Shown: one piece after another, positions 1 to 64,000 of the stretch
How positions within the stretch are numbered: the first letter of the stretch is position 1
Layout of the letters: every line of letters starts with the position of its first letter
The notes under the pieces: generated by a model
The model's input: only the letters and a program-made list of their open reading frames with translations
The model's database searches: none
Told to the model about the DNA's origin: nothing
Position numbers and translations under genes: made by a program
Assembly: GCF_900110255.1 (NCBI RefSeq)
Contig: NZ_FODD01000043.1
Location: 1-64,000 of the forward strand
Length of the DNA: 64,000 nt
DNA from: Actinacidiphila rubida
Lineage (GTDB): Bacteria > Actinomycetota > Actinomycetes > Streptomycetales > Streptomycetaceae
Reading direction: 5' to 3'

Positions 1-2
1 TT

Positions 3-314
3 CACGCCGATCACGGCACCCAGTTCACCTCCTGGGTCTTCGGCGAACGGATCCGCTCCGCCGGCCTCCTGCCGTCGTTCGGCACCGTCGGGGACGGCCT
101 GGACAACGCGATGATGGAATCGTTCTGGTCCTCGATGCAGATCGAGCTGCTCAACCGCAAGCGCTGGAAGACCCGGGTCGAACTGGCCAACGCGATCTTC
201 GAGTTCATCGAGATCTTCTACAACCGCCAGAGACGACATTCAGCACTGGGCTACCGCACCCCCATCGAGTACGAACTACTCTCCGCACAAGACCCCATCC
301 ACGCCGCCAGTTAG
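3..314 (+). CDS. IS3-family transposase, C-terminal part (5' end outside the window)
   Basis: The reading frame is open from the window edge and runs HADHGTQFTS...GDGLDNAMMESFWSSMQIEL...RRHSALGYRTPIEYE to a stop at 312-314. This is the end of the DDE integrase-core (rve) domain of IS3-family OrfB: the DHGTQF block carries the second catalytic Asp, and the catalytic Glu lies in the AMMESFWSSMQIE block. The RRHSALGYRTP block is the usual C-terminal signature of the family. Only the last 103 residues are in view, so whether the element is intact cannot be judged. The sequence just downstream (about 315-350) looks like its right end. Confidence 0.9.
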   Translation, partial: HADHGTQFTSWVFGERIRSAGLLPSFGTVGDGLDNAMMESFWSSMQIELLNRKRWKTRVELANAIFEFIEIFYNRQRRHSALGYRTPIEYELLSAQDPIHAAS

Positions 315-350
315 CCACCCCAGCTGCAACCCGAACCATGAGGCAGGTCA
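315..350. mobile_element. Right end of the IS3-family element
   Basis: After the transposase stop, a short untranslated tail ends in ...catgaggcaggtca at 337-350. Read from the other strand it starts TGACCTGCCTCAT, consistent with an IS3-type terminal repeat beginning TG. Directly after 350 a reading frame begins that is homologous to the interior of another gene (GFGHGLGG...), which places the element boundary at about 350. The left end and any target duplication are outside the window. Confidence 0.6.
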
Positions 351-686
351 GGTTTTGGCCACGGCCTGGGCGGCACCGGCACCGAGGTGCTCGCGGATCA
401 CGCCGCGCGCATCGCGCTGTTGACCGACGTGCATGTGCGGGACCTGATGGCCGCGCCCCGCTGCGCACCGCTGCTGTACGGGGTCAACGGCTCCGATCCG
501 GTGGATCTTGCGGGAGTGGAGCAACTGCTGCTCCGCCTGTCGGCTCTGGCCTGCGACGTGCCGCAGCTCGCCGAGGCCGACCTGAGCCCGGTGGTCGCAC
601 GCCCTGACGGCGACCGGGCTCTCGACGTCCGTCTGCGTGTGCTGCCGCGGGAGGCCACGGACCCCTATCTGTGCAGGCTGCGTTGA
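351..686 (+). pseudogene. C-terminal remnant of an ADP-forming acyl-CoA synthetase, cut by the IS3 element
   Basis: The frame starting at 351 reads GFGHGLGGTGTEVLADHAAR, then LLTDVHVRDLMAAPRCAPLL, then DLSPVVARPDG and ends at a stop at 684-686. This matches the last ~110 residues of the ATP-grasp domain of ADP-forming acetate/acyl-CoA ligases: FGLGG loop, then 'plt..da..mi....g..lL.G', then the 'ELdlNPv' strand. There is no start and the N-terminal ~85 percent is missing because the IS3 end abuts it at 350. It converges with the ferredoxin gene and overlaps its last 22 bases. If transcribed at all, it would read into that gene antisense. Confidence 0.75.
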
Positions 687-910
687 GGTTGCTGATCCCT
701 GCCTCGGGCGCGGGTGAGGCGCAGCGCCAGCACCGGGCAGGCGGCCACCGCACGCTTGGCGTGGGTGAGCAGCGGGCCGGGGACGGTGGAGTCCCGTATG
801 ACGGGGTAGCCCCATTCGTCCAAGGTGATCCGTTCCGGCAGCAGTTCGGCGCACAGGCCGTGGCCGTCGCACGCCGCGAAATCGATGCTCAACTCGTGGT
901 CCCGATTCAT
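665..910 (-). CDS. Three-cysteine ferredoxin, last gene of the redox operon
   Basis: An 81-residue acidic protein with a ferredoxin fold of the actinobacterial P450/3Fe-4S type: CDGHGLCAELLPE near the N-terminus and a late CP (KRAVAACPVLAL). Only three cysteines are available (C-x5-C ... C-P), which predicts a [3Fe-4S] or incomplete [4Fe-4S] cluster. The ATG at 908-910 is preferred over the one at 914-916, because the GAGGAGGG ribosome site lies about 6 bases before the former and abuts the latter. Its start overlaps the stop of the NuoF-like gene (ATGA), so it is translationally coupled. It probably exchanges electrons with the NuoF-like flavoprotein. The partner enzyme is inferred from position only. 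Confidence 0.85.
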   Translation of the reverse strand: MNRDHELSIDFAACDGHGLCAELLPERITLDEWGYPVIRDSTVPGPLLTHAKRAVAACPVLALRLTRARGRDQQPQRSLHR

Positions 911-2199
911 CGCCATCCCTCCTCGGCTGCGGGAGGTCCCGCAGGGATCGGCAGCCGCAGCGGTCCGCCAGCGCGGGAGCACGGGCCGTACTGCATGTGC
1001 CGGACGACCTCCTCCCCGAACGCCAGCAGCGCCGACGTGGCCAGCCGGGCCGCGCCGTCGGGGTGCCGGCAGGCTCCCCGGCCCGGCAGGAGTCCGAGCC
1101 GTCCGTTGAGCCGGTCCAGGAGGGCCGTATCGGGCTGTCCCCACGCAAGTTCGGCGAAGTCGTCGGCGACCGACGGGATCCCGAACATGCACGGACCGCA
1201 CTGGCGCGCGCTCTGGGAGCCCAGGTAGGCCAGCACGCCTGCCGTCTCGGCGAGACCACAGGTGTCCTCGGGCAACGCCACGAGGACTCCGGCGCCGCGG
1301 GGCTGGGCCACCGGATCCAGGGGCATCGGCAGCCAGCTTCCGAAGAATCCGCCGGCGAGAACCGCCCCGAGGCGCTCGGTGGGGCCACCTGCCGTGGCCA
1401 GCGCCTGTCGGGCGGATCCGCCCATCGGGATCTCGTACACGCCCGGGTGCCGGACGGCCCCCGACAGCGTCACCAGCGTCGTCCCCGGGGCGGACTCGCT
1501 GCCCAGTTCACGGAACCAGCCCGGGCCGTAGCGGGCGATGAGCGCCATGTGGGCCAGGGTCTCGACGTTGGCGATGAAGGTGGGGCGCTTGCCGACGCCC
1601 TTCTCGAACGGGCGGGGCGGCGTGGAGCGCGGGTGCGCACCGCCGCCGTTCAGCCAGCTCACCAGCGCGGTCTCCTCGCTGGAGACGAAGTGGTGCGGGA
1701 GGGTGTGGACGCGTATTTCCACCGGATCCAGCCCTGCCCGGTGCCGCTCCTCGGTGGCCCGGGAGAGACTCTCGGCCTGGTCGGCCCGGGTGCGAGGCAG
1801 GCACACATGCGCCACCGTGGCACCGGTCGCGGACGCCGCCAGCACGGCTCCGTCCAGTACGAGGTGCGGGGCGAGGTCCAGCAGGGTCTCGTCCTTCCTG
1901 CTGGCCGGTTCGCTCTCCATCCCGTTCGCGACCACGACGGCAGGACCCCGCCGCCCGGCGACCGCACGCAGCTTGCGGCCGGTCGGGAAGGCGCCGCCAC
2001 CGCGGCCGGTGAGCCCGGCCTGCTCGACGGCGTCGGCGAGCGCGCCGGGCGCACCGTCGATCGGGGCCGGCCCGTAGCGGGCCAGGTGGTCGCTCAGGTC
2101 GGCGGGCCGGCCGGTCGCGTACCAGCCGGCGAGAAGGCGGGCTCCGTAGGGTACCGGCATGTCCTGGGCGGCAATCGCCGTGGCCGTCTCGAAGTTCAT
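907..2199 (-). CDS. NuoF-like FMN/Fe-S oxidoreductase (51-kDa subunit family)
   Basis: A 430-residue protein of the complex I 51-kDa family. It has the flavin/nucleotide loop GRGGGAFPTGRK at residues 65-76, the SSEETALVSWLNG block near 173-185, a SLBB-like stretch around 240-290 and a C-terminal Fe-S region with Cys334, Cys337 and Cys377. Canonical NuoF has C-x2-C-x2-C plus a fourth Cys. Here the first position is not a cysteine (ARQCGPCMFG), so the cluster may be unusual. The start is set by GGAAGGAGGGG about 7 bases upstream. It overlaps its neighbours on both sides by ATGA and lies between a heme membrane protein and a ferredoxin. It is likely an NAD(P)H:ferredoxin or NADH-to-membrane electron-transfer module. 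No NuoE or other complex I subunits are nearby. Confidence 0.85.
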   Translation of the reverse strand: MNFETATAIAAQDMPVPYGARLLAGWYATGRPADLSDHLARYGPAPIDGAPGALADAVEQAGLTGRGGGAFPTGRKLRAVAGRRGPAVVVANGMESEPASRKDETLLDLAPHLVLDGAVLAASATGATVAHVCLPRTRADQAESLSRATEERHRAGLDPVEIRVHTLPHHFVSSEETALVSWLNGGGAHPRSTPPRPFEKGVGKRPTFIANVETLAHMALIARYGPGWFRELGSESAPGTTLVTLSGAVRHPGVYEIPMGGSARQALATAGGPTERLGAVLAGGFFGSWLPMPLDPVAQPRGAGVLVALPEDTCGLAETAGVLAYLGSQSARQCGPCMFGIPSVADDFAELAWGQPDTALLDRLNGRLGLLPGRGACRHPDGAARLATSALLAFGEEVVRHMQYGPCSRAGGPLRLPIPAGPPAAEEGWR

Positions 2200-2981
2200 G
2201 CGCTGTCCCCTCCTTCCGGGATGTGGGGTGCGGACGTGTGGGGCGGCGGGGGAACGGCCGGCGCGGTGGCTGCGGGCCTGGACGGGTTGGACGGGAACGT
2301 GGCAGCGGCGCGGTGGGACCAGCCGGGCCGCAGAGGGCCGGTGGCGAGGAACACGGCGAGCAGCACGGGGATGAGAGCGGTGGCGGGCAGGACCCACCAG
2401 CGGACGCGCCGCGCCTCGGCACCGGCCCGTGCCAACCGCCACCACACGGCGCCGAGTACGGCCGCGAGACACGCCGCATACAGCACCAATTGGGGGGTGA
2501 GGCGGGTGTCGGTGCCGGTGCCGGCCGCATGGAACAGGGCGACGGGCCACGCCGCGTACGCCGCCCAGTGCACCGCCTTCCACCAGCGGTGCCCGATCCT
2601 CTGCCGGAACGCGCTGGTGATGGCCACGGCCAACAGCAGGTCCAGCGCGACGGCGCCCAGGCCCACCCACACGGGCCGGTACGACGAGGCGAGCGGGACG
2701 ACGGTGGCCGGCCAGCCGATGTGGGTGAAACTGTCGGCGATGGCCGTGACGATGTGCAGGGCCAGGAACACCAGCGTCAGCAGCGACAGATTGCGATGCA
2801 CCGCTGACACCTCGAACCGGCCGATGTTCCGGGGTGCGTAGCGCCCGGCCGCGGCGATCCCGACGACGACGGACAGCGTCAGCAGGACGAGTGAGGCGGT
2901 TCCGGCGGCCCGGGTGGCGTACCACAGAGGACTCGGACCGGACGACGAGGCGAGCAGGACAGCGGCGTGGGCGGAGTTCAT
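2196..2981 (-). CDS. Ferric-reductase-like transmembrane heme protein
   Basis: A 261-residue membrane protein with about six hydrophobic spans. Two of them carry histidine pairs at heme-binding spacing: His62/His76 (14 apart, VHRNLS...ALH) and His138/His151 (13 apart, VHWAAY...LFH). This is the di-heme signature of the ferric reductase/MsrQ/YedZ-like superfamily. The C-terminal ~45 residues are Pro/Ala/Ser-rich and follow the last span. There is no flavin or NAD domain, so electrons must come from a partner, presumably the NuoF-like protein coupled downstream. Both ends overlap neighbours by 4 bases (ATGA). The exact terminal acceptor (iron, quinone, extracytoplasmic flavoprotein) cannot be told from sequence. 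Confidence 0.8.
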   Translation of the reverse strand: MNSAHAAVLLASSSGPSPLWYATRAAGTASLVLLTLSVVVGIAAAGRYAPRNIGRFEVSAVHRNLSLLTLVFLALHIVTAIADSFTHIGWPATVVPLASSYRPVWVGLGAVALDLLLAVAITSAFRQRIGHRWWKAVHWAAYAAWPVALFHAAGTGTDTRLTPQLVLYAACLAAVLGAVWWRLARAGAEARRVRWWVLPATALIPVLLAVFLATGPLRPGWSHRAAATFPSNPSRPAATAPAVPPPPHTSAPHIPEGGDSA

Positions 2982-3952
2982 GTGTGTACCCCTTCCCGTT
3001 CCACCCCTTCCTGGGGCCAGCCGTTGAGGCGCACCGCCGTTCCGTCGGCACGGACCAGGCGCGCCGGCAGCCCGGTGGCACGCACCCAGTCCACGGCACG
3101 CTCGCCCAGCACGATCGCTGCCGTGCTGGCGGTGTTGGCGTCGACGCAGCAGGCCGCCGCGACACTCGCGGTGCGCCAGACCGTCGGGGCACTGTCGCCC
3201 GTGACCGGGTCGACGATGTGATGCCGCGGGCGGCCGCCGCGCTCCCATGCCCGCACAGTGGTGCCGGACGTGGCGAGACCGCCGCCGCTCAAACTGATCA
3301 CGGGTGCCCCCGGCCCGGCGGGCTCGGCGTGGTCGTCGGCAACGGCGATGCGCCATCCGGCGTCCGGTGCGTGCCCCGCCGCCGACAGATCGCCGCCGAG
3401 GTTGACCAGCACGCCGCAGCCCGCCACCGCGGCGGCCGCCCGCGCCGCGCGGTCCGCGGCCAGCGCCTTGGCCGTGGCACCCAGATCGAGCGCGGCCCCC
3501 TCCGGGAGCCTCAGCAGCCGTAGCTCCGGATCCCAGCCGACCGACTGCCACCCCTTCGCCGGGTGCAGCTCGGGTGCCGGGCCGGTGCGCGCGATCCGCC
3601 TGAAGGTGACGTCGTAGCCCAGTGCCACCTCGGCCGGCCCCACCGTGGGATCGACGACTCCGTCGGTCAGATGTGCGGCGCGCAGAGCCACCTCGATGGC
3701 CTCTGCCAGCAGCGGCCCCACCGGCACCGGACGGCCCGTGCCGGCGGAGGCGTTCGCACGGGACAGCTCGGAGTCCGGGCGGAAGCGGCTGCACGCGGCG
3801 TCGATGGCGGCGAGCTCCGAGCGGAGCACGGCCAGGGCGCGGTGGGTGCGCGAAGGATCCGTGGTGAGCAGGACCGCCGTGGTGCCGAGCGCGGGGAAGG
3901 AGACGCGGTCGATCGCACCGGCGGGGCCGGTCAGGCTGGAGGTCGGCGTCAT
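2978..3952 (-). CDS. apbE: FAD:protein FMN transferase (ApbE family)
   Basis: A 324-residue protein with the ApbE hallmarks: an N-terminal F-PALGTTA strand, CSRFRPDSELSR at 54-65, VVDPTVGPAEVALGYD at 99-114, LDLGATAKALAADRAA at 155-170, VNLGGDLS at 183-190 and HHIVDPVTG in the last third. Family members move FMN from FAD to a Ser/Thr of a target protein, usually outside the membrane. No lipobox or clear signal peptide is visible, so it may act in the cytoplasm or be exported without one. None of the operon products has a recognisable FMN-binding-domain acceptor site. It overlaps the genes on both sides by ATGA. Confidence 0.9.
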   Translation of the reverse strand: MTPTSSLTGPAGAIDRVSFPALGTTAVLLTTDPSRTHRALAVLRSELAAIDAACSRFRPDSELSRANASAGTGRPVPVGPLLAEAIEVALRAAHLTDGVVDPTVGPAEVALGYDVTFRRIARTGPAPELHPAKGWQSVGWDPELRLLRLPEGAALDLGATAKALAADRAARAAAAVAGCGVLVNLGGDLSAAGHAPDAGWRIAVADDHAEPAGPGAPVISLSGGGLATSGTTVRAWERGGRPRHHIVDPVTGDSAPTVWRTASVAAACCVDANTASTAAIVLGERAVDWVRATGLPARLVRADGTAVRLNGWPQEGVEREGVHT

Positions 3953-4443
3953 GATCCTCCCGTCGTGGTCTGGGGGGGCTGCGTCGTCGGCGCCGGGGGT
4001 TGCGTCGGGGGACGCAGCCCGGTGGACGGCTTGGCGGGCTTGGCCGTCCGGTGCGCGGGGGACGACGGCTTGACGGCCTTGGGCGTGGGGGAGGGGTGGC
4101 CGGGAGCCGGGGGAGACGTGCTTCCGCCATGCGCCGGAGTCGGTACGTGACTCGGACGGGCAGACGAGCCCGAGGGCGTGTGGCCGACAGCCGACGGCGC
4201 CCCGGCGGTGCTGGACGGCCCGCCTGCCGGCGGCTGCGTAGGGGAGGGGTGCGGCGCTGAACCACCCGGGATCGCGGATGCGTAACCCGCCCCCAGCGCC
4301 GCGGTGCCCACGACCGCGGCCGCCACGGCCAGGCCGGTGGTGGCCCTGACCCTCGTCCGCCCCCGCTCACGCCGGCGTGCCGTTTCCTCCACCGGCAGAT
4401 CGGCGGTGGGGCGCGGACTCCGGAACTGGTGGTGACGGCGCAT
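3949..4443 (-). CDS. Membrane-anchored Pro/Ser-rich extracytoplasmic protein, first gene of the redox operon
   Basis: A 164-residue protein with a basic N-terminus (TARRRERGRTRV at 21-32), one membrane span at about 37-57 ending GAGYASAIPG, then roughly 105 residues almost wholly of Pro, Ser, Thr, Gly and Ala. It is expected to sit with its C-terminal tail outside the cell, as a flexible spacer through the wall. The 7488-7796 product has the same plan, and GAGYA (51-55) and IPG (58-60) fall at the same residue numbers, so the two are paralogs. No catalytic motif is seen. It heads the ATGA-coupled operon. A TCAG direct repeat with conserved flanks lies about 70 bases upstream. Confidence 0.7.
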   Translation of the reverse strand: MRRHHQFRSPRPTADLPVEETARRRERGRTRVRATTGLAVAAAVVGTAALGAGYASAIPGGSAPHPSPTQPPAGGPSSTAGAPSAVGHTPSGSSARPSHVPTPAHGGSTSPPAPGHPSPTPKAVKPSSPAHRTAKPAKPSTGLRPPTQPPAPTTQPPQTTTGGS

Positions 4444-4512
4444 GGCGTGGATGTCCTCACGGCAGGAGACGGCAACGGTTGTTCACCAGCCTGCCGTGCG
4501 GGCCGTCGGGAA

Positions 4513-4543
4513 CCCGTTCAGGGAATGCTCAGAAGTGGTTAAG
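4513..4543 (-). promoter_or_regulatory. Candidate response-regulator operator upstream of the redox operon
   Basis: TTCAG at 4517-4521 and CTCAG at 4528-4532 form a direct repeat with 11-bp period, the usual layout for OmpR/PhoB-type regulators. The 31-bp block from cccgttc to ggttaag matches 25 of 31 positions with 7862-7892, which stands at nearly the same distance (about 66-70 bp) from the paralogous gene. The most likely binder is the regulator encoded at 5943-6626. This is inference from arrangement. Confidence 0.6.
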
Positions 4544-4581
4544 ACCTGCCTGGCCCTGTGTGGACACGTCAAATGTGCAGG

Positions 4582-5946
4582 TCAGCGGGCATCGGAGGGA
4601 AGATCGACGACGACGGTCAGCCCTCCGCCCGGGGTGTCCTCCAGCTGCACGGCCCCGCCGTTGGCGGTGAGCAGCCGGTGCACGATGGCCAGCCCCAGCC
4701 CTGTCCCGGAGGCCTCACCACCGCTGAAACGGTGGAAGGCGCTCTTCTGCGCCTCCTCGCTCATCCCGGGGCCGTCATCAGCCACGGTCACGATCACCCG
4801 CTCGTGCCGCATCCGACCGGTGACGGTCACCTGGGCGCCCTCCCCGACGGCGTCCAGCGCGTTGGCGAGGAGGTTGTCGAGCACCTGCTCAAGGTCGCCG
4901 GGGCCGAGGTGGGCAGTGAGCCCAGGACGGCAACGGGCGGCGAGCCGGACCTGCCGCTCCTGCGCTACCGGCGTCCAGGCTGCGATCCGGTCCGCCACCA
5001 CCTCGTCCACGCCCACGGCGACGGGCCGCGGCACCGCGTTCTCCGCGCGGGCCACGGCCAGGAGCCCGTCGACGAGGCGCGACAGCCGGGCGATCTCCTG
5101 CTGGGCGGCGGCGAGCTCCGCACCGGTGGCGTCGTCCGCATCGGCCGAGAGCATGTCGAGCCGGAGGCGCAGCGCGGCAAGCGGCGTCCTCAGCTGGTGC
5201 GATACATCCGCGATCACCGCCCGATGGCCGTGGATCAGTGCTTCCATGCGGGCCGCCATCGTGTTGAAGGTCGACGCCAGCCGTCGCACCTCGACCGGCC
5301 CCCGTCCACCGGCCGCACGCACGTCCAGACGGCCCTCGCCCAGGTCGCGAGCGGCCACATCGACGGCTCGCAGCGGCCGGCCGACCCATCGCGCGAGCAG
5401 TACCGCCAGCAGCGCTCCGGCGGCCAGACCACCGAGACCGATGACGGCCAGCCGCGTCCACATCGCCTCGATCCGGTCGTTCGTCGGTTCTTCCGACCGT
5501 GACAGCACCGAGGCGCCTACCGGCTTGGACTCGTCGCCGACCGTCACCGCGACGGCCAGCCGGTCGTCCGCCGTGCGCATGGCCGTGCCGCCGTGCGCGA
5601 GCACCGTGCGGGCGAGGGCGGACCACTCCTGACGCGTCGCGGCATTCTGTGCGGCGTCCTGGTCCGGGCAGGAGGTGACGGCAACCTCCCCTCCCGTGGC
5701 GTCGAAGACAGCGGCACAGTCGCCGGGCTGGGCACTTCGCCGGAGAAGTTGCTGAAGAGAGGCCGAGGAACCACGGTCGGAGAGGTGCTCCTCGGCCGCG
5801 GCGGCCAGCGTGCGGTCCGCCGCTTCGGTGCCGTCCCGGAACGAGGCCCGCTCACGCCCGGAGAGCGACAGCCCGAGCGGCACGACGGCCAGCACCAGCA
5901 GCACCGTGACCAGGGCCATGACCGCCAGCGCGATGCGGCGGGTCAT
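4582..5946 (-). CDS. Membrane sensor histidine kinase
   Basis: A 454-residue protein: first span at residues 5-28, an extracytoplasmic sensor region to about 160, second span at 164-186, HAMP linker (RPLRAVDVAARDLGEGRLDVR) near 190-210, HisKA box ADVSHQLRTPL with phospho-acceptor His250, then HATPase motifs (VLDNLLANALD, DDGPGM, GTGLGLAIVHRLL). The sensor region holds only two cysteines, Cys77 and Cys93 (GDC...TSC), which could form a disulfide and act as a redox sensor. That is inference. The ATG overlaps the response-regulator stop by 4 bases (ATGA), so the pair is co-translated. It lies directly upstream of the redox operon. Confidence 0.92.
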   Translation of the reverse strand: MTRRIALAVMALVTVLLVLAVVPLGLSLSGRERASFRDGTEAADRTLAAAAEEHLSDRGSSASLQQLLRRSAQPGDCAAVFDATGGEVAVTSCPDQDAAQNAATRQEWSALARTVLAHGGTAMRTADDRLAVAVTVGDESKPVGASVLSRSEEPTNDRIEAMWTRLAVIGLGGLAAGALLAVLLARWVGRPLRAVDVAARDLGEGRLDVRAAGGRGPVEVRRLASTFNTMAARMEALIHGHRAVIADVSHQLRTPLAALRLRLDMLSADADDATGAELAAAQQEIARLSRLVDGLLAVARAENAVPRPVAVGVDEVVADRIAAWTPVAQERQVRLAARCRPGLTAHLGPGDLEQVLDNLLANALDAVGEGAQVTVTGRMRHERVIVTVADDGPGMSEEAQKSAFHRFSGGEASGTGLGLAIVHRLLTANGGAVQLEDTPGGGLTVVVDLPSDAR

Positions 5947-6626
5947 GGCACCTCAGGGGGAGTGGGCTGGGCGTCGGGAGTGCCGAGCCGGAACCCCCTG
6001 CCGTACACGGTCTCCACGAGGCCGGGGCGGTCCAGCTTGCGCCGCAGCCCCGCCACGTGCACGTCGAGCACCTTCGTCGGCCCGTACCAGTGCGCGTCCC
6101 AGACGCGTTCCAGGATCTCCTGCCGCGAGACCACACGCCCCGGATCGACGGCGAGCGCCTCCAGGATGTCGAACTCCTTCGGCGTCAGTGCCACCTCGCG
6201 TTCACCGACCGTCACCGTCCGGGTGCGCAGGTCCACGGTGAGGTCGGCGTGCCGCAGCAGTTCGCGATCGGCCGGGCGCACCCGCCGCAGCACCGCGCGG
6301 ATCCGGGCGAGAAGCTCGGCCAGGCCGAACGGCTTGACCAGATAGTCGTCGGCGCCTTCGTCGAGCGCCGCCACCCGGTCGCCCTCCTCGCCGCGAGCCG
6401 TCACGACGATGATGGCCAGCTCGGAGCGTCCGCGCAGCTGCCTGCACACCTCGACGCCGTCCATGTCCGGCAACCCGAGATCCAGCAGGACGACGTCGGG
6501 CTCCGGTGACGCCGCGAGAGCCGCCTGCCCGGACGGCACGGCGGCAGCTTCGTACCCGGCCCGCTCCAGACCGCGCACGAGAAGGTCGGCGATCCCGGGG
6601 TCGTCCTCCACAACCAGCACCCGCAT
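5943..6626 (-). CDS. OmpR-family response regulator
   Basis: A 227-residue protein with an N-terminal receiver domain (acidic pair VEDD at 6-9, phospho-acceptor Asp49 in VVLLDLGLPDMDG, DDYLVKPFG) and a C-terminal winged helix (LTPKEFDILEAL...VVSRQEILERVWD...VLDVHVAGLRRKLD...VYGRGFRLG). It is partnered with the kinase whose start overlaps its stop. Three TCAG-N7-TCAG direct repeats in the surrounding 4 kb fit DNA binding by an OmpR-type dimer. One of them (6788-6803) lies about 160 bp upstream of this gene, so autoregulation is possible. Confidence 0.93.
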   Translation of the reverse strand: MRVLVVEDDPGIADLLVRGLERAGYEAAAVPSGQAALAASPEPDVVLLDLGLPDMDGVEVCRQLRGRSELAIIVVTARGEEGDRVAALDEGADDYLVKPFGLAELLARIRAVLRRVRPADRELLRHADLTVDLRTRTVTVGEREVALTPKEFDILEALAVDPGRVVSRQEILERVWDAHWYGPTKVLDVHVAGLRRKLDRPGLVETVYGRGFRLGTPDAQPTPPEVP

Positions 6627-6787
6627 TCCCCCATCCTAGGTTCGCGACCAGGCCGCGCACCTGCGTGTCCCTCCGGGGGAACGGCGGTCCGTCACGCGAG
6701 GACCGCTCCTCCCCATCAGGGAGAACCGCACATTCCCGGCCGCACCCCCTTCATCTGGCAAGCCGTCACCTTCACTCCGGCTGCCGA

Positions 6788-6803
6788 CTCAGAGGATGCT
6801 CAG
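6788..6803. promoter_or_regulatory. Third TCAG direct repeat, between the regulator gene and the DUF2231 gene
   Basis: CTCAG at 6788-6792 and again at 6799-6803, exact 11-bp period, within actcagaggatgctcagaag. The core atgctcagaag is identical to that at 4525-4535. It lies in the divergent region, about 160 bp from the response-regulator start and 95 bp from the DUF2231 start, so it could serve either gene. Relative to the regulator gene it has the same orientation as the two other sites have to their genes. Confidence 0.55.
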
Positions 6804-6898
6804 AAGTTGCCCTGGAAGGCTGCCAGCTCTCGCGCCGCCACTTGGGTCCCACAAGACCTCGTGCGCATCCTGACGACCTTTTCTTCACCGGAGCACTC

Positions 6899-7441
6899 AT
6901 GAGCCCCACGCAGATCGACGGCCTGCCGGCCCACGTCCTCCTTGTCCACTTCATCGTCGTGATGGTGCCCCTGACGGCTCTGGCGGCAGTCGTCTGCGCG
7001 GTCCAGCCGCGCTTCGCCCGGCGAATAGGCCTGGTGCTTCCTCTGCTGGGACTGGCGACGCTCGTCATGGTGCCGGTCACGACCCATGCAGGAGAGTGGC
7101 TGGAAGCGCGAGTTGGCGACGATCCCCTCGTGCACCAGCACACCGAACTCGGTGACGGCCTGCTGCCCTGGGCGTTCGGGCTGTTCGCGGCGACGCTCGC
7201 CGTGTGGTGGACGGGGCGGCGGTTCGGGCAGCCCACCGAGCGCGGCCACGTCGCGTCGGACGGGCCCTCGCCGGCCGGCGCGCGTCGGGCAGCGCCTGCC
7301 ATCGTGCGAGCCGGGGTCCTGGCCCTTGCCGTGGCCGTGTCCGCGGGTTCCGTCGTGGACGTCTACCGCATCGGTGAGTCCGGGGCGAAGGCCGCCTGGC
7401 ATGACGCCTACGACAAGTCCGCGAGCGCGCAACACGGTTGA
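6899..7441 (+). CDS. DUF2231-family membrane protein
   Basis: A 180-residue protein starting at ATG 6899, with CGGAG about 6 bases upstream. The N-terminus (IDGLPAHVLLVHFIVVMVPL) is the characteristic opening of DUF2231 proteins. Four hydrophobic spans follow at roughly 10-33, 41-60, 86-103 and 133-153. Histidines sit at the membrane edge: His12 and His17 near the start, then a THAGEW...VHQHTELG loop. Members are integral membrane proteins of unknown biochemical role, often next to redox or heme proteins. Position beside the kinase pair and the shared TCAG repeat suggests it belongs to the same regulon. Confidence 0.75.
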   Translation: MSPTQIDGLPAHVLLVHFIVVMVPLTALAAVVCAVQPRFARRIGLVLPLLGLATLVMVPVTTHAGEWLEARVGDDPLVHQHTELGDGLLPWAFGLFAATLAVWWTGRRFGQPTERGHVASDGPSPAGARRAAPAIVRAGVLALAVAVSAGSVVDVYRIGESGAKAAWHDAYDKSASAQHG

Positions 7442-7487
7442 GAGCACCTCCTACCGTTCGCCTCGCCGCCGTCGGACAGAACGTCCC

Positions 7488-7796
7488 TCAGGACGCACCG
7501 GACTGGGTGTGCGGGGCTCGTGAAGTCGCACCGGGGGCAGATGAGGGTGGCTGGAGCCCACCAGAGGTGCCGGAGTGGGTGCTCCCCGACGGGCTCGCGG
7601 GCAGTTGAGCCTGGACGCCAGGTATCTCGTGTGCGTAGCCCGCGCCCAGAACCGCGGCCCCGGCGACGGCGGTCGCCATCGCCCAGCGCGTCGCCGTGCC
7701 GACGCGCCGGCGCCCCTCTTCTCTGCGTTGCGCGGCTTCGCTCACACTCACGGGTCGGTGACCGCTCGGATCGCCGCTCGGCGGGTGGACGGGCAT
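7488..7796 (-). CDS. Second membrane-anchored Pro/Ser-rich protein, paralog of the 3949-4443 product
   Basis: A 102-residue protein: basic N-terminus (QRREEGRRRV), one span at about 35-55 ending GAGYAHEIPG, then a 42-residue Ser/Pro/Gly/Thr tail. The ATG at 7794-7796 is chosen because GGGGAGG lies 6 bases before it, although the frame is open to 7841. With this start the RRV, GAGYA and IPG blocks fall at the same residue numbers as in the paralog at 3949-4443. The tail is much shorter than in the paralog. No function is recognised. It is preceded by a copy of the regulon operator at 7862-7892 and converges with the DUF2231 gene. Confidence 0.65.
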   Translation of the reverse strand: MPVHPPSGDPSGHRPVSVSEAAQRREEGRRRVGTATRWAMATAVAGAAVLGAGYAHEIPGVQAQLPASPSGSTHSGTSGGLQPPSSAPGATSRAPHTQSGAS

Positions 7797-7861
7797 GAGG
7801 CGCCTCCCCGGGTCGGGGGACAGGTAGTCCATCTCCACCATGCCGCGTAGGACGTCAGGAT

Positions 7862-7892
7862 CCCGTTCGCGGAGTCTTCAGAAGGGGTTAAG
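7862..7892 (-). promoter_or_regulatory. Candidate response-regulator operator upstream of the second anchored protein
   Basis: The block cccgttcgcggagtcttcag (7862-7881) continuing to gttaag (7892) matches 25 of 31 bases of 4513-4543, with the strongest identity in cccgttc, tcagaag and ggttaag. Only the second TCAG half-site is perfect here; the first reads TTCGC. It ends about 66 bp before the chosen start, the same spacing as in front of the redox operon. Confidence 0.55.
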
Positions 7893-8340
7893 AGTTCAGC
7901 TCGTTCGGGCGAGTCTGCTGCACTCCTGGCCTTTGTGCTGTGGAGCTTGCCCCTGGTCTGCGGCGCCGTGGTCCTCGTCGCACTGGGTGTTTCGACCCGA
8001 ACCTGCTCGATCGACCCTTTCGGTCGATACCCGGTCGCGTGCGGTCCTTGCCGGGTCGGGCGGATGTGGGCTCTTGCTTGATGCGGCACCAGCCAGGTAT
8101 GGGACGAGCCTCTCGACGGCCTTGTCTCTCGGGGACACCGCTCGACCTGCGGCTGCCCCTCGACGGGATCCCGAACCCGGCGGATGCGTCGATGCGGCAG
8201 CTGGTCCGCCCGCTTGTCCCGCGGGTGTCGTACGGAGGCTGCATCCTCACGGGCTTGCCTGCCGACCGGTGACACCCGGTCCTCAGCCCGGGGTCGGGGC
8301 GGGGGCTGGACGTGGCCCGGGCTCGTGCTCGTGAACGACT
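7893..8340. other. Gene-free stretch upstream of tRNA-fMet
   Basis: I see no coding frame with convincing residue composition, no recognisable protein similarity and no obvious repeats here. The open frames on both strands are incidental. Confidence 0.5.
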
Positions 8341-8377
8341 CCGGCCCCCGGTGACAAGAGATGTCACCGGGGGCCGG
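8341..8377 (-). terminator. Strong hairpin terminator after tRNA-fMet
   Basis: A perfect 16-bp inverted repeat: ccggcccccggtgaca (8341-8356), loop agaga, tgtcaccgggggccgg (8362-8377). It lies immediately 3' of the tRNA on the minus strand. No long T run follows, as is common in actinobacteria. Confidence 0.8.
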
Positions 8378-8381
8378 ATCT

Positions 8382-8458
8382 TGGTAGCGGGGACAGGATT
8401 TGAACCTGCGACCTCTGGGTTATGAGCCCAGCGAGCTACCGAGCTGCTCCACCCCGCG
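8382..8458 (-). tRNA. tRNA-fMet(CAU), initiator
   Basis: Read on the minus strand the gene starts CGCGGGG TGGAGCAGCTCGG and has the anticodon loop CTCATAA flanked by three G:C pairs (GGG...CCC), the mark of initiator tRNAs. The T arm is GCAGGTTCAAATCCTGT. The acceptor end is CCCCGCTA followed by an encoded CCA (8382-8384). The first base pair is a C1:U72 mismatch, as expected of initiator tRNAs in actinobacteria. It is flanked by a perfect terminator hairpin. Confidence 0.96.
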
Positions 8459-8639
8459 ACGATGCGCCCACCCTACGGCATGACTTGGCGTACGGTCACC
8501 TTTGCCGCGACCCGGCTTGCGCCGCGCTGGCCGCCCTCGTCGGGGCCGCCTGCGTGCTCGCGCTCCCTCCCGCTCCACCACCGCGAGCAGGGCAGGAAGC
8601 ATCTTGGGCCGGCTGCCGCGGCCGCCTGCCGCTCGGCGG

Positions 8640-9060
8640 CGCCCAAGGCCCGACCCTTCCGTGACCATTACGTGCCGGGGCACACCGCCACCCGGACCGG
8701 GCTGGTGCGCGCCATGCGTCGTCTGCGCGAAGCCGCCGGCCACCCGAGCCTGCGCCCCGTCTGCAACGCGCCGCAGGCCCGCGGCCGGATCGCCCGCAGC
8801 ACCCTCCAGTTCGTCGTCGCCGGCTGGCGCCTGCCCGGCCCGGGGCTGCTCAGGGCGTTCGCCGACGTCTGTGGCGCCGGCCTTGCGGCCACCCGGGCGC
8901 TGCTCGTCGCCCTGGGACGGATCCTGAACGGGCCGCCGGCGCGCCGGCGGCGGTGGGTCGACGGCCTCGACGCGGACCAGTTGGAGACGCTGCAGCAGCC
9001 GGCGGATCCCCAGGACCGCCGCGGCCGCGACCTGCGCGCCGAGCCGAGCGCCCGGATCCG
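8640..9060 (+). pseudogene. Decayed XRE-type helix-turn-helix regulator
   Basis: One plus-strand frame reads GLVRAMRRLREAAGHPSLRP, then GRIARSTLQFVVAGWRLPGP, LLRAFADVCGAG and ALGRILNGPP. This fits the N-terminal DNA-binding domain of the actinomycete regulators that run LR.LR...G.slR...R.gr.pRSTl...L.G.rlPr..l...f..aCG. There is no ribosome site or good start in front, the sequence between the helices is disturbed, and beyond about 9060 the composition no longer looks coding while the opposite strand holds another gene. I read it as a remnant. Confidence 0.45.
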
Positions 9061-9089
9061 CCCGGCACCGTCATTACCGAGGCGGCCGG

Positions 9090-9581
9090 TCAGCGAGGGT
9101 CGGTCGCCGGGCTTGCCTGGCGCAGCAGTTGGACAAGGTGGCGACCGTCGTTCCGGATGCTGGGGTTTATCGGGGCGAGCGTCAGCCGAAGCGGCTGTTC
9201 GGCGCCTGGGACCCCGAGGAGAAGCTTGTGGTTGAGGAACTTGTCCTTCTCGGAGATCACAGTGACCGCCTCGCGCGGCGCGTTCGCCCAGAGCCGTCCT
9301 GGGCCCGGCCGGTTCCGTCGGCCGCCGAAAATCAGCACCTTACGATCGGTCACGGCGATAAAGACATCGCCCTTGACGAAGAGCATGCCCATGCTCATGC
9401 CCCCGCCGATCGCGGCGACCGCGACGCTCGCCGCGACGGTGACGGCCGTCGCCCCTACGTTCTTCTTGACCGGTGTCTTCCCGACCTGGGCGCGCATCAA
9501 ATGCACGGTGCGATCGCCCGGTTCCATCAGCTGTTCGGCCAGCTCGGTCAACTGCCGACGGCTCTTCGCGCTCATGCCCAT
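9090..9581 (-). CDS. Small membrane protein of unknown function with a PH-like C-terminal region
   Basis: A 163-residue protein starting at ATG 9579-9581, with GGAGGGG about 7 bases upstream. Residues ~40-67 (ATAVTVAASVAVAAIGGGMSMG) form a hydrophobic hairpin or span. After it comes VKGDVFIAVTDRKVLIFGG and AVTVISEKDKFLNHKLLLGV, the strand pattern of bacterial PH-like domains (a 'vtd.rvl.f' edge followed by a basic turn). No catalytic residues are visible. It stands alone between a decayed regulator and a decayed transposase. Function unknown. Confidence 0.65.
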   Translation of the reverse strand: MGMSAKSRRQLTELAEQLMEPGDRTVHLMRAQVGKTPVKKNVGATAVTVAASVAVAAIGGGMSMGMLFVKGDVFIAVTDRKVLIFGGRRNRPGPGRLWANAPREAVTVISEKDKFLNHKLLLGVPGAEQPLRLTLAPINPSIRNDGRHLVQLLRQASPATDPR

Positions 9582-9642
9582 GACTGTCCCCTCCGAGAAA
9601 GGCCCCAGGGTCAGGCCGCGGACGAGCGTCCGTCAAGCTTGA

Positions 9643-10005
9643 TTGCCAGGAATTGACCAGCTCGAGTTTCGACACGTTCTGGCAGGGTGCTGGGGTCGCC
9701 GTGCTGCGTGGTTTGCTGCGAAGAGGGCTGACTTGCCTGAGTGTGATAGAAGCATCCGATGCTTGCGCTCCAGCCTCGCCAAGCGGTTCGCCAAGGACAC
9801 CGTGCTCGTCGTGGACGGCACTCTGGTCCCCACCCGGGACCACCTCCGCGACTGCCGCTTGAAGGGCGATGGTGTCCACCACGCCATGGCCGGCATCGCC
9901 CGGATGCACAACCTCACGCTCGCCGGGGAGCTCCCCGACAGGCCCGCCCGGCCCGCTCGGCTGACCTGTCCCGTGCGATTCGTGCGACGCATCCGATCCG
10001 TCTGA
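9643..10005 (+). pseudogene. Internally deleted IS5-family transposase remnant
   Basis: The frame contains KRFAKDTVLVVDGTLVPTRD, which is the first catalytic-Asp strand of IS5-type (DDE_Tnp_4) transposases. It then jumps directly to LRDCRLKGDGVHHAMAGIAR and MHNLTLAG, the C-terminal helix region of such enzymes. The ~150 residues between (second Asp and Glu) are missing. The phrase LALQPR just before KRFAKD appears in a different frame (from 9759), so there is also a frameshift. It is not functional. No terminal repeats could be defined by eye. Confidence 0.55.
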
Positions 10006-10157
10006 CCCGTCCGACATCTCCGGCTAGGTGATCACAACGGCTCCCCCCTGTCGGCCAACTTCTCACTGTAGAGCGAGAGTTCACGGCGTTCAGCGGCCCC
10101 TCCCCGGCCGGGACGGGCCGACGCCCGTGCGCACCCGCCCCCGGCTGGTGTTCGACA

Positions 10158-10189
10158 GAGGGGCCGGGCGTTCGGACGCCCGGCCCCTC
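10158..10189 (-). terminator. Terminator of the secreted-protein gene
   Basis: A perfect 14-bp stem gaggggccgggcgt (10158-10171), loop tcgg, acgcccggcccctc (10176-10189), about 50 bases past the stop of the minus-strand gene at 10241. Confidence 0.8.
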
Positions 10190-10240
10190 GTGTCTCGGCG
10201 GCGAGTTCGCGGGCGGGGCGTGCCTGTTCTCACCGCATGC

Positions 10241-11809
10241 TCAGCCGATTGCGTAGGCCCGGTAGACCGTGGTCTCCGCGGTGTTGCCGTGCGGGTCGGT
10301 GACGGTCGAGCGCAACGAGACCGCGCCCGAGGCCGGGTTGGTGACGCGGGCGGCCCACTTGCCGCCGCTGTGCGTGACCGCTGCCGCGTGCCAGGACTTC
10401 CCGCCGTCGTAGGACGCCCACACCTTGACCGACGACACGGAGTCGGCCGGGGTGGAGGCGTTGGGGTTGGCCGGCCGGGACAGCCACAGCGCCACGTTCG
10501 TGGTGCTCCCGGGCGCCGCCGCGCTGTGCATGTTCAGCCCGCTCGGCACGAACTGCGTGAGGAACCCGGGCACCAGCGAGCTGACCTTCGGGTTCGCATA
10601 GAAGTGGAACCGCAGGGTGGCCGCGGTGGAGAGCATGTACGGGGTGCGCGTGTGGCCGGGGTCGTAGCGGTTGGCGTCGACGTACAGGGTGTACCAGCCC
10701 GTCGACGTCATGCGCCCGGTGAAGAACGCGTTGTCGTAACTGCCGTACTCGGTCTGGCTGCTGCGGGCGATCGTCTTGCTGCCGAAACTCAGCGTCGTGG
10801 TGGCCCGGTTGAGCGCGTCGAATCCCTGGCTGGTGGGGTCCTGGAACATGGAGGAGATGTCGAAGTGGGCGCTGCCGCCCTGCACGTACGGCATCGTCCG
10901 GGCCGGACCGAGGGTGGTGCGGAAGAAGATCGGCGAGTAGGCGCGGCCGGGGGCCGCTGCGAGGGTCTGGGTGAGGGAACCGATGCCGCCGCCGGAGGAG
11001 GCGTTGTCGTCGGCGCCCACCTGCCAGGTGCCGGCCGTGAGGTGGAGCTTGGTGGTGAACGGGCCGCCGCTCGCCACACCCTGGTAGAGCCAGGGGAGGG
11101 GATCGGTTCCCTGCGGCTGGATCGTCAGCTCCTGGAAGTCGCCGAAGTTGCTGCCGCGCCGCACTTCCGCCGTCACCGTCGTGGTGTTGGCCCGGCTGAA
11201 GGTGCCGCCGAACGAGGTGGGCATCCCGTTGAGGTAGTAGCCGCGGGCCGCGTACACGTCCTGGTCGCCCTTGTTCCACACGGACATGTACGCCATGCGG
11301 AGCTGTTTGGAGGCGTTGGGGATCGCGTAGACGTGGCCGCCGGCGTTGGACAGCATGATCGGCCCCATGCAGGCATCGGGTATGTACGCGCACGCCGACA
11401 CCTGGATCTGCTGGCTGTAGCCCGATCCGGGGCTGGAGCTGAGCTTGACGGAGACCGGCCGGCCCTTGCGTGCGTCGATCGTCGTGGTGGTCGTCTTCGA
11501 CGCCGAGACCGTGACGATCTGCCCGCCGACGGTGTCGGTGTTGTCCTTGCCGTTCCAGACGTCGCCGATCACGGCGTAGCGGCCGGCCGGCACGGAGATC
11601 GTCTTCCCGCTGGTGACGTACTGCTCGTAGGTGCCGCCGAGACCGACGACGGCGACCTGGCCGTTGAGCTGCGCCCCCGCCCGGGTGAGCGTGTAGACCT
11701 TCAGCCCCCCGCTGGCGGCCTGCGCGGGCGTGGCGGCCAAGGTGACCACCGCGGGCACGGCCAGCGCCGCCGCCCCCAGCAGCGCGGTGGTGCGCCGTTT
11801 GTGTCGCAT
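10241..11809 (-). CDS. Secreted protein resembling the non-catalytic tail of S8-type proteases
   Basis: A 522-residue protein starting at ATG 11807-11809, with GGGGAG 5 bases upstream. The signal peptide MRHKRRTTALLGAAALAV ends near TPAQA-AS (about residue 30). The mature part is Gly/Thr/Ser-rich and beta-like: a first domain GGTYEQYVTSGKTISVPAGR resembling an Ig-like or carboxypeptidase-regulatory repeat, two middle jelly-roll-like stretches and a final SVKVWASYDGGKSWHAAAV domain. Such domains commonly follow the catalytic domain of large secreted subtilases, but no Asp/His/Ser triad exists here. It may be a stand-alone adhesin or substrate-binding protein, or a protease paralog that lost its catalytic part. 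Function not established. Confidence 0.75.
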   Translation of the reverse strand: MRHKRRTTALLGAAALAVPAVVTLAATPAQAASGGLKVYTLTRAGAQLNGQVAVVGLGGTYEQYVTSGKTISVPAGRYAVIGDVWNGKDNTDTVGGQIVTVSASKTTTTTIDARKGRPVSVKLSSSPGSGYSQQIQVSACAYIPDACMGPIMLSNAGGHVYAIPNASKQLRMAYMSVWNKGDQDVYAARGYYLNGMPTSFGGTFSRANTTTVTAEVRRGSNFGDFQELTIQPQGTDPLPWLYQGVASGGPFTTKLHLTAGTWQVGADDNASSGGGIGSLTQTLAAAPGRAYSPIFFRTTLGPARTMPYVQGGSAHFDISSMFQDPTSQGFDALNRATTTLSFGSKTIARSSQTEYGSYDNAFFTGRMTSTGWYTLYVDANRYDPGHTRTPYMLSTAATLRFHFYANPKVSSLVPGFLTQFVPSGLNMHSAAAPGSTTNVALWLSRPANPNASTPADSVSSVKVWASYDGGKSWHAAAVTHSGGKWAARVTNPASGAVSLRSTVTDPHGNTAETTVYRAYAIG

Positions 11810-11829
11810 GAGCTCTCCCCGGACTGCGT

Positions 11830-12660
11830 GCGAACGCGAGTGATACAAGAGATGAAAAACGGCTGATCCTAACAGCGCTCGCCCCGTCCCCAGCAGCGGG
11901 TTTCCCCGTATTGACGCGGACGGACGTGGACCCCGCCTCCACTGCCCAGGTGACCAGCGACAGCCCCCAGCCGCTTCCCCACCGCACAGGGCCTTCTGCA
12001 CGCGCAGTCAAAGATTCAGGGGGCCGGACCTTCCACTTTTTGTGTTTCGTAGTGCCGCTGTTTACCCAGCAGGTTCTTGGTCTGCTCGTGCTACAGCAGA
12101 TGCAACTTTCCTGACCTGGGAAATGACAGTTTCCGTAGCTCGCTGACGAGAGCTGGGCCGGAGTGGGTCCGGATCTTGGGCGACGCTGTTCCTCGGGGCG
12201 GGCCTCCCCTTCCGAACCAGTCGGCGACGGCCGTCGACATGGGGCCCTCCAATGGGATCCGTCAGGCGCCGGGCCCTGCTGAGACGCGACTTCGGCCGGG
12301 CGGTTGGTCTACACCGATGTCGGAGGATCCACTGGTCTTCCGACACGTATGGGCGTGGGATCGGTTCCAGGTCGGGTGTCGAACCCTTCGTGCTGGGTGT
12401 GCTTGCGAAGGGCCGCGGGGCCGTCTACGTCCGGGGAGGCTCCCGGCCAGAACTGGATCCGCCAGGTCAAAGCTCGCGTCGCTCTGCACAGCCGGATGCG
12501 GAGGTCTTTCGTCCCCCGGCCCGTCGTCGCTACCGTGGGTGACGCCTGCAAGTAGTCGCTGACAGGGGCTGGTTGGGGCGTATACGGCGGGGGCGGGGAA
12601 ACCGGCATGGCTTACGTGTGGTGGCATCGTTCGAAGCGGGCGGGCGAGTGGGCCGCCATG
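11830..12660. other. Long gene-poor stretch between the secreted protein and the Rhs gene
   Basis: Presumably holds the divergent promoters of the flanking genes. The small open frames on both strands do not resemble proteins I know and lack ribosome sites. I see no repeat or RNA structure worth naming. Confidence 0.4.
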
Positions 12661-12680
12661 CGTCCGGGGCGGTGCGGGCG

Positions 12681-15600
12681 ATGAGCGGGCTGCCGAACAA
12701 GCTCGCCAAACCCGTCGTCGAGATCATCGACCACATCGCGTCCAAGGTCCCCAAGGCCCTGGGCCACGGCCACCACCGCATCGCCGCGCACGTCGAAAGC
12801 GCGGCCGACACGTTCGAGAAGGCCGAGGGGGACCTCGCCGACAAGGCCGGGCACACCCACCACCCCACCCCGAACCATCATCACGACCCCGCCGACGTCG
12901 GGGGCACGGGCGCGGCCGTGGCGGCGAAGGCGAAGCCCGGGGAGGAGGCGGCCGCCGACGCCGACCGGCAGGCGGCGTCAACTGCCCGGCAGGGCGCCGA
13001 GGATCCCGAGAAGACCGGCAAGCCGGGCGAGGGCCGCTGCAAGGGCGGCGATCCGATCGACCTGGTGTCCGGCGAGGTCCTGATCACCGAGACCGACGTC
13101 CAACTCCCCGCGGTCCTCTCGCTGATGCTGGACCGCACCTATGTGTCGAGTTACCGGGCGGGCCGGCTGTTCGGCCCGTCCTGGGCGTCCACCCTGGACG
13201 AGCGGCTGGAGGCCGACGAGCAGGGCCTGGTGCTCGCCACCGCCGACGGGATGCTGCTGGTCTACCCGGTGCCGCGCCCGGGCCGGCCCGTACTGCCGAC
13301 GCACGGCCCCCGGTTGCCGCTGCTGTGGGACGGGAGCCCGCAGTCCGAGATCCAGGTCAGCGACCCCGACAGCGGCCACACCCGCCACTTCTCGCCGCCC
13401 CTGGAACCGTCCAGCGCCGCGCCGTTCGTCCTGCATCTGACCGCCGTCACCGACCGCAACGGCAACCGGATCAGCATCGAGCGGCTCGCGGACGGCACCC
13501 CGACCGCGGTCCGGCACAGTTGCGGCTACGCGGTGGCGGTCGACTGCGCGCAAGGCCGCGTCACCGGGCTGCGGCTCCTTCAGGGCGGGAGCCACGAGGC
13601 GGGCGCCGAGTCGGCCGAGCGGCCCGTGCCCTCCCACCGGCTGCGCCGCTTCGACTACGACGCCCGCGGTCACCTCACCGGCGTCGTGGACGGCACCGGC
13701 GTGGCCAAGCACTACGCCTACGACGAGCGGGGCCGGGTTGTCCAGTGGACCGACCGCGTGGGCTCCTGGTATCGCTTCACGTACGACGACGCCGATCGCT
13801 GCGTCAGCGGCACCGGCGCGGACGGCGTCCTCGACTGCACCATCGCCTACGACGAGGCGGCCCGCACCACCGCGTACACCGACTCGCTCGGCAACACCAC
13901 CGTCCACCGGCACAACGACCGGCTTCAGCGGGTCGCCGTCACCGATCCGCTGGGCGCCACGCAGCACGCGGAATGGGACGCGTTCGGCCGGCTCCTGGCG
14001 TCTGTCGACGCGCTCGGCGCCCGGACCCGGTTCGCCTACGACGCGCAGGGCCGGCTGACCGGCGCCGTGCGGCCGGACGGCGGCACCTACAGCGTGCGCT
14101 ACCACGCCGACCTTCCCCGGCCGCTGTCGCTGACCGACGCGGGCGGCAACACCTGGTCGTACGCCTACGATCCGCGGGGCAACCGCACCGAGGCCGTCGA
14201 GCCCACCGGCGCGCGCACCCGCTACGCCTACGACGACCGGGGACGCCTCACCTCGGTCACCGACGCGCTCGGCAACACCACCACGGTGCGCACCGACGCC
14301 GCGGGCCTGCCGGTGTCCCTCACCGACCCGCTCGGCAGCACCACCACCGTGGAACGGGACGGATGGGGCCGGGTCGTCGCCGTCACCGACCCCCTCGGCC
14401 ACGTCACCCGCATGGGCTGGACGACCGAAGGCCGCCCGCACTGGCGGGAGTTCGCCGACGGGTCGCGCGAGGAATGGGACTGGGACGCGGAGGGCGGGCT
14501 GCTCAGCCACACCGACACGGCAGGCAACACCTCCCACCACACGAGCACGCACTTCGCCCGCGAGGCGTCCAGCACCGAACCCGACGGCTCCGGGCTGCAC
14601 TTCGCCTACGACACCGAACTGCGCCTGACCGAGGTCACCAACGCCGAAGGGCACACCTGGAACTACACCTACGACGCGGCCGGACGCCTGGCGCGGGAGG
14701 CCGACTTCGACGGGCGGGCGCGCAGCTACGCCTACGACACCGCCGGACGCCTGGCCGCCGTCGCGACCGAGGACGGCCCCGCCGTGGCCTTCGAGCGCGA
14801 CGTCCTCGGTCAGGTCGTCACCCAGCGGTTCGGGCCGGGACCGGGCCAGTGGACTGCGTACCGGTACAGTCCCGGCGGGCACCTCGTCGCCGCCGAGAAC
14901 CAGGACGCCGCCGTCACCCGGGACGTGGACCCTGTCGGGCGCGTCCTGGCGGAGACCGTGAACGGCGCCACCACCGCGTACACCTACGACCCGACGGGCA
15001 ACGTGCTCAGCCGCCGGCTGCCGTCCGGTGTGGAGTCCACGTGGAGCTACGACGCCGCGGGGCAGCCCGTGGCGCTCGGCATCGCCGGGCAGAGCGTGGC
15101 CTTCGGGCACGACGCTGCGGGCCGGGAGACCTCCCGCACGTTCGGCGACCGTGTCCGGCTGCACCAGAGCTGGGACGAGGTCGACCGGCTGACCGCTCAA
15201 GCGCTGGGCCCTGCCGTCCCGGAGGCGAATGCCACGCCGGCAGGCGTGACGCTGCTGCGGACCTACGGGTACGACGCCGGCGGCATGGTGGCCGCCATCA
15301 CCGAACCCGCGGGCGGCACGCGGCACTTCGACGCCGACACTGTCGGCCGCGTCACCGCCGTCCGGGCCGAGGGGTGGACGGCCGCCTACACCTACGACAT
15401 CGCAGGGAACCTCACCGGCGCGACCACCGACGACCAGGCAACGCCCGCCGAACTGCGCCACGCCCCCAAGGAGTTCGACGGCACGGTCATCCGCCGCTCG
15501 GGACGCACCGCCTACACGCACGACGACCGCGGGCGCCTGGTCAGGCGCACGGTCCGCCTGCTGGACGGCCGCCGCCGGGTGCAGACCTTCGTCTGGGACG

Positions 15601-16607
15601 AGGCCGACCGGCTCCGCGAGACGGTCACCCCGGGCGGTGAGCGCTGGCGCTACACCTACGACGGGCTCGGCCGGCGCATCGCCAAGTCCCGGCTGGACGC
15701 GGACGGCACGGTGGTGGAGGAGGTCCGATTCTCCTGGGACGGGGTACGGGTGGCGGAGTCCACCGCCGCCGGCCCCGGTGACGGTCCCGGCGCCAACACG
15801 GTCTGGGAGTACGCCCCGCAGTCGTCCGAACCGGTCGTCCAGGTCACCCGCACCGGCGGCCTGGTCCGCGTCCACGCCGTCGTCGCCGACGCGGCCGGCA
15901 CACCCAGGGAACTGGTCTCCGCCGACGGCGAGGTGGCCTGGCGCAGCACGGGCGGCCTGTGGGGCGGCCCGAGGGCGGGCGGGCGCGCCGAGGTGGACTG
16001 CCCGCTGCGCTTCCCCGGGCAGTACGCCGACCCGGAGACGGGCCTGAACTACAACGTCCACCGCTACTACGACCCCGAGACCGCGCGCTACACCAGCCCC
16101 GACCCGCTCGGCCTCGCCCCGGCGCCCAACCCGGTCGCCTACGCCGACAACCCACTCACCGACTCCGACCCGCTGGGCCTGGCCAAACGCCCGCACCGCA
16201 GCGACGCCACGCTCCTGGCGCACGCGAAGCTGATCCATGACGCCGTCAAGGTCGGGAAGAGCGCGAAGAGCGCGAAGTACGCGCACAGCAAGATGACCGT
16301 CTCGACCTTCGCCGACGCGCACGGGAACCTCTACTACACGGTCAACAACAACAAGACGTCCGAGGCCCAGCGCAAACTCGCCGAATCCCTCGGGTACGAG
16401 CGGATCAACGGCAAGTACTACACCTCGCCGATGGAGACCGACGCCGAGCAGATCATGCTCAACGCCATGGACTCCGGCCGCATCCCCGACGCCGGCCGGC
16501 TCGCCACGTCACGTCCCGCCTGCGACGACCTCCGGCCGAGCGGCGTGCCGGGCCAGAACTGCCGCGACCGCATCGCCCAATACCCCAACGTCACGTTGAT
16601 AGAGTGA
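12681..16607 (+). CDS. Rhs/YD-repeat polymorphic toxin
   Basis: About 1308 residues from ATG 12681; the frame is open from 12573 and no strong ribosome site fixes the start. The N-terminal ~125 residues are charged and His/Ala-rich with no signal peptide. A DUF6531-type entry follows (CKGGDPIDLVSGEVLITETD ... FGPSWASTLDERL), then some 25 YD repeats (YDxxGRL...). The Rhs core ends at GQYADPETGLNYNVHRYYDP ... PDPLGL. The last ~140 residues after this are the variable tail: TDAEQIM and RPACDDLRPSG...NC sit where the zinc motifs of deaminase-fold toxins would be, but the match is weak. The gene four bases downstream is the likely immunity gene. With no signal peptide, delivery would need a specialised system. 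Confidence 0.88.
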   Translation: MSGLPNKLAKPVVEIIDHIASKVPKALGHGHHRIAAHVESAADTFEKAEGDLADKAGHTHHPTPNHHHDPADVGGTGAAVAAKAKPGEEAAADADRQAASTARQGAEDPEKTGKPGEGRCKGGDPIDLVSGEVLITETDVQLPAVLSLMLDRTYVSSYRAGRLFGPSWASTLDERLEADEQGLVLATADGMLLVYPVPRPGRPVLPTHGPRLPLLWDGSPQSEIQVSDPDSGHTRHFSPPLEPSSAAPFVLHLTAVTDRNGNRISIERLADGTPTAVRHSCGYAVAVDCAQGRVTGLRLLQGGSHEAGAESAERPVPSHRLRRFDYDARGHLTGVVDGTGVAKHYAYDERGRVVQWTDRVGSWYRFTYDDADRCVSGTGADGVLDCTIAYDEAARTTAYTDSLGNTTVHRHNDRLQRVAVTDPLGATQHAEWDAFGRLLASVDALGARTRFAYDAQGRLTGAVRPDGGTYSVRYHADLPRPLSLTDAGGNTWSYAYDPRGNRTEAVEPTGARTRYAYDDRGRLTSVTDALGNTTTVRTDAAGLPVSLTDPLGSTTTVERDGWGRVVAVTDPLGHVTRMGWTTEGRPHWREFADGSREEWDWDAEGGLLSHTDTAGNTSHHTSTHFAREASSTEPDGSGLHFAYDTELRLTEVTNAEGHTWNYTYDAAGRLAREADFDGRARSYAYDTAGRLAAVATEDGPAVAFERDVLGQVVTQRFGPGPGQWTAYRYSPGGHLVAAENQDAAVTRDVDPVGRVLAETVNGATTAYTYDPTGNVLSRRLPSGVESTWSYDAAGQPVALGIAGQSVAFGHDAAGRETSRTFGDRVRLHQSWDEVDRLTAQALGPAVPEANATPAGVTLLRTYGYDAGGMVAAITEPAGGTRHFDADTVGRVTAVRAEGWTAAYTYDIAGNLTGATTDDQATPAELRHAPKEFDGTVIRRSGRTAYTHDDRGRLVRRTVRLLDGRRRVQTFVWDEADRLRETVTPGGERWRYTYDGLGRRIAKSRLDADGTVVEEVRFSWDGVRVAESTAAGPGDGPGANTVWEYAPQSSEPVVQVTRTGGLVRVHAVVADAAGTPRELVSADGEVAWRSTGGLWGGPRAGGRAEVDCPLRFPGQYADPETGLNYNVHRYYDPETARYTSPDPLGLAPAPNPVAYADNPLTDSDPLGLAKRPHRSDATLLAHAKLIHDAVKVGKSAKSAKYAHSKMTVSTFADAHGNLYYTVNNNKTSEAQRKLAESLGYERINGKYYTSPMETDAEQIMLNAMDSGRIPDAGRLATSRPACDDLRPSGVPGQNCRDRIAQYPNVTLIE

Positions 16608-16611
16608 CCCC

Positions 16612-17109
16612 ATGCTGCTGTGGGACCTGGAGATGAAGGACGACCTCGCACTGCTGGCGGATGTCCCCGCAAGTCACCTTCTCGACATCGCCGTCACCGA
16701 GGTCGAGCGCACCGCGGCGATCATCCTGCCTGACGCGTCCCGCGACGCCGAGGCACGCGAGGTGTACCAGCGGTGCCTCACGGCGCTCCACCAGGCCCAG
16801 GCCGCCGGCGGTGCCGCCATGCCCGTCCTGGACGACGAACTCCAAGAAGAACTGTTCGAAGCGTCCGAAAGCAGCCAGTGGGGCGTCGGCCCCCTGATGG
16901 CAGCGGTGGACCAGTGCGTCGGTGAGGAGCCCTCGACACCGATGGACTCCCAGTGCGCCACCGAGGTCCTCGGCCTCTGCTACCAGGCCGTGATGGAGTA
17001 CCAGCAGATCGACGACATCACACCGGACACCGAACGGCAGTATCCCGCCCTCCTGGACACCATCAGCACCCAGCAGTCCCTGATCCGGACCGCGGCCAGC
17101 CGAGCCTGA
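16612..17109 (+). CDS. Putative immunity protein of the Rhs toxin
   Basis: A 165-residue acidic, helix-rich protein (LLWDLEMKDDLALLADVPAS ... EELFEASESSQWGVGPLMAAV ... EYQQIDDITPDTERQ) with no signal peptide or membrane span. It begins 4 bases after the Rhs stop, the standard place for an immunity gene. I do not recognise the family; the general look (acidic all-alpha, about 160 residues) fits many immunity proteins. The assignment rests on position. Confidence 0.65.
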   Translation: MLLWDLEMKDDLALLADVPASHLLDIAVTEVERTAAIILPDASRDAEAREVYQRCLTALHQAQAAGGAAMPVLDDELQEELFEASESSQWGVGPLMAAVDQCVGEEPSTPMDSQCATEVLGLCYQAVMEYQQIDDITPDTERQYPALLDTISTQQSLIRTAASRA

Positions 17110-17430
17110 CCCCGTCGGCCAGCCACGCAACGCCCAGCCCCGGGTCCCCCTCCGAGACCGCCAGCGGCGGGGCGAGGGCGGACCTCACATCTTCCTCGTA
17201 CATCCCGTTCGGCGGCCACGCCCGCGTACTGGTCGTCGGAGACCACATGACTGTTAGCGCTGGTCTGGTCGACGGGATGGGTGCCGACCTGGACCGTCGA
17301 GGCGACGGCTGTGCCCGTGATGCAGAGGGCGAGACGCGAGAGCGGTGGCCACAACAAGCCGCCGCATCCCGCGTCCCGTCACTGCTCGTGATTTCCCACT
17401 CCTCGACCGGCGATTGGTCCCGGCCCACGG
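17110..17430. other. Convergent intergenic region
   Basis: About 320 bases between the immunity candidate (+) and the GH76 gene (-). I see no clear hairpin terminator and no gene. Confidence 0.4.
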
Positions 17431-18630
17431 TCAGTACAGTGCCGGCCACTCTGTTCGCGGCCAGGCGAGCACCGCGAACACCTGCGCCGCGGCCGCCTGT
17501 TCGATCGACTGCGTGGAGCCGCTGGTGCTCAAGTGCACCAAGCCTGTTGTCACGTCCCGGGTGCTGGCCCACAGCCAGTCGGCGTAGTCGGCCATCGCTT
17601 GCCGATACGTGTTGCCTCCGGTGACCGACTCCAGGAGCAGCAGGTTCTTGAAGAAGATCGAGTTGAAGTACACCGGCTGGTTCTTGAGCTTGTCACCGGT
17701 GACGTAGTAGCTGTAAGCCGCCTCGGCGATGCGCTCGGCGCGCGTGAGGTACGTGCGGTCGTGAGTGGCCTTGTAGAGCAAGACGTTGACTGCGATCGGA
17801 ACGCCCTGGTTGTAGGTCCAAAAGGTCTTCTCGACGTCCCCACCGAGGTTGACATGGTCCCAGTAGAGCCCGCTCGGGCTCTGCAGATTGGCGTTGGTCC
17901 AGTCGTAGAACCGCTTGGCGTCGTCGAGGTAGGCACGCTTGCCGGTGATTTGGTAGAGCCGCAATCCCAGCTCGGCAGCGGGCATGTTCGACACGGTGTT
18001 CCGGTCCTGGCTCCAGGGCGCCTGCGTCCAGAAGACGCCGCCGGGAGCAGCGTGGCTCGGGTCGGTGTCCCACCCGGACCTGACCAGCGTGAAGATCTGC
18101 TCTGCCCGCGAAAGCGCAGCACGGTCGTGGTGCTGGAGGTAGTCCTGGACCTTCTCCAAGCCCACCCACTCGTTGTCGTCGTAGAACAGGTCGCCGCCCG
18201 TTCCGTAGGGGGCGATGACGTAGGAGTCGTAGCCGGCCACCCCAGTCGTCCCACAGGCAGGGTTCCAGTAGTGCTCCTGCGCGCGGTCAACCGCGGTCAG
18301 TTCCTTCTTGTAGTCGGGTTCGACGGCCGCGATGTCCAGTGCCGCGACGTGCACCTGGGACAGGGGCCACTCGTAGGAGTAGGCGTTGTCACCGACCGCC
18401 ACCGGATACTGCTCGCGGAACAGTCCGGAACCGTCATTCGTGCCGAAGTACTTCTCAAGCGACGCGTACGTCGCGGTAGCGCGGAGCTCGTTGGCGTGTG
18501 CCATGGACTGCCTCTGACCCGGGTCCGCCGACCGGGCGGTCGCGTCAGGCGATGCCGCTGACACGGTGCCGGCCGCGAGGACCGCCACGGCGGCTCCGGT
18601 CAGGGCGAGTTGTAGACGGTGCGAGCGCAT
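17431..18630 (-). CDS. Secreted glycoside hydrolase of family GH76 (alpha-1,6-mannanase type)
   Basis: A 399-residue protein starting at ATG 18628-18630, with GGAAGGAGG 9-10 bases upstream. The signal peptide (MRSHRLQLALTGAAVAVLAA) ends near VSA-AS at about residue 26. The body is an alpha/alpha-barrel type: repeated aromatic helix motifs and GGDLFYDDNEWVGLEK, whose Asp151-Asp152 pair corresponds to the GH76 catalytic Asp-Asp. GGVFWTQAPWSQDRNTVSN and GLYWDHVNLGGDVEKTFWTY match the conserved loops lining the mannan-binding cleft. Family members cut alpha-1,6-mannan of fungal walls or mannosylated glycans. It stands alone as a gene. Confidence 0.85.
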   Translation of the reverse strand: MRSHRLQLALTGAAVAVLAAGTVSAASPDATARSADPGQRQSMAHANELRATATYASLEKYFGTNDGSGLFREQYPVAVGDNAYSYEWPLSQVHVAALDIAAVEPDYKKELTAVDRAQEHYWNPACGTTGVAGYDSYVIAPYGTGGDLFYDDNEWVGLEKVQDYLQHHDRAALSRAEQIFTLVRSGWDTDPSHAAPGGVFWTQAPWSQDRNTVSNMPAAELGLRLYQITGKRAYLDDAKRFYDWTNANLQSPSGLYWDHVNLGGDVEKTFWTYNQGVPIAVNVLLYKATHDRTYLTRAERIAEAAYSYYVTGDKLKNQPVYFNSIFFKNLLLLESVTGGNTYRQAMADYADWLWASTRDVTTGLVHLSTSGSTQSIEQAAAAQVFAVLAWPRTEWPALY

Positions 18631-18740
18631 CGGAAGCGCCTCCTTCCACTGCCACGGTCGGCAGCAGTGGGGCAGATGGTGGATTGACAACGTTGTCTCG
18701 GATCGCCTCGGCCAGAAGCTACCGGCGGGCTGCCACCGAG

Positions 18741-19070
18741 TCAATGGACAGAGCACCCCCGCCGCGGCCACAAAGACGAGCTCATGTATGACCCGCGGAT
18801 TGGGCAACCGCTCCCGCTGTTCGACGGTGCTGCGGTGCCGGCCGTACCGTCCAGCAGGGCAGCGGGCTCGGCGGTGTCCGGATCGAACGCCACGATCAGC
18901 GCCTGACGGGTGGGCAGTCGTGCCCCGTCGTTGTGCGGGAAGAGCGACACCAGCGTGGCCACGAGCACCGCGGCCGACGGCAGGAAGCCCGGCATGGCCG
19001 CCAGGAGTCCATCACGATGGAGCACCCGGGTGGCGACGCGGTCGGGTACCGAGCCGCGGGGGGAGTTCGT
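18741..19070 (-). pseudogene. N-terminal remnant of an ornithine cyclodeaminase-family gene
   Basis: The minus frame reads TRVLHRDGLLAAMPGFLPSA, then LVSLFPHNDGARLPTRQALI and VAFDPDTAEPAALLDGTAGT. This is the NAD-independent opening of the ornithine cyclodeaminase/mu-crystallin family (MPGylp..., KlVslfP.N...glPt.qAli.lfD..tGepLAllDgt). The similarity stops abruptly after LLDGTAGTA, and the Rossmann domain is absent. The N-terminal ~50 residues are also missing. It is a truncated scrap between the GH76 and HIT genes. Confidence 0.6.
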
Positions 19071-19088
19071 GCTCGTTCCGGTGCTGGA

Positions 19089-19715
19089 TCAGTCGTGTGG
19101 CGACTCGCCGGCAGCCGAGCGACGCCCCCCGACGGAGGCGACCAATGCGTCTGCCACGATCGCCGCGTCTGCGTCGGCAACATCCGCCGGGTATTCCGGC
19201 AGCAGATCATCCCAAACGGGCATCCATGATCCGTACAGCTGGGTCTGCCCCTCGGGCCGGGCGAAGAACCAGATGTGCAGGTGTGCGCCTCCATCTCCGA
19301 TGCGGTAGACGTGGGCTCGCGAAATGTGCGGCAGGGCCTGCACGTGGCGGACGATATGAGTCGACACGACCCCCAGCTCGGCCGCCAGCTCATCAGACAG
19401 GTCAGCCATGTCGTAGTGCTCACGCGGATGCAGCATGAGCACCAGCGGCACGCCAACTCCCGTGATCCGGGTGAGCCGCCAGCTGTCGTTGAACCAGATC
19501 CCATCGTCTCGGCCGCTGCACGCCTCGCAGTTCGACGGTTCCTCCCCGTGTCGCGCGGGCTCGGGCAGAACCGGAGGTCGCAGTGGCGCGACGCGCAATC
19601 CGTCCGGCTCGAACGGGCTGATGTCCCACCCCGTCATGCGCGCGAGCGGCAGCCGATGCTCACCATCCGCGGCGGCAAGCGCGTGGTTGTAGAACTCGTC
19701 AGGTCGCAAGGCCAT
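19089..19715 (-). CDS. HIT-like domain protein
   Basis: A 208-residue protein from ATG 19713-19715. The core GGAHLHIWFFARPEG (His145, His147) is a HIT-superfamily H-x-H motif, preceded by GVPLVLMLHPREHYDMADLS, the strand-helix that normally leads into it. An N-terminal extension carries a CxxC pair (NCEACSGRDDGIWFN at 62-76) that may bind zinc, as in some HIT hydrolases and galactose-1-phosphate uridylyltransferase relatives. It is likely a nucleotide hydrolase or transferase; the substrate cannot be named. No strong ribosome site is seen. Its start is divergent from the LuxR gene at 19937. Confidence 0.75.
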   Translation of the reverse strand: MALRPDEFYNHALAAADGEHRLPLARMTGWDISPFEPDGLRVAPLRPPVLPEPARHGEEPSNCEACSGRDDGIWFNDSWRLTRITGVGVPLVLMLHPREHYDMADLSDELAAELGVVSTHIVRHVQALPHISRAHVYRIGDGGAHLHIWFFARPEGQTQLYGSWMPVWDDLLPEYPADVADADAAIVADALVASVGGRRSAAGESPHD

Positions 19716-19936
19716 GGCCCGAAGACTAGTTCGACATCGGCACCCAGCGAGGACTGGGGGTGAGTTGATTCCTCCGTGGTCGGAGATCACGGCCCCGCAG
19801 GTGCGACCCGCCCGCCCGGCCGGTGACCCCGCCCGCGTCCCGGAGCGAAGTCGGCCCGCCTCCCGGCCGATCACCGCAGGCCCTCCGGTGATGACATGGC
19901 ACCCACCCGACCAGGCAGAACGAGTATGGTGACGCA

Positions 19937-22900
19937 GTGGATCGGCACACATGGGACCGCGAGCGGGATGCGCCCCCTCAGCTCACGCCCCCACGATTCG
20001 TCGGCCGCGAGGCCGAACTCCGGCGGCTGACGGACGCCTTGAACCGCGCTCCGGCCGTGGTGCTGGTCGAGGGCGAGGCGGGCATCGGGAAGAGCCGCCT
20101 CGTCCGCGAGGCTGTCAGGGCCGTCGAAGCGGCCCGGACGGTCGGGGTCCCCGGGGCGGTCGGGTCCGGGGCCGGTCCGCTCACCGCGGTCTGCCCTCCG
20201 TTCCGCGAGCCGCTGACCCTCGGCCCGATCGTGGACGCCCTGCGCCAGGCCCGCGCGGACGTCGCCGGTCTCGGCCTGACCGCGCTCGCGGGCACGTTGC
20301 GTCCGCTCTTCCCCGAGTGGGCGGACGGGCTGCCGCCCGCGCCCGAGCCGCTGGAAGACGCCGGCGCGGCACGCCACCGGCTGATCGGCGCCCTGGCGGA
20401 AGTGCTCGACCGGCTCGGTGTCCGGATCCTGATCGTCGAGGACGTCCACTGGGCGGACGAGGCGACCATGGAGTTCGTGCTGTTCCTCGCCTCCCGGCAG
20501 CCGCAGCGCGTCAGCCTGGTGCTGACCCACCGGCCCGAGGATCTGCCCGCCGACTCCCTTCTGCCGCGCCTGTCCTCCCGGCTGCAGCCCGGCGTCAGCC
20601 GCGCCGGCATCGTGCTCGGCGGGCTGCGCGCGCCGCAGGCCGCTGACCTGGTGGCGTCGATGCTGGGCGACGACCAGGTCTCCACCGCCTTCGCCGCGTT
20701 CCTGCACGAGCGCACCGAGGGAGTGCCGCTTGCGCTGGAGGAGTCGGTCCGCCTGCTGCACGACCGCGCGGACCTGGTCCGCCAGGACGGAGCATGGACC
20801 CGCAGGTCACTCGACGAGATCGCCGTCCCACCATCCATCCGGGACGCCGTCACCGAGCGGGTCCGCGGACTCGATCCCGCCGCTCAGCGCGTGCTGCTGG
20901 CCGCTGCGGTGCTGATCGACGCCGCGGACGAGGGCGTCGTGTCGGTCGTCAGCGGCCTGCCGCCCGACCAGGCGGGCCGGGCGATCCAGGAGGCTCTGCG
21001 CAGCGGGCTGGTCACCGAGGACGAGACCGGCCGCCTCGCGTTCCGGCACGTCCTGGCTGCCAGGGCCGTCTACGACCGGGCGGCCGGCCGCGACCGCCGG
21101 GACGCGCACCGGCGGGCGGCCGCCCTCCTGGAGTCGGCGCCGCACGCACCGATCGGACGCCTGGCCTACCACTTCCGCAAAGGGCGCGAGGCCGCCAAGT
21201 GGCGTCGGTACGCCGAGCGGGCGGCGGACCTTGCGCTGTCCTCCGGGGATCACCCGACCGCGGTGACCTTCCTGTCCGAGTTGCTGAACGAGCCAGGACT
21301 GCCGGGCGGGGACATCGCCCGGATCGCCAAGAAGATGCCGCTGCTGGCGTTCACCGGGTATCTGGGCCGTGTCGACCTGGTCAGCCGGCTGCGCGCGGTC
21401 CTGGCGGACGAGCGGCTGGAGGTCCGCGACCGGGCCCGGATCCGCGCCCAGCTCGGCCGCATGCTGATGCACGCCGGTGAGCTGGAGGCGGGTTCGGAGG
21501 AGGTCAAGCGGGCGGTCCCCGATCTCGCCGGCAGCCCGTTCGAGACAGCGCAGGCCATGATCATGCTCGGCGGCCCGTCGGGCCTGCTCTGGCCGGCCGC
21601 CGAGCACCGGCGCTGGCTCGACCTGGCCGCCCTCGTGCCGGTCGCCTCGCTGTCCGAGGGGGACCGTCAGAGCCTGCTGATCGACCGGACGACCGCTCTG
21701 CTGGGCCTGGGTGAGGAGGCCGGATGGACCCTGGCGCAGCGGTTCTCCACCCGGCCGGCCACGTCGCAGGACGCGCTCATGTTCGCCCGCGCGTCGCTGA
21801 ACTTCGGCAACTCGGCCATGCGGTGGGGGCGTTACCCGGAGGCCCGGGAGCGGCTGCTGGCCGGGGCCGAGGCCGCGGGCAAGTACCGCTACCAGCGGCT
21901 GCAGGACATCATCCAGGTCACGCTGGTACACCTGGACTGGTTGACGGGAGCGTGGGACCGCCTCGCCGAGCGCGCCCGCCACTGGGCGCGGCTGGACGAG
22001 GAGCCGCTGATCCAGCTCGACAGCCGGTTGATCCTCGGGCTGCTCGGCGTCGCCGCCGGCGGGGACCCGTCCACCGAGGAGACCCTGCAGGCGGTGCGCG
22101 AGCACAGCGCTCGCCGCGGCGTCGTGGACATGTCCCTGGAGTCGACGGCCGCCCTGGCCCGGTTCCGGCTCGCGAGCGGCGACGTCGCCGGGGCCCTGGA
22201 GCTCACCGACGAGGTGGAGCAGGTCGTGGCCGGCAACGGCATGTGGTTGTGGGCCACCGACACCATGCCGGTGCGCGTCGAGGCGCTGGTCCGCGCGGAC
22301 CGGCAGCCCGAGGCCGTCGCCCTGGTCGCGGCGTTCGACCGGGGACTGGAGGACCGCGACATCCCGACCGCCCGTGCGGCGCTGCGGTCCTGTCGCGGGC
22401 TGCTCGCCGAGGGGCTCGGGGACCATGCCGCAGCGGCCGCCGCGTGGCTGGAGGCCGCCACGGCCTGGCAGGGACTGCCGCGTCCGTACGAGGCGCTGCT
22501 GGCCCGCGAACGGCACGGAAGCTGCCTGTTCGACGCGGGTGATCACAGCGCCGCACTGACCCAACTGGCAGTGGTCGCACGGGAACTGCTCGCCCTCGGC
22601 GCGAAGAGCGACGCCGACCGGGTGCTGGGCACACTGCGCCGGCACGGCTCCGTGACGGGCCGCGGGCGCGGTGCCGGGCGCCGCGGCTACAAGCACCAAC
22701 TGTCGCCCAAGGAAATGGAAGTCGTGAAGCTGCTGCTCAGCGGCATGTCGAACCGTGAGATCGCCGTGGCGCTCTCACGCTCGCCCAAGACCGTGGCGGC
22801 TCAGCTCAATTCGGCGATGCGCAAGCACGGTGTGTCGTCGCGGACCGCGTTGGCTGTAGTGGTCACGCAGCAGGCACTCGCTCCCGGTTCCGCCGGCGAA

Positions 22901-22972
22901 GCCACCGAGCGGCTCCGCTTGGTGGCTTCGTCCCTCACCGCCGAGGCCCCGGGACGTCCGGTGGGTGAGTGA
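19937..22972 (+). CDS. Large ATP-binding LuxR-family (LAL) transcriptional regulator
   Basis: A 1011-residue protein beginning at GTG 19937. It has the FVGREAELRRL entry, Walker A GEAGIGKS at residues 46-53, Walker B LIVEDVHWAD near 172, an AAA/STAND region to about 330, then TPR-like helices across residues ~400-880. A C-terminal LuxR helix-turn-helix follows (LSPKEMEVVKLLLSGMSNRE ... SPKTVAAQLN) near 920-985. LAL regulators activate catabolic or secondary-metabolite genes; the target is unknown. A decayed homolog of its middle part lies at 53075-53615. A hairpin at 22999-23030 ends the transcript. Confidence 0.92.
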   Translation: MDRHTWDRERDAPPQLTPPRFVGREAELRRLTDALNRAPAVVLVEGEAGIGKSRLVREAVRAVEAARTVGVPGAVGSGAGPLTAVCPPFREPLTLGPIVDALRQARADVAGLGLTALAGTLRPLFPEWADGLPPAPEPLEDAGAARHRLIGALAEVLDRLGVRILIVEDVHWADEATMEFVLFLASRQPQRVSLVLTHRPEDLPADSLLPRLSSRLQPGVSRAGIVLGGLRAPQAADLVASMLGDDQVSTAFAAFLHERTEGVPLALEESVRLLHDRADLVRQDGAWTRRSLDEIAVPPSIRDAVTERVRGLDPAAQRVLLAAAVLIDAADEGVVSVVSGLPPDQAGRAIQEALRSGLVTEDETGRLAFRHVLAARAVYDRAAGRDRRDAHRRAAALLESAPHAPIGRLAYHFRKGREAAKWRRYAERAADLALSSGDHPTAVTFLSELLNEPGLPGGDIARIAKKMPLLAFTGYLGRVDLVSRLRAVLADERLEVRDRARIRAQLGRMLMHAGELEAGSEEVKRAVPDLAGSPFETAQAMIMLGGPSGLLWPAAEHRRWLDLAALVPVASLSEGDRQSLLIDRTTALLGLGEEAGWTLAQRFSTRPATSQDALMFARASLNFGNSAMRWGRYPEARERLLAGAEAAGKYRYQRLQDIIQVTLVHLDWLTGAWDRLAERARHWARLDEEPLIQLDSRLILGLLGVAAGGDPSTEETLQAVREHSARRGVVDMSLESTAALARFRLASGDVAGALELTDEVEQVVAGNGMWLWATDTMPVRVEALVRADRQPEAVALVAAFDRGLEDRDIPTARAALRSCRGLLAEGLGDHAAAAAAWLEAATAWQGLPRPYEALLARERHGSCLFDAGDHSAALTQLAVVARELLALGAKSDADRVLGTLRRHGSVTGRGRGAGRRGYKHQLSPKEMEVVKLLLSGMSNREIAVALSRSPKTVAAQLNSAMRKHGVSSRTALAVVVTQQALAPGSAGEATERLRLVASSLTAEAPGRPVGE

Positions 22973-22998
22973 TCCGGAGAACCCCGGTTCCTGACCCG

Positions 22999-23030
22999 CC
23001 GCGCCGGCCGTCGTCGGACTGCCGGCGCGG
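22999..23030. terminator. Bidirectional terminator
   Basis: ccgcgccggc (22999-23008) pairs perfectly with gccggcgcgg (23021-23030) around a 12-base loop. It sits between two converging genes ending at 22972 and 23042. Confidence 0.7.
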
Positions 23031-23041
23031 CGCGCCGCGGG

Positions 23042-26000
23042 TCAGCCGGTCGCCCGAGCGGCGCCCGGCTTCGGGGTGCTGCCGTGCCGCGCGGTAACCG
23101 CAGTGAGGCCCACCGGGACCGGGCGGTTGAGGTAGGGCGTGTCGGTGATCAGGGCCAGGGACGCTGCGTAGGCGCCCGGTGCGGGGAGGGCGCCGGTGTC
23201 GGCGGTGACCCGCACCCGGACCGACTGGCCGGGCGCCAGCGTCACCGTCGTCCTGTTCTCCGACAGCCAGCTCACATCGTCCCCGCCGCACTGGTCGAAG
23301 CCGGTCAGGGTTGTGAAGCCGGTGGTGCCGGACGCGGGGAAGCCGTACACCGAACCGCCCACCAGGGACAGCCCGCAGCCGGTGCCGCGACCGGCGCCGT
23401 AGGCGGCCAGGGGAGCGTCGGGCAGGGGGGTCCAGACGTCGGCCACCGGGTCGTATTGCACGGTGCGACCGGTCTGGCCGCCCACGCCGCCGGCCACCTG
23501 CAGCTCGCCGTTGGCGGAGCTGTACGAACCCAGGTAGCTCGTGGACGGCATGTCGGCGGCTCGCGTCCAGGCGTTGGCGTCCGGGCGGTACAGGTAGGTG
23601 TCGGCCAACGTGTCGAACGCGAAGCCGTGCGACGTCTCACCGCCGGCGCACACGATGCCGTCGACGCCGCCGCCGCAGCCGCCCGAGTCCACCGGGACCG
23701 GGTAGTCGGCGACCCGGGTCCAGGCGTTGGCGGCCGGGTCGTACCGGTAGGCCGCCGCCGAGTCCCCGGAGGCGGTCTGGCCGCCGATGACGTACAACTG
23801 GCCGCCGAACACGGCCGCGTCGGCGAAGGACACGGCCTTCGGCAGGTCCGCGGCCCGCGTCCAGGTGTCGCTGTCCGGGTGGTACGCGTAGGTGGTCGCT
23901 TCGAACGCGCCGATCCGGCCGCCCGGGTAGTCCATGCCCCCCACGACGTACAGCGTGCCGTTCACGAACGCGCCGGTGGCGCCCGTCCGCAGCTGCGGAA
24001 GGTCGGCGAACTGCTGCCAGGAGCCGACCGAAGGGTCGTAGACGTAGTTGTGCTTGACGAGCCCCGCCTGTCCGAGCATGCCGACGAACAAGGTCGACGC
24101 GCCACCGACCGAGTACGTCCTGCCCTCGTACGAGCCCACGACGCTGTTGACGACCGGTTCGGGATAGGCGGGCAGGCTCTGCCAGGAACTGGCGCCGGCC
24201 GCCGTGCCCGTGGCCGGCGTGGTGGTCGCGCGAGCGGCGACCTTCTGCTCGCCGACGGTCACCTTGAGGGGCGCGGTCCCGGTGTTGGTGAGGGCGACGT
24301 CCTGGCTCGCCCTGCCGCCGAGCGCGCTCTTCAGCGTCACCTCGGCGGGCGTGACCGTCAGCCGTCCCGCGCGCAGGACGGGGCTGTAGGTGTGCACCGC
24401 GGCGGAGGCGGTGACGGCCGTTCGCACGGTCGCGTACCGCGGCGCCGCAGTGGTGAGGGAGTTCGGCCCGGGCTTCGGGGAGTACAGCCAGTAGAAGCCG
24501 CCCGGCAGGTGCGCGTCGTCGGCGTCGGTCACGCTGACCGTGGTGGCGTAGACGTCCGTGACGGGAGCGGAGGTGTCCGTGACGGTGGCGCCGTCGAGCG
24601 GCCGGTGGGTGTTGGCGTCGCCGACCGCGCCCATGACCAGGCCGCCGCCGAGAGCCTGGCACTGGCCCACGGACACGTTCGACAGCTGGACGTACGTGTC
24701 GCCCTGGCCCGCGACGTGGAAGCGGACCTGGACGGCGCGGTGGCCGAGGGCCTGCGTGAGCGGCACGTCGACGGGGCCGGCCACGGCGGTCGCCGCGTCA
24801 GCCCGGTACACCTGCTGCCACGTCCGGCCGCCGTCGGTGGTGACGGAGGCGTCGGCCTCGGAGCCGGCGGCGAGCACGGCCGCGGCGTCGAACCTCAGAT
24901 CGGCGCTGCGGTGGCCGGTCAGGTCGAACACCGGCGAGGTGAGGCTGGTGTCCGCGGCCTGGCCGACGCTCTGCGGGTCGACGGCCGCGAAGCCGCCCGT
25001 CGCGCCGGTGAGGTTCCCGCGGCCCGCCGGGTCGTCGAACCGCCAGCCCGTGTCCGGTGTGCCCGCGGTAGTGACGGTCCAGCCGTACTTCGGCGCGGTG
25101 GTCCAGCCGGTGAAGTCGGCCTGCGCGGAGTAACCGTACCCGGGCGCGGTGCACAGGGCCGTGTCCGGCGCGACGGAGACGTCGCGATGGAGGTCGTGCG
25201 TTCCGAGCGTGAACGTCGTGGCGTGCGGAGCGTACCCGGGGTAGAGAGGTGTGACGTCCATGGTGTACTCGGCGCGCTCGGGGAGCGGCAGTGTGTAGGC
25301 GCCGGTCCTGGGGTCGGTGTAGACCGGCCTGTGCGGGTCGCCGGGGACGGTGATCTTGGCGTAGAGCGGCCACCTGTGGCCGGAGTCGGTGACCTTGCCC
25401 GAGACCGTGTGCTCGGGTGTCTTCGTGAGCGCCACGTCGGTGGTGGTGTTCCGGCCGGCGGTCACCATGAGACCGTCAGCGTCGCCCTTTCCATAGCCGA
25501 ACACCGAGACCGACAGGTCGTATGTGCCGGCGGACACACTGGCCTGGTACCTGCCCGCGCTGTCCGTGACCGCGCGGAACGTGAGGTCGCCGGTGGCGTC
25601 CGCGAGGACCACGGGGGCGCCTGCCATCGGTGCGCCACTGGTCCGGTCGGTGACCTTGCCGCTGACGGTTCCCTGCGCGCCGACGGCCAGTGCGGTGACA
25701 CCGTTCGGCGTGCCGAGGCCGGTGGGTCCGTCCCAGCCGGGTCCGGCGGTGCACAGCACGTCTCCGCAGGCGCCGTTGGAGCCCGCGGTGACGTCGAACA
25801 GGTCGCCGGCGGCGTGGATGTAGGGGTAGGTCGCCGGGTAGGTGCCCGCGGCGGGTGTGCCGGCCAGCGCGTACATCGCCGCGATCAGCGGCGAGGCCAG
25901 GCTGGTGCCGCCGGCCTGGACCCAGCCGCCGTTGAGGGAGTTGTACACGGCCAGCCCGGTGTGCGGGTCGGCGTCCGCGGAGATGTCGGCCGTCGCCTTG

Positions 26001-26971
26001 TTCGCGCAGTGGGTCGCCAGGACGCTCTGGTAGACGGACGGGGGTTCGAAGGAGGAGCAGCCGCTGCCGGCGTCGGACCAGGCGCTCTCGGTCCAGCCGC
26101 GCGAGGTGCCGGGGGCGGCGGTCAGCGTCGTGCCGCCGACCGCGGTGACGTGGGGGTTGGAGGACGGCCACTCGATCGCGTTGCCGACGTCGCCGGTCGA
26201 AGCGGTGATCACCACGCCCGGGTGGTCGTAGTCGGCGTCGTTCACCTTCCCGGCCGCGCGCGCGTCCACTGCGCCGTACGAGTTGGACACGAACGTCGCG
26301 CCGAGTTCCACCGCGGTGTCCACGGCGGCGCCCAGGTCGCGCGTGGAGTCGGAGTCCGCCTCGACGAGCAGGATGTGGCACGCGGGGCAGGCAGACGAGA
26401 CCGCGTCCACGTCGAGCGCGGTCTCCAGGGCCCAGCCGGCGTCGTCCGCGGGGTAGCCGTCGCCGCCGCGCTGGTCCACCTTGCGGAAGCAGCCGTTCTC
26501 GGTGGTGCAGGGGCCGAGCCCGTACTGGTTGCGGAACGTGCCGAGGTCGTCCTCGGCGGCGGCGTACCCGAAGGCGTCCACGACAGCGACGGTCTGCCCC
26601 TGGCCGGTGGCCGGCAGACGGTAGGCCGACCGGATGTCGGCGGGAGTCAGCGCGGCGCTCGGCGGGCCGTCCTGCCCGGACATCCGGCGGTCGTCGGAGG
26701 TCCGCACCCAGGCGAAGCAGCTCGCTCTGCCCTGCTTCGGGGTCGCCGTGAAGCAGCCGGCGGGCTTGTCGTCGCCGTCGCGCGGCGCGGGCTTAGCCGG
26801 TGCGGCGGCCGGGTGAATCTGCGGGGCGGGCGTCGCCGCGGGCTGGTGAGCGACGGTCTGCGGGGTCCGCGCCGCCGCGGCGGCCGCGGGGGTCTGGGCG
26901 GCGGCGAAGGCGGCCAGACAGGCGGATATGAGCATGGTCAGGAGGGCGCGCAGGCGCCCGTGTCTCATCAT
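23042..26971 (-). CDS. Secreted S53 (sedolisin) protease with C-terminal kelch repeats, copy A
   Basis: About 1309 residues from the ATG pair at 26966-26971. Signal peptide to about residue 35, then a short pro-region. The S53 domain has Glu183 and Asp187 (WALETALDVDA), oxyanion Asp261 (TASTGD) and nucleophile Ser357 (AGGTSLASPL). It ends with the Ca-site block CTAGPGWDGPTGLGTPNG. The usual large S53 propeptide is reduced. After it come two carboxypeptidase-regulatory/CNA-B-like repeats (GKVTDRTSG..., GKVTDSGHR...), a beta-sandwich with FTGWTT..GW..T, and four to five kelch repeats (LYVVGG, LYVIGG with YDP....W blades). The same architecture is found at 33763-37761. It is expected to be an extracellular endopeptidase active at low pH. 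Confidence 0.9.
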   Translation of the reverse strand: MMRHGRLRALLTMLISACLAAFAAAQTPAAAAAARTPQTVAHQPAATPAPQIHPAAAPAKPAPRDGDDKPAGCFTATPKQGRASCFAWVRTSDDRRMSGQDGPPSAALTPADIRSAYRLPATGQGQTVAVVDAFGYAAAEDDLGTFRNQYGLGPCTTENGCFRKVDQRGGDGYPADDAGWALETALDVDAVSSACPACHILLVEADSDSTRDLGAAVDTAVELGATFVSNSYGAVDARAAGKVNDADYDHPGVVITASTGDVGNAIEWPSSNPHVTAVGGTTLTAAPGTSRGWTESAWSDAGSGCSSFEPPSVYQSVLATHCANKATADISADADPHTGLAVYNSLNGGWVQAGGTSLASPLIAAMYALAGTPAAGTYPATYPYIHAAGDLFDVTAGSNGACGDVLCTAGPGWDGPTGLGTPNGVTALAVGAQGTVSGKVTDRTSGAPMAGAPVVLADATGDLTFRAVTDSAGRYQASVSAGTYDLSVSVFGYGKGDADGLMVTAGRNTTTDVALTKTPEHTVSGKVTDSGHRWPLYAKITVPGDPHRPVYTDPRTGAYTLPLPERAEYTMDVTPLYPGYAPHATTFTLGTHDLHRDVSVAPDTALCTAPGYGYSAQADFTGWTTAPKYGWTVTTAGTPDTGWRFDDPAGRGNLTGATGGFAAVDPQSVGQAADTSLTSPVFDLTGHRSADLRFDAAAVLAAGSEADASVTTDGGRTWQQVYRADAATAVAGPVDVPLTQALGHRAVQVRFHVAGQGDTYVQLSNVSVGQCQALGGGLVMGAVGDANTHRPLDGATVTDTSAPVTDVYATTVSVTDADDAHLPGGFYWLYSPKPGPNSLTTAAPRYATVRTAVTASAAVHTYSPVLRAGRLTVTPAEVTLKSALGGRASQDVALTNTGTAPLKVTVGEQKVAARATTTPATGTAAGASSWQSLPAYPEPVVNSVVGSYEGRTYSVGGASTLFVGMLGQAGLVKHNYVYDPSVGSWQQFADLPQLRTGATGAFVNGTLYVVGGMDYPGGRIGAFEATTYAYHPDSDTWTRAADLPKAVSFADAAVFGGQLYVIGGQTASGDSAAAYRYDPAANAWTRVADYPVPVDSGGCGGGVDGIVCAGGETSHGFAFDTLADTYLYRPDANAWTRAADMPSTSYLGSYSSANGELQVAGGVGGQTGRTVQYDPVADVWTPLPDAPLAAYGAGRGTGCGLSLVGGSVYGFPASGTTGFTTLTGFDQCGGDDVSWLSENRTTVTLAPGQSVRVRVTADTGALPAPGAYAASLALITDTPYLNRPVPVGLTAVTARHGSTPKPGAARATG

Positions 26972-27351
26972 GAACTGGCCAATCCTCGGGTCGGGACGGG
27001 GCAAGGGAGCCTGTGTCGGATGAGTATGGACGGGTGAACGAGCCCCGACGATTGGGCAACTGACCTAATAAATCGAGCTACGCGGCTCCGGAGGCGTCGT
27101 TGGCACACCGGAATCCGAGGTAACCGATGGGAGTCTCCAGCCGGCCAGGCCGCCGAGAACCCGGCGTGGACAACGGCGCGGGAGGCACCCCAACAGCGCC
27201 CGAGGATCTCCGCTCCTAGCCCCACCGCCCGGTGTGCCGGCGCCTCCGCCTGGACAGTGGTCGTAGCCGGCCCGGCTCCCGCCTCGGATACCGTGTTCCT
27301 CTACGGGGTGCCATGACGGATGTGACGCCCCCCACCGGAGGTAGTCAGCGT
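26972..27351. other. Divergent intergenic region upstream of protease copy A
   Basis: About 380 bases holding the start regions of the protease gene (-) and a small gene (+). I see a short AT-rich patch at 27064-27076 (cctaataaatcga) that could include a promoter, but no clear -35/-10 pair or repeat. Confidence 0.35.
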
Positions 27352-27741
27352 ATGAGTTCAAAGCGAAGCAAGAATCCAGCCCTGCCTGTACTCGACGACG
27401 CATTCCGACTCGCGTCGGTCAAGGACGCCGAAGAGTCCACCCGTGACTTGGCCGCGCGGCTGGCCACCGCCGAACTGCGCCGCGTTTCCCACCCGGGCCG
27501 GGTCACCTGGGAGCCCACCGATCAGGCCGAGCCCGTACCGGTCCCGCCGACTGTGGTCGACGGTGACGGGGACCTATGGCTGCGGGACCGGGGCACTGGC
27601 ACCTGGACCATGCCCGAGTTCAACCCGAAGGAGTTCCCGGCCCGCTGTGGCGAGGTTCTGACGTGGAACGAGCTCGCCGGCGAGTTCGGCCCGCTCACCG
27701 CACTGGCCGACGACCGCCGCATCGGCGGCGGCCGGCGCTGA
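27352..27741 (+). CDS. Conserved-looking small protein of unknown function
   Basis: 129 residues from ATG 27352, chosen because GGAGG lies 10 bases upstream; the frame is open earlier, with another ATG at 27313. The N-terminus is basic (MSSKRSKNPALPVL), followed by a helix (DAEESTRDLAARLATAELRR) and a tryptophan-bearing beta region (RVTWEPTDQ, DLWLRDRGTGTWTMPEF). No signal peptide or membrane span. I do not recognise the family. The frame just past its stop (27740-27909) also looks coding in another register (AAFWDDRAPE ... SWELQLAAEL), so a downstream gene fragment may follow. Confidence 0.5.
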   Translation: MSSKRSKNPALPVLDDAFRLASVKDAEESTRDLAARLATAELRRVSHPGRVTWEPTDQAEPVPVPPTVVDGDGDLWLRDRGTGTWTMPEFNPKEFPARCGEVLTWNELAGEFGPLTALADDRRIGGGRR

Positions 27742-27909
27742 CCGCGCAGCCTTCTGGGATGACCGCGCCCCTGAAGCGCCCGTCACGGGTAGCTGGGAGC
27801 TCCAGCTTGCCGCCGAGCTCGACGACGGCGGCGAGCAGGTGAGCGTAGGGGTCGGTGCCGCGGCCCTGCTGGAGGACTCCTGCCGCCGCACCCTGCGTGA
27901 GCCGCTGGT

Positions 27910-28944
27910 TCACGCCGGCCGCGAACCGAGCCAGCCGCGTTCCGCCGCGAGGAGCGCCATCTGGAAGCGCGTTCTCACCCCGAGAGTGCTGCCCGCTTCG
28001 CTGATGTGCTTCTGCACGGTACGGCGGCTGACATTGAGCACTCGGGCGATGGAGTCGTCCTTCATCCCGGTCGCCATGAGGCGGAGGATCTCCCGGGTCC
28101 GTTCGTCGATCTGCTCGACCTCGTACGGTGGGTGGGGGAACGGCCAGTCTCCGCGGCTCTCCAGCGAGGCCGGCGCCGCGCGTTCCCAGATGTTCTCGAA
28201 CAGAGCGGCGACCGCGTCGATGAGAGCGGGGGAGTGGACCAGCAGCGATCCGGCCGACGGCCGGTCACCGTGCAGGGGCAGCAGGGCCGCGGTCCGGTCG
28301 AAGACGACCAGCTTGAGGGGAAGCGGTGTGCTCAGCCGGAATTCACCGCCGATGGCGGTGCCTCGCAGTGCCGTCTCCAGCGACACGGCGTCGGTGAAGC
28401 CGTCGGTGTCGTAGACCGACCTCAGCCGCACCCCCGGCTGGACGGCGGGCTGTGCGGAGCCGGTGTCGCCCGAGGCCCGTGCGGTCCCGGACCCCGACAC
28501 GTAGGGCGGCTTGGACAGGTGGAGCACTTCGCGGGTGCTGCCCTTGAGGAGGTAGGCGTAGCGCGCGGAGACCTCTTCCTGGTGTTCCATGACCTCGATC
28601 AGCTGGGCGGACCGGCGCAGGGACACGGACTGGTAGATCTCGTTCAGCTGCTCCATGTACAGCTCGGCCTGGGCCAGCTCGCGGCGCTTGCGGGCCAGCA
28701 GCTGGCCCAGGGACGAGCGTGGCGGACCGGCCGTCCACCGGGGCGGCCGGTCGTCCGTCCGGACGGCGAGCAGCGCGTCCTCCAGGCTGCGCAGGGCCCG
28801 CTGGGTCGCTTCTGACGACGCGCCGACCGCTGTGGACACGGTGCGGGAATCGGCGGAGGGGTGACTGAGCAGGTATTCGAGGACCTGGCTGCTGCAGGCG
28901 TCCAGGCCGGTGCCCGCCCACGGTCCGTCCGACGTGCCGTCCAT
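27910..28944 (-). CDS. TrmB/LuxR-type transcriptional regulator, copy 1
   Basis: A 344-residue protein. The N-terminal winged-helix-like region (SSQVLEYLLSHPSADSRTVS ... ATQRALRSLEDALL) resembles a TrmB-type domain. A long helical linker (LLARKRRELAQAELYMEQL) and a central sensor region (RSVYDTDGF, LPLKLVVFDRTAALLPL) follow. The C-terminus is a LuxR helix-turn-helix: REILRLMATGMKDDSIARVL NVSRRTVQKHI. There is no receiver or ATPase domain. It shares order and motifs with the 32615-33589 product. It lies between two secreted-protease genes, which it may control; this is inference from position. Confidence 0.8.
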   Translation of the reverse strand: MDGTSDGPWAGTGLDACSSQVLEYLLSHPSADSRTVSTAVGASSEATQRALRSLEDALLAVRTDDRPPRWTAGPPRSSLGQLLARKRRELAQAELYMEQLNEIYQSVSLRRSAQLIEVMEHQEEVSARYAYLLKGSTREVLHLSKPPYVSGSGTARASGDTGSAQPAVQPGVRLRSVYDTDGFTDAVSLETALRGTAIGGEFRLSTPLPLKLVVFDRTAALLPLHGDRPSAGSLLVHSPALIDAVAALFENIWERAAPASLESRGDWPFPHPPYEVEQIDERTREILRLMATGMKDDSIARVLNVSRRTVQKHISEAGSTLGVRTRFQMALLAAERGWLGSRPA

Positions 28945-29250
28945 CCAGCCTGACGCTCCTGCCCTCGCGGCCGCATCGGCCTTGATCGTACGTCTGCGCT
29001 GTCAGTCGCGGGCGGCAGCGGATGTGCGGACCTGCGCGACTCCGTGACCTCCGGATCTTTGCGGAGCGCGGCCTGGCCCGTCAAGGTCGGCCGGGCCGTG
29101 CCGCCGGTCCCGCGGACGCGGCGGGACGGCAAGGCCGAACTGCGGCGATCCCTTCAGCGGATCGTCGGTCCTCCCTTGGAGCGCGGCCGTGAGGAATTCC
29201 CGCCCAGTCCTCACCGCCCTGACAGGGGACTCACATCTTGGAATAGATCA
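28945..29250. other. Intergenic region upstream of regulator copy 1
   Basis: About 300 bases between the regulator start and the protease terminator. No gene is supported; the open frames here are antisense shadows. Confidence 0.4.
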
Positions 29251-29256
29251 CCAAGG

Positions 29257-29296
29257 CGGTCGGCCCCCCTCGCGCAGGCGCGAAGGGGGCCGACCG
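29257..29296 (-). terminator. Terminator of the M4 protease gene
   Basis: The arms cggtcggccccc (29257-29268) and gggggccgaccg (29285-29296) pair, with an inner tcgcg/cgcga extension around the loop. It lies 14 bases past the stop of the minus-strand protease. Confidence 0.8.
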
Positions 29297-29310
29297 TGGG
29301 TGCGGAGCGC

Positions 29311-32247
29311 TCAGACGCAGGTGCCCGCCGGCCCGTTCTTGACCACCAGGTCGGTGTCCGTGGTGCTGGTGTCCATCCACAGGACCCGGCTGCCGGTGTC
29401 GGCTGCGGCGTTGCTCTGCTGGCCGACGCTGCAGGAGACCCGGCCCAGCGGTGCCCCCTGGGGCGTGAACTGGTACAGCTTGGCCAGGTAGTCGTTGTAG
29501 TTGTCGAAGACCTGGGTGTAGGACGGGTACACGGTCAGTGTGATCGCGCTGTCGGTGGCGGCGAGACCCCAGGCGCGGACGGGGTTCTCGCCGTCCTCCG
29601 CGATGACGTCGGTGACGTGGGATCCGTCGGGGTCCGCCCGGCGCAGGGTGGTGAAGTCGTCGTCGGCGTAGTTCGTGTCGATGAGCCAGTACACCGAGGA
29701 CGCGGTCATCACCGGCGGGCTGATCCACTCCGGCTCGGACGGCGCGCCCAGGTCCTTGGTCGTTCCCGCCGCGAGGTCGTAGACCTCGACGACGGAGCCG
29801 TACTGACCGTCGAAGAGGCCTTCGTGGACGTAGGCGATGCGCCCGTTCTTCACGGACGGCATGACCGCCTCGTTGTAGTCGCGGCCGAGCGGGACGGTCT
29901 GCGGGGTGGTGCCGCCGCCCTTCAGGTAGAGGACGTGCTGGAGCCCGGTCTGCTCGTCCTGCTGGGACCACGCGACCGTGTCACCGTCGACGCTCAGCCC
30001 GCTGATCGAGCGGCCGGTGCTGTAGAGCGTCGTCGGCGCCCCACCGGCGACCGGTGCGGAGAGGATGTCGTAGGTGTGCGTGTACGGGTCGTCCGGCGAC
30101 GGGGTGCCGACGGCCACCCACACCACGCGCTTGCCGTCGGTGACCGAACTGAGGTGCGTCCTGTCGTCGTTCGGGGAGACCTGCCGGGGCTTGCCCTTGC
30201 CGTCGACGCGGCCGACCCACACGGAGTACGGGGCGGTGCTGTCGGGGCTGGACTTGGGAACAGCCCACCAACCGCCGCCGACGCTGGGGGCGTTGCTCGT
30301 CCCGACGTACTGCGGGAGGGTGCCCAGCCGGCCGAGGAGCACCTTGCTGTCAAGGCCGAGGCTCTTCTCCCAGCCCGGGACGATGCCGTGGGCCGCGAAG
30401 GCGTCCTTCACCGTGGTCATCTGCCGGCCGTGCACGCCGAGCGACTTCGCCGCCGCGATGACCGCGTCCCGGCCGTCCTCGAAGCCGTCCAGGGGGGTCA
30501 GGTAGGAGGTCAGCGCACGGTAGACGATCCGGTCGGACAGCGTGCCGCCGAGGCTCTCACGGATGTCCCACAACGCCCCGCTGAAGATGGTGGAGTTGAG
30601 GTGCACGCCGCCGTTGTCGTACGACGACCCGAGCGGCATGCCCGCGAAACTCTTCGTCGTGGCACCGTCGTTCAGGTCCCGGAAGGCGCAGTCCTCGGGT
30701 GCCAGGGTGCGGCACAGGTCGCCGCCGATGAGGCCGGCGTCCGGATCGCTCATCGGGGTGTGGTTGGCGGTGATGTCGATGACATTGCCGAAGTAGTCGG
30801 CCAGGGCCTCGTTCATGGCGCCCGACTGGCCCGAGTAGACGAGGTTCGCGGTGTGCTCGACCACGCCGTGGGTCATCTCGTGGCCCACCACGTCGAGGTC
30901 GGAGGCCAGCGAGCGGTACTCGGCGTCGCCGGTGCCGTACACCATCTTGGTATGGTCCCAGAAGGCGTTGACGAAGGGGTTGCCGTAGTCGGTCACGCCC
31001 ACCAGGGAGTTGATCGCCATGCCCTGGCCGTCGAGGCTGTTGCGGTGGAAGGTGTCACGGTAGAAGTCGTAGACCTTCCCGGCCGCCCAGTGTGCGTCGA
31101 CCGCGCCGACCTCGGTCAGCTCCGGGTCGATCTGGGGGGTGGGCGAGGTGAACGGCACCACGCCGTCCGGCCAGACGCCCGAGACATCCTGATACCACAG
31201 GCTGGAGGCGTCCCAGGTCTGGATGACGTTGTGCTGCTCGGTGTCGGCCATGTGCGCGGTGTCGCGCAGCAGGTAGGCGCCGGTGGCGGCGTCCTTGGTC
31301 AGGTACAGCGGCACGGTGGAGCCGTTGAGCAGGGTGCCGCTCCCGGTGACGCTCGCCGATCCGGAGGCCGGCGCAGAGGCGGTCAGGGCGCCGGCCCGGG
31401 AGATCGCGTTGGACGTGGACCGGCCGGCCTGGCCGGGCTTCGCCGCCGTGCCGCGCGGGCGGGCGGCGGCACCCGGGGCCTGGCCCGGCGCGGCGAAAGT
31501 GGCCAGCCCGCCCGATTCGAACAGCGCAAGGCCGGTGGCGGCGTCGACGTACACCTCCTGCACCACCGGCGTGCCGGTGACGGGGTCGGAGCCGCTCACG
31601 GTGACATGGCGGGCCAGGACGCCCTTGCCCGCGGGCAGGACGGCCAGCCCGTGGTCGACGCCGGAGAAGGCGCCGGCGCTCTTCGCGTGGCTGGGGACGT
31701 AGCCGCCCCTGGCGAGCCCGTTCCGCACGTACTGCACCGCGCTGTCGACGGCGGTCGCGGCGGGGAGGGTCGCCTTGCCGGTGTCGACGTCGAGGTCGGT
31801 GAAGTAGGCGCCGGACGTGCCGGTGACGGTGCGCCTGCCGTCCTTGTGGCTCATGCGCACCACGTACTGCCCGCCCAGGACCGGCAGCCCGTGGTACTTC
31901 TGGTCGAGCCGCACCGTCTCGGTGCCGTCGGGGTCCGCGGTCACGGTGTCCGTGGCCAGGTCCCGGTCGGGGTGGGCGATGTGGTAGCGGTCCTGGTGGT
32001 CCGCCAGGTGGGTGCGGGCCGCGGTCGCGGCCGGCACGGAGGCGGCCACTGCGTCGGACAGCCCGTCCACCAGGGTGGGAGCCTCGGTCGCGGGTTTCGC
32101 GGCGCCACTTCCCGGCGCGTTCGCCGACCCGGCCGCCAGCGCGGGAGTGGCCACGCCGAGGGCCAGGGCGGCCGTGACGGCGAGCAGGGCAACGGGTCCT
32201 GCGTGGCCGGGTCCACGAACTGGTCGATGACGTATGGGTGATGACAT
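29311..32247 (-). CDS. Secreted thermolysin-like (M4) metalloprotease with C-terminal propeller-like domain
   Basis: 978 residues from ATG 32245-32247, with GGAGG 9 bases upstream. Signal peptide to about residue 39 (ATPALA-AG), FTP/PepSY-type propeptide to ~310, then the M4 catalytic domain: HEMTH (His456, Glu457, His460), the third zinc ligand Glu480 in MNEALADYFGN, and His549 in NGGVHLNSTIF. From about 640 on there are repeated beta blades (WWAVPKSSPDSTAPYSVWVG, VVWVAVGTPS, VYWLIDTNYADDD) like a TolB-type propeller, not usual in M4 enzymes. The protein is about twice the length of a typical thermolysin precursor. It lies between the two TrmB/LuxR-type regulators. Confidence 0.92.
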   Translation of the reverse strand: MSSPIRHRPVRGPGHAGPVALLAVTAALALGVATPALAAGSANAPGSGAAKPATEAPTLVDGLSDAVAASVPAATAARTHLADHQDRYHIAHPDRDLATDTVTADPDGTETVRLDQKYHGLPVLGGQYVVRMSHKDGRRTVTGTSGAYFTDLDVDTGKATLPAATAVDSAVQYVRNGLARGGYVPSHAKSAGAFSGVDHGLAVLPAGKGVLARHVTVSGSDPVTGTPVVQEVYVDAATGLALFESGGLATFAAPGQAPGAAARPRGTAAKPGQAGRSTSNAISRAGALTASAPASGSASVTGSGTLLNGSTVPLYLTKDAATGAYLLRDTAHMADTEQHNVIQTWDASSLWYQDVSGVWPDGVVPFTSPTPQIDPELTEVGAVDAHWAAGKVYDFYRDTFHRNSLDGQGMAINSLVGVTDYGNPFVNAFWDHTKMVYGTGDAEYRSLASDLDVVGHEMTHGVVEHTANLVYSGQSGAMNEALADYFGNVIDITANHTPMSDPDAGLIGGDLCRTLAPEDCAFRDLNDGATTKSFAGMPLGSSYDNGGVHLNSTIFSGALWDIRESLGGTLSDRIVYRALTSYLTPLDGFEDGRDAVIAAAKSLGVHGRQMTTVKDAFAAHGIVPGWEKSLGLDSKVLLGRLGTLPQYVGTSNAPSVGGGWWAVPKSSPDSTAPYSVWVGRVDGKGKPRQVSPNDDRTHLSSVTDGKRVVWVAVGTPSPDDPYTHTYDILSAPVAGGAPTTLYSTGRSISGLSVDGDTVAWSQQDEQTGLQHVLYLKGGGTTPQTVPLGRDYNEAVMPSVKNGRIAYVHEGLFDGQYGSVVEVYDLAAGTTKDLGAPSEPEWISPPVMTASSVYWLIDTNYADDDFTTLRRADPDGSHVTDVIAEDGENPVRAWGLAATDSAITLTVYPSYTQVFDNYNDYLAKLYQFTPQGAPLGRVSCSVGQQSNAAADTGSRVLWMDTSTTDTDLVVKNGPAGTCV

Positions 32248-32614
32248 GGGCAAGTGCCTCCGACGGCCCTGCGCAGCGCGGGGCCCGGTAGTGGGACATC
32301 AACTCTGCGGCGCACCAGCGCGCCCGCGGCTCGCCTCGACCTTCGCCGTCGCGCCCCCGCTCCACAAGGAGAAGTCCGGGGGGAGTACGCGAAGTTGCGC
32401 AAGTGCGAACCTCAACCGCCTGACGGCGGTTGACGGGGCATTCACCTGACTGCAATTCAGAAGAACCGGGACCAGCCCCCTGAGCCGCCTCTTCCAGGCC
32501 ACCCACGAGCGGCACCGACGGCACCGGGCGGTTCCACCTGGCCCGGTACCGGGCTGCCGCCGACCAGATCACCACCGGGTCCGGTGCGGAGCGCGGCAAC
32601 GTGACGATTCGTGG
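32248..32614. other. Intergenic region between M4 protease and regulator copy 2
   Basis: Upstream region of the M4 protease. It contains one stretch of lower GC (32380-32420) that may be the promoter region. No gene or clear hairpin is seen. Confidence 0.35.
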
Positions 32615-33589
32615 TCAGACCCACCCGCGGCGTACGACCTCCATCCCGGCCTGGAAACGGGTCTCGGCCCCCGTCTCCGCCATCATCTTGTGGATGTGGC
32701 GGTGGACCGTCCGCACACTCCAGCCGAGCGTGCGGGCGATCGTCTCGTCGGTGGCCCCGGTCGCGAGCAGGCCCAGGAGCTCCCCGGCGACGGCGGGTTG
32801 ATCGGCCTGCATGCCGGCCCGCTTGATCCGGTTGAAGGAGACAGCCCGATCCCAGATCGCCTCGAAGAGCTCGCTGAAGGCGTCGAGCATGGACGACGGC
32901 CGCACGAGGTAGGCCGCATCGGCCACCGCTCGCCGTGAGATCGGGATCAACGCGAGCTGGTCGTCGCAGAGCACCATCTTCATCGGCACATGCCCGGAGA
33001 CCCGCGCGCGCTCGCCGTGCTGGATGCGCCGCCAGACGTCGTCCAGGCGACCCGGAATCTCGAGGGCCGACGGATGGTAGACGACGCGGTACACCAGGCC
33101 GCGTTGCTCGGCCTGGCTGAACTGCTCGGGATTGCCGGCCACCGGGTGGTCGAGATAGGGCGGCATGTCGAGCGCCCGGATCTGGCGTTGCGCGGTGCGC
33201 TGGAGCCGGATGACGGCGTTCTGCACGTTGACCGCACCGTCGACGATCTCGATCAGTGAGGCAGGATCGGGCGTGTCCCGGTCGAGCGCCGCCTGCTCGG
33301 TGGCGAGTTGCTGCGCGTGTGCCCGCAACTGCATCAGTTCCCGCTGCCGTTCCGCGATCAGCGAGCTCGCCGCGGCATCCGGAGGCACGGCGACGTACTG
33401 GACAGGGCTGACGGGCAACCTGGTGGCCAGCCCGCGCTCGACCAGCCGCCCCAGAATCCGGCTCGTCTGGCCCCGCGACAAGGCGATGTCGGCCGCGAGG
33501 GTCTCGGCCTCGCTCCGGCCTCGCCGCACCAGGGCCTCGTACGCGAGTGCGTCGACGCCGGAGATGCCGACCGCTTCCCACATGGTCAC
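32615..33589 (-). CDS. TrmB/LuxR-type transcriptional regulator, copy 2
   Basis: A 324-residue protein. N-terminal TrmB winged helix (DALAYEALVRRGRSEAETLA ADIALSRGQTSRILGRL), a coiled-coil linker rich in Gln/Arg (ERQRELMQLRAHAQQLATEQ), a phospholipase-D-like or effector region (VVYHPSALEIPG ... MKMVLCDDQLALIPI), then a LuxR helix-turn-helix (LLGLLATGATDETIARTLGW SVRTVHRHIHKMM). It is related to the 27910-28944 product. It is divergent from protease copy B; the 170-bp gap carries four TGACAGG boxes that are candidate binding sites. Confidence 0.82.
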   Translation of the reverse strand: MTMWEAVGISGVDALAYEALVRRGRSEAETLAADIALSRGQTSRILGRLVERGLATRLPVSPVQYVAVPPDAAASSLIAERQRELMQLRAHAQQLATEQAALDRDTPDPASLIEIVDGAVNVQNAVIRLQRTAQRQIRALDMPPYLDHPVAGNPEQFSQAEQRGLVYRVVYHPSALEIPGRLDDVWRRIQHGERARVSGHVPMKMVLCDDQLALIPISRRAVADAAYLVRPSSMLDAFSELFEAIWDRAVSFNRIKRAGMQADQPAVAGELLGLLATGATDETIARTLGWSVRTVHRHIHKMMAETGAETRFQAGMEVVRRGWV

Positions 33590-33614
33590 CCCTCGTCAGT
33601 GCACGTCAGAACTC

Positions 33615-33703
33615 TGACAGGTGACAGGAATCCGCACCCGGAAATGATTGTGGGCCGAGTTTACCGTCTGACAGGATCCCGACAACTCCCTTGATGTGAC
33701 AGG
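33615..33703. promoter_or_regulatory. Four TGACAGG boxes in the regulator/protease divergent region
   Basis: TGACAGG occurs at 33615-33621 and 33622-33628 (head-to-tail, no gap), 33669-33675 and 33697-33703, all in the same orientation. This density in under 100 bp is far above chance for a 7-mer. The likely binder is the adjacent TrmB/LuxR-type protein; that is inference. Confidence 0.5.
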
Positions 33704-33710
33704 TAGCTGA

Positions 33711-33746
33711 CACGCAGTGGGATGCGAGCACGCAGTGGGATGCGAG
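33711..33746 (+). repeat. Perfect 18-bp tandem duplication just before the protease start
   Basis: cacgcagtgggatgcgag (33711-33728) is repeated exactly at 33729-33746, ending 16 bases before the ATG at 33763. The duplication lies in the 5' leader and lengthens the distance between the TGACAGG boxes and the start codon. Confidence 0.9.
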
Positions 33747-33762
33747 ATGGGAGCCCGTGCAC

Positions 33763-36700
33763 ATGCGTTCACCGACTCGACGACGCAGGCGGGCGGCACA
33801 CCTGTCGCTCCGCTCGTCGACCGCGGCTCTGGTGATGGTCATCACAGCCGCGGCCGCGGTGGTCCTGCCGACCACCGCCCAGGCGGCCGACGGCAACGAG
33901 GCCGGAACGGCCACACCCGCAGCCGCGACGGCACCACCGCCGCCCACCCGTGCGGCGGCGCGGCCCACGCCTGACAAGTTCGCCGTGCCGGCAGGGTGCA
34001 ACATCGGCCATGACACCGCGCGGGGTAACGACGGCAACGACACCCCCTACGCACGCTGCTTCGCCAACGGTCTGGCCGACGCGCAGGGCCGGCTCGTGCA
34101 GCAGGACGACGAGCCGCTGCCGACCTCGCTCGGGCCCACCGACATACAGCAGGCGTACAACCTGCCGTCGGGCGGCGGCGGCCGCACGGTCGCCATCGTC
34201 GACGCGTTCGGCTACGACAGCGCGGAGTCCGATCTGGCCGTATTCCGCGCTCACTACGGGCTTTCCCCCTGTACGACGGAGAACGGCTGCTTCACCAAGG
34301 TCGACCAGCGCGGCGGCACGGACTACCCGGCCGAGAACCCCGACTGGTCGATCGAGACGGCGCTCGACGTCGATGCCGTCTCCTCGGCCTGCCCCGACTG
34401 CCACATCCTGCTGGTGCAGGCGGACAACAACGGCTCGCCGAACCTCGGGCAGGCGGTCGACACCGCAGCCCGCCTGGGCGCCGTGGCCATCTCGAACTCG
34501 TACGGCGTGGACGGCGAGTTCCCGTACGAGTCGTCCTACGACCACTACTACGACCACCCGGGCATCGCCGTGACGGTCTCGAGCGGCGACTCCGGCCATG
34601 TGCAGAGCTATCCCGCGACCGACCCCGACGTCATAGCCGTCGGCGGCACGACGCTGAACAAGGATTCGTCCTCGTCACGCGGGTGGACCGAGACCGCCTG
34701 GTGGAGCGGGGGCAGCGGCTGCTCGTTGTACGAGTCCGCGCCCGGCTTCCAGCAGGACAGTGCGACCGGGTGCGCCGGAAAGCGGGCGACCGCCGACGTC
34801 GCCGCCGACGCCGACTCGGAAAGCGGCCTCGCCGTCTACAACACGCTCGGCCAGGACGGCTGGGCACAGTGGGGCGGGACCTCCCTGGCCTCACCGCTGG
34901 TCTCCGCGATGTACGCACTCGCCGGCCCGGCGGTGCCCGGCACCTACCCGGCGAGCTACGTCTACCGCAAGCACGCGTCGCTCAATGACGTGACCGACGG
35001 CACCAACGACTCCTGCGGCGACATCTCGTGCACCGCCGGTCCCGGCTGGGACGGGCCGACCGGCGTCGGGACGCCGAACGGCGTCTCCGCGCTCACGCTC
35101 GGCCCGTCCGCCGACGTCACGGGCAAGGTCACCGCGGACCACAAGGCGCTCCCCGGCGCCTCGGTCACCCTCACGGGCCCCGACGGCTACGCCTTCCACG
35201 GCGTCACCGACGCGCACGGCCGCTACGACGTCGCAGTCGCGGCGGGCACCTACCGGATGGCGGTATCCGACTTCGGGTACGACGGCGGCACCCTCGACGG
35301 GGTGACCGTCACGGCGGGCCACAGCGTCAGCCGCTCCGTCGATCTCAGGAAGCTGCGGACCCGCACCGTGAGCGGCACAGTCCACGACGCCTCGGGGCAG
35401 GGCTGGCCGATCTACGCCAGGATCACCGTCAAGGGCGATCCGAACGGCGCCGTCTTCACCGACCCGGTCACCGGGCGGTACAGCGTGCACCTGCCGGTGG
35501 GAACGTCATACACACTGAGCGCGACGCCTGTCGACATGCCCGGCTACCGCACGGCGACGGGCACGGTCGACCTCGGCGCCGGATCCGGCACGGTCACCCA
35601 CGACATCGGGCTCGACGTCGACGCGACGACCTGCACCGCCGCCGGCTACGGCTACACCTACGACGGCGCCGGTGCCGACTTCACGGGCTGGTCGGCCGCG
35701 CAGGACGGCTGGTCGGTCACCGACGACGCCGGGCAGGGCAAGACGTGGGTCTTCGACGACCCCGGTCAGAAGGGCAACCTGACGGGCGGGAGCGGCCAGT
35801 TCGCGATCCTCGACGACTGGTACCACGGCGCCACCCACGACAGCAGCCTGGTGACACCCACGCTCGACCTCACCCGTCAGACGGCCCCGCAGATCGGCTT
35901 CGACACCTATTTCTACTACCCCGGGTTCGGCGAGCAGACCGGCTACGTCGATCTCAGCCTCGACGGCGGCGCCACCTGGCAGACGGTCTGGACGACACCG
36001 CACCTGATGATCCAGGGCCAGATCACGCTGCCCCTGCCGCAGGCCGCCGGGGCCTCCGACGTCAAGGTCCGCTTCCGGTTCCCCGGGGACTACGACAACT
36101 TCTGGGAGCTCGACAACGTCTTCGTGGGCTCGCGCTCGTGCACTGCCCAGGCAGGCGGACTCGTCGCCGGCCAGGTCACGGACGCGAACACCGGTGCCCC
36201 GCTGACGGGCGCCGAGGTCTCGATGCCCGGCGGCACTCCCGGCGTCACCGGGACCACGAACGACGACCCGGCACTCGGCGACGGCTTCTACTGGCTCTTC
36301 GCTCCCGGCACTGCCGGCCGGTCGACGACCGCGGCCGGTCGCCACTACACCACGGCAACGGCCACGGTCACCCCGCGAGCGCACGCGGTCGTCGACAAGG
36401 ACTGGGCGCTGCAGGCCGGACAGGTGACGGCCGGACCGGCATCGATCTCGGTGCGCTCCGGCAAGGGCTCCTCGACGACGTCGCAGAGGAGCACCCTGAC
36501 GCTGACCAACACCGGCACACAGCCGGCGACGGTGAGCATCGTCGAGCAGGACGGCGGCTTCACCCCTCAGGGTGGGAAGCACCAGGACACCTCGCCCGGA
36601 GCGCCGCTGAAGCGGACGAAGGTTGCGACGTCGCCGCGTCCCTTCGGCCCCCGACACGCGGCCGGAGCAGGGACGCCACCACCGAAGGAGGCCGAGGTCA

Positions 36701-37761
36701 ACCCGGCCTGGTCGGACCTGCCGGACTACCCCACGCCGATCATGGACAACGTCGTGGCGGAGCACGGCGGGACCGTCTACTCGGTAAGCGGCTACAACGA
36801 CTCGGGAGTCACGGCCGACGGAGCCGCGTACGACCCGTCCGCCGGGACGTGGCGAGCGATCGCCCCCATGCCGCAGGCGCGCGAGAACGCCATGGGCGGG
36901 TTCGTCAACGGGAAGCTGTACGTCACCGGCGGCTGGGACCCGCAGGGCGACCCGACGTCGACGACGTACGTCTACGACCCGGCCAAGGACTCCTGGTCGC
37001 GGGCGGCGGACATGCCGGCAGCGGCAACGGACGCGGCCGCGGCCGTCGTGGGCGGGCACCTGTACGTCGTCGCGGGCTGCTCCACCTCCCTCTGCGACAC
37101 CGCGTCGTCCGTCTACCGGTACGACCCGCACACGGACGTCTGGACGCGGCTGGCCGACTACCCGCAGGACGAGGTACTGCTCGGCTGCGCGGCATCGGGC
37201 GACGGCCTGGTCTGCGCCGGCGGCATCGGGCCGGTGACGGACGACCCGACCGGCGCGGCGTACCAGTACAGCGCCGGGTCCGACACCTGGAAGCGCGTGA
37301 CCGACATGCCGAATCCCACCTGGGGAATGGGCTACACAGGCGCCGGAGGAAAACTGCAGATCGTCGGCGGCATCGTCACCTACGACGCCACCAACCAGGC
37401 GGAGGAGTACGACCCCACCACGGGTGTGTGGTCGGCACTGCCCAATGCGACCTACGCGCTCTTCCGCGGCGGCGCGGCCTGCGGTCTGACACGCGTCGGC
37501 GGCGGGCTCTCCTCCTCCATGCCGGCGCCGTACGCCGAGGTGCTGCCGGGACAGGACGCCTGCGTCACCGGCTCGGACGTCGGATGGCTCTCGACGTCCC
37601 GGGCCCAGGTCACCGTCCCGGCGGGCAAGACCGTGACCGTCCAGGTGCGCACGGACGCCTCCGCGGTGTCCACTCCGGGCACGTACCAGGCCCAGTTGGC
37701 CTTCGTCACCGACACGCCCTACGTCATCCCGCCGGTGAACGTGGCACTCACGACCCGGTGA
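33763..37761 (+). CDS. Secreted S53 (sedolisin) protease with C-terminal kelch repeats, copy B
   Basis: 1332 residues from ATG 33763, with GGGAG 9 bases upstream; a GTG at 33757 is possible. The signal peptide ends near AQA-AD (about residue 42). S53 domain: Glu198 and Asp202 (WSIETALDVDA), oxyanion Asp276 (VSSGDSG), Ser374 (WGGTSLASPL), Ca-site block CTAGPGWDGPTGVGTPNG. Two carboxypeptidase-regulatory-like repeats (GKVTADHKALPG, GTVHDASGQGWPIY), a beta-sandwich (YDGAGADFTGWSAAQDGWSV) and a kelch region (LYVTGGWDPQGD, LYVVAGCSTS) follow. Domain order and many blocks match copy A, so the two arose by duplication. A hairpin at 37772-37815 ends the transcript. Confidence 0.92.
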   Translation: MRSPTRRRRRAAHLSLRSSTAALVMVITAAAAVVLPTTAQAADGNEAGTATPAAATAPPPPTRAAARPTPDKFAVPAGCNIGHDTARGNDGNDTPYARCFANGLADAQGRLVQQDDEPLPTSLGPTDIQQAYNLPSGGGGRTVAIVDAFGYDSAESDLAVFRAHYGLSPCTTENGCFTKVDQRGGTDYPAENPDWSIETALDVDAVSSACPDCHILLVQADNNGSPNLGQAVDTAARLGAVAISNSYGVDGEFPYESSYDHYYDHPGIAVTVSSGDSGHVQSYPATDPDVIAVGGTTLNKDSSSSRGWTETAWWSGGSGCSLYESAPGFQQDSATGCAGKRATADVAADADSESGLAVYNTLGQDGWAQWGGTSLASPLVSAMYALAGPAVPGTYPASYVYRKHASLNDVTDGTNDSCGDISCTAGPGWDGPTGVGTPNGVSALTLGPSADVTGKVTADHKALPGASVTLTGPDGYAFHGVTDAHGRYDVAVAAGTYRMAVSDFGYDGGTLDGVTVTAGHSVSRSVDLRKLRTRTVSGTVHDASGQGWPIYARITVKGDPNGAVFTDPVTGRYSVHLPVGTSYTLSATPVDMPGYRTATGTVDLGAGSGTVTHDIGLDVDATTCTAAGYGYTYDGAGADFTGWSAAQDGWSVTDDAGQGKTWVFDDPGQKGNLTGGSGQFAILDDWYHGATHDSSLVTPTLDLTRQTAPQIGFDTYFYYPGFGEQTGYVDLSLDGGATWQTVWTTPHLMIQGQITLPLPQAAGASDVKVRFRFPGDYDNFWELDNVFVGSRSCTAQAGGLVAGQVTDANTGAPLTGAEVSMPGGTPGVTGTTNDDPALGDGFYWLFAPGTAGRSTTAAGRHYTTATATVTPRAHAVVDKDWALQAGQVTAGPASISVRSGKGSSTTSQRSTLTLTNTGTQPATVSIVEQDGGFTPQGGKHQDTSPGAPLKRTKVATSPRPFGPRHAAGAGTPPPKEAEVNPAWSDLPDYPTPIMDNVVAEHGGTVYSVSGYNDSGVTADGAAYDPSAGTWRAIAPMPQARENAMGGFVNGKLYVTGGWDPQGDPTSTTYVYDPAKDSWSRAADMPAAATDAAAAVVGGHLYVVAGCSTSLCDTASSVYRYDPHTDVWTRLADYPQDEVLLGCAASGDGLVCAGGIGPVTDDPTGAAYQYSAGSDTWKRVTDMPNPTWGMGYTGAGGKLQIVGGIVTYDATNQAEEYDPTTGVWSALPNATYALFRGGAACGLTRVGGGLSSSMPAPYAEVLPGQDACVTGSDVGWLSTSRAQVTVPAGKTVTVQVRTDASAVSTPGTYQAQLAFVTDTPYVIPPVNVALTTR

Positions 37762-37771
37762 GGTGAGCCCG

Positions 37772-37815
37772 GCGGTGCCGGGTCGGCCTGGGGCTACCCA
37801 CCGACCCGGCACCGC
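37772..37815. terminator. Terminator between protease copy B and the aldo/keto reductase
   Basis: gcggtgccgggtcgg (37772-37786) pairs perfectly with ccgacccggcaccgc (37801-37815) around a 14-base loop, 10 bases past the protease stop. Confidence 0.8.
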
Positions 37816-38026
37816 TGCTTCACATCTGCGTGCCACACCTCCGCCACCTCCGCTCCCGGACGTTCACCGCCCACCCGGCAACAGCGCCGCTACCGGGGCC
37901 TGCGCACGGAGAACCCGCTGCCGTCAGGGTCGAACGTCGGTCGTCAGGATCGACGACCTGGTCCCCCTCGGGACGCAGTCCGGGGCCGGAGTCCAGGCGA
38001 CGCAGGTCGACGACAGCGTCCCGCAA

Positions 38027-38962
38027 TCAGGGAACGAGGTGGCCCGCCGCGCGGAACAGCTCGTACCACTCGGCCCGGGTCAGCGGCAGGTCCGAGCCCT
38101 GGGCCGCGCCCGCGACGCGCTCGGGGCTGGTGGTGCCGAGCACGACCTGCATCTGAGCGGGGTGGCGGGTGATCCAGGCGGTCGCGATCGCGATGGCGGG
38201 GACGTCGTAGCGGGCGGCGAGGCGGTCGATGACGGCGTTGAGCTCGGGGTAGTCCGGCGAGCCGAGGAAGACGCCCGTGAAGAAACCGGCCTGGAAGGGC
38301 GACCAGGCCTGGACGGTGATGTCGTTCAGGCGGCAGTAGTCGACGATCCCGCCGCCGTCGAGGGTGACGGACTGCTGCTCCGCGAGCATGTTCGCGGCGA
38401 CCCCTTGCGTGACGATCGGCGCGTGCGTGATCGAGAGCTGAAGCTGGTTGGCCACGATGGGCTGGCGCACGTACCTGCGCAGCAGGTCGATCTGACGTGG
38501 CGTGTGGTTCGAGACGCCGAAGGCCCGGACCTTACCCGAGGACGCGAGCTCGTCGAAGGCACGAGCCACCTCTTCCGGCTCGACCAGAGCGTCGGGGCGG
38601 TGGAGCAGCAGGATGTCGATGCGGTCGGTCCCCAGGGCTGCGAGTGAACCTTCGACCGACTTCACGATGTGCTCGTAGGAGAAGTCGAAGTACGGCCCCT
38701 CTGTGACGATTCCCGCCTTGGTCTGGATCGTGATCTCGTCGCGCTGCGACGGGGTCAGCGCCATCGCCTCGGCGAAGCGGCGCTCACAGGCGTGCAGTTC
38801 GCCGCCGTAGATGTCGGCGTGGTCGACGAAGTCGATACCCGCGTCACGCGCGGTGCGCACGAGTTCCCGGACCTCCTCGTCGGTCTTGTCGGCGATACGC
38901 ATCAGGCCGAGGACGACGTTCGGCGCGAGGATGTCGGTGCCGGGCAAGGTGAAGGTCTTCAC
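38027..38962 (-). CDS. Aldo/keto reductase (YdhF-like)
   Basis: A 311-residue TIM-barrel protein with the complete AKR tetrad: Asp47 and Tyr52 in GIDFVDHADIYGG, Lys82 in IQTKAG, His121 in LLLHRPD. The NADPH-binding end has VLGTTSPERV. The opening MKTFTLPGTDILAPNVVLGL and the length fit the YdhF-type oxidoreductases of bacteria. GAAAGGA precedes the ATG by about 6 bases. It is a single-gene unit; the substrate is unknown. Confidence 0.9.
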   Translation of the reverse strand: MKTFTLPGTDILAPNVVLGLMRIADKTDEEVRELVRTARDAGIDFVDHADIYGGELHACERRFAEAMALTPSQRDEITIQTKAGIVTEGPYFDFSYEHIVKSVEGSLAALGTDRIDILLLHRPDALVEPEEVARAFDELASSGKVRAFGVSNHTPRQIDLLRRYVRQPIVANQLQLSITHAPIVTQGVAANMLAEQQSVTLDGGGIVDYCRLNDITVQAWSPFQAGFFTGVFLGSPDYPELNAVIDRLAARYDVPAIAIATAWITRHPAQMQVVLGTTSPERVAGAAQGSDLPLTRAEWYELFRAAGHLVP

Positions 38963-39300
38963 GACGGCGTTCCTTTCAGAAGTTCAGATCGGCGCACAAC
39001 GAGCGAGGCCGCCGGCTCCGCCAGGTCTCATCAAACCCTTTACGGTTCGCCGGGTAGAGAGCGGGGGTGTTGCTGGACGTATTCCTGGACGGCCTGCGCT
39101 GCGTGCACTGAGCCGGGTGCGCCGGGAACGTACGTCAGGCCCCTGCCTTCGGTCGACGAGCGACTGGGTCCCTATGACGGCGAGCAGTTCGAGGCGTTCG
39201 GCGTCCTCGGTGCCGGGTTCGGCGGTGCAGACCGTGATGTTGTGCGGCCCGAACGTGGGACGCACGGCGCAGCGGGATGGGATGCCGCCGTCCCGGCAGG
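38963..39300. other. Intergenic region without a supported gene
   Basis: About 340 bases between the aldo/keto reductase start and the end of the sigma-factor operon. I see no coding frame, repeat or strong hairpin. Confidence 0.4.
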
Positions 39301-40008
39301 TCAGGGGACGGGCGCCGGGGCCGCACAGGATTCGTCGGGCGACATTCGCGGACCGGAACGCTGCGTGTACCAGGCAGTTGCAACGGCCATGGTCACCGCC
39401 TTGGGCACGGCCTTGAGCCCGACCGCGCGGGCGGCGGAGTGCCCACGTTTGGGACCGTGGGGCCGGGCCACGTGCGGGTGCAGCTTCTTCCCGAGTCGTG
39501 ACGGGCGCACCTCTTGAGTGCGGACCGCGGAATGTGGGCGAGGAACGTTCTGCGACGGCGCCTCGGGCGGCTGTGCGTGATTGGTTTCCCACGTATGAGG
39601 GCCATGGGCCGAAGTCGGCATGCCGGTAGGGAGAGGGGAGGGGGTGCCTGAGGGGGCGTGTGCAGGCGTGGCGTGGCTGAAGGGGAGAGGCATCCCCGTG
39701 CGATCGGCGGCGAAGGCTGCGCCGGCCAGGGTGAGTGCCGCGGCGGCCGCGATCCCGAACGATTTCAGGAGACGGCGACCCGTGGACTTGACGGGCGCGG
39801 CGAACCGGGCCTCGGATCGTCCCGCGGCGCGGAAGGCCGCGACCGCGGCTTCCTCGCCCCTGCCTACCCGTGCCACGTCGGGAAACGTCGTGGCGGAGAG
39901 CAGGGCGGCGACAGGGTCGTCGGCCGGTGGCCGGCGATGGCGGGCAGTCTCGAGGAGGTCCTCCGCCTCGTGGGCGTCCAGTTCTTCGTCCGGGCTGCCG
40001 TTGCTCAT
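39301..40008 (-). CDS. Membrane protein partnered with the ECF sigma factor (possible anti-sigma factor)
   Basis: 235 residues from ATG 40006-40008, with GAGAGGGGG 5 bases upstream. A cytoplasmic acidic N-terminus (DEELDAHEAEDLLETAR, DDPVAALLSAT) of ~80 residues precedes one span at 83-101 and a His/Pro/Ser-rich extracytoplasmic tail (PLPFSHATPAHAPSGTPSPL). The order sigma factor then membrane protein is the usual sigma/anti-sigma arrangement. There is no zinc-binding HxxxCxxC motif, so it would not be a ZAS-type anti-sigma factor. The gap after the sigma gene is 34 bases. Confidence 0.65.
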   Translation of the reverse strand: MSNGSPDEELDAHEAEDLLETARHRRPPADDPVAALLSATTFPDVARVGRGEEAAVAAFRAAGRSEARFAAPVKSTGRRLLKSFGIAAAAALTLAGAAFAADRTGMPLPFSHATPAHAPSGTPSPLPTGMPTSAHGPHTWETNHAQPPEAPSQNVPRPHSAVRTQEVRPSRLGKKLHPHVARPHGPKRGHSAARAVGLKAVPKAVTMAVATAWYTQRSGPRMSPDESCAAPAPVP

Positions 40009-40042
40009 TGCGCCCCCTCTCGCTGATCGCGAGTCGATGGTG

Positions 40043-40642
40043 TCACACCGTGTTCCCCGAGGGCACCGGCTCACGGAGCCTGCCGGCCAGACTGCGCAGG
40101 CCACGGTGGGCCGCGGTGCGGATGGCCCCCGGTTTCTTGTCGAGGATGCGGCCGGCCGAGGCGGCATCGAGGCCTATGACGACGCGTAACAGGATGGCTT
40201 GGGCCTGTTCGTGGGGGAGTTGGGCGATGAGTGCGAGGGCGGCGGTGGTGGAGAGGGAATCCGTGGCGGCCTGTTCGGTGTCGTCGGCCGCGGGGCGCTG
40301 GCCGATCTCTTCCAGCGGCAGTGTAGGGCGCCGTCGGCGGAGTTGGTCGATGGCGCGGTGGCGGGCGATCGTTGTGGTCCAGCCGCGGAAGCCGTCCGCG
40401 TCCCCGGTGAAGGACCGAATGTCGCGTGCGACGCGGGCCCAGGTCTCCGAGGCGATGTCCTCGGCGTCGGTCTCGCCGACCATGGCGCGCAGGTAGTTCA
40501 GCAGGCGCGGCTGCACAGCCCGGTAGACGAGGCGAAAGGCGTCCTCGTCGCCGGTGCGGGCGCGCTCGATGGCGACCGTGAGCAGCACGTCTGATGCGCG
40601 GTTGGAGGAGACACCGGTTGGCGGGAAGTGCGGGTCAGGCAT
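40043..40642 (-). CDS. ECF-type RNA polymerase sigma factor
   Basis: 199 residues from ATG 40640-40642, which overlaps the lipoprotein stop (ATGCCTGA); the frame is open to 40732 but the overlap favours the later start. Region 2 is FRLVYRAVQPRLLNYLRAMV GETDAEDIASETWARV, followed by a WTTTIARHRAIDQLRRRRP end. Region 4 is LIAQLPHEQAQAILLRVVIG LDAASAGRILDKKPGAIRTA AHRGL, the sigma-70 helix-turn-helix that contacts -35. Target promoters are unknown. Confidence 0.88.
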   Translation of the reverse strand: MPDPHFPPTGVSSNRASDVLLTVAIERARTGDEDAFRLVYRAVQPRLLNYLRAMVGETDAEDIASETWARVARDIRSFTGDADGFRGWTTTIARHRAIDQLRRRRPTLPLEEIGQRPAADDTEQAATDSLSTTAALALIAQLPHEQAQAILLRVVIGLDAASAGRILDKKPGAIRTAAHRGLRSLAGRLREPVPSGNTV

Positions 40643-41072
40643 CGGATGCGGCGTTGCCACGTGCCGTCGCCGTGGCCTGGGTCGTGCATGCGGCGCGGCC
40701 GTAGGAACCCTGGGCGAGGGAAGTGCCGACACGTCGCCCGTCGACCGTGAGGGAGCAGGTGGCCTTCCCGCCGGTCCGTCCGAGTACCACGGTGAGCGTC
40801 ACACCGCGCGTGCCGTCGCTTCGCTGGCCCGTCCTGTGCCAGGGCAAGGTGACCCCCGTGGCGGTGCCGCCGGACGTACCGGACCAGGTGATGTCGGCGG
40901 TGCCGTGGCCGTCGACCTGGTAGCTGACGATGTGTCTGGTCGGCCGGGGGGAGTCTTGTGCCGGATGGCCGGCGGCTGAGGACGTGCCGCTGCAGGCGGC
41001 GGCGAGCAGGCAGGTTCCGGCTGCGGAGACGGTGGTGATCCGGGAGAGCAGTGTGCGGGCCGATGCGGACAT
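40635..41072 (-). CDS. MmpS-like secreted lipoprotein
   Basis: 145 residues from ATG 41070-41072, with GGAGGGGG about 7 bases upstream. The signal peptide ends in the lipobox LLAAAC (Cys27), so it is a membrane-anchored lipoprotein. The mature part VSYQVDGHGTADITWSGTSG ... VTLPWHRTG ... VTLTVVLGRTGGKATCSLTV DG ... GRAAC is the beta-sandwich of the MmpS-type/transport accessory family, with two cysteines that may bridge. It is the first gene of the operon with the sigma factor and membrane protein. No MmpL is nearby. Confidence 0.78.
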   Translation of the reverse strand: MSASARTLLSRITTVSAAGTCLLAAACSGTSSAAGHPAQDSPRPTRHIVSYQVDGHGTADITWSGTSGGTATGVTLPWHRTGQRSDGTRGVTLTVVLGRTGGKATCSLTVDGRRVGTSLAQGSYGRAACTTQATATARGNAASDA

Positions 41073-41371
41073 GTGCGGTCCCCCTCCTCTGGTACAGCGG
41101 TTGGCCGAGGTGGCAACGCCCTTGGCGGCGCGGCTGTCTCAGCGAGCGCAGACGTTACAGCGGCTGTTCGTCGTATCTGTAGACCCTGTGAGCACCTCTC
41201 CTCACGGGTGGCGGGGGCAAAGCGGGGCAACGATGGTCACCTCACATGAGTCGTGTGACGTGAGTCACTCTTCGCGTCCCGTGGTGACGTTCCCGGGCCC
41301 TGTTGCGGTGTGCGGGTGGACGGTCTTCGGGCCGTGCGCGCCCATACGGGTTCGGATGAGGGGACGTGAGA

Positions 41372-44300
41372 ATGGCACGGCTCAGACGGTTGGTTGTGGT
41401 TTCCGCGGTGGCGGCGATGTTCGCGACCGCGCTGCCGCAGGTCGCCTACGCGACCACGCACACCAAGGGATCCAGCGTGATCCCACGCGACAAGAACGGC
41501 GATGTCACCGGCATCAAGCCGTCCCATCCCAAGTCTTCGACGTTCGACTGGACAGCGCCCAGGGGGCGAACCGCGCCGCGCGTGAAGGCGGACCCGAAGG
41601 CCCACGTCGTCGCCGAGCTGAAACAGCGCCGCACGGCCAACGCGTCGTTCTTCCGGCTGTCGGACGGCCGGGTGCGCGAGGTGCTCTCGGCGGTGCCCGT
41701 CCACTACCGGGACGGAAACGGCGCATGGCAGACGATCTCCACGAAGGTCGTCCCGCTCTCCCACCGCGGATTCTCTCTCGCCGCGGCCTCCAACTCGCTG
41801 CGCAGCTACTTCTCAGCGCACGCGAACTCGCTGGTCCGGGTGGAACAGGGCACCGGATACGTGCAGATGGGCGCCGACAAGGCCCGTACCGGAGTGCCGA
41901 AGGTGTCCGGCGACACCGTCACCTATCCGGGTGCGCTGGCCGGCGGTGCGGATCTGGCGTACCAGGTCGGTGAGGGCGGCCTGAAGGAGCGCATCGTCCT
42001 CAACAAGGCGCCCTCACCCGGAGTTTCGTACTCCTTCACGCTGAAACTCGGCGGGTTCACCCCCCGCCGGCGCCGGGACGGGTCGATCGCCTTCTACGGC
42101 ACGGAGGCCGTGAGCCCGGCGTTCGTCATCCCGGCACCGTACATGTCCGACGCGCGCGCGGATGCCTCCTCACCGTACGGGAACGTGTACTCGACGAAGA
42201 TCTCGCAGTCGATGGACTGGAACGCCACGACGAGCACGCTGCGGCTGACGCTGCGCCCCGACGCGTCCTGGCTCGCCGCCTCCGGGCGCCGCTATCCGGT
42301 GACGATCGATCCGACGATCCTGGTCGCTCCGACTCCGTCGCAGGCCGCGAACGTGATGATCTCCTCGGACGGGCCGTCGTCGAACTACGACACCAGCTGG
42401 CGGCTGTCGGTCGGCACCACGAGTACCGGGGCGTCGCGGGCGCTGATCAAGTTCCCGCTGCCCACGGTCCCGGCGAACACGACGATCTCCTCCGCGTCGC
42501 TGAACCTGTACTACGACCAGACGCACACCACCGCGGCGAACAACGTTCCCCTGGAGGCCCACGCGGCCGGCGCGGCCTGGGACCCGACGACCGCGACGTG
42601 GAACAGCGCGAACGCGATCACCGGCGCCCTGTCGGGGACCGCGACCAAGGCAGCGAACACGCAGGACGTGTGGAACTCCTTCCCGGTGACGTCCACGGTG
42701 CAGGGGTGGCTCAACGGCACGTCGCCGAATTACGGGTTCGTGGTGAAGGCGGCGAACGAGTCGACGCTCAACCAGGGCGGTCCGCGGTACGAGGGAAGTC
42801 TCTACGCCTACGGCGGGGAGACGGCCAACTACCCGCAGCTGGTGCTCACGTACGGGGTGCCGGGCGTGACGTTGGACCCGCCGTCGGTGATCCACTCCAC
42901 CGGTGCGGAGCTGTCCTGGTCCGGCTACACCAATGGAACGGGCAACTCGGCGAACGACCTCGTCGAGTACCAGGTGCACCGCAGCGTGTACCAGACCTTC
43001 ACTCCGTCGTCCTCCACCGAGGTGGCTCCGGTCGCGGCCGGCACCACGAGCTTCACGGACACCACGGCACAGCCGACGCCGACCAGCAGCACCGACCCGT
43101 ACGGCAACGCTTACTACTACATGGTGGTGGTCAAGACCGCCTCGGGGGCGCTGATTCCGGCGCCGACCCAGCTGGTCAGGCTGCCGAAGGCTGGTCTGAC
43201 GACCGTGATCCTGCGTGGCGGTTCGGCGACCACGCTGTCGTCGGCTAAGCCGACCACGGTGCTGAACACCCTGTCCGACGGCTCCTCCTCGGTGCCGCAG
43301 CAGTGGCTGGAGGTCGGTGACAACTCCGCCACCTACGGGAACGCCCGCGCGGTGTTCGGCTTCGGGACGCTGCCGTCCTCGATCCCCTCCACCGCGACCG
43401 TCATGGAGGCTCACCTCAAGGTCTGGCAGGAGCAGACCACCACCGGAACCGCAGGGGCCGTCTACGAGTTGCACGCCCTCAACCGGAGCTTCACCGGTTC
43501 GCAGGCCACCTGGAACAACGCCGCCACCGGCACGGCCTGGACCACCCCGGGCGGCGACTACGCGCCCACCGCCAACGGTACGATCTCCGCTCTGACGGAC
43601 GACCCCAACCGCCAGAACTTCGATGCCACCGGGATCGTGCAGGGCTGGGTGAACACGCCCAGCTCGAACCACGGTCTGGAGATCAAGCTGTCCAGTGAGG
43701 CGTCGGGCGCGCCGCAGGAGCGGACCCTGTTCGCGGGCCCGAACACCGCCGAGCCGCTGCTGGCCCCGGCACTGGTGGTCACCTACCTCGACCCGACCCC
43801 GGGCGACACGTACTACGCGCCGACCACCCCGACGAAGATGGCACCGGGCACCACCTACACGGTGCCGGTGACCGTGAACAACACGACGAACTCCACCTGG
43901 GCCGCCTCGACCGAGCAGCTGACGTACCACTGGACCCTGCCCGACGGCACCGACGTCACCGGCTCGGGGAACCAGTTGACCACCAAACTGCCGGCCGACA
44001 TGGCTCCCGGCTCGCAGCAGACCATCAACGCACAGGTCACCCCGCCCACCCCGAGCGACACCAACACCCGCGGGCAGTACGCACTCGCGTGGGACCTGAA
44101 GAACACCTCCACCGGGGCCTACCTGTCCACTTCCAGCGGTGGCATCGGATCGCTGGCCCAGGCCACAGGCGTGGAGGAGCCCGGCTCCAACCAGCTCGGG
44201 CTGGAGAAGTTCTACCAATACACCACCCGGGCCACCGGCGCGGGCGCGGCGCTGTACAGCAACGCCTCCTCAGGTAACACGGTGTGGAACTACAACGCCT

Positions 44301-47300
44301 TCTCGAACCCGTCGCGTGGCTTTGCCACCTTCGTCCGGGTCTCGTACAACTCGCTGGACACCACCGACGCGGCGATGGGTTACGGGTGGTCCCTGCAGGC
44401 CTCCACGCCGACCCGGCTCGGCAGTCCCCTGGACTTCCACCCCAACCCGAACCCCACCGAGGTCACCATGACCGACGGTGACGGCACCAGCCACGTATGG
44501 ACCTGGAACTCCACCACCAGCACCTGGACATCCCCCGCCGGCGTGCACCTGTTCCTGCAGCAACTGGCGTCCTGCGGACCGCAGGTCACCAACTCGCGCG
44601 CCTGGCTGATGACGCGCCCGGACCGTACCGCGTTCTACTACGACTGCAACGGTTTCCCGACCGCGGTGGTGGACAAGAACGGCAACGAGGCCGACTTCAC
44701 CTACACCTCCCGGCAGTCGCAGAACGCGCCGCGGGAGTTCCTGGCGTACATCACCGACCCGACGGGCCGTAAAACCCTGACGGTCAGTTACTACGCCAAG
44801 GGCGACACCTACAGCTACGTCGACTCCACCGGCGCCCTGGTATCCGGTACGAACCTGACGGACCCGCAGATCATCGACCAGGTCAAGTCGATCAGCGACG
44901 TATCCGGCCGGACGATCGCCTTCTACTACACCACCAACGGCCTGATGGCGCGCATGGTCGACGGGTCCGGCAGCAGCGCCGCCAAGACCTTCGGCTTCAC
45001 CTATGACGCCACGCAGGGCAACAAGAACGTCAAGCTCACGCAGGTCACCGACCCGCGGGGGAACAGCACGAAGATCGCCTACTACGACCCGGCCACGGAT
45101 CCGAAGGTCCACTGGTGGACCCAGAACATCACCGACCGCCTCGGTCACACCACGGGCATCGGTTACACCGAGCCGGGCTCGGTCGCCAACTCGGTGATCA
45201 CGACCACCGTGACCGATCCCAACGGTCATGCCGCGTCGTACGAGTCCGACTCCAACGGGCGGCTGCTGCAGTCAACCGATCCGCTGAACCGCACCACCAA
45301 CCTGGCCTGGGACGCCGACAACAACGTCAGATCGCTGACCGAGGCCAACGGTGCCGTCAGCACCTGGACCTACGACCCGAACACCGGCGTCCCGCTCAGC
45401 CACACGGACGCGGTCGCCAACGCGGGCGGCACGGCCGCCATCACCTACACGTACCAGACCGCGCTGTCCGGCCACATCGCCGACATCACCGACAAGGTCA
45501 GCCCGGCCGGCCGCCACTGGCACTACGGCTACGACACGCACGGCAACCTGACCAGCGTGCAGAGCCCCGCCGGCACTGCAGCGGGCTCGGGGTACACCAC
45601 CAGCTACACCTACGACAGCCTGGGTGAGCTGCTGACGGTCAAGGACCCGGGCAACAACACCACCACCTACTCCGCCTACGACCCGTCGGGCTACCCGAAG
45701 AGTGCCACCGACCCGCTCGGCAACACGGGGAGCACGGTCTACGGCTCGCGTGGCGAGATCACGTCGGCCACCGACGCACTGGGCCACACCACTACGCGCA
45801 CCTATGACGTCTTCGGCCGCCCGCTGGAGGTCACGGAGCCCAAGGACCAGGCCAACGGGCTCTTCATCACCACCCCCGCCCCGCTCTACGACGCCAACGA
45901 CAACGTCACCCAGAAGACCGCGGCCAACAGCGCCGTGACGAGCATGGCGTACGACGGCAACGACGAGGTGACGTCGGCCACCGCCCCGCAGGACAGCACC
46001 GGCTCGCCGGCCCGCATCACCACGTACACCTACGACGCGGTGGGCAACCGGCTGACCACGACCACTCCGGACGGCAACGTCCAGGGCGCCGCCGCCGGTT
46101 CGTACACCACCACGACCGCGTACGACGCTGCCAACCAGGCCACCTCGGTCACCGACGCCGAGGGGCACAAGACCACCACCGCCTACGACACCGTCGGCAA
46201 CAAGACACAGGTGACCGACCCGTTGGGCCACGTCGCCAAGACGGACTACGACCTGGACCATCGCGCCACCACGGTGACCGACCCGGCAGGCGACACCACC
46301 TCGACCGCGTACGGCATCGACGGTCTGAAGTCGTCCACCACGGACCAGAACGGCAACACCACGCTGCTCAGCTATGACCAGAACGGCGACCTGATCCAGC
46401 AGCAGGTACCGCACACCAGCTCCGGTGGCACCATCAGCTACGACACCACGCAGTACCAGTACGATCAGGCCGGCAACCGGACCGCCGTCGTCTCACCTCG
46501 CGGAGTGGCCTCCGGCATCGCCAACGCCTTCACCACGAAGACCAGCTATGACGCGGACAACCGCAAGAGCGCAGAGTTCGGGGCCTACAACCCGAACGAC
46601 GCGAACTACAACACCGCGCCGGAGACCGACTACACCTACGACGCCGACGGCCGTGTCATCAAGGTGACGGCCCCCGCCTCGGGCAACAGCACGGCAAAGG
46701 CCGTGACCACCACCGGCTACTGGGACAACGGCTGGACCAAGTCGTCCACCGACCCCTGGGGCATCACCACTGCCTACGACTACAACGCGATCGGCAAGCA
46801 GACCGCTCGCAGCATCACCAGCGCGGGCGGCTCCTCCTCCCGCACCCAGGCCTGGACATACTTCCCGGACGGCAAGCTGGCGACGCACAGCGACAACGGC
46901 GTCCCGGTCGGCCTGAACGTCGAGATGGTCGACAACTCCGACACCCAGAACGTGGCAGCGACCGGCACATGGAGCACCTCCAGCACCGGCACCGGCTACG
47001 ACGGCTCCAACTACCAGAGTCACGCGTCCGGGTCGGGTACCGACGCCTTCACCTGGAACCTCAACATCCCCCAGGACGGCAACTACACCGTCTACGCCCA
47101 GTACCCGAGTGTGGCGGGGGCGGCGACCGCTGCCGGATACACCGTCAAGTACAACGGCGGTACCAGCACGGCCACCGCGACTGTCGACCAGAGCAAGAAC
47201 GCCGGAACGTGGGTTTCCCTGGGCAAGTTCGCCTTCACCCAGGCGGGCAGCGGCCAGCAGGTCTCGCTGGCGCAGAGCTCCGGCGGGACGGTGACCGCGG

Positions 47301-49555
47301 ACGCGATCAAGGTGGTCCGCGACAACTCCGGCGACACCCAGCCGCAGCCGCTCTCCTTCACCTACGCCTATGACCCGAACGGCAGTCTCAGCGACCTGGC
47401 CGACACGTCGCCGAACGCCCAGTACGACGACTACGCCTACTCCTACGACGGACTGGGGCGCCTGACGCAGCTGCAGGAGAAGCTGAGCGGCACCGTCAAA
47501 CACACCACCGGATTCGGCTACGACTCCGTCGGCAAACTGGTCAGCCAGACACACGACAGCGGCACCGCCACGTTCGGCTACGACGTGCGCAGCCTGGTGA
47601 CGCAGGTGGTCAACAAGGAGAACTCCGGCGACAGCGGGAAGACCACCGGTTACACCTACACCGCCACCGGCAGGATATCCACCGAGACCAAGGCCAACGG
47701 CAATGTCGTGACCTCCACCTACAATCTGGACGATTCGCTGGCGGGCGCGGTCGAGAAGACCTCCGGCGGCACGGTGGTGGCCCAGCACAGCTACACCTAC
47801 GACCCCAACGGCAACCAGACGCAGGACGCCTCGACCACCCAGAGCGCGGACAACAGCGCCTCGGACCTGAACCGCACGGCAACCGACACATACACACCGC
47901 GGGACCAGATCGCCTCCGTCACCAACTCCGACGGCAACGACAACCAGACCTACAGCTACGACCTGGCGGGCAACATCACCAGCCAGACCGTCGGCGCGAC
48001 CACCACGAACAACACCTACGATCGGAACCGCCTGCTGGCGGCGACGATCAACGGGAACACGCTCGACTACAACTACGACCCCTTCGGCCGCACCGACACG
48101 GTGACAGCCTCCGGCACCGTGGTGAACCGGTACACCTACGACGGTTTTGACCACATCGCGTCCGAGTCCAAGAACACCGGATCGAGCACGGTCACCACGG
48201 ACTACACCTACGACCCGTACGACCGCACCGTCACACAGGTCGAGAACGCCGGCACTGGCAGCGCGAAGACGACGGCCTTCGACTATCTCGCCACGTCCAA
48301 GGCCATCGTGGACGAGACGGTCAACGGCACGGTCACCAAGACCTACCAGTACGCCCCCGACGGTGAACGGCTCGACCAGATCGCGCACGCCACCGACGGG
48401 ACCGAGACCGCGAGCTACTACAGCTACAACGCCCACACCGACGTGCAGGCCATCACCGACGCCAGCGGCAACACGAAGTCGACCTACGGCTACACCGCCT
48501 ACGGAAAGGACGACACCAGCCAGGACACCGGCGTCGACAAGGGAACCGGCGACGGCGCCTCCGGCACCTCCGCGGCCAGCCCGTACAACGTCTACCGGTT
48601 CAACGCGGACCGGATCGACAGTGACACCGGCAACTACAACATGGGGTTCCGCACCTACGACCCGTCCGACAACCGGTTCCTGACCAGGGACATGTACGAG
48701 AGCTCCCTGGCCGACAGCGGCATGACGACGGACCCCTACACCGGAAACCGCTACGCGTTCGGCGGCGGCAACCCGTTGTCCAACGTCGAGCTCGACGGGC
48801 ACCGGCTGATCGCGGACGACGGCAGCGGCTGCGAGGGTAACGTCGCGGGCATCGAGGCCTGTGAGAACCGCTACGCGGCCCAGCAGGCCGAGGCCGCCAA
48901 GTCGGCGCGCTACACGGCACTGCGGGACTTCATCTACACGTCCATCTTCAACATGCTCGGCAGCCGGCAGTTCGGCGACATCAAGGACGAACTCAAGATG
49001 GGCACCAACCCGCCGTGGTGGAGCGGTCTCACCGGTGCCGACCCCGGCAGCTACATCACGTCGGCGTTCGCAGAATGGGCGACCATGGTCGCTCCCGGCC
49101 AGCCGTGGGACTTCAAGGGCCCCGTGGTCAAGATCCTGCAGGGTATGCCGAGCAAGCAGGGCGAGATCCCCGGCTACACGCGGTTCAACGAGAACCCGAA
49201 CGTCCAGCTCTACTACAACATCTGGGCGAACATCTCGTACGGCTACGTCGGGCGGGCGGCCGGATTCAGTGCGGGCGACCTCCAGCACGGCGCCGAACTC
49301 AACGCCTGGGCCGCGCAGACGAACACCCAGGGGAACTGGGTCGGCCGGCAGATCGGCATCGATCTGTACGCGCATTACAAGCCGGACCAGCTGACTCCTC
49401 AGGCGATCGACGACGAGATCAACGCGCACCTTTCGCAGTTGGCTCCGTACTCCGAGTACCAGTCCTACCCGTCGAGCCTGACGGCGCCTCCGTCCGGGTC
49501 GGACTGGCAGGGAGGTGACCTGCCCAACAGCCCGATCGGCCTGTCCAAGGGCTGA
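41372..49555 (+). CDS. Giant secreted Rhs/YD-repeat protein with a type-44-like toxin tail
   Basis: 2727 residues from ATG 41372 (GAGGGG 8 bases upstream; a GTG at 41366 is also in frame). The signal peptide (ARLRRLVVVSAVAAMFATAL) ends near VAYA. Two DNRLRE-type domains follow (SSDGPSSNYDTSWRLSVGTT ... NYGFVVKAANES, and a second near residue 620-810), then a fibronectin-like and an Ig-like domain. About 30 YD repeats run over residues ~1100-2400, interrupted near 1850-1980 by a carbohydrate-binding-like insert (TWNLNIPQDGNYTVYAQYPS). The Rhs core ends around NYNMGFRTYDPSDNRFLTRD. The tail has PWDFKGPVVKILQ ... IWANISYGYVGRAAGFSAGD LQHGAEL, which matches my recollection of polymorphic toxin type 44. 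It is expected to be exported by Sec and remain wall-linked or be released. Confidence 0.9.
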   Translation: MARLRRLVVVSAVAAMFATALPQVAYATTHTKGSSVIPRDKNGDVTGIKPSHPKSSTFDWTAPRGRTAPRVKADPKAHVVAELKQRRTANASFFRLSDGRVREVLSAVPVHYRDGNGAWQTISTKVVPLSHRGFSLAAASNSLRSYFSAHANSLVRVEQGTGYVQMGADKARTGVPKVSGDTVTYPGALAGGADLAYQVGEGGLKERIVLNKAPSPGVSYSFTLKLGGFTPRRRRDGSIAFYGTEAVSPAFVIPAPYMSDARADASSPYGNVYSTKISQSMDWNATTSTLRLTLRPDASWLAASGRRYPVTIDPTILVAPTPSQAANVMISSDGPSSNYDTSWRLSVGTTSTGASRALIKFPLPTVPANTTISSASLNLYYDQTHTTAANNVPLEAHAAGAAWDPTTATWNSANAITGALSGTATKAANTQDVWNSFPVTSTVQGWLNGTSPNYGFVVKAANESTLNQGGPRYEGSLYAYGGETANYPQLVLTYGVPGVTLDPPSVIHSTGAELSWSGYTNGTGNSANDLVEYQVHRSVYQTFTPSSSTEVAPVAAGTTSFTDTTAQPTPTSSTDPYGNAYYYMVVVKTASGALIPAPTQLVRLPKAGLTTVILRGGSATTLSSAKPTTVLNTLSDGSSSVPQQWLEVGDNSATYGNARAVFGFGTLPSSIPSTATVMEAHLKVWQEQTTTGTAGAVYELHALNRSFTGSQATWNNAATGTAWTTPGGDYAPTANGTISALTDDPNRQNFDATGIVQGWVNTPSSNHGLEIKLSSEASGAPQERTLFAGPNTAEPLLAPALVVTYLDPTPGDTYYAPTTPTKMAPGTTYTVPVTVNNTTNSTWAASTEQLTYHWTLPDGTDVTGSGNQLTTKLPADMAPGSQQTINAQVTPPTPSDTNTRGQYALAWDLKNTSTGAYLSTSSGGIGSLAQATGVEEPGSNQLGLEKFYQYTTRATGAGAALYSNASSGNTVWNYNAFSNPSRGFATFVRVSYNSLDTTDAAMGYGWSLQASTPTRLGSPLDFHPNPNPTEVTMTDGDGTSHVWTWNSTTSTWTSPAGVHLFLQQLASCGPQVTNSRAWLMTRPDRTAFYYDCNGFPTAVVDKNGNEADFTYTSRQSQNAPREFLAYITDPTGRKTLTVSYYAKGDTYSYVDSTGALVSGTNLTDPQIIDQVKSISDVSGRTIAFYYTTNGLMARMVDGSGSSAAKTFGFTYDATQGNKNVKLTQVTDPRGNSTKIAYYDPATDPKVHWWTQNITDRLGHTTGIGYTEPGSVANSVITTTVTDPNGHAASYESDSNGRLLQSTDPLNRTTNLAWDADNNVRSLTEANGAVSTWTYDPNTGVPLSHTDAVANAGGTAAITYTYQTALSGHIADITDKVSPAGRHWHYGYDTHGNLTSVQSPAGTAAGSGYTTSYTYDSLGELLTVKDPGNNTTTYSAYDPSGYPKSATDPLGNTGSTVYGSRGEITSATDALGHTTTRTYDVFGRPLEVTEPKDQANGLFITTPAPLYDANDNVTQKTAANSAVTSMAYDGNDEVTSATAPQDSTGSPARITTYTYDAVGNRLTTTTPDGNVQGAAAGSYTTTTAYDAANQATSVTDAEGHKTTTAYDTVGNKTQVTDPLGHVAKTDYDLDHRATTVTDPAGDTTSTAYGIDGLKSSTTDQNGNTTLLSYDQNGDLIQQQVPHTSSGGTISYDTTQYQYDQAGNRTAVVSPRGVASGIANAFTTKTSYDADNRKSAEFGAYNPNDANYNTAPETDYTYDADGRVIKVTAPASGNSTAKAVTTTGYWDNGWTKSSTDPWGITTAYDYNAIGKQTARSITSAGGSSSRTQAWTYFPDGKLATHSDNGVPVGLNVEMVDNSDTQNVAATGTWSTSSTGTGYDGSNYQSHASGSGTDAFTWNLNIPQDGNYTVYAQYPSVAGAATAAGYTVKYNGGTSTATATVDQSKNAGTWVSLGKFAFTQAGSGQQVSLAQSSGGTVTADAIKVVRDNSGDTQPQPLSFTYAYDPNGSLSDLADTSPNAQYDDYAYSYDGLGRLTQLQEKLSGTVKHTTGFGYDSVGKLVSQTHDSGTATFGYDVRSLVTQVVNKENSGDSGKTTGYTYTATGRISTETKANGNVVTSTYNLDDSLAGAVEKTSGGTVVAQHSYTYDPNGNQTQDASTTQSADNSASDLNRTATDTYTPRDQIASVTNSDGNDNQTYSYDLAGNITSQTVGATTTNNTYDRNRLLAATINGNTLDYNYDPFGRTDTVTASGTVVNRYTYDGFDHIASESKNTGSSTVTTDYTYDPYDRTVTQVENAGTGSAKTTAFDYLATSKAIVDETVNGTVTKTYQYAPDGERLDQIAHATDGTETASYYSYNAHTDVQAITDASGNTKSTYGYTAYGKDDTSQDTGVDKGTGDGASGTSAASPYNVYRFNADRIDSDTGNYNMGFRTYDPSDNRFLTRDMYESSLADSGMTTDPYTGNRYAFGGGNPLSNVELDGHRLIADDGSGCEGNVAGIEACENRYAAQQAEAAKSARYTALRDFIYTSIFNMLGSRQFGDIKDELKMGTNPPWWSGLTGADPGSYITSAFAEWATMVAPGQPWDFKGPVVKILQGMPSKQGEIPGYTRFNENPNVQLYYNIWANISYGYVGRAAGFSAGDLQHGAELNAWAAQTNTQGNWVGRQIGIDLYAHYKPDQLTPQAIDDEINAHLSQLAPYSEYQSYPSSLTAPPSGSDWQGGDLPNSPIGLSKG

Positions 49556-49571
49556 TCCGGGGCTGACCGCC

Positions 49572-49608
49572 GGGGGCGGCCCACCGGGTGATCCGGTGGG
49601 GCGCCCCC
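49572..49608 (+). terminator. Terminator after the giant Rhs gene
   Basis: gggggcggcccaccgg (49572-49587), loop gtgat, ccggtggggcgccccc (49593-49608): 16-bp stem with one G.G mismatch, 17 bases past the stop. It separates the toxin gene from the next plus-strand gene. Confidence 0.8.
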
Positions 49609-49686
49609 GCCCCTTCGCTGCGAACCGCTGCCGTACGATCACTGCGGCTGCGGCCGTCCGTGAGATGTGTACGAGAGGCGTGCCCC

Positions 49687-50148
49687 ATGAACCCGGCCCC
49701 CACCAACCCAGCCTCCGCGAACCCGGCGGGCCTCGTCGCGCCGAGGAGCGAGAGCAAAGTCGGATGCCTGCGGGTGTTCATCGGCCTGCTGGCGGGCGTC
49801 GTCTCCTCGCTCCTGCTCAGCGGTGCGCTGGTGAGCACCTGGACGTACTGCAGCGACGAGGCGCCCGGGGAGTATCTGGCGCCCGACGACGGGCAGGCGC
49901 TGTGGCTGCCGTTGTTGCTGCTCCGGGTCCTGGTCTACGGCGCCGCCTTCGTCGCGGGGGACCTCCTCGCCAGGCGCGTCTGCCCCCTCCAGAGGCGGTG
50001 GAGCCGTGCGGCGGTCGCTCTGCTGGGCGCGTTCGTGCTCTGCGCTGTGTTGTTCGCCGTCGACTTCTCCGTCAACAACGGCATGGACCCGGGCACCTAC
50101 CTGAGGAGCAGGTGCCCGGGCGGCCACCTGCCGTGGTGGCCGTTCTGA
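49687..50148 (+). CDS. Small three-span membrane protein, possible immunity partner of the giant Rhs protein
   Basis: 153 residues from ATG 49687 (GAGAGG about 8 bases upstream). An Asn/Pro/Ala-rich N-terminus (MNPAPTNPASANPAGL) precedes three hydrophobic spans at about 35-62, 76-100 and 112-132, ending PGGHLPWWPF. Family not recognised. The location 130 bp downstream of a polymorphic toxin suggests immunity, but the terminator in between means it would need its own promoter. Confidence 0.55.
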   Translation: MNPAPTNPASANPAGLVAPRSESKVGCLRVFIGLLAGVVSSLLLSGALVSTWTYCSDEAPGEYLAPDDGQALWLPLLLLRVLVYGAAFVAGDLLARRVCPLQRRWSRAAVALLGAFVLCAVLFAVDFSVNNGMDPGTYLRSRCPGGHLPWWPF

Positions 50149-50485
50149 CGCGTTCCGAAGCGACGGCCGAAGATCAGCCGCACTACTACCTGCCGTGGAA
50201 ATTGGTGGCCCACGAGGAGGTTGATTCTGGGCCTGCCACGGGCATGCCTTCTTTATCGGCGTGCCTGCCGCCGTCCGCCCCGCCTCGGCTCCGAACTGCG
50301 CCGATGGATGCGCATGCGCATCGCTCGGCAAGGAATGCCGAACTCCTTACGTTGCGCTCGACGGCGCCGGAACTATGCGGCAGGGAGCGGCCGTTGCGGG
50401 CGGCGTCGAAGTCCGGCTCATCGGCGGTACGGCCTGACGCTCAGCCGACCGTCTCACCGGGAGTGACCTGGACCGCCGTCCATAG
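50149..50485. other. Convergent intergenic region
   Basis: About 340 bases with no supported gene. The codon pattern is irregular on both strands and I see no repeats. Confidence 0.4.
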
Positions 50486-52624
50486 TCAAAGGCGGAGTGC
50501 TGTGGCCACTGCCGTGGGGCCGTGGATGGTCGCACCGCGGGCATAGGCGGTGGTGTAGGAGTCGTCGCCGAGCGCGGCGCGGGCTGTCCGCTCGCACTGC
50601 TCGCGCATCGCCTGCAGTTCTGGTGCTCCGCGTTGCGGGTGGCCGACGCTTGCCCAGTATGCACCGCTGGTGCCGTAGACGGACGCCGCGTTTTCCGGGT
50701 GGCCGTCGGCCGCCAGCGCGGCCGCCAGGAGGTCCAGTCCCAGCGCGATGCCGAAGGCGTCGCCGAGGAGCTGTTTGCTCTCCAGCATGGCGCGCGCATA
50801 GGCGGCGGCTTCCGCGGGCGATCCGGAGAAGAGGGCGACGAGGGAGAGCTGGTAATCCAGATAGGAGCGGGTCCAGACCTCGCCGACCTGTACGCACCGT
50901 CCGCGTAACTCCATGGCACGTTCCCGGCCTTCGGCGAAGGAACCCAGGGCGGTGAGGGACAGGACCTCGATCAAGTGGCAGCGCAGCCGGTCCGAGGAGT
51001 CGAAGGCGTCGCCCGGGGCGGCGTTCAGCGCCGCGCGTACGGCGTCGAGGGCCTCATGCGGATGGCCGGTGAGCATGTTCAGAAGACCCGTGAGACACGC
51101 GGCGCCGATGTGCTCCTCCTTGTCGCCGGCGAGGTCCATCGCGGCCTGCACCTCGGTGCTGATCCGAGCGGCGAGCTCGTGGTCACCGAGCAGGGTGACG
51201 GTCGCCCCGAGGCCGATCAGGGCACGAGTGCGGGCCGGGCCAGGAAGGGTGTGGGCTTGCAGTGCGCGATCGAGGTAGTCGCGGGCCTCCTTGAGATGAC
51301 CGCAGCAGGTCCAGAAGTAGACCAGCAGCGCGGCGAGTTCGGCGGCCTGGGCCGGGTCCTGGACAAGCCAGTGGTCCAGGGCGGAACGCAGATCGGGGTG
51401 TGCGTCCTCGATCATTCGGTAGCCGAGGAGCTGGCCGCTGCCCGGCCAGCCGGCATCAGCCCGTCGCGCGAGTGCGGTGAAGTACTCGCCGTGCTTCCTG
51501 GTGTGCTCGGCGACTTCGCCGAGCTCTTGCAACCATTGGTGGCCGTAATCGCGAATGGTGTCGAGCATGCGGTAGCGGTCGCCGATGTCACCGGTGGTCT
51601 TGTCGACGACGCTCTGGGTGACCAACCGCTCCAGAAGCGGCTCCAGCTCCTGGGCAGCCAAGGGCCCGCCGACAGCGACCGCTTGAGCCGCAGCGAGGTC
51701 GAAGGAGCCCCGGAAGACACTGAGGCGGGCCCACAGCAGCCGCTCCAGCGGGGCGCACAACTCATGGCTCCAGCCGATCGCGGTCCGCATGGTCTGGTGC
51801 CGCCGCGGCCAGACGAAACCGGAATGGGCCAAGATATCGAAGCGCGAGCTGAGCTGGGCGGCAACCTCGCCGACAGCGGTCGGGCCGACCTGGGCAGCGG
51901 CCAGCTCGATCGCCAGCGGGATTCCCTCCAGGCGGCGACAGATGGACGCGGCGGCCTCGAGTGCGCCCGGCTCGGCCGTCCAGGTGGGGCCCAGCCTGGC
52001 CGCCACCCGCTCGCTGAACAGGACGAGTGCCTCTGCCCCGTCGGCCGGCAGCGGCGCTACCTCGTGGATGTCCTCGACCCATGAGGCCAGCGGGCGGCGG
52101 CTGGTGGCCAGAACAGTCAGACCCGGGACCGTAGTCAGAAGGTCTCCCAGCAGGCGGGCGCACTCCTCGACGAGGTGCTCGCAGGAATCGAGGACGAGTA
52201 GCAGCCGTTTGTCCGCCAGCCACTCGCACAGCGCCTCCACGGGCATCTGGGGAGAGTGGTCGGCGAGGTCGACTGCGTCGCTGATGGTGGGGAGGAGCAA
52301 ACGCGGACTTTCCAGCGTGCTCAGGTCGGCCCACCAGACGCCATCGGGGAAGCGTGAGACTCCGACGGCAGTTTCGGAACCGGCTCGTCCGCCGATGTCC
52401 CGTGCTTGCCCGATTTTGGCGCCGACCGCCACGCCCGCCGCTCGCTGCGCCAGCCGTGTCTTGCCGACCCCGCCGACCCCTGTCAACGAGACCAGCCGAC
52501 GCCGGCTCAAGGCCGTTTCCAGCTCCGCCAGTTCGCGTTCCCTGCCGACGAAGCTCGTCGTCTCCAGCGGAATGTAACCCTTCACGGCGACAGCCTGGCA
52601 TTGATTGGCTACGTAGGGAAACAC
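50486..52624 (-). CDS. STAND/NB-ARC ATPase of the AfsR/LuxR type, lacking a DNA-binding domain
   Basis: Up to 712 residues from GTG 52622-52624; a GTG at residue 14 (VKGYIPLETTSFVGRE) is equally possible and no strong ribosome site decides. It has the FVGRERELAELE entry, Walker A GVGGVGKT (49-56), Walker B LLLVLDSCEHL, then the winged-helix/GxP part (LEGIPLAIELAAAQ ... WSHELCAPLERLLWARLSVF) and TPR-like helices to the end. AfsR-type relatives carry a SARP or LuxR domain; here neither end has a helix-turn-helix. It may work with another regulator or be a truncated form. The only close neighbour on its strand is the IS256 remnant upstream. Confidence 0.8.
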   Translation of the reverse strand: MFPYVANQCQAVAVKGYIPLETTSFVGRERELAELETALSRRRLVSLTGVGGVGKTRLAQRAAGVAVGAKIGQARDIGGRAGSETAVGVSRFPDGVWWADLSTLESPRLLLPTISDAVDLADHSPQMPVEALCEWLADKRLLLVLDSCEHLVEECARLLGDLLTTVPGLTVLATSRRPLASWVEDIHEVAPLPADGAEALVLFSERVAARLGPTWTAEPGALEAAASICRRLEGIPLAIELAAAQVGPTAVGEVAAQLSSRFDILAHSGFVWPRRHQTMRTAIGWSHELCAPLERLLWARLSVFRGSFDLAAAQAVAVGGPLAAQELEPLLERLVTQSVVDKTTGDIGDRYRMLDTIRDYGHQWLQELGEVAEHTRKHGEYFTALARRADAGWPGSGQLLGYRMIEDAHPDLRSALDHWLVQDPAQAAELAALLVYFWTCCGHLKEARDYLDRALQAHTLPGPARTRALIGLGATVTLLGDHELAARISTEVQAAMDLAGDKEEHIGAACLTGLLNMLTGHPHEALDAVRAALNAAPGDAFDSSDRLRCHLIEVLSLTALGSFAEGRERAMELRGRCVQVGEVWTRSYLDYQLSLVALFSGSPAEAAAYARAMLESKQLLGDAFGIALGLDLLAAALAADGHPENAASVYGTSGAYWASVGHPQRGAPELQAMREQCERTARAALGDDSYTTAYARGATIHGPTAVATALRL

Positions 52625-52674
52625 CGCTCCCGAACCTGGCCGAGCCGGACTGCTGATGTTTGCACGTTAGGCGG

Positions 52675-53020
52675 TCAAGCTGTGGCGGTGACTGGTTCGG
52701 AGGCCTGTCCTTCGATGGGGCGGAGGCGGCAGCGGGCGAGGGTTTCGCTGCCGGTGTAGCGGCGGGCTTCGATCCACTCATCGGTCTGCTCGGCCAGGAC
52801 GGCGCCGATCAGGCGGATGACCGAGGTGTGGTCGGGGAAGATCCCGACGACGTCGGTGCGACGGGGGATCTCCTTGTTCAGCCGTTCCTGCGGGGTGTTG
52901 GACCAGATCGACTTCCAGACCACGCGTGGGAACGCGGCGAAGGCCAGCAGGTCCTCGCGGGCGGCCTCGAGGCGCTCGGCCGCGGCGGGGAACTTCTCGT
53001 CCGGCGCGGCGATGGCGGTG
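52675..53020 (-). pseudogene. C-terminal remnant of an IS256-family (mutator-type) transposase
   Basis: The minus frame ends [73 protein letters not shown]. This is the unmistakable end of IS256-type transposases, including the catalytic-Glu helix WSNNPLERLNKEI (here TPQERLNKE). The part before about 53020 switches to unrelated sequence, so the two catalytic Asp residues are missing. No terminal repeats seen. Confidence 0.85.
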
Positions 53021-53069
53021 GTCATCTGGGGCGGCCCCTGCGGAGGCATCTCGGCCCGCCGGCGACGGA

Positions 53070-53615
53070 GGTGACAGCGGCGATGTGGTCGCCGGTCGCG
53101 AGAGCGATGTCCGCCGCTTGTTCGGCGTACCCGCACCAGCGCACCGTCTCACCGGCCTCCCGCCAATGGTGGGCGAGTCGTCCGATGGGCTTGGGCCGCA
53201 TGGTCTCCAGCGTGGCTGCCGCGCTCCGGTGGGCAGCCCGGCGCGCGGCGGGCACCGCACGTTTGTATACCGTCCGGGCAGCAAGTGCGTGACGGAAGGA
53301 GATCCGACCCTCGCCTGAGCCGTACTCGACGAGCAGGCCGCTGCGCCCGACGTCGGCGACCGCTGCTTCGACGGCCGGGCGATCGCGGAGTGCTTGGCTC
53401 CGCCCAGTCCGCTGACCGCGCCCAGGGTGCGTTCGTCCGCGGGCTCGCTCAGTACAGCAGCCGCCAGCAACCCGTTGTGCCTCGGCGCCGATCCGGGCAA
53501 GCCGCTCGGTGACGGCGTCTCGGATTGTCGGCGGCACCGCGATCTCCTCGAGCGTGCGCCGAACCCACTCACCATCCCGCCGAACGACGTCATTGCGGTC
53601 CCGCATGGGCGAACA
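53070..53615 (-). pseudogene. Frame-broken remnant of a LAL-type LuxR regulator
   Basis: One frame gives VVRRDGEWVRRTLEEIAVPP TIRDAVTERLARI and later ISFRHALAARTVYKRA ... [20 protein letters not shown]. These align with VRQDGAWTRRSLDEIAVPPS, FRHVLAARAVYDRA and APIGRLAYHFRKGREAAKWR of the intact regulator at 19937. The middle piece, LLAAAVLSEPADERTLGAVS GLGG, lies in another frame, so at least two compensating frameshifts exist. Both ends of the gene are gone; the IS256 remnant abuts its 3' side. Confidence 0.75.
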
Positions 53616-53689
53616 CATCGCTTCCCGCGGCCGCCAGGACGACAGGTCCACCGCGGTGCCGTTGGCCACAGTCCCGTTGACGATGGCCG

Positions 53690-54030
53690 GCAGCCCGTGC
53701 GGCCTTCGAGCACGAGCTCACCCTCCGCGGAGTCCTCGCGTGCGTCCGGGCCGGCCAAGGCGTGCACCCGCAGCGGTTGGCTGCCATCGGCGTCGGGCTG
53801 CCCGAAGGAGAATCGGTAGGTCAGCGCTTCGCGTTCGGCGCCGTCGAGGTGCACCTCGAATTCGTAGCGGACCTCGGGATGGAAGCTGGTTCGGGTGAGA
53901 CGCCGGTGATGTTGGAGATCACGTCCACGACGAACACAGTGCTGCCTTCACCGGCCAAGACGTAGAGGTCGTCGATGAGAGCCGGCCTTTCCGGGCCGAC
54001 AGCGGCGTGTCGTGGGGACCCGATGACGAG
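53690..54030 (-). pseudogene. Frame-broken remnant of a DUF4331-family gene
   Basis: Two frames carry recognisable pieces: LIDDLYVLAGEGSTVFVVDV (53880-53990) and VHLDGAEREALTYRFSFGQP DADGSQPLRVHALAGPDARE (53735-53855). They align with ITDLYVFRGEQGTVLVTNHS and EFKIDGNGDAIEEVTYRFTF GETEGDGTQPYEVRRLAGAE of the intact gene at 55724-56752. A frameshift lies between them near 53860-53880, and the C-terminal two thirds are missing. Confidence 0.75.
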
Positions 54031-54091
54031 CGGTGGCCGGACAGGGGCAAGCCGCGTGGGCCTTGCGGCAGCGCCGGCCCGATGCCCCGTC

Positions 54092-54346
54092 TCAGTGGCG
54101 TCCGGCGGCGCTTTCGGCCGGGTGGCACACATCGCAGGTCACTCGCCGGGCGGACGGTGCGTCCGCCGGAGCCCCGGCGACGGCTTCCGACTCGATGTGG
54201 GCGTGGTGCCCGCACACTCGGGTGCCGCAATGAGCGAAGGCTGCCACGGCCTCCGGCGGTTCGTAGGCTCCGAGTGAGGCGGGACGCGAGAGGGTGCCGT
54301 CAAGGCATTGCAAGGAATTAGCTGATCTGTAGTACGAAACACCCAT
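54092..54346 (-). CDS. Possible small Cys/His-rich protein
   Basis: An 84-residue frame. It contains AFAHCGTRVCGHHAHIESEA and VTCDVCHP, that is C-x4-C-x2-H-x-H and C-x2-C-H groupings that could bind zinc or iron. The codon positions look coding, but there is no ribosome site I trust and it sits next to pseudogenes. Family not recognised. It could be a real small gene or part of the debris. Confidence 0.35.
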   Translation of the reverse strand: MGVSYYRSANSLQCLDGTLSRPASLGAYEPPEAVAAFAHCGTRVCGHHAHIESEAVAGAPADAPSARRVTCDVCHPAESAAGRH

Positions 54347-54535
54347 TCCACCTCAAATGTAGACATGAGGCGCTCTCCTCGCATGTGAGCGAAGTCCACC
54401 CGCGTGCCGCCTTGGGCCAATGCGGTGACCTCTGTCGCTGGGCCTGCCCGAGCGGTGTGATGACCCGTTCGAGTCACTGCCTTCGGCGAGTGCCGCGGCT
54501 CGGATCTGTCAGCGTGGTGTCCGCCCCCAGGGGCA

Positions 54536-55444
54536 TCATGCGGTGCGACTGCGTAGTGCGATCTGAAGCAGCTCTCCGCCCGCACCCGTCAGTGCGCGAT
54601 CTTCCGGCCACACGGCGTGAAGCTGCCGGTGAAGGTCTGCTCCGCTGACCGGGACCTCCACGATGCGGCCGTTGGCGAGGTCCTCCTGGACGGAGACCGC
54701 GCTGAGCACGGCCGGCCCGGCCCCTTCGATGACGGCACTGCGCACCGCGGCGTTGGCGTCGAGCACCATCAGCGGCCTGACCGGCCTGGCCTCGGACCGG
54801 GCGAGCACTCGTTCGAGGGTCTCGCGTGTGCCGGAACCTCTTTCCCGGACGATGAGCCGGGTCCGGGCCAGCTCGTCCAGGTCGACGGGCTCCAGCAGTT
54901 GCGCCCAGGGATGCTCGGGGGCCACGACGACGATGAGCCGATCGCTGCCGACCTGACGTGAGTTGAGCCCGGACGGAACAGCGGACGTCTCGATGAACCC
55001 CAGGTTGATGCGCTTCGCTGTGGCGAGCGCGGTGACGCGTTCCGAGTTGGTCACCTTGAGGGTGACGGAGGTGTCGGGCGCCACGCGTTGAAGAGCACTG
55101 ATCCACCGTGGCACGAAGTGTTCGGCGAGCGTCATGCTGGACGCGAGGTGCAGATCGATGGCGCGTTCTCCGCGCAACGCGGCGACGCCGACCATGAGCG
55201 AGTCGACTTCGGCCAGTACCCGCCCGGCCCATTGACACACCGCCTTGCCTTCGACGGTCAGCACCGAGCCGCGGGTGTCGCGTTTCACCAGCCTGAGCCC
55301 GAGATGGCGCTCCAGTTGGCTCAGCCGCTTGCTCGCCGCCGGCTGGCTGATCCCCAGGCGCTCGGCGGCCTGCGCGATGCTGCCGAGCTCCGCCACTGAC
55401 GTCAGCACGCTCAGATTGCTGAGGTCGGGGGGTGCCGTTCTCAT
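54536..55444 (-). CDS. LysR-family transcriptional regulator
   Basis: 302 residues from ATG 55442-55444 (an in-frame GTG two codons earlier is possible). The N-terminal LysR helix-turn-helix is LSNLSVLTSVAELGSIAQAA ERLGISQPAASKRLSQLERH LG, followed by the linker helix and a substrate-binding domain (IDLHLASSMTLAEHFVPRWI, VPVSGADLHRQLHAVWPED). It is divergent from the DUF4331 gene, which it may regulate, as is usual for LysR proteins and their neighbours. The effector is unknown. Confidence 0.88.
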   Translation of the reverse strand: MRTAPPDLSNLSVLTSVAELGSIAQAAERLGISQPAASKRLSQLERHLGLRLVKRDTRGSVLTVEGKAVCQWAGRVLAEVDSLMVGVAALRGERAIDLHLASSMTLAEHFVPRWISALQRVAPDTSVTLKVTNSERVTALATAKRINLGFIETSAVPSGLNSRQVGSDRLIVVVAPEHPWAQLLEPVDLDELARTRLIVRERGSGTRETLERVLARSEARPVRPLMVLDANAAVRSAVIEGAGPAVLSAVSVQEDLANGRIVEVPVSGADLHRQLHAVWPEDRALTGAGGELLQIALRSRTA

Positions 55445-55723
55445 AACCACAGTTTAGAGAGGCATTCCCGATCGGGTGGTACCCGGCGGGCTCCCGCCCG
55501 CCGAGGATCAGGGAGCGCGGGCGGTGGACGGGTGGGGCTTCTGCAAAGACGCAGACGCCCCGTACCGCGCCACTGCCGGCCGCGACGCCTGGCCCACGCC
55601 CGGAGCCCGGTGGCTCCCGGTGCGGTCAGGCGATGGAGAAGACCCGTCCTTGCGGCAGCCGACGACCGGTTCGTTTCTTCGGCTCGCTCGCCGCGACCCA
55701 ACGCTTGGAAGAGAGCGCACCCC

Positions 55724-56752
55724 ATGTCCCACCACCTGGACTCTCCGATCGCCCGGCAGGACCCCCGGCTGGACATCACCGATCTGTACGTCTTCCGGGG
55801 CGAGCAGGGCACGGTCCTGGTCACCAACCACAGCCACTCGCTCGCCGGCGAGGACATCCCGCGCGGTCTTCACCCCGAGGGGAAGTACGAGTTCAAGATC
55901 GACGGGAATGGCGACGCGATCGAGGAGGTCACCTATCGCTTCACCTTCGGCGAGACGGAGGGCGATGGCACTCAGCCGTACGAGGTACGCCGGCTGGCCG
56001 GGGCGGAGGCGCGCGATGCCTTCGGCGGCGGTGTTGTCCTCGCCCAGGGCCGTACAGGGCAGGTCGTCGAGTTCGAGAGTGGACGGGCCTGGGCCGGTAA
56101 GGCCGGCGACCCCTTCTGGATCGAGCCGGACGTCCTGCACGCGGTGGGGGCCGCCTTCGAGGCCGGCACGAGGATCGAGCTGGGCGAGTGGACTCCGGAC
56201 CTGGCCACGAACCTGTTCGCCGGCCACACGGTGTACTCGCTCGTCCTGGAACTCATCGACGAGGAGCTTGCCCCGATCGCGGGGCCGGATCGCCGAATCG
56301 GTGTCTGGGGCCTCGTGTCTCTGGCGACGGACGCTGGGGGCTGGCGACAGATCAACCGCGCCGGGCTGCCGATGATCCACCCGCTGTTCACCCAGCTGGA
56401 CGAGCACCTGGGCGATCACCTGAACGAAAGTCACCCTTCCGAGGACCGCGAGACCTACGGGAAGGTGATCACGGACAAGGTGGCCGGGGTCGTACGGGCC
56501 TACGGAAACGCCGAACACGCCGAGGCTTACGGCCGGACGGTGGCGGAGAGGTTCCTGCCGAACATCCTCCGCTACACGGTCGGCACGCCTGCGTCCTTCG
56601 GCTTCGCCGCCTGGAACGGCCGCTCGCTGATCGACAATGCTCCCGACGCGATGTTCTCCTTCGCTGCCAATCGGGCTGTCACCCTCGCCATCGGCAAGGA
56701 GTCGATCACCTCCAAGCCGCGCGCGACCTTCCCCTACGTCCCGACAGCCTGA
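55724..56752 (+). CDS. DUF4331-family protein
   Basis: 342 residues from ATG 55724, with GGAAGAGAG about 10 bases upstream. It starts MSHHLDSPIARQDPRLDITD LYVFRG, the signature opening of DUF4331, and continues with GEDIPRGLHPEGKYEFKIDG, ... TNLFAGHTVYSLVLELIDEE and a final FAANRAVTLAIGKESITSKP. No signal peptide. The biochemical role of the family is not known; the HHxDSP start and conserved Asp residues suggest metal or ligand binding. It is divergent from the LysR gene. A hairpin at 56780-56808 ends the transcript. Confidence 0.88.
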   Translation: MSHHLDSPIARQDPRLDITDLYVFRGEQGTVLVTNHSHSLAGEDIPRGLHPEGKYEFKIDGNGDAIEEVTYRFTFGETEGDGTQPYEVRRLAGAEARDAFGGGVVLAQGRTGQVVEFESGRAWAGKAGDPFWIEPDVLHAVGAAFEAGTRIELGEWTPDLATNLFAGHTVYSLVLELIDEELAPIAGPDRRIGVWGLVSLATDAGGWRQINRAGLPMIHPLFTQLDEHLGDHLNESHPSEDRETYGKVITDKVAGVVRAYGNAEHAEAYGRTVAERFLPNILRYTVGTPASFGFAAWNGRSLIDNAPDAMFSFAANRAVTLAIGKESITSKPRATFPYVPTA

Positions 56753-56779
56753 CCAGAGGCAGGTCTCCGGACTGCTCAT

Positions 56780-56808
56780 GCGGGGGTGGCCGTGCCGGCC
56801 ACCCCCGC
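56780..56808. terminator. Terminator after the DUF4331 gene
   Basis: gcgggggtggcc (56780-56791), loop gtgcc, ggccacccccgc (56797-56808): perfect 12-bp stem, 28 bases past the stop. Confidence 0.8.
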
Positions 56809-56988
56809 GTCGCCCTGCTCCGTTCACACGAATCCGCCTTCGAGCGCGTCCAGTCGGCAGCCATTGCGAGCCGACCGGGTCCGGAGCTCCTGCGGGCGCG
56901 GCCGGTGAAGATCGGCGCGGGACCGACTCCCTGCTCTGGATCCCGATCGAGCGGACCAGCGGGGACGCGGGCGCCTGAGGCTTGGGCT

Positions 56989-58295
56989 TCAGCCCCGCGT
57001 CGTCGGTCGACCCCGCTCGACGATCTCGGCGACGGCCGCGAAGGGGTCGTGCTGCGCGATCTCGTTCCGGACGGCCTCCGCGCGCTCCCGGAACGACTCT
57101 TCGGACGTCACCCTGTCGACGGCGGCGCGGAGTGCGGCTTCCTCCGGTCGTGCCGTGCGCAGGTCGACCCCGGTGCCCGACCAGGTGACGCGCGCGGCGA
57201 CCTCGGGCTTGTCCTCGGTCTCCCCTGCGACCACGAGCGGGACACCGTGCCGCAGCGCGGACTGCACCCCGCCGTACCCGGCATTGGTGACCAGGACGTC
57301 CGCCAGTGGCAGGAGGTGTTCGAAGGGGACGAATCCGGCGAGGCGCACGTTCTCGGGGACGCGGTCGCCCAGCGCGGCACGGACCAGGTCCGGGCCGTCG
57401 GGGCGTGCGGTCGCGGCGACGACGACGGCATCTGAGCCCTCCAGGGCCCGAATCGTGGGGACGACGAGCTGCCCGAGGTCTTCGTTCGCGACCGTTCCCT
57501 GTGTGACCACGACGACCCGCCGACCGGCCGTCAGGTCGGCCCACCAGTGCGGTAGCGGGAAGTCACCTGCGGGGCCCGGAGGGATGGCCCCGATGAGGCG
57601 GAACCCCGCGGGAGCGTCGCTGCGCGGGTACTCGAATGCCGGGACGCTCAACTGCAGCAGGTGGTCCGGGATCGTGCACCAGGCGTTGAACAGGAAGTCC
57701 GGCAGTGCGACGCCCATGGACGCGAACACGGCTTCGGCGTGCTGCTGCACGTCGGCCAGCGCCGTCCGGGCGTGGGAGCGCATCTGCGCGTAGTGGTCGC
57801 GTTCCTGCGGCGTGCTGGGCGCAGGCCGGGCCCGAAGGGCGCCGTGTCCACGCTTTCGAACGTCGGGGGAGCGATGCCGATCTGGACCAGGGTCGGCCGC
57901 CGGCCCCGAGGAGCGCGCAGTGCCATGGGAAGCGTTCCCACGATGGAGAGTTCGCCGATTACCGTGGTCGCGGGGAATTCCGCGAGCAGTTCGCTCAGGC
58001 GTGTGTCGTGGTAGGGCGCGGAGTTGAGGAAGAAGTGTTTGAGGACGTAGGAGATCTGCTCGGCGGGCGGAAGCTGCTCGTGCTCGGGCGGCGGTGAGCC
58101 TGGTGCCCGCTCCGTGTAGTCGATCTCCGAGGGGAACGGCTCGAACCGCGCGCCGGTCGCCTTCGCGCGCTCCTCGAACAGCCTGCCCGTGTAGAAGAGC
58201 ACCTCGTGCCCGCGCTTGACCAGGTCGTCGGCGATCGCTGAGAGCGGCGCGAAGTGTCCCTGCGTGGGCAGCGAGGTGATGACGACCTTTGTCAT
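56989..58295 (-). pseudogene. Macrolide-type glycosyltransferase (GT1 family) with one frameshift
   Basis: From ATG 58293-58295 the first frame gives MTKVVITSLPTQGHFAPLSA IADDLVKRGHEVLFYTGRLF and runs to SVDTAPFGPGLRP. The rest, PSTPQERDHYAQMRSHARTA through VVVTQGTVANEDLGQLVVPT and LVTNAGYGGVQSALRHGVPL VV, is in the next frame and ends at 56989. The switch lies at about 57817-57819 in a run of three G (CCC on the coding strand), and adding one base restores a ~435-residue protein. All GT1 marks are present: N-terminal HFAPL loop, QGT, and the NAGYGG donor-site motif with GVPLVV. It is either a recent pseudogene or a sequencing error. UDP-sugar-dependent macrolide glycosyltransferases inactivate antibiotics, so its state matters. 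Confidence 0.8.
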
Positions 58296-58637
58296 GGTTC
58301 CGTTTCGTGCTGAGGGGCTGCGTCCGCATGGGGACAGGAGTACGTCGAAGACCGGACGATTCGGCAGCGTGGACGCGCACGGCCACGTCCACACTCGCTA
58401 ATGGACCGGTCATCTAGAGGCAGAGTACTTGACGCGACAATCAAGTCACCGCTCGGGTCCGCGTGCCCTCGCCTCCTTGCGCGGGAGCCACTCCAGGCGG
58501 AAGCCGGCGTTGTGACGGCGTGGGTCTGGTGTGTCGGCCGCGAGCAGGGCTGCGGTCTCGATCTGTCGCCGCGCCAGGGCCATGGGCCCTGACACCTTGT
58601 CGGCGAGGCGGCTGACCCTCCTTATAGCCTCGGGCCT
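58296..58637. other. Divergent intergenic region
   Basis: About 340 bases between the glycosyltransferase start (-) and the acetyltransferase-like gene (+). It should contain both promoters, but no clear elements stand out. Confidence 0.35.
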
Positions 58638-59093
58638 ATGACCGACGACGCCTTCGTTCCGGACGACTTCGTCGTCCCCGTGGATCTAGCCACCGAGCAG
58701 TTCCGTTTGGAGCCGCTGGGGCCCCAGCACAATGCCGCCGACCATGCAGCTTGGACCAGCAGCATCGAGCACATCCGTGCGACGCCAGGCTTCCAGGACC
58801 GAGGGTGGCCTCCCGCAGACGGGATGAGTCTGGAGGCGAATCTGAGGGACCTGCATCGTCACGAGCAGGACTTCATCGAGCGCCGCGGGTTCACCTACAC
58901 CGTTATCGAGCCTGCCACCGGCCAGGTGATCGGCTGCGTTTACATCTATCCCTCCCACGGAGACGCCCGGGCGACGGACGTCCGCTCCTGGGTTCGCGCC
59001 GATCGTGCCCATCTGGATGCGCCGCTGCACGCGGCCGTCACGACGTGGTTGTCGCACTGGCCTCTCGGAAGGCTCAACTACGAGCATCGCTGA
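58638..59093 (+). CDS. GNAT-like N-acetyltransferase family protein
   Basis: 151 residues from ATG 58638. It opens with the 'FRLEPLGPQHNAADHAAW' strand-helix of RimJ/RimL-like GNAT proteins, then FTYTVIEPATGQVIGCVYIYPS (the beta4-beta5 hairpin) and RSWVRADRAHLDAPLHAAVT TWL. The Q/RxxGxG/A acetyl-CoA loop is not obvious, so catalytic activity is uncertain. No ribosome site is clear. It stands alone. Confidence 0.65.
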   Translation: MTDDAFVPDDFVVPVDLATEQFRLEPLGPQHNAADHAAWTSSIEHIRATPGFQDRGWPPADGMSLEANLRDLHRHEQDFIERRGFTYTVIEPATGQVIGCVYIYPSHGDARATDVRSWVRADRAHLDAPLHAAVTTWLSHWPLGRLNYEHR

Positions 59094-59370
59094 CCACGGT
59101 TCTACCGGTCAGGTCCGCGTCAGCCTTCCGCAGCAGGGCGATCGGGTCGTTCACACCGCGGGCGTGCAGGACGTAGGCCCATTGCAAGTCGCTGTCGGCC
59201 GCGGTGTCCTGATCGACGGTGACCTGCCGGGCGGGTCCACCGCTGGGCGTCCGGACGTTGGCCAGCAACTGGCCGGCGCCGAGGTGGGGGTGGGCCGGCT
59301 TCAGCCCGCAGGACGAGCTTGTCCTCCCAATCGAGGGCAGGTGATCGGCCCGGCACGCGGATCAGGTGGT
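59074..59370 (-). pseudogene. Possible frame-broken remnant of an unrecognised protein
   Basis: Two minus-strand frames look coding in turn: ALDWEDKLVLRAEAGP (about 59290-59350) and VTVDQDTAADSDLQWAYVLH ARGVNDPIALLRKADADLTG (59074-59240). They read like consecutive parts of one protein split by a frameshift. I do not recognise the family. Confidence 0.3.
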
Positions 59371-59990
59371 AGGTCGGTACCTGTTCGAAGCCATCTCCGG
59401 CAACCCGAATGACCCAGAAGGGCTCCGCGGGCGCAGCCTCGAGGTATCACTGCGCAGAGTGCTGGCCAACCGTCTCACTGGGTGTGCGCACCCCCGTAGG
59501 CCAGTAGCCGCTTGGGCAGGGCACCACGCCCGCGGACGTGAGGTTACGAGTCTGCGAAGTCGCAGGCGCTCGGCCGCCCGGTTCCCGCCGACCGCGACGG
59601 CGATAGCCGTGGGCTCGTCGAGTGCGGTCCCCTGCGTGCAGATCATGCGGGTCCTGCGGCGCGGGGATGAGGCATTGTCGCGGTGCGGGCGAGGCGGCAC
59701 AAGTTGGTCTGCCCGGCGGCTCAGCCCTTGGCCGTCACGCTCCCGGCCGCCGGGAACCCCTCTCCCACCAGTGCCAGTGCCAGTGCCAGTGTCGGCTGGG
59801 GAGCGGTGACGAGGAACGCGGCGATTCCCGGCCTCGTCGGTTGGTCCCGCCACCCGGTCTTGCCTGGCGTGCGGAGCGCGGTGGCCCCCCGTGGCCACCC
59901 CCGACGATGGGCCGTCTCGGGTCGCCCCGGGGTGACGATGGCCCGAACGGTGCGGGCCGCCAAGAGATCATCCAGCTGGCCTGGACCGGC
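59371..59990. other. Gene-poor stretch with a hexamer repeat
   Basis: No reliable gene in about 620 bases. Four head-to-tail copies of CCAGTG lie at 59768-59791. The composition of the open frames on both strands is typical of decayed DNA. Confidence 0.4.
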
Positions 59991-60005
59991 GCCCGCTCAG
60001 CACGG

Positions 60006-60035
60006 ATTGAAAATTTCTTCAATTCATGGATTAAT
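60006..60035 (+). promoter_or_regulatory. Promoter with a perfect dyad operator for the ArsR-SulP operon
   Basis: TTGAAA (60007-60012), 17-bp spacer, ATTAAT (60030-60035) is a good sigma-70-type promoter in an AT-rich island. Overlapping it is the perfect inverted repeat ATTGAA-aatttc-TTCAAT (60006-60023). The operon start (GTG 60118) is about 75 bases past the expected transcription start. The ArsR-type repressor at 60321 is the natural candidate binder. Confidence 0.65.
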
Positions 60036-60117
60036 GGCACAGGTGGTGCTCTCCTCGGTGCTCTCGGAACGGGGTGGCCCGCGCCCGCTGGACGGCGACC
60101 GGCATCGGAGGGTTCCT

Positions 60118-60315
60118 GTGGACGAGTTCACCGAGGCGTTGATCGAGCGGGTCCGGGCGGCGCGTGCGGCACTGCGCGCGGCCGCCGAGTCGACCGACGT
60201 CCTGGGGACGCGTGGGGCCCTGGACGAGTTGGAGAGCGCGTTGCAGCTGGCCCGCGAACACGGTGTCGAGGTCCCGCCGATCGGTGACGGTTCGAGCGGC
60301 CGGGTGGGGAGTTGA
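60118..60315 (+). CDS. Small helical protein, first gene of the ArsR-SulP operon
   Basis: 65 residues from GTG 60118, with GGAGGG 5 bases upstream. Mostly two amphipathic helices (DEFTEALIERVRAARAALRA, RGALDELESALQLAREHGVE) and a short Gly/Ser-rich end; no membrane span, no cysteine. Family not recognised. It ends 5 bases before the ArsR ATG, so the two are coupled. It could be a partner of the transporter's STAS domain or of the repressor; this is speculation. Confidence 0.65.
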   Translation: MDEFTEALIERVRAARAALRAAAESTDVLGTRGALDELESALQLAREHGVEVPPIGDGSSGRVGS

Positions 60316-60320
60316 GCGCT

Positions 60321-60692
60321 ATGCAGGTTCCGCTGTACCAGGCGAAGGCCGAGTTCTTCCGGATGCTCGGGCATCCGGTGCGGATCCGCATCCTGGAGCT
60401 GTTGCAGGACGGGCCGAAGCCGGTGCGCGACCTGCTGGCCAGCATCGAGGTCGAGCGGTCCAACCTGTCGCAGCAGCTGGCGGTGCTGCGGCGTTCCGGC
60501 ATCGTGACGTCGGTGCGAGAGGCCGACACCGTCGTCTACTCCCTCGCCGGCGGGGATGTCGCGGAGCTGCTGCGCGCGGCCCGTCGGATCCTGACCGAAC
60601 TGCTGGCCGGCCAGCAGGATCTTCTCGCGGAGCTGCGCGAGGAGGCGGACGCGGCCGAGACGGCTCAGACGGTCGAGACGGCTGCCTCGTGA
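60321..60692 (+). CDS. ArsR-family winged-helix repressor without cysteines
   Basis: 123 residues from ATG 60321 (GGGGAG 9 bases upstream; a TTG at 60312 is in frame). Core: AEFFRMLGHPVRIRILELLQ DGPKPVRDLLASIEVERSNL SQQLAVLRRSGIVTSVREAD TVVYSLA, the ArsR winged helix with recognition helix SNLSQQLAVLR. The protein has no cysteine, so it cannot be an alpha3-Cys or alpha5 thiol-type metal sensor; a different ligand must be sensed. The stop overlaps the SulP start (GTGA). Confidence 0.88.
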   Translation: MQVPLYQAKAEFFRMLGHPVRIRILELLQDGPKPVRDLLASIEVERSNLSQQLAVLRRSGIVTSVREADTVVYSLAGGDVAELLRAARRILTELLAGQQDLLAELREEADAAETAQTVETAAS

Positions 60693-62422
60693 GGGCTGCC
60701 GTCCTCGCCGTGGGTGCGCTCCTGCGGCAGGGCATCACCGGCGTCCTGCCGAACCGGGCCACGCTGGGCACGATGCGCCGCCACCCCCGCGGGGACCTCG
60801 TCGCCGGCCTGACCGTGGCAATCGTGGCACTGCCGCTGGCCCTCGGATTCGGCATCTCCAGTGGCATGGGAGCCCAGGCGGGGCTGGTCACCGCGATCGT
60901 GGCCGGCGCGGTGGCTGCCGTCTTCGGCGGATCCAACCTGCAGGTATCCGGTCCCACCGGGGCCATGACCGTGGTCCTGGTCCCGATCGTCCACGAGTAC
61001 GGCGCCGACGGCGTGCTGACGGTGGGGCTGGTGGCGGGACTGCTCCTGATGGCGCTGGCCCTGCTGGGCGCGGGCCGCTGGATGGCGTACGTGCCGGTAC
61101 CGGTGATCGAGGGCTTCACCGTCGGCATCGCGGCCGTCATCGGACTGCAGCAGATCCCCAATGCGCTGGGCGTGCACGCACCGTCGGGTGGCAACCCGGC
61201 CGTCGTGGCCGTCAGGGCCGCCGGGGATTTCGCCGCCCATCCCCACGGCGCGGTCCTCGGCGTGGCCGCCGGCGTTGCCGCCGTGATGCTGCTGGGGGCA
61301 CGCCTGCGCCCCGGTGTGCCGTTCTCGCTGGTCGCCGTGGTCGCCGCGACGCTCACGGTGGCGGCCTTCGATCTGCCGGTCCCCACCATCGGCCCCCTGC
61401 CGGCTGGGCTGCCGCGGCCCTCGGTCGGCTTCTTCGAGGCGGGACACCTGAGCGCGCTGCTGCTGCCCGCGCTGGCGGTAGCGGCGCTGGCCGCCCTGGA
61501 ATCGCTGATGTCCGCCTCCGCCGCCGACGGGATGAGCGTGTCCGAGCGGCACGACAGCGACCGGGAACTGTTCGGCCAGGGCCTGGCCAACGTCGCGGCC
61601 CCGCTGTTCGGGGGTGTCGCCGCCACCGGGGCGATCGCCCGTACCGCGGTGAACGTCCGCAGCGGTGCCGCCTCCAGGCTGTCCGCCCTGGTGCACGCCG
61701 CGGTGCTCGCCGCGATCGTCTTCACCGCCGCACCGCTGGTGGCGCACATTCCGCTGGCCGCGCTCGCCGGCGTCCTGATCGCCACAGCAGTGCGCATGGT
61801 CGAGGTCGGCAACGTGCGGGCACTGGCGCGCTCAGGCCGCGGCGAGGCCATGACCCTCACTTTGACGGCGGCCGTGACGCTGGTGTTCACGCTGACCACC
61901 GCGGTGATCGCGGGCATGGTCGCCGCGGGCGTCCTGGCTTTGCGGCAAGTCGCCCGCGCCGCCCGGCTCGAGCAGGTGCCGCTTCACGCGGACCTTGCCC
62001 CCGCCGACCGGCACGAGCAGGAACTGACGCTACTGGCCGAGCACATCGTGGCCTACCGGATCGAGGGCCCGCTGCTGTTCGCCGCCCACCGATTCCTGCT
62101 GGAGCTCACCGAACAGGCGCACGTCGAGGCGGTGATCCTGCGCATGTCCCGGGTCTCGGCGCTGGACGCATCCGGGGCGAAGGTCCTTCGGGACACGATC
62201 GAGCGGCTGACCCGGCGCGGAACCCTGGTCCTGGTCTCCGGAGTCCAGGAGGACCACCTCACCCGGCTGAACGCCCTCGGCGTCCTCGACCGGCTTCACG
62301 ACGCCGGCCGCGTCTTCGCCGGCACCCCCGAAGCGATCGCCTACGCCCACCGGTACCTCCACACCCAGGGCCTCGTCGCCGCCGCACCGTCGAGCATCCC
62401 GGCCCCGGCAGGAACGCAGTGA
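60689..62422 (+). CDS. SulP-family anion transporter with STAS domain
   Basis: 577 residues from GTG 60689, overlapping the repressor stop. The N-terminus HPRGDLVAGLTVAIVALPLA LGFGISSGMGAQAGLVTAIV AGAVAAVFGGSNLQVSGPTG AM is the SulP signature (transmembrane segment 1-3 with the SGPTGAM substrate loop). About 12-14 spans follow to ~430, and a C-terminal STAS domain has VILRMSRVSALDASGAKVLR with the phosphorylatable Ser-like site DASG. SulP proteins move sulfate, bicarbonate or other anions, often with sodium or protons. The substrate here is open; the cysteine-free repressor gives no hint. Confidence 0.92.
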   Translation: MRAAVLAVGALLRQGITGVLPNRATLGTMRRHPRGDLVAGLTVAIVALPLALGFGISSGMGAQAGLVTAIVAGAVAAVFGGSNLQVSGPTGAMTVVLVPIVHEYGADGVLTVGLVAGLLLMALALLGAGRWMAYVPVPVIEGFTVGIAAVIGLQQIPNALGVHAPSGGNPAVVAVRAAGDFAAHPHGAVLGVAAGVAAVMLLGARLRPGVPFSLVAVVAATLTVAAFDLPVPTIGPLPAGLPRPSVGFFEAGHLSALLLPALAVAALAALESLMSASAADGMSVSERHDSDRELFGQGLANVAAPLFGGVAATGAIARTAVNVRSGAASRLSALVHAAVLAAIVFTAAPLVAHIPLAALAGVLIATAVRMVEVGNVRALARSGRGEAMTLTLTAAVTLVFTLTTAVIAGMVAAGVLALRQVARAARLEQVPLHADLAPADRHEQELTLLAEHIVAYRIEGPLLFAAHRFLLELTEQAHVEAVILRMSRVSALDASGAKVLRDTIERLTRRGTLVLVSGVQEDHLTRLNALGVLDRLHDAGRVFAGTPEAIAYAHRYLHTQGLVAAAPSSIPAPAGTQ

Positions 62423-62567
62423 TGGCCAACGGCGCCGGCGCTCAGCAAGCGCACCTCACACCCCCATCACGGACCCGACAGGTCATCCGGCGGGGGCGCC
62501 CGGGCTCGAGCACGCATCCGACGCTGCTTGGGCAGCCTCGTAGATGTCACGGGCAGAAGGTGTCCCG

Positions 62568-63011
62568 GTGACGCGTGTGGCCACCGTTGGCAGGTGGCGG
62601 GCAGAGAGCCGGAGCTTTCATCTGACGCTGTCGCTGGAGCCCGGGGCGGTGACGGCCGCTCGGCTCGACGTGACCGAGGTCCTTACTGAGTTCGGATTCG
62701 ACCGCCGCTCCGCGTTCAGCGACGCCGTGCTGCTGGTCGTCAGCGAACTCGTCAGCAATGTCCTGCGCCATGCCGGCGGCCGCTCAGCAACGGCGGAGGT
62801 GACGATCACGATCCACGGCAGCCGGCTGATGGTCGACGTGGCGGACCAAGACCCGCGGCTGCCGGACCTCTCGCCACCGTCGCTGGGCGCGGGCCTTCGA
62901 ACCGTCGTGGAGCTGGCTGAGCAGTACAGCGGGAACCTCCGCGCGCAGGCTCTGCCGGACGGCGCCGGGAAATCCATGCGAGTCCGTTTCCAAACTCCGA
63001 GCACCAGGTGA
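62568..63011 (+). CDS. RsbW-like ATP-binding protein (anti-sigma-type serine kinase)
   Basis: 147 residues from GTG 62568, chosen for AGAAGG 7-8 bases upstream; ATG 62544 is in frame but has no ribosome site. HATPase_c_2 features: LLVVSELVSNVLRHAGG (N-box), VDVADQDPRLP (D-x-DP instead of DxGxG) and the late GAGLRTVVELAEQYSGNLRA. This family phosphorylates anti-anti-sigma STAS proteins in actinomycetes. The neighbouring SulP protein has a STAS domain, but a direct link is only possible, not shown. Confidence 0.85.
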   Translation: MTRVATVGRWRAESRSFHLTLSLEPGAVTAARLDVTEVLTEFGFDRRSAFSDAVLLVVSELVSNVLRHAGGRSATAEVTITIHGSRLMVDVADQDPRLPDLSPPSLGAGLRTVVELAEQYSGNLRAQALPDGAGKSMRVRFQTPSTR

Positions 63012-63087
63012 GCATGTCTCACCCCCAGCTACCGCCGCGCCCTGTCCCAGACGCTGCCCCAAGGCTGCTGCAGAACGGAACCCACTG

Positions 63088-63276
63088 ATGCCCGACAAGC
63101 CCACCTCCGAACCCGACGGCCTCGCGCCAGGCACCCCCCGGGATAAGGGCGCCGGCAGCGAGAAGTACAAGGAACGCGGTGTGATCCTCCGCGTGTTCGT
63201 GTACGTCATCGCCGGCCACGTCTTCGCAGGATTCCTCTGGCTGCTGTTCTACGTCGGCGCCCACTCACACAAATGA
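63088..63276 (+). CDS. Small single-span membrane protein (DUF6126-like)
   Basis: 62 residues from ATG 63088. Hydrophilic Pro/Asp/Gly-rich start, then SEKYKERGVILRVFVYVIAG HVFAGFLWLLFYVGAHSHK: a basic residue-flanked membrane segment ending in histidines. Streptomyces genomes often carry such a short protein, which I recall as DUF6126. Role unknown. Confidence 0.7.
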   Translation: MPDKPTSEPDGLAPGTPRDKGAGSEKYKERGVILRVFVYVIAGHVFAGFLWLLFYVGAHSHK

Positions 63277-63519
63277 CCCGAGTGCCGCGCACGCATGCCC
63301 GGGGTTTCCAAGGGGCCGCGGACCATGTGCGGGATCTTGAGACCACGATCAGCCGATGGCAGGCTCGTGCCGCCTATGTCGCGCTGTTGGGCACGGTCCT
63401 GGGTGGTCCTTCGGTCGACTCGCCCCTCCTGCCGGTGCCTTCCGCCCGCGCTGATCGGTGGGACCGCGGGAGTTTCAGCGCCTCCGTCGACCTCTGAAGG
63501 TGTGGTCACGTTGCTTCGC

Positions 63520-63777
63520 CGACGTTTGGTGCGGTGGCAGCATGCCCGGCCTAAGGCCGTCGGGTTCTTCGAGGAAACCGCGCAGAAGACCGCGATCGTC
63601 GAGGCCGTCTTCGACATCGGCACAGAGCTCGGCGTGCCGGCTTCCCACGTCGCCATCGCCTGGCTGCGCCAGCAGGGCGCGCGGGCGGCCACGGCGTACG
63701 TGCCGATCATCGGCCCGCGCAGCGCACCATCTGCTCGCCGCGATGGTTCACCCACGGCACCTCGTCACCGAAGGTGA
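63520..63777 (+). pseudogene. C-terminal remnant of an aldo/keto reductase
   Basis: The frame reads TAIVEAVFDIGTELGVPASH VAIAWLRQQG...TAYVPIIGPRSA, the NADP-binding end of aldo/keto reductases ('a..vGvs.aqvALaWl......piPIiGaR..'). No tetrad residues are present, the start is missing, and the sequence before 63520 is unrelated. It is too short to be functional. Confidence 0.65.
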
Positions 63778-63865
63778 GCCAGACAAGCGTTGCGGCTCGG
63801 CCGATGGCAGTGAGGGGACGCCCCTGCTCACCCAGCGCAGCGCGGGCAACCACGAGGCTCGACAC
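63707..63865 (-). CDS. Short gene or N-terminal fragment of unknown function
   Basis: A 52-residue frame from GTG 63863-63865, with GGGGGAAG 5-6 bases upstream: SSLVVARAALGEQGRPLTAI GRAATLVWLTFGDEVPWVNH RGEQMV. The composition is clearly protein-like (helix, then a tryptophan-rich turn) and the ribosome site is good. It overlaps the antisense end of the aldo/keto reductase scrap, and the abrupt end (RCAGR) may be a truncation. Family not recognised. Confidence 0.5.
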   Translation of the reverse strand: MSSLVVARAALGEQGRPLTAIGRAATLVWLTFGDEVPWVNHRGEQMVRCAGR

Positions 63866-63928
63866 GGCGCTTCCCCCTTCTCTGATGCTGACGGGGGTCC
63901 GACTGCACGCGCAGGCAGGGCGGCACCA

Positions 63929-64000
63929 TCAGGAGAGCAGGATACGAAGCACCGTCTCGGCGACCTGGGGAAGTACGTGACCGCGGACGTGGGGATGTGC
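63929..64000 (-). CDS. Possible C-terminal end of a gene entering from the right edge
   Basis: 24 codons on the minus strand read HVRGHVLPQVAETVLRILLS to a stop at 63929-63931. The residue mix is protein-like and the next minus-strand start (63865) follows at a usual operon distance. Too short to identify. Confidence 0.3.
   Translation of the reverse strand, partial: AHPHVRGHVLPQVAETVLRILLS

Follow-up and report, generated by a model that had tools for sequence, protein, structure and literature searches.

Do the short direct repeats scattered over this locus mark a single redox regulon, and which regulator would read them? The preliminary description of the 64-kb window (the whole stretch of DNA that was analyzed) held that three copies of one repeat place an electron-transfer operon, a DUF2231 protein and a second anchored protein under the OmpR-type regulator encoded among them. 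A sequence search of the window found TTCAGGGAATGCTCAG at 4517–4532 and CTCAGAGGATGCTCAG at 6788–6803, where the TTCAG/CTCAG pairs had been placed, and these were the only two exact matches to YTCAG-N6-YTCAG (0.27 expected; a count of 2 was attained in 3 of 100 shuffles of the window). The third site fitted YTCAG-N6-YTCAGAAG only with two mismatches, and because three such matches were found where 1.69 were expected, its fit is at chance level. The reported 31-bp block was recovered, 4513–4543 and 7862–7892 being identical at 25 of 31 positions. By itself the repeat pattern would be weak evidence; what carries the argument is its conservation elsewhere, in other genomes. The features bearing on sites 1 and 3 are:

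4516–4543, minus strand: site 1, CTTAACC-ACTT-CTGAG-CATTCC-CTGAAC, a triple 11-bp repeat; promoter element of the ANC1–ApbE–FRE–NuoF–Fdx operon
4488–4493, minus strand: −10-like CAGGCT, 22 bp after site 1 (putative role)
7865–7892, minus strand: site 3, which repeats the site 1 element in front of ANC2
7837–7842, minus strand: −10-like CATGGT, 22 bp after site 3 (putative role)
5943–6626, minus strand: RR1, OmpR-type response regulator (Response_reg and Trans_reg_C)
4582–5946, minus strand: sensor histidine kinase with a PAS-like extracytoplasmic sensor and invariant Cys77 and Cys93

In both site 1 and site 3 a triple repeat with an 11-bp period, CTTWACC-N4-CTGAR-N6-CTGAAC (28 bp), is followed after 22 bp by a −10-like hexamer. 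A matrix trained on the orthologous operon sites (RR1 matrix) scored them at 34.9 and 30.8 with the next best position of the window at 4.4. They were again the top two (28.2 and 26.1, next 6.0) on a matrix built from 25 distant sites. A chance origin was ruled out, as 20 simulated first-order Markov windows reached at most 12.1 on the RR1 matrix. Among 35 genomes of the genus, all nine matches with at most two mismatches fell in the seven genomes with a kinase match, at the operon or at ANC2; among 394 genomes of the family, 19 of 19 element matches adjoined the kinase, compared with 2 matches for a reversed-pattern control. The family pattern is insensitive: of the 32 genomes with the kinase (E up to 1e-140), 15 yielded the site, as did three others. 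Conservation at orthologous operons, the check proposed at the outset, bore the element out: it was present in all 38 named operons with ApbE, a score that is partly circular because the matrix was trained on such sites, and the −10-like hexamer stood at the same spacing in 34 of them. Conserved half-sites with an 11-bp period at target promoters are expected of OmpR/PhoB-type operators, and sites 1 and 3 possess them; the product of 5943–6626, with its receiver and Trans_reg_C domains, is indeed OmpR-type. This local regulator is the best candidate binder of both sites.

The supposed spacing of 66–70 bp between sites and paralogous genes holds if ANC2 starts at 7796, a start preceded by the ribosome-binding-like GGGGAGG, but not if the longer ORF start at 7841 is used. 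ANC1 and ANC2 are paralogs with entire upstream regions alike, so site 3 could be a mere leftover of the gene duplication instead of a working operator. We consider this very unlikely: the coding sequences diverged while the element was kept, S. acidipaludis keeps it (34.4) in the arrangement found in the window, and it is also retained (23.8–31.1) by ANC2-type genes that lie divergently to the regulator gene in five Streptacidiphilus loci and in L036. Site 3 thus reads better as a second operator.

Within 450 bp upstream of the RR1 gene in the window the best RR1-matrix score was −3.1, giving no sign of autoregulation. Nine named loci had no ApbE. In L048 the site lies close to the end of the contig, and two loci, L077 and L078, are truncated. 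The other six (L035, L039, L042, L052, L068 and L075) contain regulator and kinase with no site scoring above 17.4, indicating that these two genes can also occur where the operon is absent. Weak RR1-matrix matches (8–17) were seen in L037, L068, L069 and L075, and those in L034 and L038 came from the site's own reverse strand.

Site 2 behaved differently:

6788–6814, plus strand: site 2, YTCAGA-N5-CTSAGAAGTTG; DUF2231 promoter element, best explained as an RR2-type site
6899–7441, plus strand: DUF2231 membrane protein

Instead of three copies of one element there are two elements, for site 2 scored only −3.1 on the site 1/3 motif. It scored 20.2 on a matrix built from operons of RR2 (20 simulated windows reached at most 17.8), a paralogous regulator, 41% identical to RR1, from a second ApbE/FMN_bind flavinylation module that this genome carries (G000 contig 11, L161). 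This value lies below every RR2 training site (29.9–39.6), and many DUF2231 elements reach only 13–18: among 29 DUF2231 upstream regions (L006, L032 and L033 were left out as duplicates of other rows), 10 scored below 5 and 19 at least 13, several of them below the simulated maximum of 17.8. The RR2 element was itself missing from one of 18 RR2-operon pairs. The DUF2231-type element occurred in 10 genomes, 5 of them without a kinase match (E up to 1e-60), and also at an unlinked DUF2231 paralog of the same genome. The genome-wide motif search thus gave a divided answer, the site 1/3 element tracking kinase genomes and the site 2 element occurring in genomes without a kinase match too, and site 2 showed neither the shared element nor the restriction to kinase genomes that would mark it as a member of the RR1 regulon.

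It is nonetheless conceivable, if doubtful, that RR1 binds all three sites and that the operon, ANC2 and DUF2231 form one regulon. The half-sites resemble each other, sites 2, 1 and 3 come first, second and third in the window on the RR2 matrix, and DUF2231 lies within 400 bp of the RR1 gene in five other genomes (L006, L011, L032, L045 and L051), which speaks for a tie to the RR1 system. However, sites 1 and 3 fall below the simulated maximum on the RR2 matrix, the half-sites of site 2 are oriented oppositely relative to the gene, and the element's low RR1 score and its persistence at the unlinked paralog and in genomes without a kinase match also count against a single regulon. The small redox regulon originally envisaged therefore stands for sites 1 and 3, that is, for the operon and ANC2, whereas the inclusion of DUF2231, which has an element of its own resembling the RR2-system promoter element, is hard to uphold. 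Site 2 is most likely a separate DUF2231 element, read by RR2. A single three-mismatch match of the RR1 pattern (in G023) adjoins an RR2-type regulator, which shows that the half-sites of RR1 and RR2 are akin.

What, then, would RR1 control? The genes downstream of sites 1 and 3 are:

3949–4443, minus strand: ANC1, a protein of low complexity with a hydrophobic N-terminal segment, ending in QTTTGGS
3952–3963, minus strand: codons for the ANC1 C-terminal T-G-G-S, proposed flavinylation tail
2978–3952, minus strand: ApbE flavin transferase, start overlapping the ANC1 stop; no signal peptide by eye
2207–2981, minus strand: ferric-reductase-like (MsrQ-like) membrane protein
907–2199, minus strand: NuoF-like flavoprotein (Complex1_51K, SLBB, NADH_4Fe-4S)
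665–910, minus strand: small ferredoxin (Fer4_15; three cysteines)
7488–7796, minus strand: ANC2, ANC1 paralog with the C-terminus HTQSGAS, without a downstream ApbE
7491–7502, minus strand: codons for the ANC2 C-terminal S-G-A-S

The two-component system and operon were found in Streptomyces, Kitasatospora, Streptacidiphilus and Actinacidiphila, and regulator, kinase, ApbE, reductase, NuoF and ferredoxin were all matched in 34 of 38 orthologous loci; L043, L065 and L073 end early, and L059 had no reductase match. The operon unites PF01794, ApbE and a NuoF-like protein in one cluster, as do the MsrQ-like flavinylation systems (Meheust et al., eLife 2021, PMC8238504), of which that survey counted 31 clusters with PF01794, ApbE and NuoF-like PF10589. 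As described there, such systems typically include an FMN-binding-domain gene; here a domain-less tail protein occupies that slot, and a two-component system lies inside the cluster. Between the kinase and ApbE genes one would expect a gene with an FMN_bind domain, but window ANC1 and ANC2, the two proteins searched, gave no Pfam match, the folded FMN-binding domain PF04205 included.

The ANC proteins (99–198 aa, low-complexity, with an N-terminal hydrophobic segment) adjoined ApbE in 38 of 38 operons. ORFs with a stop in the interval −150 to +120 relative to where ApbE was projected to start ended in [ST][GK][AG]S in all 38, with Gly in 37 and SKAS as the single exception; an ORF in another frame also qualified by stop position at 3 loci. 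The third position of the tail was Ala in 29 and Gly in 9, window ANC1 being a Gly variant and ANC2 ending in SGAS. Three residues before the [ST]GA[ST] part, at the position of the motif's Asp, we found His (22), Gln (14), Thr (1) or Pro (1). The ANC proteins thus have an [ST]GA[ST]-like motif and the apbE association of an ApbE substrate, and do not have the Asp. Stand-alone ANC2-type genes with both the element and a C-terminal [ST]GAS were present in 7 of 47 named loci, plus the window. One locus survey favored motif-matching ORFs, and a separate C-terminus listing, filtered by motif, had no candidate in L009, L029 and L048; the unfiltered counts are those of the 38 operon ORFs and the 7 ANC2-type loci, where the tail was retained in 7 of 7 when the homologous frame was followed.

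The ANC1 stop is overlapped by the ApbE start, with GGGGG-like codons at the position of a ribosome-binding site, so a constraint on the DNA could have preserved the ending irrespective of flavinylation. This is quite unlikely, as the stand-alone genes have the same ending in all seven loci and the tail Gly codons vary (GGA, GGT, GGG and GGC). The C-terminus might instead be a signal for a protease, a PDZ-type ligand or an anchoring enzyme, with ANC in a structural or sensory role; the low-complexity sequence, the tail lacking the Asp of the classic motif and the two window copies without a Pfam match fit such a role, whereas a tail that fits [ST]-G-A-[ST], or that motif with Gly for Ala, and a gene that ends where apbE begins, as in all 38 operons, argue against it, and we regard it as somewhat unlikely. 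A flavinylation tail remains our preferred reading: the ending resembles the ApbE motif, placed at the extreme C-terminus of a protein without a recognized FMN-binding domain. A point against this reading is that the ANC charge pattern places the tail outside although ApbE has no signal peptide visible by eye; modification would have to precede export, or else the tail would be cytosolic.

Both sensor cysteines were invariant in 48 of 48 kinases, a feature shared with the CutRS/CssRS-type sensor kinases, which have two conserved extracytoplasmic cysteines, shown in CutS to control activity (PMC12802291). The identity with CutRS that this raised was dropped, because the CutR site TAWATAAA is unrelated to the conserved element; the core targets of CutR are secretion-stress genes, according to the same report.

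We give a probability of about 0.57, on sequence grounds, to a model in which the RR1 system has its operators at sites 1 and 3, ANC1 and ANC2 are ApbE substrates in an electron path, and site 2 is separate. The sequence itself shows the elements with their conservation and linkage, the C-terminal motif, the cysteines and the order of the genes; RR1 binding, activation, ANC flavinylation and the direction of electron flow are the steps that we infer. The kinase would sense the extracytoplasmic redox state via Cys77–Cys93, and phosphorylated RR1 would occupy the three 11-bp half-sites, whose position just upstream of the −35 region suggests activation of both promoters. Electrons would cross the membrane from NADH through the NuoF-like flavoprotein, the ferredoxin and the MsrQ-like heme protein to FMN bound covalently to ANC1 and ANC2, where a flexible tail carrying FMN on its C-terminal serine would replace the folded FMN-binding domain. 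The DUF2231 promoter element would be read by RR2, the regulator of the second ApbE/FMN_bind module. That module shares regulator, ApbE and reductase with the RR1 system, and its FMN_bind protein, like ANC, has an N-terminal hydrophobic stretch and also a low-complexity linker; unlike the RR1 system, it has its own promoter element and a substrate ending in an FMN_bind domain with DSVSGAT. The regulon would thus supply a likely signal, targets and operator for the RR1 two-component system and set it apart from this parallel module.

ApbE substrates named in the literature cited here are domains or enzymes: FMN-bind, DUF2271, DUF3570, Flavodoxin_4 and FMN_red, fumarate/urocanate reductases and NqrB-type membrane subunits; the 2021 survey (PMC8238504) states that unidentified substrates remain. 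FMN_red proteins (mSystems 2024, PMC11334425) also have the motif on an unstructured C-terminal extension, which there adjoins a folded flavin-binding domain, whereas ANC has no recognized one. The engineered Flavin-tag (Tong et al. 2021, via the review PMC12052999) is a seven-residue motif, D-x-x-[ST]-G-A-[ST], that works best at a protein terminus; the natural ANC tails have no Asp and end in Ser, and replacing the Asp with Ala had only a minor effect, according to that review. A domain-less C-terminal flavin carrier, if true, would be a new ApbE substrate class and the natural counterpart of the engineered label. We put it at slightly better than even odds that Streptomycetaceae possess such natural "flavin tags", flexible, membrane-anchored tails to whose C-terminal serine ApbE attaches FMN, switched on by a disulfide-sensing two-component system. 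Read in this way, the flavin tag would be a tethered electron carrier without a flavin-binding fold, present in single or double copy.

The genome is 9.0 Mb in size, and the window covers its contig 45 from base 1 to base 64,000. At the left edge of the window (1-314), near the end of the electron-transfer operon, lies what we take to be the 3′-terminal part of an integrase gene of the IS3 type. The features concerned here are as follows.

Minus strand, 5943-6626: RR1, an OmpR-type response regulator
Minus strand: kinase
Minus strand: ANC1, a low-complexity protein with an N-terminal hydrophobic segment
Minus strand, 2978-3952: ApbE
Minus strand: MsrQ-like (ferric-reductase-like) membrane protein
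Minus strand: NuoF-like flavoprotein
Minus strand: small ferredoxin
Plus strand: DUF2231 protein
Minus strand, beyond DUF2231: ANC2, a stand-alone paralog of ANC1
4516-4543: site 1
6788-6814: site 2, upstream of the DUF2231 gene
7865-7892: site 3
Minus strand, 8382-8458: tRNA-Met gene (anticodon CAT), ~490 bp past site 3

The preliminary description had assigned three TCAG-N7-TCAG copies to one redox regulon comprising the operon, the DUF2231 gene and ANC2. Both exact repeat pairs (sites 1 and 2) are present, as is the 25/31 match between the site 1 and site 3 blocks. The exact pattern is only mildly unusual (2 occurrences in the window vs 0.27 expected; 3 of 100 shuffles reach 2), and site 3, read as a third copy of that repeat, is no better than chance.

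A protein search with the kinase gave 68 loci, of which 47 (L032-L078) were used and 21 with distant kinases were left out. The 47 come from Streptomycetaceae, from one actinomycete MAG (two contigs) and from one Actinospica; Streptomyces acidipaludis and Actinacidiphila species are among the named relatives whose kinases are closest. ApbE lies downstream of the kinase in 38 of the 47, and matches to the regulator, kinase, ApbE, reductase, NuoF and ferredoxin occur together in 34 of these 38. Every ApbE-bearing locus (38/38) has an element with the consensus CTTTACCAGTTCTGAAGAATTCCTGAAC, overlapping or directly past the kinase stop codon. In a −10-like hexamer 22 bp past the element, the second place is A in 34/38 and the sixth is T in 34/38. 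A matrix trained on 40 distinct sites from these loci and further relatives, window excluded, gave scores of 34.9 for site 1 and 30.8 for site 3, with no other position in the window above 4.4; sites 1 and 3 again ranked highest with a matrix from 25 distant sites only. Seven of the 47 named loci have a stand-alone ANC2-type gene with the element, namely L032 (S. acidipaludis), L036 (Streptomyces sp.) and L063, L066, L067, L071 and L072 (Streptacidiphilus). RR1 would bind this element and activate transcription from it.

Among the 35 searchable genomes of the genus set, a 28-bp pattern with up to 3 mismatches gave 15 matches, vs 8 for a reversed-pattern control. All 9 matches with up to 2 mismatches fell in the 7 genomes having the kinase at E ≤1e-60 and sit either at the operon or at ANC2, which does not hold for the 6 matches with 3 mismatches. 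Across 394 family genomes, a related pattern gave 19 matches in 18 genomes (control, 2), with the kinase present at 19/19 matched loci. The regulon therefore looks tiny, consisting of the operon plus ANC2 where it exists. One locus (L042, on the same contig as L019) has a regulator-kinase pair followed by a convergent ferredoxin-NuoF-reductase set, with neither an ApbE match nor the site, possibly a flavin-independent variant.

Site 2 probably does not belong with sites 1 and 3, contrary to the earlier proposal. DUF2231 genes have an element of their own, YTCAGA-N5-CTSAGAAGTTGnCGTG with a −10-like AGGCTG (by eye), matched 13 times in 10 of the 35 genus genomes (control, 1); judged by position, all but one of the 13 stand ahead of DUF2231 genes, and five of the ten genomes (G005, G017, G026, G031, G032) have no kinase match at E ≤1e-60. 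In G026 and G031, DUF2231 adjoins an ApbE cluster and a different pair of kinase and regulator (RR2); the FMN_bind and ApbE coordinates agree. YTCAGA-N5-YTSAGAGG-type repeats stand at 17 of 18 RR2-operon regulator/reductase promoters (24 loci looked at). With a matrix of 11 distinct RR2-operon sites, one from contig 11 of the window's own genome, site 2 was top in the window at 20.2 (maximum of 20 simulated windows, 17.8), below the training sites (29.9-39.6); scores of at least 13 occurred at 19 of 29 DUF2231 upstream regions. Site 2 is thus probably an RR2-type element. Two points speak against this: five further genomes (L006, L011, L032, L045, L051) have DUF2231 <400 bp from RR1, and the half-sites are similar, so that cross-talk is possible. 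The contig 11 locus (L161) is a second flavinylation module, in which a reductase, an FMN_bind protein and ApbE accompany the module's own regulator, RR2; of 18 such promoters examined in the genus, 17 have its promoter element. Two more DUF2231 paralogs occur in the genome (L118, contig 15; L121, contig 36), the site 2 element being at the contig 15 copy only.

With no filter on ORF end, 38/38 operons have an ORF of 99-198 aa whose end falls close to the projected start of ApbE. The final codon plus stop is TCATGA in 35 of them and TCGTGA in the other 3, and a potential ATG or GTG start thus overlaps the stop. The proteins have a basic N-terminus and then a hydrophobic segment, judged on the best 19-residue window alone (L073 is an exception, perhaps owing to the chosen start), and a low-complexity tail; Pfam gave no match in window ANC1 or ANC2. 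The C-terminus is [ST]-[GK]-[AG]-S, with the final Ser in 38/38 and Gly at −3 in 37/38. Stand-alone ANC2-type genes end in SGAS or TGAS (7/7, homology-match frame, unfiltered) and window ANC2 in SGAS, which speaks against a ribosome-binding-site artefact. A review gives D-x-x-[ST]-G-A-[ST] as the motif recognised by ApbE, its last residue receiving the FMN; replacing Asp by Ala has a minor effect, Ser is less well accepted, and flavinylation tags perform best at termini (PMC12052999). The ANC terminal Ser may be flavinylated; the direction of electron flow is inferred. The same genome's FMN_bind protein has a linker similar to that of ANC, followed by an FMN_bind domain with the classic DSVSGAT. 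Window ApbE aligns to FMN transferases of solved structure, 4xgw being the best match (E 5e-21); by eye it lacks a signal peptide, although ANC tails are expected outside, and so does the contig 11 ApbE.

Cys77 and Cys93 are invariant in 48/48 kinases (window plus 47 loci). AlphaFold2 modelling of residues 1-185 (mean pLDDT 91) predicts one of them where a strand begins and the other three residues past the end of the next strand. WalK/YycG extracytoplasmic sensors rank 1, 2, 5 and 6 among solved relatives (E 3e-6 to 7e-4). The pair may respond to a redox signal; CutS is a precedent for disulfide sensing (PMC12802291).

In the literature searched, mostly outside subscription journals, we found no description of a domain-less C-terminal ApbE substrate or of the RR1-kinase system. 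An eLife 2021 survey lists MsrQ-like clusters, of which 31 include a protein resembling NuoF, and leaves further ApbE substrates to be identified (PMC8238504). An mSystems 2024 paper adds Flavodoxin_4 and FMN_red (PMC11334425); FMN_red, the nearest precedent found, bears its sites on a C-terminal extension that is unstructured and adjoins a folded domain. SaFMN3 of Streptomyces azureus has three FMN-binding motifs (PMC10339131).

The composition of 44001-48000 is unusual (AT skew 0.31, GC skew −0.16, GC 0.67). An ORF at 9643-10005 resembles a transposase fragment.
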